The position numbers and the translations under genes were made by a program. Source: Oncomelania hupensis (lineage: Eukaryota > Mollusca > Gastropoda > Littorinimorpha > Pomatiopsidae). Taken from it: 64,000 nucleotides of DNA. The stretch's first letter is position 1; every line of letters begins with the position of its first letter. The stretch covers positions 28,127,110 to 28,191,109 of the forward strand of contig CM072511.1 of the NCBI GenBank assembly GCA_036898135.1, written 5' to 3'. Positions 1 to 64,000 of this stretch are shown piece after piece. The notes under the pieces are model-generated. The model saw only the letters and a program-made list of their open reading frames with translations. It did not search any database and had not been told where the DNA came from.

Positions 1-671
1 AAGGTTGTGCAGACTTTCCGCCAAAATAGTTACGTAGTGCTATGTAGCGCTCTGCTTATCTGCTTAGGCAACCCAGGGCAGATTTGATTTTCAAATCATA
101 AGCATCAAAATAAAAATAAGATGGCAAGCACTTCTAATGTATTTCCAGACATGTACACAAATAGCTGAAAAATAAACATTTTCAAAAGTGTTTCATTTTC
201 TGGGCGCTGTGGTGGCTGGGCTTTATTCTAACAAAAAAGAACGGAATGACAGGCTACGCTCTGAACTATCTGTAAGCAAGCGAGCGAGTGTTTTGGCCAC
301 ACTGTCTAATGCGGGACGAACTTTCCTTATCCACAGGCTAGAAACCAATGATGCCTGACAGGTGTGGGATTGATCCTGCCTCTAGCTCATGGGCGTTGTG
401 TTTCTCAGAATATTAATTAATTTCGACTCGGACAGTATCCCGTTTTTTTCCCCCACATACTCCCCAGCAACATTTTAAAAACACAACTAGGTAGTTTGGG
501 TTTGGGAGAGCCACAGGCTGCGACTACGCCTTCCCCAGGGAAGGAGATCCAGAATTTCCCAATAAAAAGGGGCAAAAATAAAAAAAATTCAAAATTGGAT
601 AAGCTAATGTTAGATACAGCAAAACGTGTTTAGAGAATGGTGAAATTGAGAAAGTACAAATACAAATGATC
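1..671. other. No gene seen; contains a short dispersed repeat at about 120-185
   Basis: I see no coding signal here. Bases about 120-185 match the two flanks of the CA/telomere-like block at 40.2-41.0 kb. Both sites share AAGATGG, AATGTATTTCCAGACA and TAGCTGAAAAAT. Here the two halves are only about a dozen bases apart; at 40 kb they are separated by nearly 800 bases. Confidence 0.5.
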
Positions 672-681
672 TAACATGCTT

Positions 682-1636
682 CCTATCCTATCCTATCCTG
701 TCCCATAACCCGGAGGTCGTAGGGGCACCACAGATGATCGTTTAACCAGGATACTCCATCTTTCTCTGTCCTCAGCAGCCCTGATGGCTTCGCTCAGTGT
801 CAAACCAGTCCATTCTCGAATGTTGTCCTTCCACCTCTTTTTCGGTCTCCCTCTTCTTCTACCTCCTTGCACTGTGCCTTGCAGAATGGTCTTTGCAAGG
901 CCTGATGATCTGGTGACGTGGCCATACCATCGGAGTTTCCGTTTCTTCATCACTGTGAGCAGGTCATCGTGTTGTCCAATGGCTTGTGTGATGGTCTGTT
1001 GGACTTCGTCGTTGGTGATGTGTTGGGTAATGCCCAGAAGTCTTCTGTAGCACCTCATCTCCATGCTTTGTATTCTTCGTTGTAGATCTGCTGTGAGGGT
1101 CCATGTTTCGCAAGCATATAGGAAGATGGAGATAACAAGGGAGTGCAGCAGTCTTACTTTGGAATGTAGACTGATGGTCCTGTCTTTCCAAATGGGCTTC
1201 AACCTTGTTAGGGCAGCAGTTGTTCAAGGATGCCTACTTTCTCCAACCCTCTTCAACATCTTCGTAGAGCGCATCATGTCAGATGCTCTTGCAGATCACG
1301 AAGGCACAGTCAGCATAGGGGGTAGAGCAATCTCCAATTTTCGTTTTGCGGATGACATTGATGGATTGGCTGGAAAGGAACAAGAACTTGAACAGCTGGT
1401 ACAGAAGCTTGACACCACCTCCAGAGCTTATGGAATGGAAATGAGTGCAGAGAAGACCAAAACGATGACCAACAACACCAATGGCATCAACACGGACATC
1501 AAAGTCCAAGGCCAATCCCTCAAAACAGTGCATAGCTTCAAATATTTAGGAGCCATTGTATCAGACAATGGGTCCCGACAGGAAGTCCTCTCCAGGATCG
1601 CACAAACAACTGCTGCCCTGACAAGGTTAAAGCCTA
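682..1636 (-). mobile_element. 5'-inverted (twin-primed) LINE insertion with 10-bp target duplication
   Basis: One non-LTR retrotransposon insertion in two oppositely oriented parts. Bases 682-1228, read on the minus strand, encode the RT C-terminus (thumb and a GRRRGRPKKRW basic stretch) and end in a (GGATA)n-like tail at 682-703. Bases about 1229-1636, read on the plus strand, encode the RT palm, including QGCLLSPTLFN and the catalytic FADDI box. About 30 bases (AACAACTGCTGCCC onwards) occur in both parts, at about 1190-1228 and 1606-1636. The whole is flanked by the direct repeat TAACATGCTT at 672-681 and 1637-1646, so it is one integration event. The palm reads on into the thumb at the shared residues ALTRLKPI. 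Endonuclease and N-terminal RT are absent. Other copies of the family are at 30.8, 31.9 and 47.0 kb. Confidence 0.85.
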
Positions 1637-2219
1637 TAACATGCTTTGCAATAGTTAAAGTATGCACAAAATTAAAAATAATGAATTTTGGTTTAATTAA
1701 TCTTGAGACAAGGCAAACAGTAAGTTTTCAACCAAAAGGTTCAATACAAAGTGACGGACCAACTGACTGACCGACAACTAGACTGTTACTGAAAATAGCC
1801 CATAAGGCATAGCCTGTAAACCAAAACTTTTTTTTTTAAATAAAAAAAATAAAACACGCTTCAGTCATCTTTGAGATATTAAACAAAATGTATTTAGCAA
1901 CAAAACGAGTCCAGAGACCTTGATCTTTGAGGCAGAATAAAATCTGATGGCATGGGAGCTAGACCACTAACCTAGGTAATGTTCCAATGAAGTTTGGTCA
2001 AAATCCGTTTAGTGGTTCTTGAGATATGGCTTCCAACGGACGAACAACAAACCAATCAACCGACATTCGGCTCGTTTGATTACCCCCTCACTATTTCAAA
2101 GTATTTCCATATAAGTCTGGAAATACATAAATAGGAAAAAAAACAGCATTTATAAATGGAAATAGTTTAAACCCTTCAGCAAGCAATTTTTGTTGATTTG
2201 AGCATCCAGTATTATATTA

Positions 2220-2240
2220 TTATTATTATTATTATTATTG
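2220..2240 (+). repeat. (ATT)n microsatellite
   Basis: Short ATT run of about seven units; no gene nearby. Confidence 0.8.
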
Positions 2241-2554
2241 TATTAGGGGTGGAGATGTGTGAGTGGGGTATGGGAAAGTGGATGGTTGGAGGTACGATGG
2301 GAGAGAAATGGATGATATCTCTAGGATATCATTAATCATCAATAATATTTCTATTTCTCTTATATTAATATTGATCAATTCTATTTCATTTCATTTACTA
2401 AATTCTTATTTAATTTATTTGTCAGCTCATTTCTTTAGAGGTCAAGATGCTGAAAACACTTGGAAGAAAAGCACAACAACGCTTTATAGAAAAAAGGTAT
2501 CACATTCAACACCAGGCAAATGATTCAAATGAAGCAAATTAAAATAAGAACTAA

Positions 2555-3240
2555 TAATAATAATAGCTTATGTAAAGCGTGATACCTTAACTAGTGAGCT
2601 CAAGGCGCTCATTAAGTCATTTGCATTTACAGCATGTAAACGTTTACCAACGCACAAAACGTACATCATCAACTATCAAGGCTGGGGGCAGAGGGCAGAA
2701 AGGGGAGGGGGCAGAAGAGAAGACATGAAGGAATTTAATATCATCTTTAGGGATAGGCCAATTAGAAGTAGTATATTTTCACTGCAGTTTTGAAGCGTGG
2801 AAGAGAGAAGTACATTGGCGCAGGAAAAGCGAAAGAGAGTTCTCAGCAGAGGGGGCTTGAAATTGAAATGAGCGAGAACCAGCAGTTTTTAGTTTGGTTC
2901 GTGGAATACACCATAGTTTTCCTCCCTAAGATCGCAGCGATCGTGAAGATGTTTATACCGTCAGGCAGTCAGAAAGATGAGTGCGTTTGAAGAAACGGAA
3001 AGCCAATGCAGCAATTTTGTACTGAATGTGATAAAAATGGACAACTAGTGCAGCTCCTTAAATAGTGGTTGATGTGATCAGTATGTTTTACGCAAAAGAT
3101 CAGAAGTGCTGCGTTATTGACCATTCTCTGGAGTCGAGAAATCTGCTCCGATGTGAGGCCAGCCAGGAGTGAGTTATAGTAATCAACCCTGGTGAGAATT
3201 CTAGAGCAAACAATTGAAATATAACAAATGTATTCAATGT
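2555..3240 (-). mobile_element. Degenerate LINE 3' region (L2/CR1-type RT C-terminus)
   Basis: The minus strand at about 3030-3190 reads VDYYNSLLAGLTSEQISRLQ followed by a diverged NNAALLIF segment. This is the C-terminal RT signature shared by L2, CR1 and related LINEs (usually VDYCNSLLAGLP...RLQRVQNNAARL). Downstream towards 2560 are the typical terminal bases with AAGGCGC and a short (ATT)n tail at about 2555-2570. No long frame remains, so this is an old 5'-truncated copy. The clade call rests on one motif. Confidence 0.6.
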
Positions 3241-3399
3241 GTTAGATGCTGTCACAAATGCATAACATGGAGGTCAAGCTTTTTGGCAAATGCACATGTG
3301 ACCAAGTGGTCCATTCCTCAATTTCTTGTAAAATGAATTTCTAAGCTACAACAAAAAGCAAAGCCAGCAAAATGCACAACTCAGTAAGCAAACATTTCG

Positions 3400-3620
3400 A
3401 GAGAGGAAAAAGGAGTACAAAAAAACGGGCTATTAATGGCAAGGGGGAGGCAAGAGAGAGGGGGGAGAGGGGGGAGAGGGGGGAGAGGGGGGATGGGAGT
3501 GGAGGTGGGAGAGGGGTTTGCAGTGGTAGGGGTGGAGATTCAAGAAGATGGGGAGAAAATAAGGAGAAATGGGAAAAGTCAGAAAGGGGGAGGGGAAAAA
3601 GGAAATTTGTGTTTACAAAA
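3400..3620 (+). repeat. Purine-rich low-complexity tract (GGGGAGA)n
   Basis: Bases 3445-3500 are a GGGGGAGA repeat, with G/A-rich sequence continuing to about 3620. Frames open across it on both strands are by-products of composition and not genes. Confidence 0.75.
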
Positions 3621-4029
3621 ATGGACCAAAAAATACTAAAAACGCCTTTGTACAAAAGCTGAAAAGAAACTAAACAAATTGCATCTATAAGACAATGCAA
3701 GAGAGTTTCTTACCAAAACTGCTGCATTAATCTGAAAGAGGAATTTCCATCCAAGTTTTAAACAGCTACCATGATTAAAAAATAAATTTAAAACAAAAAC
3801 AAACACAGCTAAACCACAACTTAAACACTGGTTGTTTCATTTCAAGACAGCAGCAATAAAATGCACAAAAAACATATAGAAAATAAGATTAGGATTTGTG
3901 AGAGCTTCACTAAGGCAGAAGCTCACAAAAAAGTCCAACAGCCCTTCTCCACACCCATCAAAACAAAAAATAATGGACTCCCAGAATATTTTTCATAAAA
4001 ATGGTCAAAACTCTTAATACGTGTTTGAT

Positions 4030-4701
4030 CTAGCTCTTTCCCTGCCAGGCATGTTTCCACGTTTGTGCCAGACATTTTTCTGGCACCGGAAAGAAAGTTC
4101 TGTACCTTAGGCATTTAAGCTACTGTTCTTTCAATAATAGTTGTTAAATAGACATATTTCATATCAAATTAAAGGTAAAAGAGTGAAGAATAAGAAAAAA
4201 AAACAAAAAAATGTTAATTTGATTATGTTATTGAAATATGTGTTTTGAAAGCATGTTGATCTTTTTGAAATGATAAAATAAAATAAAAATATTTCTACAT
4301 ACCACAGTGATAAAATAAATCTGGAGGAATAATTCCAATCACTGAATCAGCTTCACACACAAGAAAGAAAATTTATTTAGGATCAAAATACACTTTACAG
4401 TTTGAAATTATATTGATTATTAGCACAGAGTTTGACACACTGTCGATTGTGCCCATCATAATGCTTAGTAAAATGCACAAAAAACACTCTAAAAACGAAT
4501 CAATTTGAAGAAAAAACGCGCGTGTCGATCGAGAACGAAAGTAGAAAGAGTTATCTCTCTTTGGTTAAAATAAAACTTGGATTGGACTGCGCAAAAAAAC
4601 GGAATGAAACGGAATACTGAAATCGACGATATATCGTCGATTGGCACAAACTTGGCGGCTCAGATCGACGATATATCGTCGATTGGCAGGGAAAGAACTA
4701 G
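4030..4701. repeat. Inverted-repeat element with internal 20-22-bp palindromes
   Basis: The arms CTAGCTCTTTCCCTGCCA (4030-4047) and TGGCAGGGAAAGAACTAG (4684-4701) are inverted with one mismatch. A second inverted pair, GTTTGTGCCA (4061-4070) and TGGCACAAAC (4643-4652), lies further in. On the right side only, each GCCA is followed by a perfect palindrome built on ATCGACGATATATCGTCGAT (4621-4642 and 4664-4683). The layout suggests a small non-autonomous DNA element or a palindromic repeat family. I see no target duplication and cannot assign a superfamily. Confidence 0.5.
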
Positions 4702-5348
4702 CACTACTGTGTGTTGAATTATTAACATTAACAAAAAGAAAAAAATTCTTTTTACAGTAAAATGTGTTCTTATGCACCCCCTTGTTAACCTTAATTTTAA
4801 TTCGGCGGGCAAATTAATAGTGAACAAAAGTGGTAAAGAAGAAAGTGATGAATGTGATGCGTAATTCCAGCGCTAGCTGTAGGTACATGCTACAATTAGA
4901 GGGAGATAACGCTGTTTTCCACAACAATCGGGGAAAGATCTATTATTTGTTGCCTCCCTTACGCTGTAGCTTATTTTGTGGAATTGGATGTGCACATTTG
5001 GGTGAGAGAGGGGGGTGGCAAGGTAATTTAAAAAAAAATATAAATTGGTAAATAGCAAAGATAATTCTATCAAATTTTGCTATTGGTTAGTCCATTGTAA
5101 TTTCTTTATGGACTTTAGCTTTCAAGTCTCTACGACATTTCTTGTTTTTTAAAAATATTTTGTCTAGCAACTCATACAAATCAGCCAGTATTGAGCGATA
5201 AAAGGGGAAGAACACCGCACCAGTATAGAATGAGTTAACTAACCAACAACCACCCAGACCAGCTGTCCATGATGAAAGACAACAACATAACAGAATAAAC
5301 TAAAGCACAAAACACAAATCTAGCGAAAAAAAGAAAAACTTCACCAAC

Positions 5349-5609
5349 CTGCTTGCCCAGAGCGAAGCCTTCGGAGAAGCGTCGAGGGTTCGTGCTGTCA
5401 TCTCCAAAGTCCAACACCCTGTCTCTGTTGAACTGGGAGATGATAGTCCGAACGAAGGGATCATCCTCGCTCCCTGTATCATCGTCATCGTCGTCAGAAT
5501 CCTGGTGTGGAAAGTAAGGGATGGGAGGAGCGGAGGGGGAGCGAATGTTGCTACCATTAGGCTGGATGGCCCTAGGGCTAAGTTTGCCGAAGCCCATGTC
5601 TGCCTGAGC
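5349..5609 (-). CDS. RGS12: RGS12-like coding exon (acidic linker before the expected RGS domain)
   Basis: Acceptor CTTTCCAG|GCTCAG and donor AAGCAG|GTTGGT, both phase 0. Encodes a Pro/Ser segment, a run of six Asp, then DDPFVRTIISQFNRDRVLDF. In RGS12 relatives the RGS domain follows such a linker. No RGS-like frame occurs between 1 and 5300, so the next exon is probably outside the window. Confidence 0.82.
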
Positions 5610-8600
5610 CTGGAAAGGAAAAAACCAACCAAGTTCATTATTCGCAGTAAATTATAAAATTGTAATTTTAACTGCTATTAAAATACAATAAATAACCGCC
5701 ACAGCCCCTGAATAATGTGCACAATAAAGGTTTCTTTGATTGGCTTTCGTTGATTGTTCTTGGTCATCAAAAGTGGCCAGTTGCAGCTCAACAGGCTAAG
5801 CATCATTGTTATCTTCATTCCAAGGATGTTTGCTAAAATCTTGTAAAGGCAATGAGGGATGACTAAATGGAACCAGGAACCAGTTACTTGACTTCTTCTA
5901 CTTTAAGGAGGAGTTTTACTAAAAAAAAAATTGTGATTTTGAACTTGTTTTTCCTGGCTAGTTTTAGGAAAAAGCAACAAGTCAGATTTCTACTTCAGTA
6001 CCATCAAGTTATAGTTTGAACCTCTGCCCTGTTTTTCGTATGGCTGGTACATAGACATACAGATAAGATTTCTATGCTAATAAATTTACAAACCCAGCCA
6101 AATCAACTTCTTGACCTAGTATGGATACAATGAGCCATAAGGACCTAAACATATACATCTTCCAATCTGCTTGAGCTACTGATCAAAAGTAAAGAACCAT
6201 CTCTACATGTCAACAGCTCTTCTTCATAACATCATTATCTTCTGGAAAATTCAAAACAAGTGTAAAAAATAATCCCCAGATAAGGAAAAAGCACCTCACC
6301 TGTGCAAGATGAGCGCGAGAGCGCAGTGGTGCTGAGACAGGGCGGGGTACTTGGAAGGCCGAGTGTGTGGCGAATGGATCACTACCCCCATTGTGGTGGT
6401 AATGGTGCTGTACATGAGATACCTGAGATTCTGTATCGCTGCAGCTCATTGCCTGTGTCCAATAAAATATTGTAGCAACGAATGGCGATATAATATCAAT
6501 AGACTCACTTTTGATGTGCTGGTACAACACACACAGAGAAAAGACAACCAATTTTAAATATGAATTGACGTGATTTATGTGACAAAAAAAATTTACAACA
6601 TTGAATTGAGCTGATTTTTTTCTCTCTCACTCTCAGAATTATCACACCTACATAAACTGATAGTTTTGAATTTTTACCCTCAGAGTTTCGAATTTCACTC
6701 TCAGCCTCTAAAAAACGTTTTTGTTTTTGTTTTAAATTGCCTTCTGGAAGCTGTGCAAAATTTTTGTAAGCCCATGCCTGCGTTTGGCTATAAAGTCCTT
6801 GGGGCCGAGATCCTTACTTAGTAAATCTGGAATCTTTCAATTACGTTGTCTTGAATACAGATTACAAAGACAGTTTATTTAATACAGAAAACTCCTCTTA
6901 TGCAAATGACACACACCTGTTCCTTCTGCAGCTGCTGCTGGCGGGCTTGCAGCAGACGTTGCATAGACTGCCGCAGGTTTTCAGCACTGGTGTTGTTCAG
7001 TCCATCATGGGAAGTAGCGCGAGGCAAAAGACGAGAGGCAGCAGGATCCGGCATAGCTCTGGGGGTCAGCTTGTCCACTCGACCTGTGTGGCAAAAATCA
7101 ATCAATAAAGCAAGGTATATAAGTGTCAGTGTTAATACATTCAATTCACGGGTGGCTCCAACGTATGTCATTTCCTCATTAAAACTACTTATCATGCCTA
7201 GCATCAGTCTTTTACTACTTGAATAACAAATAGAGTAGTGACAGTGTCAATTATGTTATGTGCAGCACTTCACCAATGGTAGTAATACTCACGTCTTAAT
7301 TACTTGTATTAAGTGATAAACTCACAATGAAACCGACATATCAATTCCTTTTTTATCCACATCAGAGAAAAGTGTTCACCATTAACAGGGCTCGAAATTA
7401 GCGGGGGCCCGGGGCCAAAAACCCGCAAAGTTGATTTCGGGCTCGGAATGTTGAAAAACGAAGGGCCCGCTTGGCCCGCAAAATAATTCGTCTGCTACAG
7501 CTAGCTCTACTCGGCGGTTTCGTATTTGGGCCAAGGGAAGCAACCCACACCGGTGCCCTAAATTTGGACAGAAAAAAAAAACCACAGAGAAAAGAAGCGA
7601 AAACCCTTTAATTTTGCACTCAAAAGTTTACTATACACTTCAATATCTTTTTAATATAATAAAGAAAAGGCTATGGCACAACATAAGCGCAAAATGTCCA
7701 TCTTTGCAAGTACGAAAGTATGGCTACATATCGTCGCCATACAGTTGCTAAAACAATCGGAGATGGCGTATTTTCCAATTTTCAGGCTCACTAGTCACTG
7801 GAATATGTGTGTCACTGAATGTGTGTGTGTGTGTGTGTGTTTTCCCCTTTTTTGTTGGTAATGTTTGAAAGTGAAAGAAAAGGCAAATAAAAATGACATC
7901 ACTCAGCAAAATTGGAAATTCAATTGTTTTTATTTTAGATTATCAGACAAATTGTACTTTCTGCTTAGGCCTATTATATTGTCAATAATTCTTTTGTTTT
8001 TTGTTTGCATTATTTTTCAAGTTCGGCCCCGAAAGTTGCTTGTGGGCCCTCAAATTTTTCAATCAAGGGGCCCGGTGGCCCCCCAAGAAAAAAGTTAATT
8101 TCTAGCCCTGATTAATCTACACTCAATGTTTCATGGCAGGAGTCTATCAACCATTTTACAATTAAAATTTGTTCTTGTAGGTAGTCAAAAGCCTCTTAAG
8201 CGATTGGTCCGCTCTCGAGTTTTGACCGAATTTTGCTTGCATTATAACATGCTAATTTATCCTTAAAATGCATCAAAACGAATAAATTTTAAATTAAAAT
8301 AAAAGATTAGTCCCTTATCTTGATGTTTTTTGTTGTTTCTATGTTCGTTTTAAGCGTTATTGATTTAATAAAAGTTTTTAAAGATGGGAGCGTGTGGTCT
8401 GTTTTGACGCAAACCGGAAAAGTGATTTGCATGGCAGGTCGAAGGGTACAGTTTTCAAATGCTAAGTGCTTGGCTCCTACTGATTGGATTGTTATAAATA
8501 GACAACCAATGGAAAGCTCTGTTTCTTAGCTTTCCACTGAGACCAAATGAACCGGAAGTTTTTAAGAATTTCTTTGAATGCGCTTTGTGCAAAGTGTTAT

Positions 8601-11600
8601 CTTAATATTTTCGAAACTTTTAACTTGTTCAATCGGTAACCACGACATACTAAAAAAAAGAGGAATTTTTCATCAAACTAATGCAATAGTTTGTTTTACT
8701 ATATGAATTTATCGACCCGAGCACTTTTAGAAAGAAAAGAGGTTTCTGACGGACTTTTTTATTACGATCACGGCAACGGCGTGGCTGCGTCAGTGCGCCA
8801 TCATGGAAGAAAACATCGCATCTCAGCTTCCAACATTCAATCTGGTCACACTGGTTGGTAAGTGAAATAGTTTCTTAAATTTATACTTTAGAATTACAGA
8901 TATATAATCATTATTATTTACGCATTTTAGTTAGCATCGATCGTCATTAGGCCTACTCATAGTGGTACTACTACATAGGCCTAAACATCGACTTGTGCTT
9001 TCAAGAACTTAGTAAAAGTAAAGTGGATCGCTAGACTCTAGCCTACTGAAAATGCAATCTCACACTCAAGTGACAGTCACAATTCGATAATTATTTAAAT
9101 AATGGTGTTGTTCCTTAGCTGATTTTGTTTCTGCACCGAAGATAATTATTTTACTTTTTGTTGCTGTAGTAGTACTAGTACAGGTATCATTTTAATCACA
9201 CAAACATTAATCAGAGTAGGCCTACACTGCAAATTCTGAAAGTTTTTATTCCCACGCCCAGCGTTCTCATATGTTATTAGTTTCTAGAGCTTTTATTTAT
9301 GAATTGTTTTGTTTTGTTTTAGCATACATTCAAAGAATAAGTGTAGCCTAAATTGTAAGAGTTTTTTACACTTAATTCTAAGTGTAACTCCAATTTTATT
9401 ATTATTTTTCAATTGTTATATTTTGTACTTATGTTTCTCTCACTCTCTGTCTGCAGGTGGTGAAACCTATGATGGCTTAAAGAGATTATTTCTTGCAAGA
9501 GGAAAAGGAAGGCCTCCTGATCCACCACCAGTTTCTTTGACCAACATGGCAACATAGTACTTCTAGTTCTACAGTTGGAGTTGCTCAGACAAGTTGGGAA
9601 CAAGTCAAGAAATGATGTAAGATTTGATTCTTGCTGTATTATAATAGTAAATACAAATAATAATAGCAATTTTATTATTAGTAGGTTATATATACATTCA
9701 TTCACTGATTTCACACATTCATGAAAGTGCATATTTCTTTTATATCTTCTTGAATGGCTGCCAACCTCAACTTATTGAGGATGCTGCAGCCAAATGCTGG
9801 GTATGTTCTTGTTACCGGCACTCGCCCGTCTAGGACAAGAAGAAGAAGAAGAAGAAGAAGAAGAAGAATGTGTTTGTGCATCAAGTAATTTATGATGAGT
9901 AAACATTTGCATATTTTAATTCCATCATGTCTTTTCATTTTTTCAGGTTGCTGATTGGTTCACACTACTGTTTCCTGGTGTTGCTTACCCAGCATTGTGT
10001 GTTAAATAAAAAAAAATTCTTGGGCATAAAAAAATTTTTTTTTTGTTTTGTTTGTTATTGTATGTCTTTGTCTGTTTGTTTTGTAGATCTATTAAAACTG
10101 ATCACTTTGGTATAAAATATATTGAGATAGGACAATTTAAAGTGAAGTTATGCCATTTTTACTATTTCGGGCATAATTTTGTACGTAAAGTAAAGATTTT
10201 GTCTACTTCGGACACCTGTATAATGGAAATTATTATTGTTGTCATCCTAAAAAAAATTGGAGTTGCAATTTGGTATACAAAGACCAGGTACACAAAAAAT
10301 CAGTCATTTAATGTTAACCATTATGATGGTATGGATGCTCAAAGTTGGGATTTTTCATAATTTGACAACGGTGCCAAAATAACGTCAAAATTTACGACCT
10401 TGCAGCACCCATTTCTTAAAAACTATTAATCCTACATAAATAAAAAAAATACCATTGTGTTCAGAATGAAAAGCTCTTTAAATCTATGTCAGTTTTGTGA
10501 TGAGGAAATCATTTTTTAAAAATGGCTTTTGACTACCTAGTTCTTGGTTTGACTTGTTTTATTGGCACACCAGATATTTATATGAACATTTTTAAAATTT
10601 CTGTATAGCAGAACATTTAAAGTTAAAAAAAAAAGAAAAAAGACCTTGGCCTTGGGCTGCCCAGAACTCTTCACTGCTGGAGGAGTTGTTGAGCCCACGG
10701 CGCACCTCGAATGCTGACACGGGGCGGTGAAGACCTCGCGGTGTGGCAAAATGGTGAACAGATGGTGAAAGGTGTTGGTGCAGAGACCCCAGACTACGAC
10801 TGACAGAAACACCCTGAGACACTGAGGCTGTGTTTTTAGAGGCAGAATTGCTGCTACTACTGCTACTGCTGGCCACATTGTTATTGCTGCTGTTTGTGGG
10901 AGCATTATCCACCTCCTGCATGTCCACGATACACACTTGGTCGCTGTTCACCTGAGCGTCATCACGACCAAAGCCACTGTCGCTGTTACTGCTGTTGCTG
11001 CTGCTGTGATTGGCAGGTCGGGAAGGGTCAGCAAAGGCATGAGACTGGATGATGTCACTATCCAGCTTGGAACGAGGGCGATCCCGATAGAGCGCTGCGA
11101 TGCACAAAATGAGCGGTGTCGGGGAGTTTGGAAATTCCAGACACCGCTGGGGTGAGGTAGGGCTGGCGGTACAGGTCAAGTTGAAGGCTTTGGCCTTATG
11201 GGAGTGTAGAACGTGAGAACACATGTCTGGGTCCACCATAAACACATGACATGAACTGCTCGGTGACCCTCCGTCAACGTTGCCACTTATTTCGCTGATG
11301 TCATCTGGGGCGCTGTGCAGCGTCACAATGCCAAAGAACCTTTTGTCATCAGGGCAGACCCCGCTAAAAGCCAGCTTGTCCACTGTGTAGTGTGCCACTG
11401 TGCCCCCAATGCCGTTGGACAAACGCACACCTGATGAATCCACCTGCATCAGCACCAGAGTGTGGATTTTCTGCTCCACACGCAGACGCCGCACTGCGTT
11501 CCTCAGTTGTTGCAGCCTTTGGTTGGGCCTGCAAGAAAAGGAAGTCACAGTTTTTAAACCCATTTTTAAGTGGTAAAGTCTTCAATAAATCCATAAAACT

Positions 11601-13022
11601 GGTTTGCACTCATTCTCAGACAATAAAAAACCCGAAAGTGTATACACCCCACACAAGGGCTGTTCTGAATACATAGTATGCCAGATGTACTGAAAGATAC
11701 ATGTACCTCAAAACCATGCTGAACTTAATTATTTTCAACAGAAAAACTCGGTAATAATTCAGAACTGCTACTGGACTTCAGGTAAAAATCTATCCTAGAT
11801 AAAATTCTGAATTTCTGTCCAAAAATGACAATCCCTTTCATCCCTCTAATGTTAAAAATTCCTCGTTTTCCAAGCAACAAGATTTTCAGGCTTCATTATG
11901 GAATAAAAACCACATTGAAAACAAACAAATAAACAAAGCAGAAACTTGAAAAAGGATTTAAATTTGATTGTCTTACCTGTTGAGGTTTCCAGGTAGCTCA
12001 ATAGAGCCAATGTAGCCCACAATGGCTTTGGCCTCGGTGGCCACCTGTGGCATAGCATCTTCATCATCCTCCTCCCTCTCTGCTGCAGCTCCCCCTTCTG
12101 CTCCTCCCACTGCTCCTAAGGCTGATGCAGAGCGACTGACCCCTTGGCTGGCAGCAGAAGCAGGTCTGCTGTGGGCTTCATGGTTTCTGGATGGCGCTCG
12201 TTTAGGAGCAGCGGCAGCAGAGATTTTGGCGGTATTGATCACAGGACCAGACTGCACGGTGGCCATGGTAAAAGCTAAGGCGTCACCAGACATGTCAGTC
12301 GTGCTACTGTCTGTGACCTTGCTGGAGGAAGAGTAACGTCCGATGCGTTCGTACACGGCTCGCTGCTGCTGGCGCCTGTAGTACTCTCCGTACTCATGGC
12401 GAGCCCTCTCCTCTCGACTTCGCTCTTCACTGAGAGAAGAAGACCCAGGAGAGGTGAGGCTGGTGGAAAGATCCGATTCAGGTCCCACAAGGATGTTGTC
12501 TTTGTACGGCCGGTTGAGTTGATGAGGGTGATGGTGGTGGTGACGGGTGTCTCTCCCCTCTCCAGGTCTTTGCGGCAGGGGTCGATTCGCGATGCTTCCT
12601 TTGCCAGCACCCGCTCCACCACCACCAGCATCTCCACTCCCATGAGGCTGACGAAAACGCACTCTGTTGGGGTAGCGAGACTTGCTTCGTGGTGGATAAT
12701 CGTCTTCTGAGGAGTCAGAGCTATTGTAGTTCTCCGCTACTTGCAGTTCCAGAGTTCCAGTTGACTGACCAACCATGCGCACGACGTCGTCGTGAGGAGC
12801 GTGGGAAACGTTCACCCCATTGACAAAATACAGATAGTCCCCTGCTTTTAGGCCTGCCAGGTCTGCTGGACTTCCTCCCACGATGCAGCTCAGGACACAA
12901 GGGTGCTGACCAGAGATAGTGAAGCCGTAGCCCGAGCGCCCTCGCGACACCTGCACGTTCTTGATGCCGTGACCCATTGGCCGCTTCTTGCGGCGACGTG
13001 ACGAGACATGGTGGCCGTACAT
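5349..13022 (-). CDS. RGS12: RGS12-like regulator of G-protein signalling (PDZ + PTB half; 3' part outside window)
   Basis: Five exons on the minus strand: 13022-11977, 11528-10645, 7083-6917, 6452-6300, 5609-5349. All introns start GT and end AG, and junction phases agree (2,1,0,0), giving 837 codons. Residues about 15-100 form a PDZ domain with RGRSGYGFTISG as carboxylate-binding loop and GLKAGD. Residues about 340-480, split across exons 1 and 2, form a PTB/PID domain starting GYIGSIELPGN and containing KIHTLVLMQVD and CPDDKRFFGIVT. The PDZ-PTB pairing is the hallmark of RGS12, a GAP for Gi/o alpha subunits that scaffolds receptors and MAPK signalling. The rest is a Ser/Asp/His-rich linker. 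The RGS, Ras-binding and GoLoco domains should lie to the left, off the window. I chose the ATG at 13022 because it precedes the PDZ and lies just after two possible acceptors (13045, 13030). Introns hold a MITE and a small opposite-strand gene. Confidence 0.9.
6300..6452 (-). CDS. RGS12: RGS12-like coding exon (His/Ser-rich linker)
   Basis: Acceptor GGACACAG|GCAATG and donor CACAG|GTGAGG, both phase 0. Encodes AMSCSDTESQVSHVQHHYHH and a short Pro/Arg segment (PRPVSAPLRSRAHLAQ). No domain recognised. Confidence 0.82.
6917..7083 (-). CDS. RGS12: RGS12-like coding exon (linker, Gln-rich helix)
   Basis: Acceptor TTTTTGCCACACAG|GTCGAG completes a Gly codon, followed by RVDKLTPRAMPDPAASRLL. It ends in a predicted helix, ENLRQSMQRLLQARQQQLQ. 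Donor CAG|GTGTGT, phase 0. Confidence 0.85.
7386..8110. mobile_element. Non-autonomous DNA transposon (MITE) with CAGGG termini, hAT-like
   Basis: The left end CAGGGCTCGAAATTA and right end TAATTTCTAGCCCTG are inverted with one mismatch. Ends of this kind are typical of hAT-superfamily elements. The direct repeat ATTAA flanks the element at 7381-7385 and 8111-8115. The subterminal parts are rich in GGGCCC-type sequence on both sides. The 725-bp body has no transposase frame and includes a short (GT)n at 7816-7842. It lies in an RGS12-like intron. A 5-bp duplication is shorter than the 8 bp usual for hAT, so the superfamily call is tentative. Confidence 0.7.
8803..10009 (+). CDS. Small unrecognised three-exon gene, one-base frame break in exon 2
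   Basis: Exon 1 CDS (8803-8857) starts MEENIASQLPTFNLVTLV and ends G|GTAAGT. Exon 2 (9457-9616) follows CTGTCTGCAG and ends GAT|GTAAGA. Exon 3 (9947-10009) follows TTTTTTCAG, ends VADWFTLLFPGVAYPALCVK and stop, and an AATAAA overlaps the stop at 10005-10010. Exons 1-2 continue in frame (GGETYDGLKRLFLARGKG) to a stop at 9555. From about 9521, a second frame (FFDQHGNIVLLVLQLELLRQ and on) runs to the donor and joins exon 3 in phase 0. One base is therefore missing, or two extra, between 9521 and 9555. The product would be about 92 aa. It sits in an RGS12-like intron on the opposite strand. I do not recognise the family. It could be a young pseudogene, a sequencing error or a true gene. Confidence 0.6.
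9838..9868 (+). repeat. (AAG)n microsatellite in an intron
   Basis: About ten AAG/GAA units inside intron 2 of the small gene at 8803-10009. Confidence 0.85.
10645..11528 (-). CDS. RGS12: RGS12-like coding exon: rest of PTB domain and Ser-rich linker
   Basis: Acceptor TTTCTTGCAG|G completes the split Arg codon and continues PNQRLQQLRNAVRRLRVE, the PTB helix. The PTB ends near LILCIAALYRDR. The rest is low-complexity Ser/Asn sequence ending SSSEEFWAAQGQG. The donor is AAG|GTCTTT, a weak site, but its phase (one base left over) exactly matches the next exon's acceptor. Without splicing the frame runs only to 10592. Confidence 0.87.
11977..13022 (-). CDS. RGS12: RGS12-like coding exon: PDZ domain, linker and start of PTB
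   Basis: Begins MYGHHVSSRRRKK, then the PDZ. Next comes a His/Ser/Gly-rich linker with acidic and Arg-rich patches, ending in GYIGSIELPGNLN, the first strand of the PTB domain. The donor is AACAG|GTAAGA, leaving two bases (AG) of an Arg codon. The open frame continues upstream through the acceptor into intron, so a short N-terminal extension encoded by an earlier exon cannot be excluded. Confidence 0.9.
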
Positions 13023-13070
13023 GATGAACTCTGATGTTAACAATGCTGCAAGCATACCAACATTTGACAT

Positions 13071-15189
13071 TAATATAATATTATGAATATCTTTTTTTCC
13101 AACTAATATTTTACATTTCTTGTTAATATCTTAGGCTGTAAAAGAACGCATCCTACTTCGCTATTGGTACTGTGTATACACATGACATGTACAGTGTTTA
13201 TTTTTGGAATGCGCTTTGTACATGTATATAAATTGAGAATTAATGTCAAACTAGTGCGTCAATCTGTGCAATCTTTCTATAGCTCTGTCACAGTGAACAA
13301 CATACTCGCCCAACAAAGGGCATCTTCCAAGCATCAAGCATGATAGACATTTTATTAAATCAAATACATTTCTATGCAGTTTCACTTTCATTGTCAATAT
13401 GTATAGGGATCTTTCCAAAGCTAGTGATTTTTATTGTGAATGTGGTTCTGCACTAATTTCTGTCCGTGATTTCAGCAGTTTATACTGTCATTAGTATGCA
13501 AAAGTGAAAGTTCATGAAATTCCACGAAGTGGTTTTGCGAAAATGGACTTTCCCACGAAGACATATTTTATTTCTAACATCACTTTATGACATCCTAAAT
13601 GATATGATTTTGTGAAAGGAAACTTGAGCATTTTAGATGCAAAAATGGGGATATGCACTTGTTTTGAGACTAAGAACATAGTTTAAAGCGAGGTACTGGA
13701 AGTAGGTCAAGTTCGTTTACCACTGCCATTGCATAGTAAGCCACCTCGCAGCCACCACGAAAGGAAAAAGTAGTGCGGAATCACTTTCACAACAAAAATC
13801 ACTCGCTTCTGAAAGATAGTTATTGCACTTTAGAATGTTTATTAGAATGGATTGAAACGTGTCTGTTGTCTCTTTGGCCCATACTAATCCCCAAATTATC
13901 CATTCTTATGTATGCTAGCCCATACAACCATAGACTTTCTGACTGTATGCATTTTGATTTTTCGGGATAATTGAAAATCAATCAATCTTCGTATGCCTTA
14001 AAAGTTCCACATGGAATGCATGCTTTTATTAGTGAATAGAATGAGTTTATTCACCATAATTATTTTGCAAAAGTTTGGCTTCCCTGATTATTTTAGATTT
14101 TTTTCTTAGTAAGAGTATGGGTATAACGTGTAGGTGATTTGCATGATGTGAATATATATATATATATGTGATGTGAATATGTGATGTGAACATGTGATGT
14201 GAACATGTGATGTGAATCTGTCATTTTTGCATGGTTCTTAATTACTGGATTTTACAGACACACAGTCAAGCTTATAATTCCTCTTGTAGGGATGAATAAA
14301 TATATTATATGTATTGTATTGTGTTGTACGTAACGAACAATTTTCTTCCACCATCAGTCTATGACAGCTACCCTTTCTTCATTACACTCAACAAGCAATT
14401 TATTCGATGACAAAGAAACATTTAATGATTTATACAAGGGTCAACCATCTTACTTTACCCCATGTGGCTGTAATTTCACACACTGTCCTCTTTCTTTAGT
14501 CAGTATCCTAACCTTAACCATGCCACATTGACATATAATGATATATAAATGGACTTGGGTTAGTTATTAGTTTATGGTTAGGGCTAGGTCAAATGGTGAA
14601 AATAGTAACTTTCAAATTAAAGTTTAAAGAGATCTGAATTATAAAGCTGCCGTACTTGATAACGTGGTAAAGTTAGGCCAACAGCCAACATGCACCAAAG
14701 CAAGCAATCAACAAACTCAAAGACACAATAACTAAGCAAAATGTGCATGCTTTGTATTTAAACCTATAATGACTATTTTGTTAATATTCACTGTCCCACT
14801 TCCTGGGTAGACTGTCTTGGGCAGTGTCCACCCCTGCCCCACGGCTAATGATGCAAATCACTCACTAGAGTATTTTTTTTTCAATTAAAATGCGCTGCTT
14901 AAAATACCCCTTAACGACTGGTAGCATACTCATTTGTCGATGTCAAAAGCATTCAAGTATCTACCCCGCTGTGAGACTTTCTAATGAAAGGTGTAAAGAT
15001 ACATCGTTGCTAAATGAGTAATCGTCAATATGGGTTAAGCCTTAAGGTCCCAGTGAAAACTCGACCCCACAGGTGGGAGGTCAGGTAGAGAGTTTCTGAC
15101 CACGATTCAGTCCTTTTCAGAAGTCTCATGGCCATCTTAATCATGACAAGAGCATAAAAAAGCTCCCTAGTACCAGCAAAAAAACTTAC
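13071..15189. other. Probable first intron of the RGS12-like gene; no coding seen
   Basis: AT-rich and without coding frames. It contains a short (TA)n and an array of ATGTGATGTGAA units at about 14150-14218. Confidence 0.5.
14150..14218 (+). repeat. (TA)n followed by ATGTGATGTGAAY tandem repeat
   Basis: A short (TA)n run leads into four to five copies of a 13-base unit ATGTGATGTGAAC/T. Confidence 0.8.
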
Positions 15190-15420
15190 TGTCACTAGGA
15201 TAAATCACATTCTTCAACAATCGATCGTCGCAGGTGCTTGTTTTGCCAAGTTTCCGTCCACCATGACAGAGAACTCAACGATGTAAGCAGCAATCGGATT
15301 GGCTGATTTCTATCTACGTCACTTCGGTACGAAATTCAAGTTTGTATGCAAGCTTGTGTGGCAGCCAAAACTACTTGCAGGCGGATAGGCCTAACGGTTG
15401 ACTTCTTAAAATAAAAGAAA
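15190..15420 (-). promoter_or_regulatory. Candidate 5' untranslated exon / promoter region of the RGS12-like gene
   Basis: On the minus strand the segment ends GTGACA|GTAAGT, a near-consensus splice donor. It lies about 2.1 kb upstream of the acceptors at 13045/13030 before the PDZ exon. It contains a 16-codon upstream frame starting at an ATG near 15265, and a GTGACGTAG CRE-like site near 15320. There is no TATA box. Only the donor and its position support this; the 5' limit is a guess. Confidence 0.35.
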
Positions 15421-15775
15421 ATGTTTAGCAAAGAGTAAGGTATATAATTGTTATGTGAATTAGGAATATTAACTAAAGATATTTACTTGGGATTACTGTA
15501 AAATCGGCATCGCATATACCATTATTTGTGTGTGTGTGTGTTGTGTGTGTGATCCAACTCATTAAAAATTCTTTGTCTTTAACAATCTACATTGTAAAAA
15601 AATAATAACAAGAATAATTCAAAGTGAAAAAAAGAAAGACAGAAAAATAACACGGGTTTATGACTTATGAAGAGAAAAAGGTGGATGGAACAAGGAATGC
15701 ATATAATACATGGGAAATAATTCAGTATTACACCAACTTTCCAGTTGACACTAAAGTGTTGCTTCCCTTTAAAAA

Positions 15776-15779
<4 letters not shown>

Positions 15780-15809
<30 letters not shown>
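15780..15809 (+). repeat. Poly-T run (T30)
   Basis: Thirty consecutive T. It could be the tail of a minus-strand retroposed sequence, but I see no recognisable body next to it. Confidence 0.9.
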
Positions 15810-15810
<1 letters not shown>

Positions 15811-16130
15811 GGTTCGTTTTTATGCGTGTGGATCGGTTGGTCAGTGAATAAAAATCTGAATTAAAAGAAGTGTAAAAAAAGAAGAAAAAAAAAAGAAGTA
15901 AGAACAACACAGCTTACTCACGAGAAAATAGAAAAATGCCCCAGAATATGCCCCAGTCATCTTTTAAGAAAAAAAACAACAATTGGTGTGTTGTTTCTAC
16001 ATTCTTTTTTTTTCTTTTTCTTTTTTGTTGTTGTGGTGAATCCAAGCATTACTTGTTGTATGCAAAGATGGAAAAGTCACTTTAAATAAAAAGAAGGGAA
16101 AATTTGCCGCCTAACATCCCCTTTCTTATC

Positions 16131-16722
16131 GATCAATCAATCAATCAATCTTTAATTTAATGTCTGTTCACACATTTAGGTGATATTAGACATTGAAAAT
16201 GTAACTTTTAAAACACTTTAACTATTTAACAACATAATTTTAAAACAGTCTATAAAAGTCTACCAACAGGAGATTTAGCAATAACTTTCACAATGTCTGT
16301 AACATTTGGATGATATAGAACCATGTCTACAGAATGTCCATATTCAGTTATGCAATGTCCATTTACTTTAAATATATCTCTTAAAACTGAGCATTCAAAG
16401 AGAAGGTGATGTACTGATAGACTTGTATTACATATACATTTAACATCAACTGAGTATTTAGTGCTCCATGCGTTCATTCTTAATTTATATATTAATTTAG
16501 AAAGTGGTCTTGAACAATTTAGTATAGATATATTTTTAATGTTATTATCATGATACACTGTCTTTTCTAGTAAAGAAAACATTTCATGATTACACATATT
16601 CAAATTTGTTACAGTTATAGAATCTGATGACCTTTGTGCTCCCTCCTTAGCTAATCTGTCACATACCTCATTCCAATGAATTCCGCAATGTGATGGAAAC
16701 AAATTTATTATTGCAAACAAAC
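16131..16722 (-). mobile_element. 5'-truncated LINE 3' end with RNase H C-terminus and (TTGA)n tail
   Basis: The minus-strand frame 16720-16250 contains SHCGIHWNEVCDRLAKEG, the C-terminal signature of the RNase H of I-group LINEs (usual form SH.GI.GNE.AD..AK). A Cys/His end follows (CICNTSLSVHHLLFEC). The element ends at 16131-16160 in a four-base repeat, ATCAATCAATCA on the plus strand. Endonuclease and RT are missing. The frame is intact for 156 codons, so the copy is moderately young. Confidence 0.75.
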
Positions 16723-17039
16723 AATGATATAAATAGGTAACAAAATGGGTGGGACAGCTTCACTGTCTGCCTAACTTTAGCAAACATAACAACGTTCTTC
16801 ACGCAATTAAACTCATGCAACTACCTACAAACGTGTGCTATGCAAGGTAGCTATTATATATTTGCTATATAAGTGTTGTCACTTTGACCTTTGCCTTTTA
16901 TTTTATTTTATTTTATTTTTTACTTTTGACGCTTTATTGCCCCTTTTTATCGGGGAAATCTGGGTTCCTTCCCTTGAAGGTGTAGTCACAGCTTGTGGCG
17001 CGCCCAGACTCAACCTACCTAATATTAGTTGTGTTGTTT

Positions 17040-17210
17040 AAATGTTGCTGCGGGGGAGCAAACCGGAGTACCCAGAGAAAACCCCAGAAACGTTGCCCGA
17101 ATCGCTTCGGTGTCGTGTGACTATAATCCACAGTTACTTTATTATTGTTGTCAAGTTCGGGACGTGGGGAGCCGCCCTGAACGTCTATGCAATAAGACGT
17201 TAAGCTTCGT
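17040..17210 (+). repeat. Degenerate SINE-like segment
   Basis: TGTCGTGTGACTATAATCCA near 17110 matches the 3' body of the tRNA-derived SINEs at 29.7-30.2 kb. The preceding GGAGTACCCAGAGAAAACC resembles the SINE family at 45.6 and 46.3 kb. It looks like a chimeric or decayed copy with no tRNA-like head. Confidence 0.4.
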
Positions 17211-17984
17211 TTTTCCTCCTTAACTCTCGTTTGGTTGCACCGTGGGACTCTTTCCGAAAGGATCTGTTCCCATCGATGCAGCGAAAACGGTTGCCACCAC
17301 ACACGTCCATGTCTCCCCCTTTCATCTTTCCCCAGTTTGTACGATGGGTCGCTTCAAAGCCAAATTTATTCTCCGGGACAAAACTTCCGAGCAGGCCAAA
17401 CATGGAAGCAAGAAATAGAGAGAATTTGAGACTCGCGGAGGCAGATTCAGTGGGACCACAACAAACATGGATGCAAGTAGGCCTATGCGAACATTTTCTG
17501 ATTCGCGGAGACAGACAGCGAGAGTCTCAGTCGGTCAGTGCGATAATTAGGATTAGAGTTCCAAAGTAAGTCGTACTTTAAAATGCATGATAGAAATGGG
17601 GTAAAAACAGTAGGTCATTTCTCATGAGTCATTCAGTTCAGCTATAATAAGTCTACCATTCATTTCAGATGAAATAGGCCTACATGAGAGAACAGCGAGG
17701 AAGAGGAAAGGTCATAAAATTACTATAACATTCCAATAAAAGCTTTCCACAAATCAAGCGGAAAAAGTACGGAATAAAATGGTATATTATTAAAAGATTA
17801 AGACACATACTTTACCCACACGGGGAAAACTCCCGTCATTTTGCGTTGCCTTTTACAAGAATTGCGTCCCTTGAAAATGGGGTTGATTAGGGGTCATAGT
17901 GGCGGCTGTGAAAGTGAAGCGCAGAGCAGGAGAGAATCAATGTGTGGCACCGCAGCAATGTGTACAGTTGCAAAGAGAACTCTT

Positions 17985-18060
17985 CCAATACAATACAATA
18001 CAAGATTATTGCTTTAGGTCCAGCGGACTCTTCCGAGCCAAATCAGGACCAAGAGAACTC
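17985..18060 (-). repeat. 3' end of a dispersed repeat, pentanucleotide tail
   Basis: Read on the minus strand it gives GGCTCGGAAGAGTCCGCTGG, ACCTAAAGCAATAATC, then a (TTGTA)n tail. The same terminus occurs at 19590, 52340, 52620 (minus) and 53925. The tail of short repeats suggests LINE-type retroposition. Confidence 0.65.
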
Positions 18061-18600
18061 TATCCGCTCGACGAATCAAGTTATGTGTGATAATTACGTA
18101 TAATTGCATGTTATTTGCAAAATATTTTATCTGTGCAAAAAACCTACGCACACAAGAAAAAAAAGTGGATTAACTCCTTTGACAGTTTTAACAATTCCTT
18201 TTTTCAGTAATGTGTTAAAACAAAAATGGCCAAATTTGTTTGAAAAAATAAATAAATAAAAATTAAGACGTTGCTACTTCATGCAGCTTTTCCCCAAACA
18301 CAAAGGGATGGTATTTTTGATCCAAAAGCACAAAGCACAAACTCATACAAAGGTATATTGAAAAATGTTAATTCTATGTTTACTCATTGTATGTAAGCCT
18401 AAAGCAGCTTAGATTGAGACCACCTGAATGAAATGTTATGTTATATAATGCATAATTTTTAAGTACTTTTGCTTTTGTTGATAATTATATTAACATTCAT
18501 TTTGTCACATTCATCCCATACTTGGTTGAACTTTGTTGTGTACATATAATATTGAACATTATGCTAAGAACCTCACTCTCCAACATTCTCTCCTTTTATC

Positions 18601-19325
18601 CTACCTTTGTCTTTCTTTCTCGTCACCATAATTTTAACAAAATGATTGTGGTATTGCTTAAATATTTATTATTGTGAATGTGTGTGCATGCATGTGAGAG
18701 CTTATCACGGATCTGCTTTGAAATGTTGGACAATTTAAAACTGTATAGTCAACACAAGCATGCATAAGCTTTTACAATTTCTCTCTCCCCCCCCCCCACA
18801 CACACCTCCATCCCCCCTAACCTCTCTCACACCCTTCCTCCCTCTTACTGTCTTTCAATCTAGTCTGTCACAACAATAACAACTGAGAGTAAAGAGGCTG
18901 ATACTAGTTTAGTAATCAGCGTCTGTATTTTCGGGTTCGTGGTCAAGGTTAACGCGATCATACCAACGACTGTCATACCCCTTTTTTCTTTCTTTCTCGT
19001 CACATTCTATACCATCATTTAAACAAAATGATTGTGGTGTTGCTTAAATATTTATTATTGTGAATGTGTGTGCATGCATGTGAGAGCTTATCACGGATCT
19101 GCTTTGAAATGTTGGACAATTTAAAACTGTATAGTCCACACAAGCATGCATAAGCTTTTACAATTTATCTCCCCCACACCTCGAACCTTCCTCTTACTGT
19201 CTTTCAATCTAGTCTGTCACAACAATAACAACTGAGAGTAAAGAGGCTGATACTACTTTAGTAATCAACGTCTGTATTTTCGGCTTCCTGGTCAAGGCTA
19301 ACTCGATCATACCAATGACAGTCGC
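18601..19325 (+). repeat. Tandem segmental duplication, unit about 340-370 bp
   Basis: Two head-to-tail copies, about 18601-18975 and 18985-19325. Both contain TTTCTTTCTCGTCAC, AAATATTTATTATTGTGAAT, GAGAGCTTATCACGGATCTG and AACTGAGAGTAAAGAGGCTG in the same order. Copy 1 has an extra C-rich and CA-rich stretch at about 18785-18845. Substitutions are few, so the duplication is fairly recent. No coding frame. Confidence 0.9.
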
Positions 19326-19574
19326 GTCACATATTTAATGAAAAAAAAAGGTTTACGTGTTAACGTTTTGATAATGTTTTGCAAAACAGTGGGGTGCCTA
19401 GATCTATAGGCTTACATCGAATGTATTTATCAACCCAAAGATAGAAGTATAGTAGGCTTATTGCCTACTAAATCAATAAAGGACAAAGGGCAATATTTCA
19501 TACGGCTCACATGTTATCATCGCCCCTTTCTTTTTTTTTTCTTCTCTTCCCCTGTACATAAACCCTTTCAGCAA

Positions 19575-19645
19575 GTGTGCTAGTTAATTAGGGCTCGGAA
19601 GAGTCCGCTGGACCTAAAGCAATAATCATGTAATGTAATGTAGTT
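19575..19645 (+). repeat. 3' end of the same dispersed repeat, (TGTAA)n tail
   Basis: GGCTCGGAAGAGTCCGCTGG at about 19594, then ACCTAAAGCAATAATC and an ATGTAATGTAATGTA tail. The 5' body is absent or diverged. Confidence 0.65.
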
Positions 19646-19812
19646 AATTAGGACTTAAGATACTGATATCAATATTTTTGTTATAACTCCGCCCTGACCT
19701 TTCGATCTCGGCATTATCAGCTATGGAATGCATGCGTTTAGGCTACATACAGCATGAGTCACTCAGTCATTCGGTTACTCAATGATTTGTACATTCAATT
19801 TGATGATTAAGC

Positions 19813-19893
19813 TTATTTTATTTTATTTATTTATTTAATCACTCTAGTATAGCGCTTTTCCAACTCAAAGCACTGGCCGTTACAGGATCTAAC
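19813..19893 (-). mobile_element. SINE/LINE 3' terminus with (AAAT)n tail
   Basis: Read on the minus strand: TTAGATCCTGT, GGCCAGTGCTTTGAG, AAAAGCGCTATA and then an AAAT-type tail. The same terminus occurs on the plus strand at 39538-39640. The large LINE to its right ends immediately beside it, so that LINE may have inserted here. Confidence 0.6.
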
Positions 19894-19932
19894 TCAAGGT
19901 TTGGTTTGGTTGGTTTGGTTGGGTGAATTAAC

Positions 19933-19960
19933 GTCCCCGGACACGTTGTGTATAGGGGAC
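19933..19960 (-). other. 3'-terminal hairpin of the LINE
   Basis: GTCCCC and GGGGAC pair around a loop that can form a further ACAC/GTGT stem. The hairpin lies just inside the tail. A related copy at 29469-29497 keeps the outer stem. In stringent-type LINEs the RT recognises such a 3' structure; that role here is inferred. Confidence 0.55.
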
Positions 19961-20983
19961 AAGGATACGTTGAGTTCTTGTAGTAATAAGATGTCTTCAA
20001 GATGAGTGTTGACAGGTTGAAGGGGAGCGCTCGTAGCTGCTGAACACACCAGCTCGGACGAAGCGTTGAGTGGCTGACAGGAGAGGAAGCTGTAGGCAAG
20101 GGAGCCAGGAAGGGCGGCAGGCACATTGCAGCAAGCAGGGCAGGGAAGGAAGGAGCCAAGGAGGTGGTAGGTATTGGACGTAAATTATCAGGGTACTTAT
20201 AATAATTTTTATTTGGGCAGACCAGTTCTAACTGGCTATGGCCGGGGTTGAATAGGTCTAATCTACAAAAATTATGAGGATATCCAGTATGGATTACTAG
20301 TGTTTAAAAACGTCACCCCAAGAAAGACCATGTGGTCCGGTTAAAAATCCTTTCAGGACCAATAAAATCAGGACCCATACAGGACAAATGTTAAAAAATA
20401 TACTAGAACAACAATTAAAATGCAGGTTGTTTCCACCCAATACGGGGGAATGGAGAAAAAACGATCTAATGACCATTTGCAGGGTTACCCAGGTTCTTGG
20501 GACATTAGTTCCAGCCATGGGCTTGTTTGACATTAATTGGGAAGGGTTACTCGGGATATATATATATCTACCGTAATAACAGTATAATGGTCTGGGGTCA
20601 GTCCTTAGGAGTCGACACCAGGGCCCCAAAGGGTCAACATCTGGTGCAACCTTCTTGTGTTGGTCGTCGTTAATGATTAGCCAATTATAACTGAGCCTCT
20701 GGACCCAAAGGATCGACAGGGGTGTTCAGCCAGGATCGAGATCAACTGTGGCTATTATTATGGTAAGTAGTCAGTCCTTGGGAACTGACTCCCGGGACCC
20801 AAAGGGTCAACTTCGGGAATCAGCTGATATGGGTAACGTCATGTCTTAAGGTAAGGTAATGGACATAGTAGCTTGTTCTCAGCAGGGAGAGTGCAGCTGA
20901 GAGTATAGTATAGTCCTAGATTTTTAAGTACGACCAATCAATATGAATTGAATCAATGTGAGTCGTCCCCCGGAGGCCGAGAG

Positions 20984-23900
20984 TTACAGGTAAGCCGCCA
21001 CCTGTGAGTGATATATACATGCTGCGGTCTTGAGAAGAAGACCAATATCAGAGGAGAGGGCAAATGTTATCAGGTCAGAGACCGAGCCCTCCAGACATGC
21101 CTCTCGACAGGCTGTCCTCACCTCGGCAAAGTCTTCCGCCAGAGAGGCACAATGAAAGATACAGTGGTCTAGGTTAACTAGACTGCCACAAACACAGTAT
21201 TTCGCGTAAAACGGGGCAATGGTTCGCCCTGAGCATAAGCGCAGAGCAATCGTTTTTAGGTGAGATGGACAGTCCAGGTGTAAGGGGATGGGTCGAACAG
21301 CCCGTATCAGCGAGAGCTCCGTTTTGTCCTCACACCAAGTGGTGTAAGCGGTCTCCCAGGTTGAATGTAATTTTAATTTGACGGTGGAAAGAACCTCAGA
21401 GGAAGAGTGAGGAATCCGTTTAGATGAACCTGACCGTCCAGCTGAACCAAGGGCAGCCGCCCTATCGGCCCTTTCATTTCCCCGCAGACCTACATGGGAG
21501 GGGATCCAATAGAAACAGACGGTCTTTCCCCTGCTAGCCAGAGCAGAAACACTGTCCAGAATTGTATGTAGCAAACTGGGACGAGAGTGACAATGCATGC
21601 TCTCAATGCACTGGAGAGCAGCTCGGGAGTCTGTGAAGACGGAAATTTGCCCCGGCGGAGAATCCGGAGGAGTCTTTTCCAGGGTTATTGACAGTGCCTC
21701 TCCCACTGCCACCAACTCACATGTAAGGATAGAGGAGCCGGGGGGGAGACCTCCTGATATGGAGTCACCCCCGTCGAAGTATACTCCGAATCCAGCAGAG
21801 CCGTCCGACAGGACGGAACCATCTGTGTAGATGCGATCAGTGTTGGCCAATGAGGAAATCAATTCTTGGGCCATTGAAGTGAGAACAGATAGGTCTTCTG
21901 TTCGCAGAAGTAGTCCACCACCGATGACCGTAGTCAAGGGGGGGGACTCCCATGGAGGACGAGGAGGAGGGAAGGGTTCCACTCTAACTCCTCTGTTAAA
22001 AGGCTCCCCCAGAGAGGTGGAGACATGTTCTGCCAGCCCTACTTTGGGGCACTTTGTCATTGGCCACATGTAATGCGGGTCTAATTCGGCCTCGGTAGAG
22101 TTAGGAACTCTCCCTGCCCTAACTATGTAGGATGCACAGCTCTGAGTAAGGATGTGTCTAAGGGGTAGAAGACCGGCTAACCTATAAACCAGGTGGCAAG
22201 GTGTAGCTCGGGAAACAGAAAGGGCCACCCGCAGGGCTTTACATTCCACCCCCTCCAGTCTGGTGATGAGATGTTTTGGAAGATCATACAGGAGCTCGGC
22301 TCCAAAGGCAAGACGAGAACGCACGAGTGACACCACCAAGGACACCAAGGTCTTGGGGTCTGAGCCCCAAGGTTCCCGGCGAACGGATTTAATGAGAGAA
22401 AGTGCTCGGGCTGCGCTAGAGCAGTTTCTTTCTACATGCGCCCCGTATCTCCCGTTCTGCTGCAGGATAAAACCCAAGTATCTTACTTGTTTCGAAGCGC
22501 GAACGGCGGCCCCAGCCACCTGCACAGTCAAAGAGTTGAAAGAAAAGTGCCAATGAGTGTGGAAGGGAATAAATATAGTTTTAGTGGGAGATAGTGTAAG
22601 ACCGACCTCGCGAAGATCGTTCGAGATGGAGTCGATGTCGCCCTGAAAGGCCTCCAAATCGCGACGGAAGATATGATGTTTGGGTTTTAGGGAGCGACTG
22701 CTGGTGGTCCTCCATAAAGCAATATCATCTGCATACATGGTAAGTGTAGATGAGTGAGGGAGGTGAACTCCCACCGTGGACAGGGCTATTGAGAAAAGAA
22801 GGGGGGCTACAACCGAGCCCTGTGGGACCCCCATCGACAGGAGGCCCACCCGAGAGAGAGTGCTATTCCAGCGGACACGGATTCTCCTCTGTCGAAGAAA
22901 GTCAGCAACAAAGGATCTGGTGGATGAATCCACGCCCAGCGTACTGAGGCGGCCGAGAAGACCCGCGTGCCATACGGAGTCGAAGGCCCGCTCTACGTCA
23001 AAGAAGCACGCCAGGACAGTCCTACGTCGTTGTATGGCCTTCCTGACGTGCTCATTGATACGGACCAAATGATCGGAGATGCCGCGGCCCCTACGGAATC
23101 CAGCCTGGGCCACCGGGATCACACCGTGTTGTGAGCAGAAAAACTCCAGGCGCACTTTGACTAGGCGCTCGTAGAGTTTGCAGGTGTGCGAGGTGAGTGC
23201 TATAGGTCTATAGTTTCCTATAAGACCCCTAGGTTTGCCCTGCTTAGGCACAGGTACCACCGTGGCTTCACGCCAAGTATCAGGGATTGATCCCGCGGCG
23301 TAACAGCGGTTGAAGTGTGAGAGGATAAACCCCTTAAAGGCCACCGGGGCCTTAGCCAGCATGAGACTGTGTACTCCATCGGGACCAGCATTCTTTTTAG
23401 TTGGGGCTGATCTCATGGCACGTGCCAATTCGCAGAAGGAGAAGGGTTTGGCAGGGGGTGAAACAGGAGGATCTGCGGGAAGAGCAGCCTCGTAAGCTCT
23501 CCGACGCTCCACCTCGTCCGGGGATAGGCGAGATCCGTCCCCAGCGGAAACGAATTGGTCAAGGAAGGCATTGGCCTTATCCTCCGCCGTAACGAACTCC
23601 CGCCGACCGTCGGAAAGGTTTCGGTTCATGGGGCGGTAAAGTCCGCGCAATTTTCTGACATTGTCCCAGATCGTGCCAAGCGGTAGGTTGGATGTTATTT
23701 TAGAAAGGGCATGATCTCTTTTAGCCATGGCAATAACGCGCTTAGCTGTCACTCTAGCATTCCGCATTTGGTTATATGTGTCTGGGCTATTAAGATTCTT
23801 ATATCTTTTGAATGCTGTCCTCTTGGCTCGCACCGCCTCTCTGCAGGCCTCAGACCACCAGGGTTTGGGGACACCTGCCGATCTACCGGAAGAGGCGGGA

Positions 23901-24741
23901 GCGGAGGAGGCCAAAGCAGAAAGCATCGCCTCACGCAAGAAAGTTTCTGTCTCATCAATGGTCAGGCCATCAGGCATAACAACTGAGGTCAACTGGGAGG
24001 CATATGTGTCCCAGTTTACTTTCCCCCAGTTAATGCGTGCAGAGCGGGGGGCCGACACCGGGCGGCCGTCAAGAGTGATGAGGACGGGCAGGTGATCCGA
24101 GAACCCCGGCTCGGTTGTTACTGCCCACTCGAGTAGTGGCACAATATCTGGGGTGGCGAGGCAGAGGTCAATAGCTGTTCTACTCTGGTTTTTAGCGTCC
24201 GGGATTCTGGTAAAGGTACCATCATTTAGCACTGTCAGGGAGGCCTCAGCTAGGGCCTCACCTACATCTCTGGAGAACGTGGGAAAGTCATCCTCCCACC
24301 GGCCGTCTCGTTTATTAAAATCTCCCACTACCACCCAATCACCTTCCGAGACCACCTGTGACAGCCAGGAGAAGTCGCGACAGCCGGTGGGGTTATAGTA
24401 GTTTAGTATGTGTAACGGGCCGCCGAGGCCATGTTCCTCCAAGGTGACCTCGACTACGGAGGTAAAGCCCCCCCCCCGTCTCCCTCGTCGACGGGGCCCA
24501 GGTCGTTCGCAGCCAACCCCAGACGGATATAGGTTGAAACGTAAACTTTATCGTTTTCACCGGTGGTAAATATTGGCGGGTAGTGAAACCCCTGAATAAC
24601 TGGAAGTTCGGATGGTTTGCAGTTCAGGGACTGCAGGCAAAGAATATGGCTGCGCCCTATTTCTTCAGAAAGAATGGGGAGGGAATTGATAAGGGTTCCC
24701 CGAGAGCGGACATTATATTGATAAATTTGCAAGGTACTCAT
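20984..24741 (-). CDS. LINE ORF2: endonuclease, reverse transcriptase, RNase H (one frameshift)
   Basis: The catalytic polyprotein of the LINE. The first 90 residues (MSTLQIYQYNV onwards) are in one frame up to a run of ten G (24468-24477 on the plus strand). The rest, an 1,152-codon frame to 20984, is in another. One more or two fewer bases would align them. Domains in order: endonuclease with VVGDFN and FSDHLPV; RT with NYRPIALTS, AGFRRGRGISDHL, SMGVPQGSVVAPLLF and the catalytic YADDIALW at about 22740; RNase H with IYTDGS, CELVAVGEAL, FTDSRAAL and SHVGLRGNERADRAA; and a terminal Cys/His cluster (CVCG...HCIFHC). An alternative start at 24810 overlaps the ORF1 stop. Confidence 0.87.
24468..24477 (-). 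other. Ten-G homopolymer at the ORF2 frame break
   Basis: Ten consecutive C on the plus strand. Upstream and downstream parts of ORF2 are in different frames exactly across this run. Homopolymer miscall, real mutation and programmed slippage are all possible. Confidence 0.8.
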
Positions 24742-24799
24742 GATCTGGGTGATCAATAGGAAATAAAGGAAAGAATATTTAGATTGAATGCAATTGTTT

Positions 24800-27085
24800 T
24801 TATAGTGCATTATTTGTTAGATGTTCACAGATGGTTTTTAGTATTGCAAAAAGTGTTGAGAAGATAATACGGGTGGCTGCAAGCTCCGGAGGGAGCGCAC
24901 TCATCCCGGCCAGAATGACACCCTCAAGGTCAGCCAATTGAGAGAGGGGGTTCACTGTTGCAGAGGTGTTTAGAGATGCTGTCGACGGGGAGAGAGTCAC
25001 ACGTATCCCAAGGTCTGATGGCTCGGAGGGGGCAGCCGCCACAACCTTCCGTCGTCCACCAGCTGACACTGAGGAACGTGAGTGAGCTTGGGAGGGACCA
25101 GCTGGCCTATCCCGAGGTACCACCGCGGGCTGACGACCGGAGGGTCGAGTGCTGGAGGCCAGTGGTGCAGGGCCAGCGCCCGCGGAGGGAGAGGTTAATG
25201 TAGGGTATGCATCAAGAGAGGCATCCGGCGGAGCAGAGTCCGAAGGGAGGGTCTTCGCGGAGTCAGCGGGGCGGTCAGGATGTGCATGACGTCCCAAGGC
25301 GCCACGCCTATCTGAGTGTTCCCGCGTGCGCGGGGCCCATGTCATGGTAGAGCCAGTGGCCCGTACTTGGGGAGTGGGGGTCGGAGGAAGGTCAGCAAGA
25401 CCTACACCTGCCCTTGCCTGAGCAACAGCAGTGCTGTGAGGGAGGTAACAAGAGCCCCGCAGGCAATTTGCTCTGCGTCGAATTTCGATTTCTGGGCAGC
25501 CTTCCCAGGCGGATGAGTGCGACCCACTGCAATTAACACACAGTCTGGTCTCTGACGTGCAGTCCTTGGTGAGGTGGTTTTTGCCACAGCGTGCACAGCG
25601 GAAATCTCTTCGTCTGCAGTGTGCCTTGGTGTGACCTAGTAGCTGACATTTTGTGCACCTCAGTACCGGCGCCACAAAGGGGTCGACTCTGAAACGCGTC
25701 TTGCCCAACGTCACCTCTGCGGGAAGTACGCGCAAACCAAATGTGACCTTTATAGCTGCCGAAGGGAGCCCACCGGTGAGAGGTAACCTTACCACGGAAA
25801 GGACCGGTAGGCCCTGTCTACCCAGGTCCTCCTTGACATCAGTCAGAAACCTGCTGTCAGCTTGGACCACCGGTAGGCCCCTGATGACACCGACTGTAGT
25901 AGTCTTAGGTATGTAGGTGGAAACAGGTATGGAGCTGATGTTGGTCATGCGAAACAGTTTACCCTGTTGCTCTTTGGATGAACAGGCTATAAGCCAGTCG
26001 CCGTTAGGCGTTGGACGAATTGAAAGGACCTCACCCACCAGGGAACGAAGAGTGTTAGCTTGTAGTAAGGGGTTTAGACCGGAAAAAGTGGCCGGGCCAC
26101 CGCCCTTGTCATGAAGGATGACCGGGAAGTCCACCGGTTCCACTCTGAGTCTAGATGAGGGAGGCCGAAAAGGCCTTTTGGGTTCGGGTACAGCAGCGCC
26201 TATGCGCGCTGCAGAGGCATAAGAAATTTTGCCTGTCTGTGCAGAGGAGGTTGACCAGGAGGGGGCCACTCCCCCCGGGGCAGTAGAGTTCCGTCCGATC
26301 GGAGAAACAGGGTCTCGGACAGGTGGAGAGCCCAGAATGCCGTCCCGCCGAGAGGCCGGCAAGGATGACGGATCAGCGCCATCACTGGTAGAGCGGGCAG
26401 CTGGGGACGTGGACTGAGGGTCAGTGTTGATACTAGACTGCGACAACGACTCCTGAAATGGAGAGTTTTGTGCAGTTGGGCGCCCAGATTTATTAGAGGC
26501 CATGGAGTTCTCATCTTTACCATCGGTGTTCCGCTTCGCGGAAGAAGGACTGGGAGCATGAGGAAGCCTTTCTGGAGTGTTCTTGTCAGTTGGCGAATCA
26601 ATTTGAATGTTTTCTGGGCTGAGTGACGTGTTTGTATATGTAATGCTTCGCTTGGCGCTCGGTAAGGGAGCAGCCTGAGACGAAGAGCGTTTTCTTGAAG
26701 GAGAGTTGGCATCCTGTGAAAAGGAGCCAGAGGCATAGGAGCCAATGGACCCCGTCGTCTCCCGCCCACCCAGGGCTCCGACAACCGAGGGAGAGAAGGT
26801 GGGCCGAGTACACTGCCCAACCACATCTGAGGGAGTAAATATCTTCTTTTTTTGATCAGCCAATAGTCGAGCTCTCTTGAGTGCCTTTCTGCCACCGGCA
26901 GTCACACTCGGGCATTTGTCATGAGATTTGAGGATGGCACTAAGAACTATACTCGATTTTTTCTTCTTTTGTCCTCTGAGTCGGACAGGAGGAGGCGAGC
27001 ATGTCGCCGGTGAACTAGGGGGGACCTCTGACCAATCGTCGGTGTCCTCCACCTCATCTTCAGTGTCACAATCTGAATTAGACAT
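24800..27085 (-). CDS. LINE ORF1: zinc-knuckle nucleic-acid-binding protein
   Basis: A 761-residue protein with a real ATG at 27085. The N-terminal 300 residues are Ser/Pro-rich and disordered-looking, with basic patches (RGQKKKKS). A folded segment follows, then three zinc knuckles at about residues 475-530: CTKCQLLGHTKAHC (CX2CX4HX4C), CARCGKNHLTKDC (CX2CX3HX4C) and CVNCSGSHSSAWEGC (CX2CX3HX6C). The C-terminus is again Pro/Ser-rich. In I-group LINEs this protein coats the RNA and accompanies it to the target. The stop (TAA, 24802-24800) overlaps an in-context ATG at 24810, so ORF2 may be read by termination-reinitiation. Confidence 0.87.
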   Translation of the reverse strand: MSNSDCDTEDEVEDTDDWSEVPPSSPATCSPPPVRLRGQKKKKSSIVLSAILKSHDKCPSVTAGGRKALKRARLLADQKKKIFTPSDVVGQCTRPTFSPSVVGALGGRETTGSIGSYASGSFSQDANSPSRKRSSSQAAPLPSAKRSITYTNTSLSPENIQIDSPTDKNTPERLPHAPSPSSAKRNTDGKDENSMASNKSGRPTAQNSPFQESLSQSSINTDPQSTSPAARSTSDGADPSSLPASRRDGILGSPPVRDPVSPIGRNSTAPGGVAPSWSTSSAQTGKISYASAARIGAAVPEPKRPFRPPSSRLRVEPVDFPVILHDKGGGPATFSGLNPLLQANTLRSLVGEVLSIRPTPNGDWLIACSSKEQQGKLFRMTNISSIPVSTYIPKTTTVGVIRGLPVVQADSRFLTDVKEDLGRQGLPVLSVVRLPLTGGLPSAAIKVTFGLRVLPAEVTLGKTRFRVDPFVAPVLRCTKCQLLGHTKAHCRRRDFRCARCGKNHLTKDCTSETRLCVNCSGSHSSAWEGCPEIEIRRRANCLRGSCYLPHSTAVAQARAGVGLADLPPTPTPQVRATGSTMTWAPRTREHSDRRGALGRHAHPDRPADSAKTLPSDSAPPDASLDAYPTLTSPSAGAGPAPLASSTRPSGRQPAVVPRDRPAGPSQAHSRSSVSAGGRRKVVAAAPSEPSDLGIRVTLSPSTASLNTSATVNPLSQLADLEGVILAGMSALPPELAATRIIFSTLFAILKTICEHLTNNAL

Positions 27086-27091
27086 GGTTTA

Positions 27092-27092
<1 letters not shown>

Positions 27093-27130
<38 letters not shown>
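27093..27130 (+). repeat. A38 run immediately upstream of LINE ORF1
   Basis: Thirty-eight A on the plus strand, so T38 in the LINE sense, ending eight bases before the ORF1 ATG. This is an unusual place for a homopolymer. It could be slippage or a small retroposed tail in the leader. Confidence 0.9.
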
Positions 27131-27132
<2 letters not shown>

Positions 27133-27721
27133 CGGACTACAAAAAAAGACAGTACGTATTTAAAAGCTGGTAGGGATTGGACAATAACTTCCCAATAAGG
27201 TGAGTACTTAAATGGGTTGTGTTATTAAAAAGTTAAATACTAAAAGTTACCAGGAGTGGGGATAACGAGTAAGGAGTGCTAGGGGCAGCCACTAAGTCCA
27301 GGACTCGGGCAGGAGGACCAGGAGAAGACCACCCAGGGTGGAGATCAGGTCCTAGCCCACTAGGTCAGGATAGCAGCTGATGGCTATGAGTTCCAGACCT
27401 ATGGGTGAGACGAGTCTCTAGGGGAAAATGCTAAAAGCTTTAAACCAACCGGCCAACCAAGGAGCCCAGGGCCCCGAGCTACACTAACACGCTTCAAGGG
27501 CGCCTCCCAGGGAGGCCACGCCTGCGGTAAACCCACTGGGAAGGAACAAGCACGTTGGCTATGTGATCCCTCCCATGGGGGGTGACAAATCACCGAAAAA
27601 AGAAAAGGCCAAATGGCCAGGCAAGGAAGGTGAGTGCCTACCAGAGCAGCTGTGAGGCAACGGATAGCAGCGTCCTGAGGACTGTAGGAGGGTAAGGAGG
27701 ATCCTGGTCTGTGTCCTGGTC

Positions 27722-27840
27722 AGCAGTGCGTTTCTTGAACAGCAAAGCGTTTCTTGAACAGCAGAGCGTATCTTGTACAGCAGGCGTATCTTGAACGGCA
27801 AAGCGTAACTTGCACAGCAAAGCGTATCTTGAGTAGCATG
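27722..27840 (-). repeat. Tandem array in the LINE 5' leader, unit about 19-21 bp
   Basis: Six imperfect units of the form CAGCAAAGCGTATCTTGAA on the plus strand, differing at a few positions. 5' tandem units are common LINE promoter features; that function is inferred. Confidence 0.75.
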
Positions 27841-28130
27841 GGGTGGTAGGAAGGTTGATCCTGTAGAAGGAGGCAGCAAGGAGAGTGCGGATCTCGTACC
27901 AATGGTGGTATGTAGAGAGAGTGGGCACATCAGCTGGATGCTGGTCTTGAACGCAGGCAACAGGGGTGCAATTACAGACTCCTGTGCGTTCTCCTGGTTA
28001 TCTGGATGTTGAGCCAGTAGTCTCACGAAGTTAAAAGTTTGGTAAAATGTCAAGCGCTAGGAACAAACGTCACCTCCAAAGGTGTAGATGTAACTCAAGG
28101 CGCCCGAGGCGCCCATTTATCGTTCTGTCC

Positions 28131-29430
28131 GCGAAGGCCGCGACCGTCTTCAATGGATGCTTGGGGCAGACAACAGTCAAGAAGGTCCTAAACCACAATC
28201 GTCCTAGCCAATGAGAGTTGTCACAGTTCAAAACGCATTAAAACGCAAGCGACGGTTGTTGTCCAGGATGTAGTCTCATACTTGTTGTCAAACTATGCAT
28301 CTCAATAGTCTACTGATGATAACAGACTACTCAGCCTCGCCTAACAAGCATAAAACTAAAATACTATTTTGTCACACTGATAATAGGTGTCAAGATATAC
28401 GGGTTCTGATGCTATGTGTGATTACTGCTTTTATCTGTTTTAATTAATTAATTAATTATCTTAGACTACATTGAACTGTTATCTGCTTTTATACTGCTTC
28501 TCCATTGTTTTATTGAACCTGCATTTGTATAAATTTGCTTTGTAACTTTATACTAGTAATTTTAAGCTTATCTGACGGAAATCGTTAACGTCTGCTTAAT
28601 TTTGATTAGTGTCATAAATGAACTTGACTTATCCAATTCTTCCCCCTACCTCGTCCTCCCCCCACTCCCTGCACTTAACTTAAATATTTAACTGTTGTCA
28701 TTTTTTTAAAAGTCGAACCTTCATTTGGACGCATGCTATTTATATTACCGTACACATTTTAGTGTTGTACTAATTTTATTTCTTAATATTTTGAGGTGCT
28801 GGGGTGCCTGAAAATGTTTATGTGAAAGAATGATGATGTTATATTTGTTGTTTTATTTATTCATGGACTATGAAATTGTCATTGTCATGTTTTGTGCTTG
28901 TGTTATGTTGCCCACACGTCAAATTTTGTTGCGTAAAAATGAGGACAATAAAATCGTCTTGCATCATGTCTTCTCTACATCATTGCTTGCAGCTGACTGC
29001 TTCTGCAGGCCTTTGATACTCGGCGTGTCTTAAGTATCTGCGTTCGGCCATTGAACAAGGTAAGGATGCATAGCTAAAACAAACATAAAAAAAAAATTCA
29101 CTCAAATTTAGTTTTGTTAAAGTAATAGATCAGGGTTTCGTCAACTAAAATGGAATTTCAAAATTGAAGATGTTCAATAGTGTGTGAGGCCGATACAAGT
29201 GTTTTAACGTATGGAAATGTAACAGCGAGAGTTAACGATAACTACATCTACTTTACCAACGGTAGACTCGTTTCGTCAATGGCATCACACTACAGATTAA
29301 AGACTGGAAGAATATAATTATGCTTCTGGAAGAATGCTGTCGAAACCTATTGCTGAAGTGTAGGTTAGATACAGGTTTATATTCGTACTAGAATATCTTA
29401 AGCGGAGATTTTTGTACAGAGTAGACCAGC
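28131..29430. other. No gene recognised
   Basis: AT-rich single-copy-looking sequence. An ATG frame at 28830-29033 is short and resembles nothing I know. Confidence 0.4.
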
Positions 29431-29433
29431 TTA

Positions 29434-29530
29434 ATGTCAGTTCAGTTCAGTTCAGTGGGTAGATTAACGTCCCCGGACACATCAGCGTATAGGGGACTTG
29501 TATGGATGGTATCCGCTGTATTAAGAAGTC
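29434..29530 (-). mobile_element. LINE 3' end fragment, same family as the 20-28 kb element
   Basis: Read on the minus strand it shows the terminal GTCCCC...GGGGAC hairpin (29469-29497), then GTTAAT and a (CTGAA)n tail at 29434-29455. It matches the 19.93 kb terminus. The tail motif differs (CTGAA against CCAAA). Confidence 0.65.
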
Positions 29531-29700
29531 GTGATGAAATAAAAAGTCTTTTGGTCAGAAGAAAATCAAATGAAGAGGGAGCGCAAAGCGCTGCTACAAC
29601 GTCCAGAAGAAAATTAAATAGTATCAGGTCAGCGAAGAAGTGTTAAATTCTGAAAATGGTGGCCGGTGTAGTAAGGCCGCTTAATGTCACGACACATGCA

Positions 29701-29892
29701 GTGGGGCCGGGTAGCTCAGTTGGTAAGAGCGTCTTGCTAGTAACCGGAAGGTCGCTGGTTCGAATCCCGGATTGGTCAACGTGTGATCATATTATTTTCC
29801 CCTTTACCAACAACTGGCCCGCTGGTGTCAGTTTAAATCGGTCCAGTAGTCACCTATATGCGGAAGTGTCGTGTGACTATAATCTACAAACA
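29701..29892 (+). mobile_element. tRNA-derived SINE, copy 1
   Basis: The head GGGCCGGGTAGCTCAGTTGG and GGTTCGAATCCC match the A and B boxes of a tRNA promoter. The anticodon position would read AGT (Thr), but stems are imperfect, so it is not a working tRNA. The body ends GTCGTGTGACTATAATCTAC. Perfect 12-bp target duplications ACGACACATGCA flank it at 29689-29700 and 29893-29904. Confidence 0.87.
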
Positions 29893-30021
29893 ACGACACA
29901 TGCAAGGTTTTTATACGATAGCTCTCCCCTTGGTCTCATGCTAATTGGCTTGGTCTGTTCGGGTTCAGGATTCCGATCGGTAAGCCAACATATATCCATC
30001 CGCTATAACTATATACTATAG

Positions 30022-30219
30022 AGGGGCCGGGTAGCTCAGTTGGTAAGAGCGTCTTGCTAGTAACCGAAAGGTCGCTGGTTCGAATCCCGGATTGGTCAAC
30101 GTGTGATCATATTATTTTCCCCTTTACCAACAACTGGCCCGCTGGTGTCAGTATAAATCGGTCCAGTAGTCACCTATATGCGAAAGTGTCGTGTGACTAT
30201 AATCTACATACATACAAAC
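30022..30219 (+). mobile_element. tRNA-derived SINE, copy 2
   Basis: Nearly identical to copy 1 (for example CCGAAAGG for CCGGAAGG). Its own 11-bp target duplications ATATACTATAG lie at 30011-30021 and 30220-30230, so it inserted independently about 130 bp away. The two are therefore not a tandem duplication. Confidence 0.87.
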
Positions 30220-30788
30220 ATATACTATAGGCGTAAGTCTGAAGATGTGAGACGAGTGTTTGATTTGTCAACCCAACTAGGTACCTCCTCCATGTACGGA
30301 GGCACATGCACAATTGCGATATTTTGTGCTGTACTACGCACCGCAGCACTACCGTTAAATTAAAATTAATGCTGTCTGACTGACCGACTCGGAAGCGTTC
30401 TTCTGGTAGCTCTTTTTTTTCTTTAACCCGTTTGTGGTCTTCTTGCTCTGCTTTTTCGTGGTCTTCTTGCTATTTCTTTGCTGTTGTTGTTTTTGTTATT
30501 GTCGTCATCGTTTGTTGTTGTTGTTATTGTTGTTGTTGTTGTCATTGACGTTTATGTCTTTGGGAGTACTATACGTTTTAATAACAAACAGCGTAGTCTA
30601 ATCAATAGCTTTTGCAATCTATCCAGCCTATTTTATTTAAATCTGTGGTTTGACGCCATTGACGCAAAGGCTTTGGGCGAGATATCCATATCATTTATGT
30701 TATACACAAACTTCTTGTCTCCATATCCAGCCTGGTTCCTCATCTAACAAATGTGACGAGTTTTGCTGCTCATATCTGGTTAACAAGT

Positions 30789-31286
30789 CACCATCTTCTT
30801 GACTTTGTCATCTCCATCTTCCTATACACTTGCGAAACTTGGACCCTCACAGCAGACCTACAACGAAGAATACAAAGCATGGAGATGAGGTGCTACAGAA
30901 GACTTCCTATACCCAGCACATCACCAACAACGAAGTCCGACAGACCATCACACAAGTCATTGGACAACATGATGACATGCTCACAGTGATGAAGAAAGGG
31001 AAACTCGGATGGTATGGCCACATCACCAGAGCATCAGGCCTTGCAAAGACCATCCTGCAAGGCACGGTGCAAGGAGGCAGAAGAAGAGGGAGACAGAAAA
31101 AGAGGTGGGAGCCGGAGGAGAACTTTCGAGAATGGACTGGTTTGACACTGAGCAAAACCATCAGGGTTGCTGAGAACAGAGAAAGTTGGAGTACGCTGGT
31201 TAAACGATCATCTGTGGTGCTCCAACTACCTTTGAGTTACGGGATAGGATAGGATAGGATGGGATAGGATAGGATAAGATAGGATA
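30789..31286 (+). mobile_element. LINE 3' end, (GGATA)n tail (same family as 682-1636)
   Basis: Encodes ISIFLYTCETWTLTADLQRR and MRCYRRL, then a small deletion shifts frame before HITNNEVRQTITQ and GRRRGRQKKRWE. Ends in a (GGATA)n tail, 31230-31286. It is 5'-truncated and starts within the RT thumb. A short deletion at CTTCCTATACCCAGCAC distinguishes it from the 0.7 kb copy. Confidence 0.85.
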
Positions 31287-31639
31287 TTCTTGGCTTTATG
31301 ATTATTAAAATAAGGCTCATTTGTGTACGGCTGGTCAGCCGTTTGACATTGTTGGCGACCAATGACTACGTTATTAAGTAAGTGTCAGGCTGGTGTTGGG
31401 ATTCAACAGCACGTACCGTGGCATGGCGTGAAAGAGATTAGAGTTGATCTGCGTAGTCTATAAACTGACCAGAGTTATTAACTCCACACTGAACGCGGTC
31501 AAGTGCACAGGAACAACATAGGCAATGGTCTTCCGAGGTATTATGGTAAATACTGAGTGTCTAAGGTCATGGGAAGTGCATCGATAACGTCATCGATAAC
31601 GTCATATTGTTACACAGTAAAACTAGAATAAGTGTCAAT

Positions 31640-31845
31640 AGCGCATAGACTCAAATACCTGCGTGTTGCCAATCATCTATTCGAACTTCTGTCCTCTGGC
31701 CGTCAGTTCGGTGCTTTGAGAGCTAGAATCTCTCGATTCAGAAGCAGTTTCTTTCTAGATACTGTCCTCAGTACATCATCAACCATAGAACGATGTATTT
31801 CAACTGGAAACTCACAACCATTTCCATCCCTTGAGACATATGACT
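31640..31845 (+). mobile_element. Small LINE fragment (RT C-terminal tail), tentative
   Basis: The frame reads LLSSGRQFGALRARISRFRS and SFFLD. This resembles the extreme C-terminus of some CR1/jockey-type RTs (LLPSGRR.R.LR.RT.RL..SFF). Short and isolated. Confidence 0.4.
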
Positions 31846-31935
31846 GAATTGCGTTTAATATTGTGTCTACCTCTCTTTTAATGCTGTACGCAGGATGATT
31901 GCCAGTTGAGTGTATGACATGATGAATGCATGTGA

Positions 31936-32270
31936 GATTCCTATACCCAGCACATCACCAACAACCAAGTCCGACAGACCATCACACAAGTCATTGGACA
32001 ACATAATGACATGCTCACAGTGGGGTAAAGAAACGGAAACTCCGATGGTATGGCCACGTCACCAGATCATCAGGCCTTGCAAAAACCATCCTGCAAGGCA
32101 CGATACAAGGAAGCAGAAGAAGAGGGAAACAGAAAAAGGTGGGAGGACAACATTCGAGAATGGACTGGTTTGACACTGAACGAAGCCATGAGGGTTGCTG
32201 AGAACAGAGGAAGATGGAGCACGCTGGTTAAACGATCCCCAACGGGATAGAATAAGATAGGATGTAGGAT
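31936..32270 (+). mobile_element. LINE 3' end, short copy of the (GGATA)n-tailed family
   Basis: Starts at TTCCTATACCCAGCACATC and continues through QTITQVIGQH and the basic KKRWEDNIREWTGLTL segment to a decayed GATAGAATAAGATAGGAT tail. It shares the small deletion seen at 30.9 kb, so the two are one subfamily or a local duplication. Confidence 0.8.
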
Positions 32271-32624
32271 GGACGCTAGTTTATAGACAGTTAAACACCG
32301 TGTTATCGCTTTGTTAAGAATGGTATATGTCCCTAGTTTTAAGTTAACAGCAACTAAAATTTAATGTTAAAAGAAATCTCTATGCAACTTTATACAACTG
32401 CGATATTCTTTTGACGATTACCTCCTTGTGAACTACACAGAGTGGTTGACACTAGCATTTCTACTATTATCTGTTATCTTTGAGGACGGCGATTTTTAAA
32501 TAATTATTGTTGTTGTATTACAGACTTTACTTGGCTCATTTGCTCTGATTCAGTTGGGTACAAAAGTGTTCACTTAGAGACAACTGAAACGATTTCAATT
32601 TTCGTGGTCGTTGTCATCATCGTC

Positions 32625-32629
32625 ATCAC

Positions 32630-32698
<69 letters not shown>

Positions 32699-32785
32699 TA
32701 TCATCAATCATCAAATATCGATCATGATGATGATAATGATGATGTATCATCATCATCATTATAATCATCATCATCATCAACACAT
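32625..32785 (+). repeat. (ATC)n microsatellite with inverted GATGAT segment
   Basis: About 25 ATC units at 32625-32700, then GATGATGATAATGATGATG and more ATC. The inverted part allows hairpin formation. Frames here are artefacts. Confidence 0.9.
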
Positions 32786-32869
32786 CAGCAGCATTATCAC
32801 CATCCTCACCATGATCTTCACTACCGCTATCCCAATAATCAAGAAATTAAAAAAAATCTACACACTCAC

Positions 32870-35291
32870 AATGCTGAGAAAGGCAGGGAGTAGAATCTGC
32901 TCTCCGAGACGGCAGTTGCGGGAATAGTTCAGCACGATCTTCAGTGTAAGGCGAGTTCCAGTGACCACTGGCTAACTCACTTGACGACCTGGCGTGCTCT
33001 TTCTTTCCTAGGTCTCCTCCTTTGAGGTTTCCACTTCCGAGAAGACCTAGGTCCGGTCCTCCTCCTCCTAGTTCTCCTCTTCCTCCTCCTAGTTCTCCTC
33101 TTCCTCCTCCTAGTTCTCCTCTTCGATCAGGTTTAGAAGATGCTGCCATTTCTTTGGCTTCTTCCTCTTCTTCAAAAACACAATCTTCTGCTTCACCTTT
33201 GCTTCTAACTTCTGTTTCGCCAATACTGCTTGTTGATTCCTCGTCACCGTTTTTCAATCTTGAGGATAAAGCGAGCCTGCCTCTATCGCTGCTCCTTCCT
33301 CCAGTTCTTTCTTGTAACTCTAAGGCGTATTCAGTTCGCCCACTGTTGCCATCAACGTCTCCTCCTCGTCTTGCTGCTATTCGTCCTCTGATCAGTTCTC
33401 TTGGATTTTCACTCTCTCTTGGAGACCTTGCAGTAGCAAGCGATGCCCACCTTCTGGGCATTTTCGGCGAAGATGTCGCAGGGGCCTCATTCCTCCATCT
33501 CATCAACATAGTCGACACTGACGACGACGACGACGACGACGACGACGATGACCATCTCGAAATTGTGGGTGGTACAGAAGCAGCTCGTCTCTGAGATGTC
33601 GATGAGAACGTTGCTGTCTGTTTAGCAGCAGGCGAAGAAGAGGAGACCCTGCTTTCAGCCCTAACTTTAATATTCGATAAAGGTGATGCTTCTTTGGAAA
33701 CAGGAGACTGCTGGGAGCTGCTGTTTCTCGAAAGCCGAAACGACGACGGCGAAAGGGAAGAACAAGCAGTAATAAGAGTGTCTACAATACCCTGATGATG
33801 TGACGATGCTTCTGTGGCTTCGTTTCGTTCTGTGTCTGGTTTTGGACTGGCGATTCCTAGAGAGGAGCCACAGCGACCTTTTGATGCTTGGGTTATGTAG
33901 TAGTGTCCATTTCGAAACGACACTGAAGCATCGTGTGGCGACATAGCAGCGTTATGATTCGGATTTGAACCCGGAGATTGCACCTCCGTGTGAAAACCCT
34001 GTGATTCTCGATGATGGTGAGCGGCACTGTCAAGACTAGAACCAGGTAATCTGGATGAGGCTGGAGGTATCTTGGACGACGTTTCTGTAGAAACTTGGTA
34101 CACATATTTTACAGTTCGTTCTGAGCTTTGCGGATGTGTAGGGTCCGAACTGGAAGATAACTGCCCACTTTCCCTAGGAGTAGAAACAAAATGGGAAGTT
34201 GAGGTATTGGCTGAACGTGGTATTGTGGTAGGGACATTGGAAGAACGGGGAGCTGGGGTATTGGCAGAATGGGAATCTGAGGTGTTGCCGGCTAAACTAG
34301 GAGCGAGGCTATTAGTAGAAAGGTTCGGGGAATTGACACTTTCACATAAACGGGGAGAAGAGTCATTTTTGCTAAGCTGAGACGCTCTTTGGATATGGAG
34401 AAGTTTGCAAGGGCTAGTAGCATCAGCACATGTCCTCGGAACAGCAGCCACCGCGTTTGAAGAATCACACAGTCGAAAACTCTCCACTCTTGCCGGCAGA
34501 TTTACTGCAGTTAGCTTACTTACATCCTCTAAACGTGTCATTGCTGCAACAGAAGCTCTTCCGCTACGATTTTCAGCACCAAGAGCTTTAACTTCTACAT
34601 CAGGAGAAAGACACGCTTGCCTGGTGTGTCCGTCACCGGAACTTAGTCTGCTGCGAACTTCTACTTCAGAAAGAGAAGATTGCCTGATGTTTTCATCGTC
34701 TTTTACTTCTGACAAACCAACTCCGATCCGATTGAAAGAATCTAACAGTTTTCTTTGATCGGGGCTAAGCTGATGCGTTGCTAAAGATGCTATTCTGCGT
34801 AGGTTCTGTGAAGATGGCCCTGAGCAATTTTCGTCCACAGTCCTAACTTCGACTTGATATTGCGATCTGCCTTGAAAGTGGGTAGGGGTTTCCTCAGACG
34901 CTGGTGTAACATTAGTCGAAGAGGAGGAGGAGAAAGATGACGCTGACAGGTTGTGTTGGGTTTGGTTGGGTTTGAGTTGGAGTGGGTTCTCTGCACAAGA
35001 CCCACGACCAGAGACAGCAGCTGCTTGGTTGGCACCATGTCTAAATGTTGTATCGTTGGAAGTTGAGTCGCTGTTGTTCCCAAGTCCGTCAGCCGAGACC
35101 GATTCAAACCCATCATCAACGATTCTCGGAGAAAGGCCGAGATTTTGCGAGAATGCGGAAAAAGAAGAGGACGAAGAAACAATGTTGACCTCTGACCTTG
35201 ATCTTCCCGAAGGTCGTTCCTCACTGCGGCTGCGCGCTGAAAGAGGACCTTTCTGCTTGGTGCGGTCCGGAATGAATCGGTAACGCAGCAT
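32870..35291 (-). CDS. Large coding exon of an unrecognised Ser-rich protein
   Basis: An uninterrupted frame of about 800 codons. I start at the ATG at 35291 (MLRYRFIPDRTKQ); the frame also runs about 30 codons upstream without ATG. It is Ser/Arg/Pro/Asn-rich and disordered-looking. Features include RSRSEERPSGRSRSE near the start, a poly-Ser block, an acidic EEEEEAKEMAA and a run of GRGELGG repeats near the end. At 33525-33550 a GAC repeat on the plus strand gives the poly-Ser on the minus strand. The frame stops just past CATT|GTGAGT, a good donor at 32870 (phase 1), so it is probably a 5' exon of a longer gene. Its phase would fit the PDZ exon acceptor at 13045, but a 20-kb link is only a guess. 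No domain recognised. Confidence 0.6.
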
Positions 35292-35399
35292 TGCATGGTC
35301 GGAAGACGAAGTCAGACTCTTCTTTTCAAGGTCGACCAAGGTCAAAGTAAACTTCACAAGGTCACACAATAGCTTAGCCACGTACTATCAAAGTCACAG

Positions 35400-36900
35400 C
35401 AGAGCAATTTTTATTGCACGGAGATTATTTCTGCCAACATTTTGTGAAGATAACAGAAGCCAAATAGGTCAATGTGTCTGAAGTATAGCGGCGTCGAACG
35501 TCCAAAATATATAATTTCTCTATAAATCGTTTCCACGCCAGAAATGTTGCGAAACTGCCCAATTTTAATTAATCCATTCCGAAATCTCCAGTTTTGATGG
35601 TGCAGTGATTGATTATCTCTGCTAAACAAAACAAAACAAAATTAACAGATTCAGTCGTTTTCTGTCTAGTTATGCATAAAACAATGGGGTGTGGCCTATT
35701 AAACTTACAGTGTTCAATAGTAACTCTATTCGTACAAATATGCACAAATTTAGTCAGTTACTATCAAGTACATTGTAACACATAATATTGCTTTCTATAA
35801 CAATAAATAAGATGCCCAAGCCGTCCCTACACAATAATCTATAATTCTACTTCAAATTAAGTCAGTATTTACCACAATAGCTAAACAAACAGGGTTTCCT
35901 AGACCTACAGCATTCGCGATCACATTAGCATTGCATTAACTGTTTTTGACTCTGTACCACGCTTTGTTTAGTTAGGCACACATAACAGCCAATAGAACTG
36001 GTAAGCCAAGTCAAGCTGATCACACTTTAAGCCTGAGATTCTTAGGACTAAAAGTAGAGAGACTGACTGTCGCAGACTCCTCGCCGTCTTATTAAGTATC
36101 AGAACCCTATCCAGCATAAGCTTGAAACGATTAAGGTATAGGTCAAGAGACTCTGGTATATCCGACCACTGGCACTTTGTAGGCATCCGAGTGTATCAAA
36201 AAGACGATCAGCTCTGTCATCTATGGTACCGCGTCTCGCCTCATTTGGTACCAGAATGAGGCGTCAGGCTTAACTACGCTTCGGTAACTCCCAGCGTGAC
36301 GTCATTATTTACATCATCCAGAACATTGAAGCAGACTATAAGCTTACCGCCCAGATTAGCCAGTTATGAGAGTTGATTCTTTACGGTGTCAACTCACCGC
36401 TGATACTCAGTATAAAAGTACTGATCTAGGTGTCACTTTTGTGAATAGGAATGATTAAAATTTAGAACGTAGGTGCCAAAGAGGGATTACTGGTGGATTA
36501 TAAAGATGAGAGTCTACAAATTCTAATTGAATTAGACTTTCTATTGCCTGTCAATCATAAAACAAGCGCATAAACTAAGTAGACTACAGGCGCACAACAT
36601 GCCACGAGCTTTTATATATATTTTATATTAAAATTATATATTACGAGCTAATATACAGCTTGAAACTTTGAAACTATGGCAGGTTTGGGTAGTTAAGTAC
36701 GACACTAAAATTAGACAGTGCCGAGAGTTCATGTTGTATAAATGACATGCAGGTTTACAGATCTGTGCACGATTTTCCGTAACTACAAACTTACGTGTTT
36801 CTAAACACTAGAGCAGTAATTCCCTGTGTCACTTACTAATGCACTAACAATGAAAGTGATAAGATTATAACGAGAGCCTTAAAAAAAAAAAAAGCCTAAG
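35400..36900. other. No gene recognised
   Basis: AT-rich spacer. A frame on the minus strand at 36186-35968 has one Gag-like phrase (see rejected items). No repeats stand out. Confidence 0.4.
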
Positions 36901-36904
36901 TTGC

Positions 36905-37085
36905 AGTTTATACTGCTCTCCTACCAGATGAAGGCTACTATCAAAAACCGAATGCAGTCACATCCTTCGGTTGAGAGTATAAACCGAGGTCTAGTTTAAT
37001 GCGCGCACGCATTGTAACGCACGGCAGACTTTACATCCTAGACGGGTGAGTGCCAGCTACACAAAAACACCCGTACCCCTGTAAG
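36905..37085 (+). mobile_element. SINE fragment bordering the minisatellite
   Basis: TATAAACCGAGGTCTAGT near 36979 and CTAGACGGGTGAGTGCC near 37038 match the body of the SINE at 47.9-48.3 kb. The tRNA-like head and the 3' end are missing. The minisatellite begins where the SINE 3' part should be. Confidence 0.65.
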
Positions 37086-37117
37086 CACTAGGTCCACCCC
37101 CTCCCATTCCCACCCCT

Positions 37118-39487
37118 CCCTCCTCTACTATTCCTCCCCTGTCTACCATTCCTCCCCTGTCTACCATTCCTCCCCTCTTTACCATTCCTCTCCTGTCTAC
37201 CATTCCTCCCCTGTCTACCATTCCTCTCCTCTCTACCATTCCTCCCTTGTCTACCATTCCTCCCCTCTTTACCATTCCTCTCCTGTCTACCATTCCTCCC
37301 CTGTCTACCATTCCTCTCCTCTCTACCATTCCTCTCCTCTCTACCATTCCTCCCTTGTCTACCATTCCTCCCCTGTCTACCATTCCTCTCATCTCTACCA
37401 TTCCTCCCCTGTCTACCATTCCTCCCCTGTCTACCATTCCTCTCCTCTCTACCATTCCTCTCCTCTCTACCATTCCTCTCCTCTCTACCATTCCTCCCCT
37501 GTCTACCATTCCTCCCCTCTCTACCATTCCTCCCCTGTCTACCATTCCTCTCCTCTCTACCATTCCTCCCCTGTCTACCATTCCTCCCCTGCCTACCATT
37601 CCTCTTCTCTCTACCATTCTTCCCCTGTCTACCATTCCTCCCCTGTCTACCATTCCTCCCCTGTCTACCATTCCTCCCCTGTCTACCATTCCTCCCCTGT
37701 CTACCATTCCTCTCCTCTCTACCATTCCTCCCCTCTCTACCATTCCTCTCTTCTCTACCATTCCTCTCCTGTCTACCATTCCTCCCCTGTCTACCATTCC
37801 TCCCCTGTCTACCATTCCTCTCCTCTCTACCATTTCTCTCCTCTCTACCATTCCTATCCTCTCTACCATTCCTCCCCTGTCTACCATTCCTCCCCTGTCT
37901 ACCATTCCTCCCCTGTCTACCATTCCTCCCCTGTCTACCATTCCTCTCCTCTCTACCATTCCTCTCCTCTCTACCATTCCTCCCCTCTCTACCATTCCTC
38001 CCCTGTCTACCATTCCTCTCCTCTCTACCATTCCTCCCCTCTCTACCATTCCTCTCTTCTGTACCATTCCTCTCCTGTCCACCATTCCTCTCCTGTCTAC
38101 CATTCCTCTCCTCTCTACCATTCCTTCCCTCTCTACCAATCGCCTGTCTACCAATCCTCCCCTGTCTACCAATCGCCTGTCTACCAATCCTCCCCTGTCT
38201 ACCAATCGCCTGTCTACCAATCCTCCCCTGTCTACCAATCGCCTGTCTACCAATCCTCCCCTGTCTACCAATCCTCCCTTGTCTACCAATTCTCCAGCTC
38301 CCCTGTCTACCAATCGCCTGTCTACCAATCCTCCCCTGTCTACCAATCGCCTGTCTACCAATCCTCCCCTGTCTACCAATCGCCTGTCTACCAATCCTCC
38401 CCTGTCTACCAATCGCCTGTCTACCAATCCTCCCCTGTCTACCAATCGCCTGTCTACCAATCCTCCCCTGTCTACCAATCGCCTGTCTACCAATCCTCCC
38501 CTGTCTACCAATCGCCTGTCTACCAATCCTCCCCTGTCTACCAATCGCCTGTCTACCAATCCTCCCCTGTCTACCAATCGCCTGTCTACCAATCCTCCCC
38601 TGTCTACCAATCGCCTGTCTACCAATCCTCCCCTGTCTACCAATCGCCTGTCTACCAATCCTCCCCTGTCTACCAATCGCCTGTCTACCAATCCTCCCCT
38701 GTCTACCAATCGCCTGTCTACCAATCCTCCCCTGTCTACCAATCGCCTGTCTACCAATCCTCCCCTGTCTACCAATCGCCTGTCTACCAATCCTCCCCTG
38801 TCTACCAATCGCCTGTCTACCAATCCTCCCCTGTCTACCAATCGCCTGTCTACCAATCCTCCCCTGTCTACCAATCGCCTGTCTACCAATCCTCCCCTGT
38901 CTACCAATCGCCTGTCTACCAATCCTCCCCTGTCTACCAATCGCCTGTCTACCAATCCTCCCCTGTCTACCAATCGCCTGTCTACCAATCCTCCCCTGTC
39001 TACCAATCGCCTGTCTACCAATCCTCCCCTGTCTACCAATCGCCTGTCTACCAATCCTCCCCTGTCTACCAATCGCCTGTCTACCAATCCTCCCCTGTCT
39101 ACCAATCGCCTGTCTACCAATCCTCCCCTGTCTACCAATCGCCTGTCTACCAATCCTCCCCTGTCTACCAATCGCCTGTCTACCAATCCTCCCCTGTCTA
39201 CCAATCGCCTGTCTACCAATCCTCCCCTGTCTACCAATCGCCTGTCTACCAATCCCCTGTCTACCAATCGCCTGTCTACCAATCCTCCCCTGTCTACCAA
39301 TCGCCTGTCTACCAATCCTCCCGTCTACCAATCGCCTGTCTACCAATCCTCCCCTGTCTACCAATCCTCCCTTGTCTACCAATCCTCCCCTGTCTACCAA
39401 TCGCCTGTCTACCAATCCTCCCCTGTCTACCAATCGTCTGTCTACCAATCCTCCCCTGTCTACCAATCGCCTGTCTACCAATCGCCG
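37118..39487 (+). repeat. 2.4-kb minisatellite: 18-bp units, then 33-bp compound units
   Basis: From 37118 to about 38140 the unit is CTACCATTCCTCCCCTGT (18 bp, about 56 copies, many C/T and G/C variants). From about 38145 to 39487 it alternates CTACCAATCGCCTGT (15 bp) and CTACCAATCCTCCCCTGT (18 bp), giving a 33-bp unit of about 40 nearly identical copies. All unit lengths are multiples of three and lack stops in several frames, so frames of 750-850 codons are open on both strands. These have no non-repeat coding context and I do not call them genes. Confidence 0.95.
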
Positions 39488-39509
39488 GTCGCCCAGGATT
39501 GTGCTCAGT

Positions 39510-39640
39510 TGTAAGGCGGCAAATGGATGTCTCGGTGGCTTGAGGTTAGATCCTGTTTTGGCCAGCGCCTTGAGCAGTTCCTGATCTGGAAATGCGCTAT
39601 ATAAGAACGATAAAATAAAATAAATTATTAAATAAATATT
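39510..39640 (+). mobile_element. SINE/LINE 3' terminus with (AAAT)n tail
   Basis: GAGGTTAGATCCTGTTTTGG, CCAGCGCCTTGAG and AATGCGCTATATAAGAACG followed by an ATAAAATAAA tail. Same terminus as 19813-19893 on the other strand. It closes the minisatellite on the right. Confidence 0.65.
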
Positions 39641-39778
39641 CACCAAGTCTAAACTAAAGCCATATAATCACGGCATCCTTGTTATGTCTATTATGACAAA
39701 GAAATTATGCCGTTATGACTTATAAAATACAAAGCATTCTCGCTTTCTGAATGGGCTAGAAGTTTATACAGAAAATCT

Positions 39779-39801
39779 GTCTCTGTTTCTCTCTGTCTGT
39801 C

Positions 39802-39884
<83 letters not shown>
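39779..39884 (+). repeat. (CTGT)n then (CT)n microsatellite
   Basis: About ten CTGT units run into about 25 CT units. Confidence 0.9.
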
Positions 39885-39887
<3 letters not shown>

Positions 39888-40280
39888 CAGCGTCGGAAAA
39901 AATAAAACAACTTAATCCACAGACGACATGGTTATCCGATGTCCAGTGTACATAATCCTAAATCCCAAAGTCACACTACTGGCTTGCTGCAGTCTTTTGC
40001 CAGATGAAGAACTAAAAGGGCGGCCATGGCATCATGTGGGAAGAACATCGCCCGATCAGTAGAAGCAAAATCGATGTGTTCAGGTGGTGACGAACCTGAA
40101 AAAACAGAAAGAACAAGACAAACTAAATAAAGACATTTAGACAGCGGTGAAATATTAAAAGCTCCCTTTAATTCTTAAAAGACGCCTAGTCTCTAATGAT
40201 AACAAAGCAAGATGGAAAGCCATTCAAATGTATTTCCAGACACTCATGCACACACGCACACACACACACACACCCACACA

Positions 40281-40569
40281 TTTTTGTAAAAACGACATTC
40301 TGATGACTGTTGTGAAAAAAACAGGGATTATTTTGACACACTTTTATTTTCGTGACATTATTTTGACATTTTTCAAATTTTTGAACCTATCCCTAACCCT
40401 AACCCTAACCCCTAACCCAAACCCTAACCCTTAACCTAACCCTAGGCCTAAAACAGCTCTAACTCAGCGGGGAACTATTTTGACGTCAAAATAGGGCGCC
40501 CTTCCAAAAAAGTCAAAAGAAACCATGTGGAGTTCCATGAGTGTGTCACTGTAACGTCGTTTCTACATG

Positions 40570-40650
<81 letters not shown>

Positions 40651-40949
40651 ATTTTTGTAAAAACGACATTCTGATGACTGTTGTGAAAAAAAAACAGGGA
40701 TTATTTTGACACACTTTTCATTTTCGTGACATTATTTTGACATTTTCAAATTTTTGAACCTAACCCTAACCCTAACCCTAACCCCTAACCCAAACCCTAA
40801 CCCTAACCCTTAACCTAACCCTAGGCCTAAACAGCTCTAACTCAGCGGGGAACTATTTTGACGTCAAAATAGGGCGCCCTTCCAAAAAAGTCAAAAGAAA
40901 CCATGTGGAGTTCCATGAGTGTGTCACTGTAACGTCGTTTCTACATGCC

Positions 40950-40951
<2 letters not shown>
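40281..40951 (+). repeat. Tandem pair of about 295-bp units with telomere-like repeats, separated by (CA)n
   Basis: Copy 1 is at 40281-40572, copy 2 at 40652-40951, almost identical. Each contains in order TTTTTGTAAAAACGACATTC, a CCCTAACCCTAACC stretch (40391-40444; 40759-40823), a 20-bp palindrome with TGACGTCA core (40475-40494; 40853-40872), and AACGTCGTTTCTACATGCCC leading into (CA)n. CA runs lie before, between (40573-40650) and after (40952-41002) the units. Confidence 0.92.
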
Positions 40952-41004
<53 letters not shown>

Positions 41005-41169
41005 AGCTGAAAAATGAAAACTATCTTGAAGCAACAACAGCAAACAAACAAATAATTCAAAAACCGGTCAATCAAGTTTTAGATAGAGCGCCAAACGGGT
41101 TTATAAAATAGTCATTAAGTGCAATGACTTTGCCCCTTTGAGAAAAAAACACAGTCTACTTATACTAAT

Positions 41170-44100
41170 GGTTTAAACATAATTTTATTATTCCCAAAAC
41201 AAGTAGACAAAGCATGGAAAACATAAAGGGCACACAAAAGCAAAGCTTAAATAAGTGCTACCCTTTGACAATTGAAAACAATGAAATGTCTGGCGAACAG
41301 GAACAAATTTATACAAAGCAATTAAAAAAGAAAAAAAAACAGAAGCACATAAATTAATCTTTTCAACAATGAAAAAGTAACAAACATGTAACTATAGTAT
41401 AACAAACAAGAAATGCAATAACGTCGAACTAGAAAAATAAAAGTAATAAAGAAATAAATGAATGAACTAACTAACGAGAAAAAGATACTACTAGAGAGAG
41501 GGAAACAAATGGGGAATGGTTTAGCTGGTATCAAGGTTACGAATCAGAGGTGATTTTTGTATCATTGGGCTATTTTCTAAACGAAGCGGTCACTAGATGT
41601 GAGGAATGTGTGAACTTTTGAAAAGATTTTGGCGTTTTCTTGTGGGGAGAGACGGTCGCTGCCAAACAATAAGGTGTTGATGTTTCGAAAAGTTTGGTCT
41701 AATTGGTTAATTGTCTGCGTACGTACAATGCCGAATATAGGGCAAAAAAGGATAAAATGTTCAGATGTTTCTGCAGGATGCCCACACTGACAGACTGGGT
41801 CTTCTAACAAGTGACGGCGGAACATGTCATAATTAAGGTTGCTTACGCCAAGTCGGAGTCGGGCATGTAAAACCTGCTGCTGTCGTGTCCCATGGTAATA
41901 GTACAATGGAACAAGTGGATCATCTTTGGAAAGGTGTCTTTTTAATAAGCTAATGGATGGGCTTTCTTGAATTTCCTCGGGGAGATCATTCCACAATACT
42001 GTGGTTGAAGGAAGAAAAGAGTTTTTGTAAAGTTCAGTTTTGTATGGGGGTACTCTACGTTCTAGAGGTCTTCTGCGGTGATATGGATTAACTGCTGATA
42101 CTAGTTGTGGGACCAAGTTGGACAAGTACTCAGGACAGCACTCGTTTATCATCTTATGAAGAGTAAGTAGCTTATGTCTTTATTTTCTCTCCTTCAATGT
42201 GTATTGTCCAGACTCTCTGTACAATAACTCATGGCTGGTCCCCTTCACCGCCCCAACAATAATTCTAATACCTTCTAAATGGAGTTTTTCCAATAAACCA
42301 GCTTGAGTGTCTGTACAATTATCCCAGATTACATCGCCGTAGTCAAAGTGAGGTAGGACAAAGGATTTGTACATATTTTCTAAGGCTTTTCTGCACAGCT
42401 TATATTTATACGTTCTTAAACATGATAGGAGGATGGTTATTTTCTTTATGACGTTACTTATATGGATATCCCATCTGCAATTGTTTTGCAGTGTTAGTCC
42501 TAAGTGTTTATGGTATTCGTTGTCAGATAAAACTGCGTTTCCGAAGCTTAATGGGTTGTTAGGTAATGGGTCACGTTTGAAAGTTAATAGTTCTGTTTTG
42601 TCTTCATTAAACCTTACTTTCCAGGTGTTAGCCCAGTCGTTTATCTTTTGAAGATCAGAATTCAAAATTTCTGCTCGTATGTCTGGGTTGTTTAGGGTTA
42701 ATGACATGCTAGTATCGTCTGCAAAAAGTTTTATAACTGATTCAATGTTATCCACAATATCATTAATATAGATTAGGAACAATAGAGGGCCTAAAACTGA
42801 TCCTTGACGTACGCCTGACGGAACGGTTTTATAGTCTGATTTGCTACCTTTAATGACAACAGCTTGTTTTCGTTGGCCTAGATAATTAGCAAACAATTGA
42901 AGAAGTTTACCTCTAATACCTATGGCCTCTAGCTTAGCTAGTAATCCTTTGTGCCATACTCTGTCGAAGGCCTTGGAGATGTCAAAGAAAATTGACTGGT
43001 TAGTGATTCCACTGTTATGGGCTAAAGTTAGTTCATTATATATGCAAAGTAGTTGGTTGATTGTTGAGTCCCCGGTGTGACGAACGGGCGATTCAGCCCT
43101 GAGACTGGCTGCGCACAGTCATCTCGCCCCCGCACGCCGGCTTAATCCGTCTAAGCCCCGCCCCTCGGGGGATCGCTCTAAAAGCTCTCACACACCAACT
43201 CTCGGGGTCAGACGCATGCCTTCCGCCTTCGAAGACCCATCAGCCTGCCTCGGACACGTCCCATCACCCGGTGTCCATTGAGCCTCGGCAGTACTCTTGG
43301 GATTCGACCCGTTCTTAGTCAAGACGGGCTCCTATCAGGGCGAGTATACCGGCCCTGCCAGCTGTAAGACGCCAGACCCGCTGCGGGCGACCCTGACAAC
43401 CCAGGGCGTCAATGTGAAGCGTACCTCCCAAGTTTCGCAACTCAGCCAGCCAGCCACGTAGGCTGAAACGCAACACTGTATCGCCACTGGAGATTGCACA
43501 ACCCAGCCATTATCTAAGAAGGTGACCTACTGCCCCGCATTGGGCCCCAAGCTGACCACGAGAACTCTTTGATCCGCCGACCATCCAGAATCCTGGACCA
43601 ACCACCGCCCTACGCAATACGAAGCTAAGTTACTATCCCACGAGCACCACAATTCGAAGACACTCTGGCTAAGCCACCCAGAACAATCCAGATATCCTCC
43701 TGCTCAGTGATGAGATCAGTCCTCAATCGCCCTAGCACTCCCAAAGCCGCCCACCCAGAATATCTCCAAGATACTCCGAACTATTATTGACCATATTCAG
43801 TGACTCATCCTTAGATTATCCAACTCAGACGACCTACTTCCAATTAATAAAATTGACTAGTTAAATACTGTATCAACTGGACTCTCCCTTGTTTGAATTT
43901 CTTATTAGTCTAGTCAACCTCCTTCTCGTCTGGCCTTTGACTGTCTCTCATTCTGTAGTAACCCCCAGCCTTAGTCCATTGAATGTCATCGCAACGTTGG
44001 CCTATACAAGGGAGGCAACACAGTGCGAGGGATTAAGTGCTAATCCTCATCCCCCCAACCCCTTTCTTTGTGACACCCGGGAATAAAACCAGACTGTGAT

Positions 44101-45075
44101 GGTGTTATAAGATTATTGTCTTTTAGGAATGAGAAGACATGGGTATGGGCACAGCGCTCAAAGACTTTACCAACACAACTTAAGAGAGATATTGGGCGAT
44201 AGTTGGTACAAATATCGGCCGGACCTTTTTTGTGTATTGGCGTTACATGGGCAATTTTCCAAATATCTGGAAACAATCCTTCTGATAGACAGCGGTTGAA
44301 GAGTTGACTTAAAGGATGTGAGATTATATCAGCAGATATCAGTAATAGTTTGTTATGGATTTTATCGGGGCCTACAGCTTTACTTTTGTCCAGGTTTATT
44401 ATCACTTTGGCTACCTCTGCTGGGGTTATTAGAATTTCAGTCAGTTCGTGATCTAGGTGAGGAAGTTCAGGAGGGTCGTCATCGGGTGTTTCTAATACTG
44501 ATTGCTGTATAAAGTGGTCATTGAATGCGGTGGCCTTTTCTTCATTTGTAACGACCGTTTTCCCATTAGTAGATATTGGCGGTATATCGTTGGAGATTCC
44601 TTTTTTGTTTATAAATGCTTTTACTTTAACAAGTTTCCATCATTCCTTAGTTCCAAATTTGGTGGGGTCTGATGCTTTTTCATCTAGTTCCTTGTGATAT
44701 TCTAATTTCCTATTTCTGATCATTACCGTGACTTTATTTCTATACTGTCGATACTTTTTCCAGTCATTCTCTACATTTGTTATCTTTGCATGTTTAAATA
44801 ATGTATATCTGCATTTTAAGGCGTGACGAATTTCTATATTTAACCAAGCGGCATCTCTAGTGCGTACAGTAACTGTTTTTATGGGCATACATTTACACGC
44901 GGCATCGAAGTAAGCTTGAGTAAAGTTTTCTGCTGATTGGTTTAAGTTTTCCGCCGTTATTAATGTAGGCCAATCTATTTGTAAAAGCAGATTACAGAAT
45001 TGATCATGGTCTAAACGGTCATAGTTGTATATTATCCTTTTGTATGAGTAATTCCTATTGACAGGGTTTATAATG
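41170..45075 (-). mobile_element. 5'-truncated, dead LINE (CR1/jockey-type RT) split by a solo LTR
   Basis: The minus strand reads, from 45075: a pre-RT region, RT fingers (NYRPISLLSCVGKVFE, SQSGFIPG), then the solo LTR (44075-43076). It resumes with DSTINQL, SGVRQGSVLGPLLFLIYIND and the catalytic LFADDTS at about 42710, then thumb and a Cys/His C-terminus (CQCGHPAETSEHFILFC). Two in-frame stops break it: a TGA in place of Trp near 44645 and a TAA at 42180-42182. No endonuclease is present, so the copy is 5'-truncated. RT without RNase H fits CR1/jockey-like groups. The 3' limit is approximate. Confidence 0.82.
43076..44075 (+). mobile_element. 1,000-bp solo LTR inserted in a LINE, 5-bp target duplication
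   Basis: Starts TGTGACGAAC and ends TTTGTGACA (TG...CA). Flanked by CCCGG at 43071-43075 and 44076-44080. Removing it rejoins the LINE frame exactly (GFIPG then DSTINQ). It contains an AATAAA near 43846 on the plus strand and a TCTAAAAGC TATA-like site near 43177, so the plus orientation is likely. No internal coding sequence, hence a solo LTR left by LTR-LTR recombination. Its ends resemble but differ from those of the complete element at 54.7 kb. Confidence 0.87.
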
Positions 45076-45357
45076 GTTGCGCCTATACTAATGATCTAGG
45101 CTTAGCAGTAGTTGAAGTGTCCGTTACGTAAAAATGGCGAATTTCTGTTCAGTTATACTTAAGAGAAGGCAACAAGGGTGTTTTGAACTAAATTTAAAAA
45201 AAAAAAGTGAAATTCGTAGCCACGGACCAACTGGCCGACAACGGGACTGCTAATTTCCAAATAAACCTGAAAATACAAAAACACACGTGTTTGATGCGCT
45301 TAGGGGTTTTTCTGCTCTGCCCACATCCGTCTTCTTGTTCAGACACATAATAATAAA

Positions 45358-45538
<181 letters not shown>

Positions 45539-45581
45539 CAAGATGCTATCACGCGTTAGATTGACTGCATCCAATATTATT

Positions 45582-45745
45582 ATTGAAGGCAGGGAGGAAA
45601 CCTGAGTACCCGTAGAAAGCCCTCGGTGTCCTGAAAAGTCTCGTACCTAAGACACGTAAGTTCGTCCCACGTGGGGTTCGAATCCGCGACCTTCGGCAAA
45701 GGAAACCCTCTCACTGTCAACTGATGCCGCCCGAGACGCTAAGAT
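45582..45745 (-). mobile_element. tRNA-derived SINE, second family
   Basis: Read on the minus strand: TTTCCTTTGCCGAAGGTCGC, GATTCGAACCCCACGTGGG (B-box-like), then ACACCGAGGG, GGGTACTCAGGTTTCCTCCC. Matches the plus-strand copy at 46300-46462. Confidence 0.7.
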
Positions 45746-46299
45746 AATTTCACTGAAAGTATAAAAAAAAAAAGTTTGTGTGAGTGTGTGCGTGCGTGTT
45801 TGTGTCTGTTTTCAAAACATAACCCCCCCCCCACACACACACACACACACACTTAACCTTAGGCATTATTTTAATGTTATGCATAACCTACACAGGCTAT
45901 GGGCACAAGTATTGAACAATGACGAGGTGTGCCTACAAAGAAATCACCTTTATGACTCCTAATGGTGTGCGTTGCCTTATAAAACGTGAACACTCGCCAA
46001 CATTAGTTTCAACAGCAAGTTCAGGCTGAGAATTATTCCCAGCATCACGCACAAACTACACCCTTAATAACATTCACGCAACAGTATTAGGACCGACCGG
46101 AAACTTGCACCACGACACTCGCCCAGTAACAACGACCTGCTAAAACTGTGCAAACTGTAGCATACACGTAGCAACACAAGCAAAAATATTCGCTTGATCG
46201 ACGAACCTTAAAGGGAGACTGACGTCTTTGTTTTTAATAAAGTCTTCCAACTTTAACACTGGATACTATGATCAAAGAGAGTGGTTTACTCCATATTGG

Positions 46300-46462
46300 G
46301 AGTGGTCTGACAGCTCAGTGGATAATGAGCTGGTTTCCTCTGCCGACGGTCCCGAGTTCGAACCCCGCGTGGGACAAACTTACGAAATGAAGTACGAAAT
46401 ATTTCAGGATACCGAGGGTTTTCTCCGGGTACTTCGGTTTCCTCCCTCCATTCAATAATGGT
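46300..46462 (+). mobile_element. tRNA-derived SINE, second family
   Basis: The A-box-like GACAGCTCAGTGGATAATGA and B-box-like GAGTTCGAACCCCGCG are followed by ACCGAGGGTTTTCTCCGGG and TTTCCTCCCTCC. Same family as 45582-45745 in the opposite orientation, about 600 bp away. Confidence 0.7.
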
Positions 46463-46822
46463 ATAGGATGTAGTTTATCTAAAATATTTTTTAAAAAATA
46501 AACATTTGACTTCTATTCCGACTTCTGTCCTAGCGACCACTTCAGACCGCCGCGCTTTGGGTTCGATTGAAGAAAAAGCAAAAGATAGCATACTTTATTA
46601 TTATTAAAATTCTGGTGAAATCTCTCAAATAAGCGTATAAACAACCTCAAAAGTTACACGGGATCCCTGACGAAGTCATAGAGCGAATTCACCAGCAATT
46701 AATTAAATCCCTTTTAGCATCAATTGATACAACAGACATATATAGCCCAATTCTCCCTTTCTAATCAACAACCAACACGCTAAAGCATGTTGGCCACGCT
46801 TTGCTGTTTGTTTTTTTAAATT

Positions 46823-46827
<5 letters not shown>

Positions 46828-46874
<47 letters not shown>
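46828..46874 (+). repeat. (GT)n microsatellite
   Basis: About 22 GT units, just left of a LINE fragment. Confidence 0.92.
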
Positions 46875-46875
<1 letters not shown>

Positions 46876-46965
46876 CTACGTAGATTTTTTTAGGGCGATA
46901 TCATGTAGGACGGAGATGATAAGTGTGTTACTGATGGACAACTTAGCAAGATCCGCGCGAGAGAC

Positions 46966-47300
46966 AACATCGTCCGACAGACCATCACGCAAGCCATTGG
47001 ACAACACGATGACATGCTCACAGTGGTGAAGAAAAGGAAACTCTGATGGTATGGCCACGTCACCAAAGCATCCTTCCTTGTAAAGACCATCCTTCATGGC
47101 GTGGTGCAAGGAGGCAGAAAAAGAGAAGAAAGAAAAAGAGGTGGGAGGACAACATTCGAGAATTGACTGGTTTAACAATGAACGAAGCCATGAGGGTTGC
47201 TGAGAACAGACAACGATGGAGCACACTGGTTAAACGATCATCTGTGGTGCCCCAACGACTTTCGAGTTACTGGATAGGATAGGCTGGGATAGGATAGTAC
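46966..47300 (+). mobile_element. LINE 3' end of the (GGATA)n-tailed family
   Basis: Encodes RQTITQAIGQHDDMLTVVKK, a stop, then the basic KKRWEDNIRE segment and NEAMRVAENRQRWSTLVKR. Ends TGGATAGGATAGGCTGGGAT. No recognisable body to its left beyond 46966. Confidence 0.82.
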
Positions 47301-47379
47301 TTCTATAGCTGACGATTTTCAGTGTACGCTCAAAACCATCAAAAACAACGTTTAGATTCAAATTTTGCAAGTATTAAAC

Positions 47380-47445
47380 ACACACACACACAACCACACC
47401 CACACGCACACACCCACACACACACACACATACACACACACACAC
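47380..47445 (+). repeat. (CA)n-rich tract
   Basis: Interrupted ACAC repeats with CCCACA variants. Confidence 0.85.
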
Positions 47446-47904
47446 CATGTACGAATATATAAGCAACTAGTAATCTCTAAGCGTGAATTTGATTTGTTTG
47501 CTTCGCAATTTTGACTTAGACATCATCCACACTTTAATGGTAAAAAAAGATCTCAGACACACTTTACGACTCACGATTCAGTTTTCTAAACCTGTGATAA
47601 GAAGGTTTCTTAGCCTGTTATAGAGGGTGGAAGATGAGGGAGTGAAAATAAATTAAAGGATATTGTAAGTTTGCAAATTGTGTAATTTCAACACGTACAA
47701 TTTTTGTGTGTTAGTTTTGCTTCGTCACCCTAAACGGGTCACGACTGTCGCTATATGGGTATGAGGGCGAGTATTTTCACGTGCTGTGCAAGTTTTTGCA
47801 ATGAACAATATGCGCACTACTGTGACGGTCCGCCGACGCAGTTCCAGTCGTCCTGGGGCGTCCTGTTGGAAGAGGAGAGGTGCATGCGCACATCTGTGAA
47901 GGGA

Positions 47905-48270
47905 GGCGCGGTGGCCGAGTGGTTAGAGCGTTGGCTTGCGGATCTGAAGGTCCCGAGTTCGAGCCCAGGCCGGGGCATTGTGTTGTGTCCTTGGAAAAGA
48001 CACTTTACTCCCGTTTCCTACTCCTTCGGATGAGATTATAAACCGAGGTCTAGTCTGTGTCGCATGCATTCCATCATAACGGAATTTAAAGACCCTGACG
48101 CTCATGTCCTAGACGGGTGAGTGCCGGTGACAAGAACACACCCAGCATGTACCTTGGGTAAAGCGCTTCACTTGGGGCTGCTGTTTTATCGAAAAATGAA
48201 AGTGCCCGAATTTCACCTCGGTGATTATAAAGTTGTTAAAATTAAAAATAAATAAATAAATAAATAAGTC
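47905..48270 (+). mobile_element. tRNA-derived SINE, third family, (AATA)n tail
   Basis: Head GCGCGGTGGCCGAGTGGTTA and GAGTTCGAGCCCAGGC resemble the A and B boxes of a Leu/Ser-type tRNA. The body contains TATAAACCGAGGTCTAGTC, CTAGACGGGTGAGTGCCG and AAAGCGCTTCACTTGGGGC. Ends in an AAATAAATAAATAAATAAG tail. Related pieces border the minisatellite (36.9 kb) and host the LTR element at 54.7/62.0 kb. A further scrap (GTGTTGGGTTGTGTCCGAGG) follows at about 48295. Confidence 0.78.
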
Positions 48271-48302
48271 CACTCGGACCTGTGTCGTCTCTGTGTTGGG
48301 TT

Positions 48303-48352
48303 GTGTCCGAGGAAAGCACTCTCTCTCTCTCTCTCTCTCTCTCCCTCCCTCC
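48303..48352 (+). repeat. (CT)n / (CCCT)n microsatellite
   Basis: CT repeats running into CCCTCCCT. Confidence 0.88.
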
Positions 48353-48577
48353 CTGTGCCATCAAACCAAATGTCAACTAGCATACAACAATTTGGCAGGC
48401 ATAAAACAAGATGAATAATTGTATACGCACCCATAAGAACCTACACTAAATCGCACTTTCACACAGGCACTATATTTGCTCACTAGCTCCGTCTGCATAA
48501 AACGAGAATTAATATTAACAAAAACAAAATAGATATATAGATGTGTAGATGCATTAAAATTAAGGCAGTATCACAGT

Positions 48578-48722
48578 CTATGATGATGATGATGGTGATG
48601 ATGATAATGATGATCACGGTGATGATGATGATGGTAATGATGATAGTGATGATAGTGATGATAGTGATGATGGTGATGATGATTGTGATGATGGTGGTGA
48701 TGATGATGAAGATGATGATTAT
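48578..48722 (+). repeat. Complex (GAT)n microsatellite
   Basis: GATGATGATGGT and GATAGTGAT variants over about 145 bases. The long hydrophobic or Met-rich frames here are artefacts. Confidence 0.92.
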
Positions 48723-48819
48723 GAAAACCATAACCGACACGACTGGATTACTAACAGATCAAAACACATAATGAGAAAGATACTATTAGCCTAAACACAC
48801 ACGCGAAACAACTACATAA

Positions 48820-48910
48820 AAAATAGTCACTTCCCAGATATATTTGTATATACAGATGTGTCTTTAGGCGACGGCGAAAAGACACAAGACTTTTAGTCTC
48901 TGTTAGTTCT
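48820..48910 (-). mobile_element. Possible LINE C-terminal scrap
   Basis: The minus strand reads LTETKSLVSFRRRLKTHLYI, which resembles the SL.SFK.RLKTHLF end of L2/CR1-type ORF2 proteins. Very short. Confidence 0.35.
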
Positions 48911-48999
48911 TGAGAAAAAAGACATACTGTAACAAGATTAAAACAAAAGGAATCGACAGATAAAAACCAAGCTCTGGAGTTAATTTTTTCAAATTCTTT

Positions 49000-50600
49000 C
49001 TCAAAGTAACAAAGCCAAAATGCGTACAACTCTGGACAGTTATTCTATGTACTGTAAGTAACACAAATAATTTTTAAAAAAGAACAAAAAATAAAAGGAA
49101 TTAAAACCCATTACCTGCTCTGTCTGAATTGAATTATCAACTGTGAGCTTTTAATATCATGGATTGGGTGTTAACAATTGTTACGTATCAACGTTGTGAT
49201 CGTGCCTTCATGTTCACTGTAGTTGGCATAATTGATACTCAGCCTCGGGGAACGATCCTGAGTATCGTGTGAATAAATTACAACGAGCGCTATTAGCTTT
49301 ATAATTATAGGCCTATTATTAAGCCGGAGTTTAGTCAAAAAAACAAGGATTCAGAAGCACAGTAGCCTGTTTTCTTGCCATAATACCATACCACACGTAT
49401 ACACCCTTAGAATAGGACAATCATGCAGTAATTAGCAATTATTCCCGCAGAACCACCAACCCTATCCCAACTTCTCCACGTCTCTCCCCTTCGTTTTATT
49501 CTGTCGTAAATTTAAGAAAACCCATTTGTAATAATTTATTTCACCAAATCACGAGAACGATGTTGCCGACTGTGACTGAGACTTTATTCGTCTATGAAAT
49601 TTACATAGAAATTCGCCTTTCGGTCGCACCAACACAGTCAATGTAGAATATAGAATGTTTAAAAGAATGACTTGTACAAACAAACAAAATTAAACGATGC
49701 AACACAATATTATAATAAAACGACAACCATCCACTGACACACCAACGACCCAAACATACATTTTCTTCTGTACACTCCTTGATGATGATGATGGTAGTTG
49801 TGGTGGTGATGATGACGATGATAATAATAATGATGTGTATTAGCGCTATATTCGTTGTCAAGGTGCGTTTCGCAAAAAAACAACTTAAGGGAAACAATTA
49901 TAAACCGCAGTTAAAGTGTTTATCACAAGAAAGAAATTTAAAAGCAGCAGTTCTTTGAAATTGAGTCAGATGCCGAATAGGTACGTGTCTTCATGAGTTT
50001 TGAGCGCTTGCAAAGTGTCACTTTCCATAAGTAAAAGACACTTTAAATAAAATTGGTTCTTTTCAATCGTAACGCATTAAACTGAAATCGGCCTAAAGCA
50101 ATATATAAGTTTAACACTATTCATTTAACTCCGAAAACATGGATTCATTGTCTAGTACGAATAAAAACAAACGTCAAACCTCTATCCACTTTAAGTTTAT
50201 CTTGCACCAATACTTTATGAATATGATTAATAATTTATGAATAATTTATTAATCTGATCAATAACCAAACTTGACAACAAAGCAAAACACAAAAATCAAT
50301 CAGATCAATAAAATGGATTCAGTCTCTACCACATGCACAGTTAGCACAGTAACTCAAGTAAAAGTGGTCCTATTGGTTTGCAAAGTTCTTTTATTACGTG
50401 GAGCACACATACTGGTTCACTGGTCACAAAATTCATTGCGACAGCCGAGGTTTAAACTTGTACAAGTTTCAAAGCTTTTCGTACAAACACATCGGTCAAT
50501 ACCTACTTCAAGAGTTAGAAAGACGACCATGTAAGGAAAAAGTAAAAATACATCGTTTTACATTATTTATTTTAATTAATTTAATTAAATTTATTTATTT
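49000..50600. other. No gene recognised
   Basis: AT-rich spacer with a short GAT-type microsatellite at 49780-49835. No coding signal. Confidence 0.4.
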
Positions 50601-50626
50601 TATTAATTTAAATAATATATTTATTA

Positions 50627-50627
<1 letters not shown>

Positions 50628-50696
<69 letters not shown>

Positions 50697-50719
50697 GTTG
50701 TTGTTGTTGTTGTTGTTGT
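50628..50719 (+). repeat. (ATT)n then (GTT)n microsatellite
   Basis: About 22 ATT units switching to about eight GTT units. Confidence 0.93.
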
Positions 50720-51808
50720 ATAGAAAAAAATAACATAGTAAAGTACATTTCCCAAGATTTTGACCCAAAGTATTCCTACTCAAGTCAAAGCTACTTAATA
50801 ACTCCTCAACACAGTTTTAATATACAGGAATTTCCGTAAAATCCTACCCATCATATGTTATTATGTTATATTCAATTATGCATGCATTTATTGTTTTAAA
50901 TTTGTTTGTTCAGATCAAAAATTGCCGATTTAAGCCCATTTTCATTGGAATAGCGTATTGTGACAAGGGGGGTAACTTGAGCGCACGACTGATGCACAGC
51001 ACGAAGATACACTGGATATATAAGATATATAAGATACTTGGATGTGTAGGGACTTAGGGCCAACCTGTACTTGATTTCATAATACAGTACACAACAGCGT
51101 AGTCGAGACTGGACGGGTACCTCACGCAAGTCAAGTGAGAGACCAACAGCTAACTTCGGCTACTAAGTAAGTCCCAGCTAAAGCAGTTTGCCAACATGCA
51201 ACAAGGATATAGAGTATGATGGAATCATCTAGAGTCAAAGGTCACAAAGTTAAGAGCCAGACGACAGGGCTGTAAGTGAAAGCTAAATATCCTAACTTGT
51301 AAGCCGATAGCAAGCATTAAGTTTGGATTGTAGAATCTTTCGCTGTTGTCTCGTCTTGGAATTTTAATTGCAAACTTATCAGTAAGTTCGGTCCATGTGA
51401 TGAATGGAGAAAGGACAGGCTACAACACTGCACGCACTAATACAGCGCACTTACCCCTCCTTAAATTACGAGAATCCAGGAAAGTATCTTTTCCCGAGCA
51501 TCCATTTGGGAAAATGTGTTTCTCCTCCAAGCGAAGAATGAATACGATCACGCTCTTGAACAGTTACAAGGCCTACTGGGGTTTCTATTTTCGCTGTCAC
51601 ATTTGTCAAGATATCATACGCCATTCATTACTCGTTAGCTTACTAAGCAAAACGTTATAGGACCATTACCACCTTAATCTGCAACGAATATGCGAGCAGT
51701 AGATAAAAAGATACTGTTAAGTACAACAAGCGTCATCGGCCTGTTGCACTTTAAGCAACCTTTAAGTTTACACTTTCAATTGCAGTCAATGTGGGTGGCG
51801 CAGTAGCG

Positions 51809-52389
51809 TGGATCCCCCGTTGGGGTGCCGGGGGTTTCAGTATAAATAGTATCCCCACTTTCTGGAAATTTAGTGCTTTAAATTCCCACTGTCGCTGTCT
51901 TTCTCATTTGTTCTTTCTCATTCCTGTTCTGTTCTATCAATCTGCTATACTATCTTCTTCTTCGCCATACCAGTCACCAACCTTTTTTCTTGAAAACTCT
52001 TCCGGGACAAAACTTCTCATTTGTGTGTGAGGTCTGTTGGATCAGCTTGGGAATATTGGACGCTTTCTGCCAGGTGGTCACTAGGGCTTCCTCTGATGTT
52101 CTTATTTAGCAATGTAGGCATTTTATATGTTTGTGTTTTGTTGATATTTTATAATGATGTTTGTATTCTATTTTGTTTTTTGTAAACGGGTGTTCGATAA
52201 ATTAGAGTATAGCCTCAGCGTCCCCTGCGTGGGATGTCTTTATTGTAAAGTGACTGGCTGATGGAGTACCTTCAGTTTTACCACTAGGGTTGTTTCAGCA
52301 GATCTTTTTTGCGGATCAAGGGTTGTCTGGTCCTGATTTGGCTCGGAAGAGTCCGCTGGACCTAAAGCAATAATCATGTAATGTAACGT
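51809..52389 (+). mobile_element. TATA-bearing dispersed repeat, long form, (TGTAA)n tail
   Basis: Begins TGGATCCCCCGTTGGGGTGC, then GTTTCAGTATAAATAGTATC with a strong TATA motif, and ends in GGCTCGGAAGAGTCCGCTGG, ACCTAAAGCAATAATC and ATGTAATGTAACGT. The 7-bp direct repeat AGTAGCG flanks it (51802-51808; 52390-52396). No long frame. The terminus recurs at four other places in the window. The tail suggests retroposition by a LINE; the type is not recognised. Confidence 0.65.
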
Positions 52390-52617
52390 AGTAGCGCGGT
52401 GGTTCGGGAAAACGCCAGGCATGTTTCATGCTTGTTGAGCAACGTCGGGAGGGGTTTAGTATTTGGATACGAAGGCAACCACCTCACGACACACAAAAAG
52501 ATAGAAACCAGCGCACGACACACCTCTGGTCCACCCAGCTGTGAATGGGTAGGCTACGTGGATCGACCTGTGAAGAACCGGGGAAGGTAAAAGGCAGCGA
52601 AGATAGATAATTAATGC

Positions 52618-52665
52618 TTATAGGGTCCAGCGGACTACAAAGAGCCGAATCAGGACCACAAGTAA
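52618..52665 (-). repeat. 3' end scrap of the TATA-bearing repeat
   Basis: Minus strand: TGGTCCTGATTCGGCTC, then GTCCGCTGGACCC; a short diverged terminus. Confidence 0.5.
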
Positions 52666-52739
52666 TGAGGGGGAGGGTATAGGCACAGAGGGAAACATTT
52701 TGTCCCTTTCCCTTTAAGTTTATACACTATCACTGTTTT

Positions 52740-52890
52740 ATGATGACGATGATGACGACGATGATGGTGACGACGATGATGATGAAGATGATGATGACGA
52801 CGACGACAGAGTTGATGTTGATGAACATGATAATGATGAAAACTATGACGATGACGACGACGACGACGATGATGATAATGATGATGATGG

Positions 52891-52944
<54 letters not shown>
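52740..52944 (+). repeat. Complex (GAT)/(GAC) microsatellite
   Basis: GATGACGAC variants, then about 16 pure GAT units at 52890-52940. Met-rich frames here are artefacts. Confidence 0.93.
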
Positions 52945-53340
52945 CGGACGACTGTTTTATGTCTTGGGACGCAAACTCGCGTGGTCTCTTACTATCCTGT
53001 ATCCCTTACGCTCAACACAACCAATTGGCTTAGTCACACCTTTCAGTCACGTCATAAGTACGGTCACACCTGGAACGTGTCACGAATAGCAACAAACGTC
53101 ACGTGCAGTGGTTTGTAAGATCAAACAATGGACCTCAAGTATTTGCACATGTGCACTCTTTGGATGATTGTATGGAAGTTTTTGTACATTCACCATAGTT
53201 CTTAAAATCTTTGTTCAAGCGAGTGTCTCTCACTCTGTATCTGTCTTTGTCTGTCTCTGTCTCTCTATCTGTGTCTCTCTATCTGTCTGTCTTTCTCACC
53301 CCCTCCTCTTAACCCCCTATCCCCGTCCCCTAACACAGAA

Positions 53341-53633
<293 letters not shown>

Positions 53634-53636
53634 TAC

Positions 53637-53965
53637 CCCCGTTGGGGTGCCGGGGTTTCAGTATAAATAGTATCCCCACTTTCTGGAAATTTATCAATGT
53701 AGGCATTTTATATGTATGTGTTTTGTTGACAATTTATAATGATGTTTGTATTCTATTTTGTTTTTGTAAACGGGGGTTCGATAAGTTGGGGTGAAGCCTC
53801 AGCCGTCCCCTGCGTGGGATGTCTTTATTGTAAAGTGACTGGCTGGTGAAGAAGCTTTCAGTTTTACCACTAGGGTTGTTTCAGCAGATCTTTTATGCGG
53901 ATCAGGGGTTGTCCGGTCCTGATTTGGCTCGGAAGAGTCCGCTGGACCTAAAGCAATAATAATGT
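53637..53965 (+). mobile_element. TATA-bearing dispersed repeat, short form, inside (CTAT)n
   Basis: Same family as 51809-52389. It lacks about 215 bases present there (51880-52100), joining GGAAATTTA directly to the CAATGTAGGCATTTTATATG part. Both sides abut (CTAT)n arrays, and its tail ATAATAATGTCATCTATCTA merges into the right-hand array. Confidence 0.7.
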
Positions 53966-54187
<222 letters not shown>

Positions 54188-54479
54188 TAGAGATAGAGAG
54201 ACAATTCGATCGTGCACATATATACATAAAAATGGTCTTTTGGTAAGTAACTCAGACCAAAGAGCCAGAGAAAACCTTCCGTCTTATGGCCTATGCTATT
54301 TGGAAGGTTTGGAGATTCACGAACCTTTTTTTTTAAGAGGTTCTCAAATCCGGAATCTAGGTTCCTGAACCTTTTGCACAAGTTCGAGATCTGAGGACCT
54401 CCACACAAAAAAGGGTTCGAAAACTTCCAGGCAATTACGACTTAACTGCATATTTTCACACTTTATCAGTAGGAGATAA

Positions 54480-54683
54480 TCCTAACTGTTAAACATTGGA
54501 GCGCATGGTTGTGTGTGGCAGAGTGGGGAAAATGACCGCTAAGCCATGACCGCAAAGCAACGACACCTAAACAATGCCGATTGAGATTATTTTGAACCGC
54601 CTAGAGGGTCATACCGATAATATGAACCTGGTGCTCAGGGAGTACAGGGCCCTCTACTCTATCGGATGAGAGTGTAAACCGTG
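54480..54683 (+). mobile_element. Left half of a SINE-like repeat split by the LTR element
   Basis: Ends CGGATGAGAGTGTAAACCGTG at the LTR border. The right half (61968-62045) continues CCGTGGTTTAGTCCATG, then CCAGACGGATGAGAATGCC. Together they match the body of the SINE at 47.9-48.3 kb (GATTATAAACCGAGG, CTAGACGGGTGAGTGCC). The shared CCGTG is the target duplication. Confidence 0.65.
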
Positions 54684-55766
54684 TGTCACGTGGGGTTTAT
54701 GGGCTCTGCACAATGGAATTATGGACCCTCACGTTTATTCGGTGGGAACTGCTAGTACGTTACCCTATGAATTACTTTAATAAATTTATTTGTTTAGCTC
54801 GTTCTGTGTTAAGGTTGGGGTACAGACATAGATAGAAAAATGGTAAAAGAATACTGTCACACTAGCTTTCACACGGCTATGAATCATATGTAGTCCAGCC
54901 TTTTGATAACAGTTAAAATCACACATTTATTTCTTCTACTCTATACAAGGTTCTCTAAGTACTAATCTAACTTAAAAAGTCTCTTTCAATGCTAATAGTT
55001 CGATCGCTGATAGTCTATGCAGCTGTTCTATCTTCATCGGGCACTCGCTAGTATATCTCATGTAGATTTGGACTACTGTGGTCCGTCTTAGAGTTTCTGG
55101 ATAGTTGGACTACTGTGGTCCTGTTCTGATCAGTTTAAGTGCACTGGGGAGAACACACTTAACTGGCGGGTGGTGCGGTCGAAGTCCTTCTGTGAGGTAG
55201 CTTCTGGTCCACCTGTGTCGTTGTGTAGTTGGGTTCCCTTGCCACGCTGTGGGGTCTGACAGGGTATTTTTCAAGGTAGCTCTGTCCGACTTGTGCGGTA
55301 GAGTCTCCTCAACCAACTGGTCGTTTCTGTGGAGTGGGGTGCACAGGATAGCTCGGGATAGCTCGGGATAGCTCGCCTGCCCGTCTGTCTGACAAGTTCA
55401 GGCCCGTAGTGACTTGATAGAATTCTAATATTCTAAGTCCTGCTTCCTGGTCTAAGTGTGTAGAGATTTCTCTGCCAGCTTTCTAGCTGTTAACACTTCG
55501 GTGTATTACTCCCAACTGACCAAAACTGTGTGTAGGTTCTCACACAGTCAAACTGGCTCCAACCACTTTGCCTAAGCTCTCCCATTGGTTCCAACGGTCC
55601 GATTCAAAACTCAAGTGCTGACGTCACTGCGCTGTGTGTGTGGCTCAGGCTCGCAGTGTGCTGTAATTTAATTGCTACAGTGTACTATACTAACTCTCTA
55701 CTGTTACAAAGGCTACACAAGGCTAAATAGTCGATAGGCAGAGTTTAAACTAGCCAATTCGTGACA
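54684..55766 (-). repeat. 3' LTR of the GMR1-type element (1,083 bp)
   Basis: Appears identical to the other LTR by eye. It contains three copies of GATAGCTCG at about 55345-55375. The 68-codon frame within it is present in both LTRs and has no recognisable domain. Confidence 0.95.
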
Positions 55767-55777
55767 GGCTCCCTCAA
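55767..55777 (-). promoter_or_regulatory. Probable polypurine tract
   Basis: The minus strand reads TTGAGGGAGCC directly before the 3' LTR. Short, but in the expected place for plus-strand priming. Confidence 0.55.
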
Positions 55778-55933
55778 CTGAAAAAAGGCGATGACTACTG
55801 GATTCGACCTTTTTCTACTACAGTGCCTAGTTTAACACTGCTCTATCCTAGGGTCCTCTTTACAAACTAAGTAAGTTGCTCTACCTGAGCTGCAATGCTG
55901 TGCCAGGTAGCTATGGACACTAGTGACAGGGTA

Positions 55934-58900
55934 TTACTGGGCGGGGACGAATTCTGGTGCTGTGGCCCTTAGTTGTGTTGGGTGGGCGACAGCTGCTGTG
56001 TCCTCCACGAGATGGCGACTGAGGTAGTCGGCTCCGTGGTTTTCTTTGCCGGGGATGTACTCGATCTGGAATGAGTATGCCTGAAGGGTGAGTGCCCATC
56101 TCATCAGGCGAGAGTTCAAAGACTTGGAGGCTGCCAGGAACGATAGTGGTTGGTGGTCCACCTGAACTGTGAAGTGGGTCCCATACAGGTAGAGTTGAAA
56201 CTTCTGTATGGCCCAGACTAGTCCAAGGCATTCTTTCTCCGACGTGGCGTAGTGGGTCTCGGCGGGTCTCAATTTTCTGCTGGCGTAAGCGACAGGGAAT
56301 AGCGTCTCGGCATTCTTGGGGTCGCGCTGTAGCAGTACTGCTCCGAGGCCTAAGTCGCTTGCGTCGGTGCGAAGAACGAATGGCTGAGTTAAATCGGGTA
56401 GGTGGAGTACTGGCGCCGATGTCATTCTGTCCTTGAGTGTTTGGAATGCTGTCTCGCATTCGGCTGTCCATACAACTTTGTCCGGGGCGATTTTCCGGGT
56501 TCCATTTGTCAGTGGTACGGCGATGCTGTTGTAGTTGGGGATGAACTTCTGGTAGAAGCCGCATAGTCCTAGAAATGACTGCACTTCCTTCTTTGTCTTG
56601 GGCCTAGGAGCGTCGAGTAGGCGTTTCACTGTCTTCTCTACCGGTCGCAGGCTTCCTTGACTGATGGTGTGTCCCAGAAATTCTAGCTCGGTGAATCCAA
56701 TCTGACATTTGGTGGGTCTTGCCGTCAATCCCGTGTCTCTGAGGCGGGCGAGTAGTTGTTGTAGGAGCGTGACATGTTCCTCCCACGTAGGTGTAGCGAT
56801 GAGGATGTCGTCCATAAACGAATGTAGGTGCTCGCTGCTCAGGGGTGCCAGGAGTTTTCGCATCATGGCGCTGAAGATGCTGGGTGCGTTGTGGAGTCCG
56901 AATGGAAGCACGTTGAATTCGAAGTGTCCTTCCATAGTGCTGAAAGCTAGGTACTTTCGGACTTGTGGTTGTACTGGTATCTGATAGTATCCTTTGCTGA
57001 GGTCGATACGTGAGAAGTACTTCGCTCGCTGTAGCTTGGCAAATAGGTCTGTCTGGTCCGGGAGTGGCTCTGGCTGGAACTGCGTTACCGCATTCAGGAG
57101 TCTGAAGTCGATGCACAGTCGATGCTCTCCGTTGGGTTTTCGCAACAATACCGTGCCTGCGCTGTAGGGTGAGGTAGACTCTGAGATGATTCCGGCTGCC
57201 AGTAAGGTGTCTATCTCTTCCTTGATGGCTCGCTGCTGCGACAGTGGCATCGGGTAGAGCTTCTGGCGGACGGGTGTTGGGTCGGTCACCGTTAAGGTTA
57301 CTTCGACGAGGTCTGTCCTCCCTGGTCGGTCTGTTAGCACAGTCTGATGTTGTCGAATGACCTGTAGTACTTGCTGTCGCTGTTTGGCGGCTAGGTCTCT
57401 GTTGAGTATCACGTCTTTGTAGGTTTCTTTGGAGTGCAGGGGATACTCTACTGCATTGGTCTCCATGCTTTCTCCTTCTTCCGCGATGGCGATGGCTAAC
57501 AAGTTGTGAGTGCTGGGGGTCGCTGGTCGGTCCGTATACTTCTTGAGGAGATTAATGTGGTGGTATCGGGCTCTCCCGTTCACCTCTACTTGGTAGACTG
57601 TCTTGGATTTCTTGGCAGTCACCCGGTACGGTCCTCTCCAAGCGATGTCCAGCTTGTTGGTTCCACTTGGAAGTAAGAGTAGCACTTGATCGCCGACTTG
57701 CAGTTCTCTGTCCTTCGCGTGGCGGTTGTAGTACTTCGCCTGACGGGCTCTTGCCTTCTTCAGTGCTTCACCAGCTTTCTTCCACGTTGCTTTGAGGGTT
57801 TCCTGCAGGTCTGCGACGTACTTGGTGGCACCTCTTGGTGTGTCGTCTATCTTGGCCTCCGTCCAACTTCTGCGTAGGGCTTCTAGCGGTCCTGCTAGAG
57901 GTCTGCCGAATAGCAATGTTGACGGGGTGTAGCCTGTGGCTGCATGGGGTGTTTCTCGGTATGCGAACAGTGCCGCATTCACGTAGGTGTCCCACGCTTC
58001 TGGATTGTCGTCGGCGACTTTCCTGAGGATGGTGAGAAGGGTTCCATTCAGTCTTTCTACTTGTCCGTTGCTGGCTGGGTGGTATGGTGGTGTGCGAATG
58101 TGATGAACTTGTATCAACTCGAACACGTCTTGCATCAGGCGGCCGGTGAACTGAGATCCGTTGTCCGTTCTAATGCTGTCCGGGAATCCGACTCTGGTAA
58201 AGATGGCGATGAGTGCATCTGCAATCTTCTTGGTGTCTATCGCTGGCAACGGGACTGCTTCGCACCACATCGTACATGCGTCGACGAGTGTGAGTAGAAA
58301 TCTGTTCCTCTTCTTGGTCATGGGCAGTGGTCCCACTATGTCTACTGAGACTTGCTGGAATGGCACGCCGACTACTACCGATGGTCCTAAGGTAACTGGT
58401 ACGGTGTGATGTCGCGGGGAATATCGTTGACATTGGTGGCAAGATTTCACGTAGCGCTTGACCTCCTCCGTGATTCCTGGCCAATAGTAGTGTGCGCTGA
58501 TTCTCTGCACTGTGGCTCCAATTCCCATGTGTCCGCTGAGTGGCATGCTGTGGCCTAATTCTAGTACTTGGGCTCGAAGGGTGGCTGGTAGTACTAGTTG
58601 GGTGTGATCTCCATCTCCTTGTCGATGTAGAACTCCCTCTTCCATGTAGAAGTCTCCCTTGTGCGGGGGTGTGTGCGCCTTGGGTAGCTTCTGGAAGCAC
58701 TTCGCTATCGAGGTGTCTTCTTTCTGTGCTGTTTTGATCTCTTCGAGTCCTGGATTCGGAGCGAACTCGGGCTGGGGTGGTTGGGTTTTAGCTTGGGCCC
58801 TGGTTTGCACTGCAGCTATCTCTACAGTTTTAGGGGGCGTGCCTAAGAACACATACCTACAACCTAGCACTAGATCATACAGGGGTTTCTGTAAAACAGC

Positions 58901-60517
58901 TGCTTGGATTCGTCCTGTGACGTACCTACTCTCTACTTCGATCCAAGCTATTGGGCAAGTAGTCGTCGGTTTCGTCAAGTCTGCTCCTTGTAAGTCGACT
59001 GTCTTGTCTGTCAAGTCCGCGCGCGATACAAGAGACTCGCTAACTATCGCGTCGTATGATAGACCTGTGTCATACAGACAGTTCGCTTCTTTTCCGTTGA
59101 CCTTGACCGTGTCTGTCACCGATGGGTGATCTCCGATCGTGTGTGGCTTGTTACCGCTACTTTGAGTTAGAACTCTGTGCGCTGGCCGGCTTTCGCGCTC
59201 TTCCCTACGTTGTGCGGCCAACTTGAAACATTCTGCGGTGGAGTGATTGTTTCTGTTGCAGAACGAACAATACCGTCTCTGTTCTGCGGGACCTCTTTTC
59301 CCGAATTCCGTGTTGGGTCCTTTATTCTGCCCAGGTCTGGGGTTATTCGGCTTGTTCGCGGTGCGCTCCTCCCGGTTAGGGCTTCGTTTCTGTGCCTCTT
59401 TCCCGTTAGGCTTTAGGTCTCGCCTGAAGCTCTTGGCTTCTCCGTGTGCGGCCACGTACCTATCTGCGACCTTGACCAGATCTTCCAGTCTTTCCGCGCC
59501 CTGTTCTACTGAGAATGTTCTCAGCTCGGGGGTCATGGTTTCCCGTAGCTGTTCCCATACTAACAGTTCTGTCAGTCCATCATACGTCTTAGCCGTGGCT
59601 GACTGGCTAATCCACTTATCCAGCGTTGTGGACAACCGATCCGCGAACTGCGCATAGCTCTCTCCTTTCACTCTCCGATTGGTGCGGAATTTTTGCCGAT
59701 AGCATTCTCCTGTTAGTTCGAATCCCGTTAGGAGTGCCTCTTTTACTTTGTGATAGTCAGTCACTCTGTCAGTCGGTAGCTTACTGTAGATGTCATAAGC
59801 CTTTCCTCTAAGCCCGTGACTAAGCTTGAAAGACCAATGAGTGGGATCTAGTTTGTACTCTGTTGCTAGACGCTCAAACCTAGTCAGATAGAGATCTAGA
59901 CCTTCTTCTCTCTCATTGAATGTCCCCAGTGGGAATGACATTCCTTGTACAGGGTTGGATGCTACCTCTAGCTGATCTGAGTGGGTAGGGGTTGAGGAAG
60001 AACTTGAAGCTCCTGATCCCAATCTTCTTAGCTCTAACTCATGCTGTCTTTCTTTTTCCTTTTCTTCCCTCTCTTTTTCTTTTTCTGCCCTTTCTTTTTC
60101 TTTTTCTGCCCGCTCATACTCCCATCTCCTACTTTCTGCTTCTCTCTCTGCTGCTAATGCTGCCTTCTTCTGTTCTCCTTCTAATTCTAGTTTCTTCTGT
60201 TCTCTTGCTGCTTCTAATTCTAGTTTCTTTTGCTCTGCTTCTAACTTCTTCTGCTCTGCTTCTAGTTCTAATTTCTTTTGCTCTGCTTCTAACTTCTTCT
60301 GCTCTGCTTCTAATGCTAGTTTCTTCTGCTCTGCTTCTAGTTCTAATTTTCTCTGTTCTGCTTCGAGTTTCTTCTGTTCTCTCTCTGCTGCTCTCTCTGC
60401 CTTAGCCTCCTGTTTCTCTACCTCTGCATTTATATACGCAATTAGGTCTCCCCCTGCTAAGTGTAAAGCTTCGCCTAGTTCCTTGAAGCGCAATCTCAAG
60501 GCCACTGGGTCCGACAT
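55934..60517 (-). CDS. Gag-Pol polyprotein, GMR1 order (Gag, PR, IN, RT, RH)
   Basis: A single 1,527-residue frame; the first ATG is at 60517 (MSDPVALRLRF). Residues 35-165 are a long Glu/Lys/Ala/Leu helix built of EQKKLE repeats, probably a coiled coil. Residues about 190-375 are a capsid-like domain whose C-terminal half (YRQKFR, ELLVWEQL, MTPELRTF) resembles SCAN domains. The zinc knuckle CSFCNRNNHSTAEC is at about 415. Protease YDTG is at about 480. Integrase: HX4H...CX2C at about 660-700, then D of SVDIVGPL, D of TDNGSQF and E of NGQVERLNG at about 725, 780 and 820, and a C-terminal barrel. RT: LCIDFRLLN and FMDDILIA at about 1135 and 1235. RNase H: RTDASD, KECLGLVW, VDHQPL at 1385-1450. 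No frameshift separates Gag from Pol, so both would be made as one precursor. Confidence 0.95.
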   Translation of the reverse strand: MSDPVALRLRFKELGEALHLAGGDLIAYINAEVEKQEAKAERAAEREQKKLEAEQRKLELEAEQKKLALEAEQKKLEAEQKKLELEAEQKKLEAEQKKLELEAAREQKKLELEGEQKKAALAAEREAESRRWEYERAEKEKERAEKEKEREEKEKERQHELELRRLGSGASSSSSTPTHSDQLEVASNPVQGMSFPLGTFNEREEGLDLYLTRFERLATEYKLDPTHWSFKLSHGLRGKAYDIYSKLPTDRVTDYHKVKEALLTGFELTGECYRQKFRTNRRVKGESYAQFADRLSTTLDKWISQSATAKTYDGLTELLVWEQLRETMTPELRTFSVEQGAERLEDLVKVADRYVAAHGEAKSFRRDLKPNGKEAQKRSPNREERTANKPNNPRPGQNKGPNTEFGKRGPAEQRRYCSFCNRNNHSTAECFKLAAQRREERESRPAHRVLTQSSGNKPHTIGDHPSVTDTVKVNGKEANCLYDTGLSYDAIVSESLVSRADLTDKTVDLQGADLTKPTTTCPIAWIEVESRYVTGRIQAAVLQKPLYDLVLGCRYVFLGTPPKTVEIAAVQTRAQAKTQPPQPEFAPNPGLEEIKTAQKEDTSIAKCFQKLPKAHTPPHKGDFYMEEGVLHRQGDGDHTQLVLPATLRAQVLELGHSMPLSGHMGIGATVQRISAHYYWPGITEEVKRYVKSCHQCQRYSPRHHTVPVTLGPSVVVGVPFQQVSVDIVGPLPMTKKRNRFLLTLVDACTMWCEAVPLPAIDTKKIADALIAIFTRVGFPDSIRTDNGSQFTGRLMQDVFELIQVHHIRTPPYHPASNGQVERLNGTLLTILRKVADDNPEAWDTYVNAALFAYRETPHAATGYTPSTLLFGRPLAGPLEALRRSWTEAKIDDTPRGATKYVADLQETLKATWKKAGEALKKARARQAKYYNRHAKDRELQVGDQVLLLLPSGTNKLDIAWRGPYRVTAKKSKTVYQVEVNGRARYHHINLLKKYTDRPATPSTHNLLAIAIAEEGESMETNAVEYPLHSKETYKDVILNRDLAAKQRQQVLQVIRQHQTVLTDRPGRTDLVEVTLTVTDPTPVRQKLYPMPLSQQRAIKEEIDTLLAAGIISESTSPYSAGTVLLRKPNGEHRLCIDFRLLNAVTQFQPEPLPDQTDLFAKLQRAKYFSRIDLSKGYYQIPVQPQVRKYLAFSTMEGHFEFNVLPFGLHNAPSIFSAMMRKLLAPLSSEHLHSFMDDILIATPTWEEHVTLLQQLLARLRDTGLTARPTKCQIGFTELEFLGHTISQGSLRPVEKTVKRLLDAPRPKTKKEVQSFLGLCGFYQKFIPNYNSIAVPLTNGTRKIAPDKVVWTAECETAFQTLKDRMTSAPVLHLPDLTQPFVLRTDASDLGLGAVLLQRDPKNAETLFPVAYASRKLRPAETHYATSEKECLGLVWAIQKFQLYLYGTHFTVQVDHQPLSFLAASKSLNSRLMRWALTLQAYSFQIEYIPGKENHGADYLSRHLVEDTAAVAHPTQLRATAPEFVPAQ

Positions 60518-60860
60518 TGCCAAACGTGTCTATGAACAACCTCTGAATCACGTGGAATACCAAAACACTAGCAATATTGCAAGTCAATAAAAACAATGCA
60601 AAGACCATACAATTCGTAATCAATAATAGAATAAAACAAGAGTCAAATGGCATACAACAGTTACTTAAGCAAAACCTGCAAAAGAACAATGCAACATACA
60701 GACACAAAAATATTTGAAGCAAAAAAGTTTTTAACTAAAGAATAGTGCACCCAACTGATCAGTATTATACCCTTACACTATTCTAAGTTATTCTACTTCT
60801 ACTGTTATCTAATTTTATTGTACTTAGGTCCGGTTATACCCAATTCCTATTATACACAGA

Positions 60861-60877
60861 TCCTGGCAGGCTCGCCA
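60861..60877 (-). promoter_or_regulatory. Primer-binding site, tRNA-Arg type
   Basis: The plus strand reads TCCTGGCAGGCTCGCCA, ending in CCA seven bases before the LTR at 60885. It matches the 3' end of animal tRNA-Arg(ACG), with sequence recalled from fly and human genes, so its complement would bind that tRNA. The seven-base gap to the LTR is longer than the usual zero to three. Confidence 0.7.
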
Positions 60878-60884
60878 ATTAAAG

Positions 60885-61967
60885 TGTCACGTGGGGTTTA
60901 TGGGCTCTGCACAATGGAATTATGGACCCTCACGTTTATTCGGTGGGAACTGCTAGTACGTTACCCTATGAATTACTTTAATAAATTTATTTGTTTAGCT
61001 CGTTCTGTGTTAAGGTTGGGGTACAGACATAGATAGAAAAATGGTAAAAGAATACTGTCACACTAGCTTTCACACGGCTATGAATCATATGTAGTCCAGC
61101 CTTTTGATAACAGTTAAAATCACACATTTATTTCTTCTACTCTATACAAGGTTCTCTAAGTACTAATCTAACTTAAAAAGTCTCTTTCAATGCTAATAGT
61201 TCGATCGCTGATAGTCTATGCAGCTGTTCTATCTTCATCGGGCACTCGCTAGTATATCTCATGTAGATTTGGACTACTGTGGTCCGTCTTAGAGTTTCTG
61301 GATAGTTGGACTACTGTGGTCCTGTTCTGATCAGTTTAAGTGCACTGGGGAGAACACACTTAACTGGCGGGTGGTGCGGTCGAAGTCCTTCTGTGAGGTA
61401 GCTTCTGGTCCACCTGTGTCGTTGTGTAGTTGGGTTCCCTTGCCACGCTGTGGGGTCTGACAGGGTATTTTTCAAGGTAGCTCTGTCCGACTTGTGCGGT
61501 AGAGTCTCCTCAACCAACTGGTCGTTTCTGTGGAGTGGGGTGCACAGGATAGCTCGGGATAGCTCGGGATAGCTCGCCTGCCCGTCTGTCTGACAAGTTC
61601 AGGCCCGTAGTGACTTGATAGAATTCTAATATTCTAAGTCCTGCTTCCTGGTCTAAGTGTGTAGAGATTTCTCTGCCAGCTTTCTAGCTGTTAACACTTC
61701 GGTGTATTACTCCCAACTGACCAAAACTGTGTGTAGGTTCTCACACAGTCAAACTGGCTCCAACCACTTTGCCTAAGCTCTCCCATTGGTTCCAACGGTC
61801 CGATTCAAAACTCAAGTGCTGACGTCACTGCGCTGTGTGTGTGGCTCAGGCTCGCAGTGTGCTGTAATTTAATTGCTACAGTGTACTATACTAACTCTCT
61901 ACTGTTACAAAGGCTACACAAGGCTAAATAGTCGATAGGCAGAGTTTAAACTAGCCAATTCGTGACA
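60885..61967 (-). repeat. 5' LTR of the GMR1-type element (1,083 bp)
   Basis: Same length and, by eye, same sequence as the 3' LTR. Followed by the target-site copy CCGTG at 61968-61972. Confidence 0.95.
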
Positions 61968-62045
61968 CCGTGGTTTAGTCCATGAACGCACGGACTTTAA
62001 AGATACTGACACTCATGGTCCCAGACGGATGAGAATGCCAGAAGC
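61968..62045 (+). mobile_element. Right half of the SINE-like repeat split by the LTR element
   Basis: Resumes the SINE body interrupted at 54683: GACTTTAAAGATACTGACAC and CCAGACGGATGAGAATGCC. The SINE 3' end is decayed. Confidence 0.65.
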
Positions 62046-62145
62046 AAAAACATACCATTTCCCGTTTATAGCCGATCACAGGAGGGATGTAGAATGTAGG
62101 AGTGAGTGTGATTTCAAATTGTGCAGTTGTCGACATATCTATATA

Positions 62146-62862
62146 TCAGCGAAAATCGCGAGGTTCTTGCATTTATCAAATCTGTATGAACGTTGGTATG
62201 TTCATGAACGTTGGTTCATACAGACTTGATAAATGCGAGTGTTACGTTGAAACGCGAAGGATAGTATGTCAGAAGCGTGCACGATAGATCTAATCGTTTC
62301 GCTTTGCAAAGTATTCAATAGTAGAGTGTATTTACCTTTGATTTGAGTTTGCATTGTTGTCAGAAGAAGCTTTGTATAACGTTGATAATTTTCGTTAGTC
62401 GATATTATTGGAGAATTCTCTAGATCTGCGTGTTTACTGTCGATAGAAACTTCCCGGTAATTGTAGAAGTTTGAGAACGTTCCGGGAATGTGTATAGAGA
62501 TGTATGACGTAAGTCAGTGATGACGAACTTTATTTTGATTGGTGGTAAAGCGTCATCGGGAACATTCTGTCGTCATCTCGAACGAGAGAAAAATTATAAA
62601 ATGGATGCCCTGTGTGTGGGTGGTAAAAGTTGAGAGTGGCAAAGCGATTGAGCGATTGTATGCAGTTGTTGATGTGTGCTGAATAAAAGTGGAAAACTTC
62701 ATACCACGACTCCTGACTTGTTGATGATTGAACGGGCTGCGTGGATAAACGAATCTGAGTTACACCTATCAGGATTTCAAGCATCGGGGCTGAATCAACT
62801 ACTGATAGAAAAACACCAACATCGAACGAGTGTAACAGCGAGGACCCCGCGATTTTCGCTGA
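62146..62862. repeat. Inverted-repeat element, possible MITE or LTR relic
   Basis: Ends TCAGCGAAAATCGCGAGG (62146-) and CCCCGCGATTTTCGCTGA (-62862) are inverted over about 25 bp with three mismatches. Inside are a TATAAA at 62595, an AATAAA at 62682 and, just inside the left arm, a hairpin (62169-62191 with 62214-62236, 23-bp stem, one mismatch). The TATA and polyadenylation spacing is LTR-like, but no target duplication is seen for either reading. Confidence 0.45.
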
Positions 62863-62891
62863 CATTAGTTTTGAGACCTTGATATAGCCAT

Positions 62892-62922
62892 AGATATGTA
62901 GAGAGAGACTCTCTACATATCT
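62892..62922. other. Perfect 14-bp hairpin
   Basis: AGATATGTAGAGAG and CTCTCTACATATCT separated by AGA. It lies just beyond the inverted-repeat element; the partial direct repeat GATATAGCC flanks it. Confidence 0.8.
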
Positions 62923-62929
62923 CTGATAT

Positions 62930-64000
62930 AGCCTAATTATAGGAGAAAAAGACGCATAAGCCTATGATAGACGCTCGCCTTCCAGAAACAGGCGCCTGTG
63001 AGATCAGTTTATCACTTCAACGCGCACTGTTAGCAGTAGGGGTACGGCACTCTACTACTCTGCATTAAACGCAATAAAGACGGGTTAATGTTAATCAGAG
63101 AAGACGTGTGTCATTCCAAAGTAACCGGATATAGCACACGGTTAGAAAACATAGGCTTAATCTTAAGTAAATCATGTGCTGCATTTAATGGAGAGAAGAA
63201 AATAAAACCGCAAAACAATCTCATTGACCTAAGTAAGTTAATTATCAGTTCTAGTAATTAGCCCACACCTACTACTCTATAAGTCTGAAACATACCTTTA
63301 GCTTAAAGAATGCAGATACATTATAATACATAGTCGAATGAATGCAGTAGTACTAATAGTAGTAGCAAAGACTAATCATAAAGCTTTGGTAGCAGTGTTC
63401 AAATATACAACAGTTGAATAACATCACCTTGGAAAGAAGTATGTGATAAAGTAACCAAAGGTGCAATTATGGTACACTTATCTTGTAATGAAATGTTTTT
63501 AAAACTGGACAAGGCAGTAAAACATAATATATATAAACCTAAAATATTAACAGCTTTAAATTGTCCTAGACATATATAAAAATATATATATATATTAAAA
63601 TTAAGTATGAATTCCCGGAGTACTAAATATTCTTCAGATGATGCTAGACATTGTACAGGTAAATCATATTTTGTTCGAGTGCCCAGTCATCTTTTCCAAA
63701 TTAAAAGAGGGAGGTCTGAATACTTCAGGACTTTGGTCAATCAAAACTAAGATATTTTATATAATCCAAATATCGTTAAAATTGTTATTGCCGTTTTAAA
63801 ATCTTCAGTTGGTAGAATTTTTATAAATTTGTTTTTAAGGTTCATTAATTATCATTTTTGTTTGTTTGTTGTTATTTTTGTTGTTGTTGTTGTCTAAAAT
63901 CATCAATGTATGAACAGATGTGAAATTAAATAACTAAATAATAAACTAATACTTACAATGAAGGATACAGTGACACTAACCGTAGTCTATATAATTTATT
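62930..64000. other. No gene recognised
   Basis: AT-rich sequence with a short (TA)n at about 63580 and a (GTT)n at 63866-63894. Confidence 0.4.

Follow-up and report, generated by a model that had tools for sequence, protein, structure and literature searches.

A complete Gmr1-type Ty3/gypsy retrotransposon of a gastropod and its amplified relatives without reverse transcriptase

Structure of the element and content of the window

The window (the whole 64,000-nucleotide stretch of Oncomelania hupensis DNA analysed) contains a complete, very recently inserted Gmr1-type Ty3/gypsy long terminal repeat (LTR) retrotransposon of a gastropod, which lies on the minus strand and extends from 54684 to 61967. 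The 5′ LTR (60885–61967, minus strand) and the 3′ LTR (54684–55766, minus strand) are both 1,083 bp long, and pairwise comparison showed zero mismatches from end to end. Each LTR begins with TGTCACG and ends with CGTGACA, and comparison of the flanks identified the same 5-bp sequence, CCGTG, on either side of the element (54679–54683 and 61968–61972), so that both the TG...CA termini and the target-site duplication of an LTR retrotransposon are present. Gag and pol are encoded in a single open reading frame (ORF; 55934–60517, minus strand) of 1,527 residues plus a stop codon, counted from the first ATG and free of internal stops; the mechanical start of the open frame is a TTG at 60523, two codons upstream of that ATG. 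Reading of the sequence also suggested a candidate primer-binding site of 18 nucleotides that starts 7 nucleotides past the 5′ LTR (60860–60877, minus strand) and a weak candidate polypurine tract (GAGGGAGCC; 55767–55775, minus strand) that adjoins the 3′ LTR.

The initial annotation had confined the element to 55934–60517. The ORF is as it described, but the LTRs, the target-site duplication and a SCAN-type domain in gag had been missed. Its description of the element as young is borne out, since the LTRs are identical over 1,083 bp and the ORF is intact; the element is probably autonomous. A near-identical twin is present at C1:28200185–28207461 of the genome searched (G000; 1.45 Gb in 428 contigs), 18.4 kb from the window element. 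The two differ at 6 of 2,001 internal bases, and their flanks are identical over 485 and 439 bp. Flank identity of this extent marks the twin, as judged from sequence, as a segmental or assembly duplication rather than a second insertion.

Several other features are found in the window. A LINE-type element (20984–27088, minus strand) contains a 762-residue open frame followed by a 1,187-residue frame with endonuclease, reverse transcriptase (RT) and RNase H, and additional RVT_1 fragments at 1051–1767 (plus strand), 42183–43118 (minus strand) and 44043–44639 (minus strand) probably derive from non-LTR elements. An RGS12-like exon with a PDZ domain (11976–13130, minus strand) belongs to a host gene; its closest match is a protein of Pomacea canaliculata (47% identity over 81% of the length). 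The earlier assignment of the element to a mollusc agrees with this exon and with a second family in G000, whose integrase is 94% identical to a Littorina saxatilis protein. Long tandem arrays occupy 37002–39700 (18- and 33-bp units; open in several frames on both strands) and the region from 53223 (8-bp units). A 202-bp unit with a tRNA-Thr-like sequence, perhaps a SINE, is repeated at 96% identity (29700–29901 and 30020–30221), and short CCCTAA-rich stretches resembling telomere repeats occur at 40358–40835.

Domain order and relationships

The polyprotein is ordered as gag (SCAN-type capsid and zinc knuckle), protease, integrase, RT and RNase H. The domains were located by a Pfam search of the ORF, run in three pieces, and by motif reading; all lie on the minus strand. 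The SCAN-type capsid domain (59438–59707) was matched at 1e-9, with 38.5 bits against a cut-off of 27. The zinc knuckle (CX2CX4HX4C; 59228–59269) and the aspartic protease motif LYDTGLS (59057–59077) were identified by motif rather than by profile. These are followed by the HHCC zinc-binding domain of integrase (58412–58588; PF17921) and its DDE catalytic core (58076–58363), with matches to Integrase_H2C2 (3e-20) and rve (2.7e-13), and downstream of both by RT (56663–57142; RVT_1, 1.9e-33; FMDDILIA at 56795–56818) and RNase H (56075–56470; RT_RNaseH families; RT_RNaseH, 2.8e-37). The ORF ends just 26 residues past the GADYLSR motif of RNase H. Profiles and motifs thus agree with the earlier reading of zinc knuckle, protease, integrase, RT and RNase H in one uninterrupted frame with nothing after RNase H, and the profile search that it had proposed as a check places the integrase domains ahead of RVT_1 and RT_RNaseH. 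An integrase-first order supported by these scores is far beyond chance.

The best match in the Protein Data Bank, for RT and for integrase alike, is Ty3 (7q5b_A). The RT matches residues 601–1021 and the integrase residues 1054–1448 of that chain, an order the reverse of that in the window. No copia-type RT family was matched in the window ORF at an E-value of 0.1. Membership of Ty1/copia was rejected on this result and on the match to RVT_1.

A search with the integrase-RT-RNase H piece against 5.8 billion proteins scored 7,988 candidates, of which 1,504 matched. In all of the best 120 of these 1,504 matches, integrase lies upstream of RT; within the same 120, the window capsid region is matched by 99 and RNase H by 118, and the hosts include gastropods, bivalves, sea urchins, starfish, sea cucumbers, ticks and shrimp. 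Mollusc relatives of the window element are numerous in the protein database. No distant relatives were found in the scan of viral_contigs. Within G000, no standard-order elements were found among 30 loci ranked by RT_RNaseH_2 score; where the window integrase was matched at these loci, the match was always upstream and never downstream.

Trees were computed for 45 integrase and 38 RT sequences, with relatives from sea urchin, starfish, scallop and tick as Gmr1-type representatives and Ty3, on a long branch, as the only standard-order sequence and outgroup. The window element clusters with P0004–P0011 and P0013, which include Biomphalaria, in both trees, with support of 100/100 for integrase and of 100/99 for RT, whose bootstrap had not settled. 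Neither of the two outcomes that the initial annotation had named as contradicting its Ty3/gypsy assignment, an RT of Ty1/copia type or an RT and integrase from different lineages, was therefore observed. Some exchange of integrase and RT within the group is nonetheless likely from the sequence comparisons, since identities in the two domains are only moderately correlated over 34 relatives (Spearman 0.54) and P0015 changes position from one tree to the other. P0171 (Littorina) and one family of G000 (family D, below) have WDDL in the RT palm motif, as compared with MDDI in the window.

Relatives that lack RT

Internal deletions have removed RT repeatedly from Gmr1-type families in G000, with gag, protease and integrase kept. 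The family of the window element (family A) was surveyed with its LTR, which gave at least 41 matches in G000 (40 scored of 6,346 candidates), 89–95% identical when the LTRs of the window element and its twin and one 56-bp piece are left out. Seventeen LTR pairs or arrays were grouped, three of which fall short by about 0.93–0.95 kb. These three (L052–L054, on contigs C1, C2 and C13) carry an identical 929-bp deletion relative to the window, where the corresponding zone between two AGAAG repeats (56546–57479, minus strand) is intact. As 929 bp is out of frame, RNase H is also lost in the RT-less form of this family. The RT-less junction was counted by pattern at 1,260 places genome-wide and the intact upstream flank, which is no proof of an intact RT, at 2,356 (reversed-pattern control 0 in both cases). 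Another copy (L051) is missing about 0.33 kb of gag. Evenly spaced copies at C1:19813317–19849007 (about 7.13 kb apart), C1:81622579–81639626 (about 5.67 kb) and C16:3320297–3333625 (about 6.13 kb) are probably tandem elements with shared LTRs; the second of these arrays bears the RT-less junction.

Three further families were recognized. Among the 30 loci ranked by RT_RNaseH_2 score, 25 contain RT; in the other five (family B) RT is missing between integrase and RNase H, and 7-nucleotide direct repeats (CAAGAAG) mark the deletion ends. Families C and D were found among 20 SCAN loci picked for ORFs of about 1,160–1,300 residues from at least 150 SCAN loci, a choice that gives no estimate of frequency; none of the 20 has an intact RT. 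Eight belong to family C, which keeps integrase and RNase H (the deletion in L062 differs), and 12 to family D, which keeps integrase and a short RT remnant. In families B and C, loss of RT preserves the reading frame. Comparison with an RT-bearing copy was possible for the downstream deletion end alone in family C and for neither end in family D. Family C is small, with 19 occurrences of its junction (reversed-pattern control 0). The family D junction occurs 3,925 times genome-wide by pattern count and the family D RT palm motif 2,775 times (control 0 for each), a ratio that is rough given the different pattern type and mismatch limit. RT-bearing siblings of family D gave at least 150 matches and are alike.

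One family D copy (L078, contig C17) is bounded by 99.7% identical LTRs (751 and 752 bp) and a target-site duplication (AAACC); its open frame of 1,187 residues encodes a SCAN-type capsid, a protease region and an integrase, but of RT only a short remnant. This copy, which has no RT itself, is a recent insertion.

Substitution patterns differ between the parts of the RT-less copies. For the 12 family D copies picked by ORF length, pN/pS is lowest in the integrase core (0.03), intermediate in the tail and linker (0.20) and highest in the remnant (0.90). A second set of 20 family D copies on C1 was chosen by the exact junction alone, which favours less diverged copies. Sixteen of them are open through integrase and remnant (counting L080 despite a 3-nucleotide deletion), and the others contain a stop (L083) or frame-changing insertions (L087, L089 and L095). 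Over all 20, pN/pS is 0.05 (0.03–0.07) in the integrase core, 0.23 (0.15–0.36) in the tail and linker, and 0.69 (0.43–1.34) in the remnant. In family C, seven of the eight copies (L062 left out) gave 0.13 (0.03–0.33) for integrase and 0.11 (0.02–0.29) for RNase H; the similarity of the two values suggests that RNase H is kept without RT, at a low level of divergence. Synonymous divergence in family D is higher in integrase (0.11) than in the remnant (0.075), as recombination with RT-bearing siblings would give, and the selection seen on the family D integrase may thus be partly that of the siblings.

RT-less forms are also represented in other species. Fourteen of 226 listed homologues, a pooled set enriched for such forms by the use of an RT-less query for part of it, lack all or part of RT. 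Eleven of these keep integrase and RNase H (including proteins of Littorina, Haliotis and Saccostrea) and three do not (Littorina and Babylonia). One deletion is common to four Littorina proteins, and breakpoints vary between species and relative to family D. Some of these database entries may result from gene prediction that passed over RT; DNA was read in G000 only. On the integrase tree, the 11 RT-less sequences among 45 imply nine changes, whose direction is not fixed, and their scatter makes the contrast between RT-bearing and RT-less forms repeatable across species.

Proposed mechanism and comparison with known systems

In the model that we favour, the window element would produce its polyprotein and rely on its own RT for copying and its own integrase for insertion, the latter leaving a 5-bp target-site duplication. 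Because integrase precedes RT, loss of RT can leave gag, protease and integrase in frame. Internal deletion has removed RT in several families, including that of the window element, and the RT-less forms have amplified; the deletions most likely arose when reverse transcription switched template from one short repeat to another. Gag from these copies is presumed to co-assemble with the gag-pol of RT-bearing siblings, whose RT would copy the RT-less RNA in trans; insertion would use the RT-less copy's own integrase, which selection would keep working. Taken as a whole, a young Gmr1-type element with integrase-bearing, RT-less kin that are copied in trans by sibling RT and whose integrase is under selection is considered a probable description of the system.

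The strongest competitor, which is appreciably less probable and still deserves weight, is that RT-less copies are passive by-products, i.e. recurrent deletions that are copied in trans and whose integrase is conserved only through import from siblings by template switching. The abundance and likeness of RT-bearing family D siblings, the resemblance of the junctions in families A and B to template switches, and the excess of synonymous divergence in the family D integrase over that in the remnant are all consistent with it. However, one single deletion with its remnant is found in 12 of 12 family D copies and again in 20 of 20 chosen by junction, and the remnant is itself diverged (pS 0.075, pN 0.052), which argues that the RT-less lineage is not continually remade. 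The family D junction also outnumbers the RT motif, though the patterns differ. Integrase-first elements could also be stable two-part systems, in which RT-less copies are a selected gag-protease-integrase component and RT-bearing copies supply the RT. This is unlikely; if true, a single-ORF element without a gag/pol frameshift could set its gag-to-RT ratio by copy number.

Excision of RT by RNA splicing, followed by reverse transcription of the spliced RNA, would explain why a single domain is cleanly missing, with the frame kept in families B and C. It is very improbable overall and was rejected for families A and B, in which the deletions end in direct repeats (5 nucleotides in A, 7 in B) and, for A, no listed placement starts with GT. 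Least credible of all is that recombination, or a rearrangement during assembly, produced the window element from a standard-order one: standard order is the rule among Ty3/gypsy elements in the available text of PMC6238403, and the twin with identical flanks could be an assembly duplication, but the order recurs in all of the best 120 matches, from many animals, and RT and integrase fall in the same clade, which already refutes this source of the order.

LTR retrotransposons are usually classified, and often detected, by their RT. RT-less families with thousands of copies and an integrase under selection would therefore be overlooked or deemed dead. Such kin also make it testable whether an integrase-first order renders RT a dispensable, shareable part. 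Word searches of open papers, in the text accessible there, found no description of amplified RT-less LTR elements that bear integrase.

The known Gmr1 group, Ty3/gypsy elements with integrase upstream of RT (PMC6238403 and PMC8220671, as far as available), gains a new gastropod representative in the window element. According to the available parts of the sources, the group had already been reported beyond deuterostomes, in an annelid (PMC8220671), its clade is carried by several phyla (PMC8556966), the SCAN domain originated from the gag of a Gmr1-like element (PMC3424704), and more than 50% of the Gmr elements in frogs are reported to have SCAN (PMC4131045). For Gmr1, the accessible text of PMC8220671, PMC4131045 and PMC3424704 cites Goodwin and Poulter 2002 and Emerson and Thomas 2011. 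In the part available of a 2018 mollusc survey, six known gypsy clades, without Gmr1, are given in addition to 16 new ones (PMC6238403). With the order, its spread across animal phyla and the SCAN link all published, the window element alone is ordinary. The initial annotation had expected it to be useful for tracing how the order arose, but, as a single member deep in a large known group, it does not by itself show this.

The window element shares with the Gmr1 group (cod, tunicate, frog and annelid) integrase before RT, RT and integrase of Ty3/gypsy type, and the SCAN-type gag of many members; it differs in its gastropod host and in its RT-less amplified kin. It has RT and integrase of the same families as yeast Ty3, in which integrase is downstream of RT. 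The likeness to Ty1/copia is restricted to domain order, whereas the window RT matches RVT_1 and the integrase matches the gypsy-type H2C2 family. TR-GAG and TRIM are non-autonomous LTR elements that hold gag only or no genes. The RT-less kin described here resemble them in relying on another element's enzymes, but keep gag, protease and integrase; families B and C also retain RNase H.
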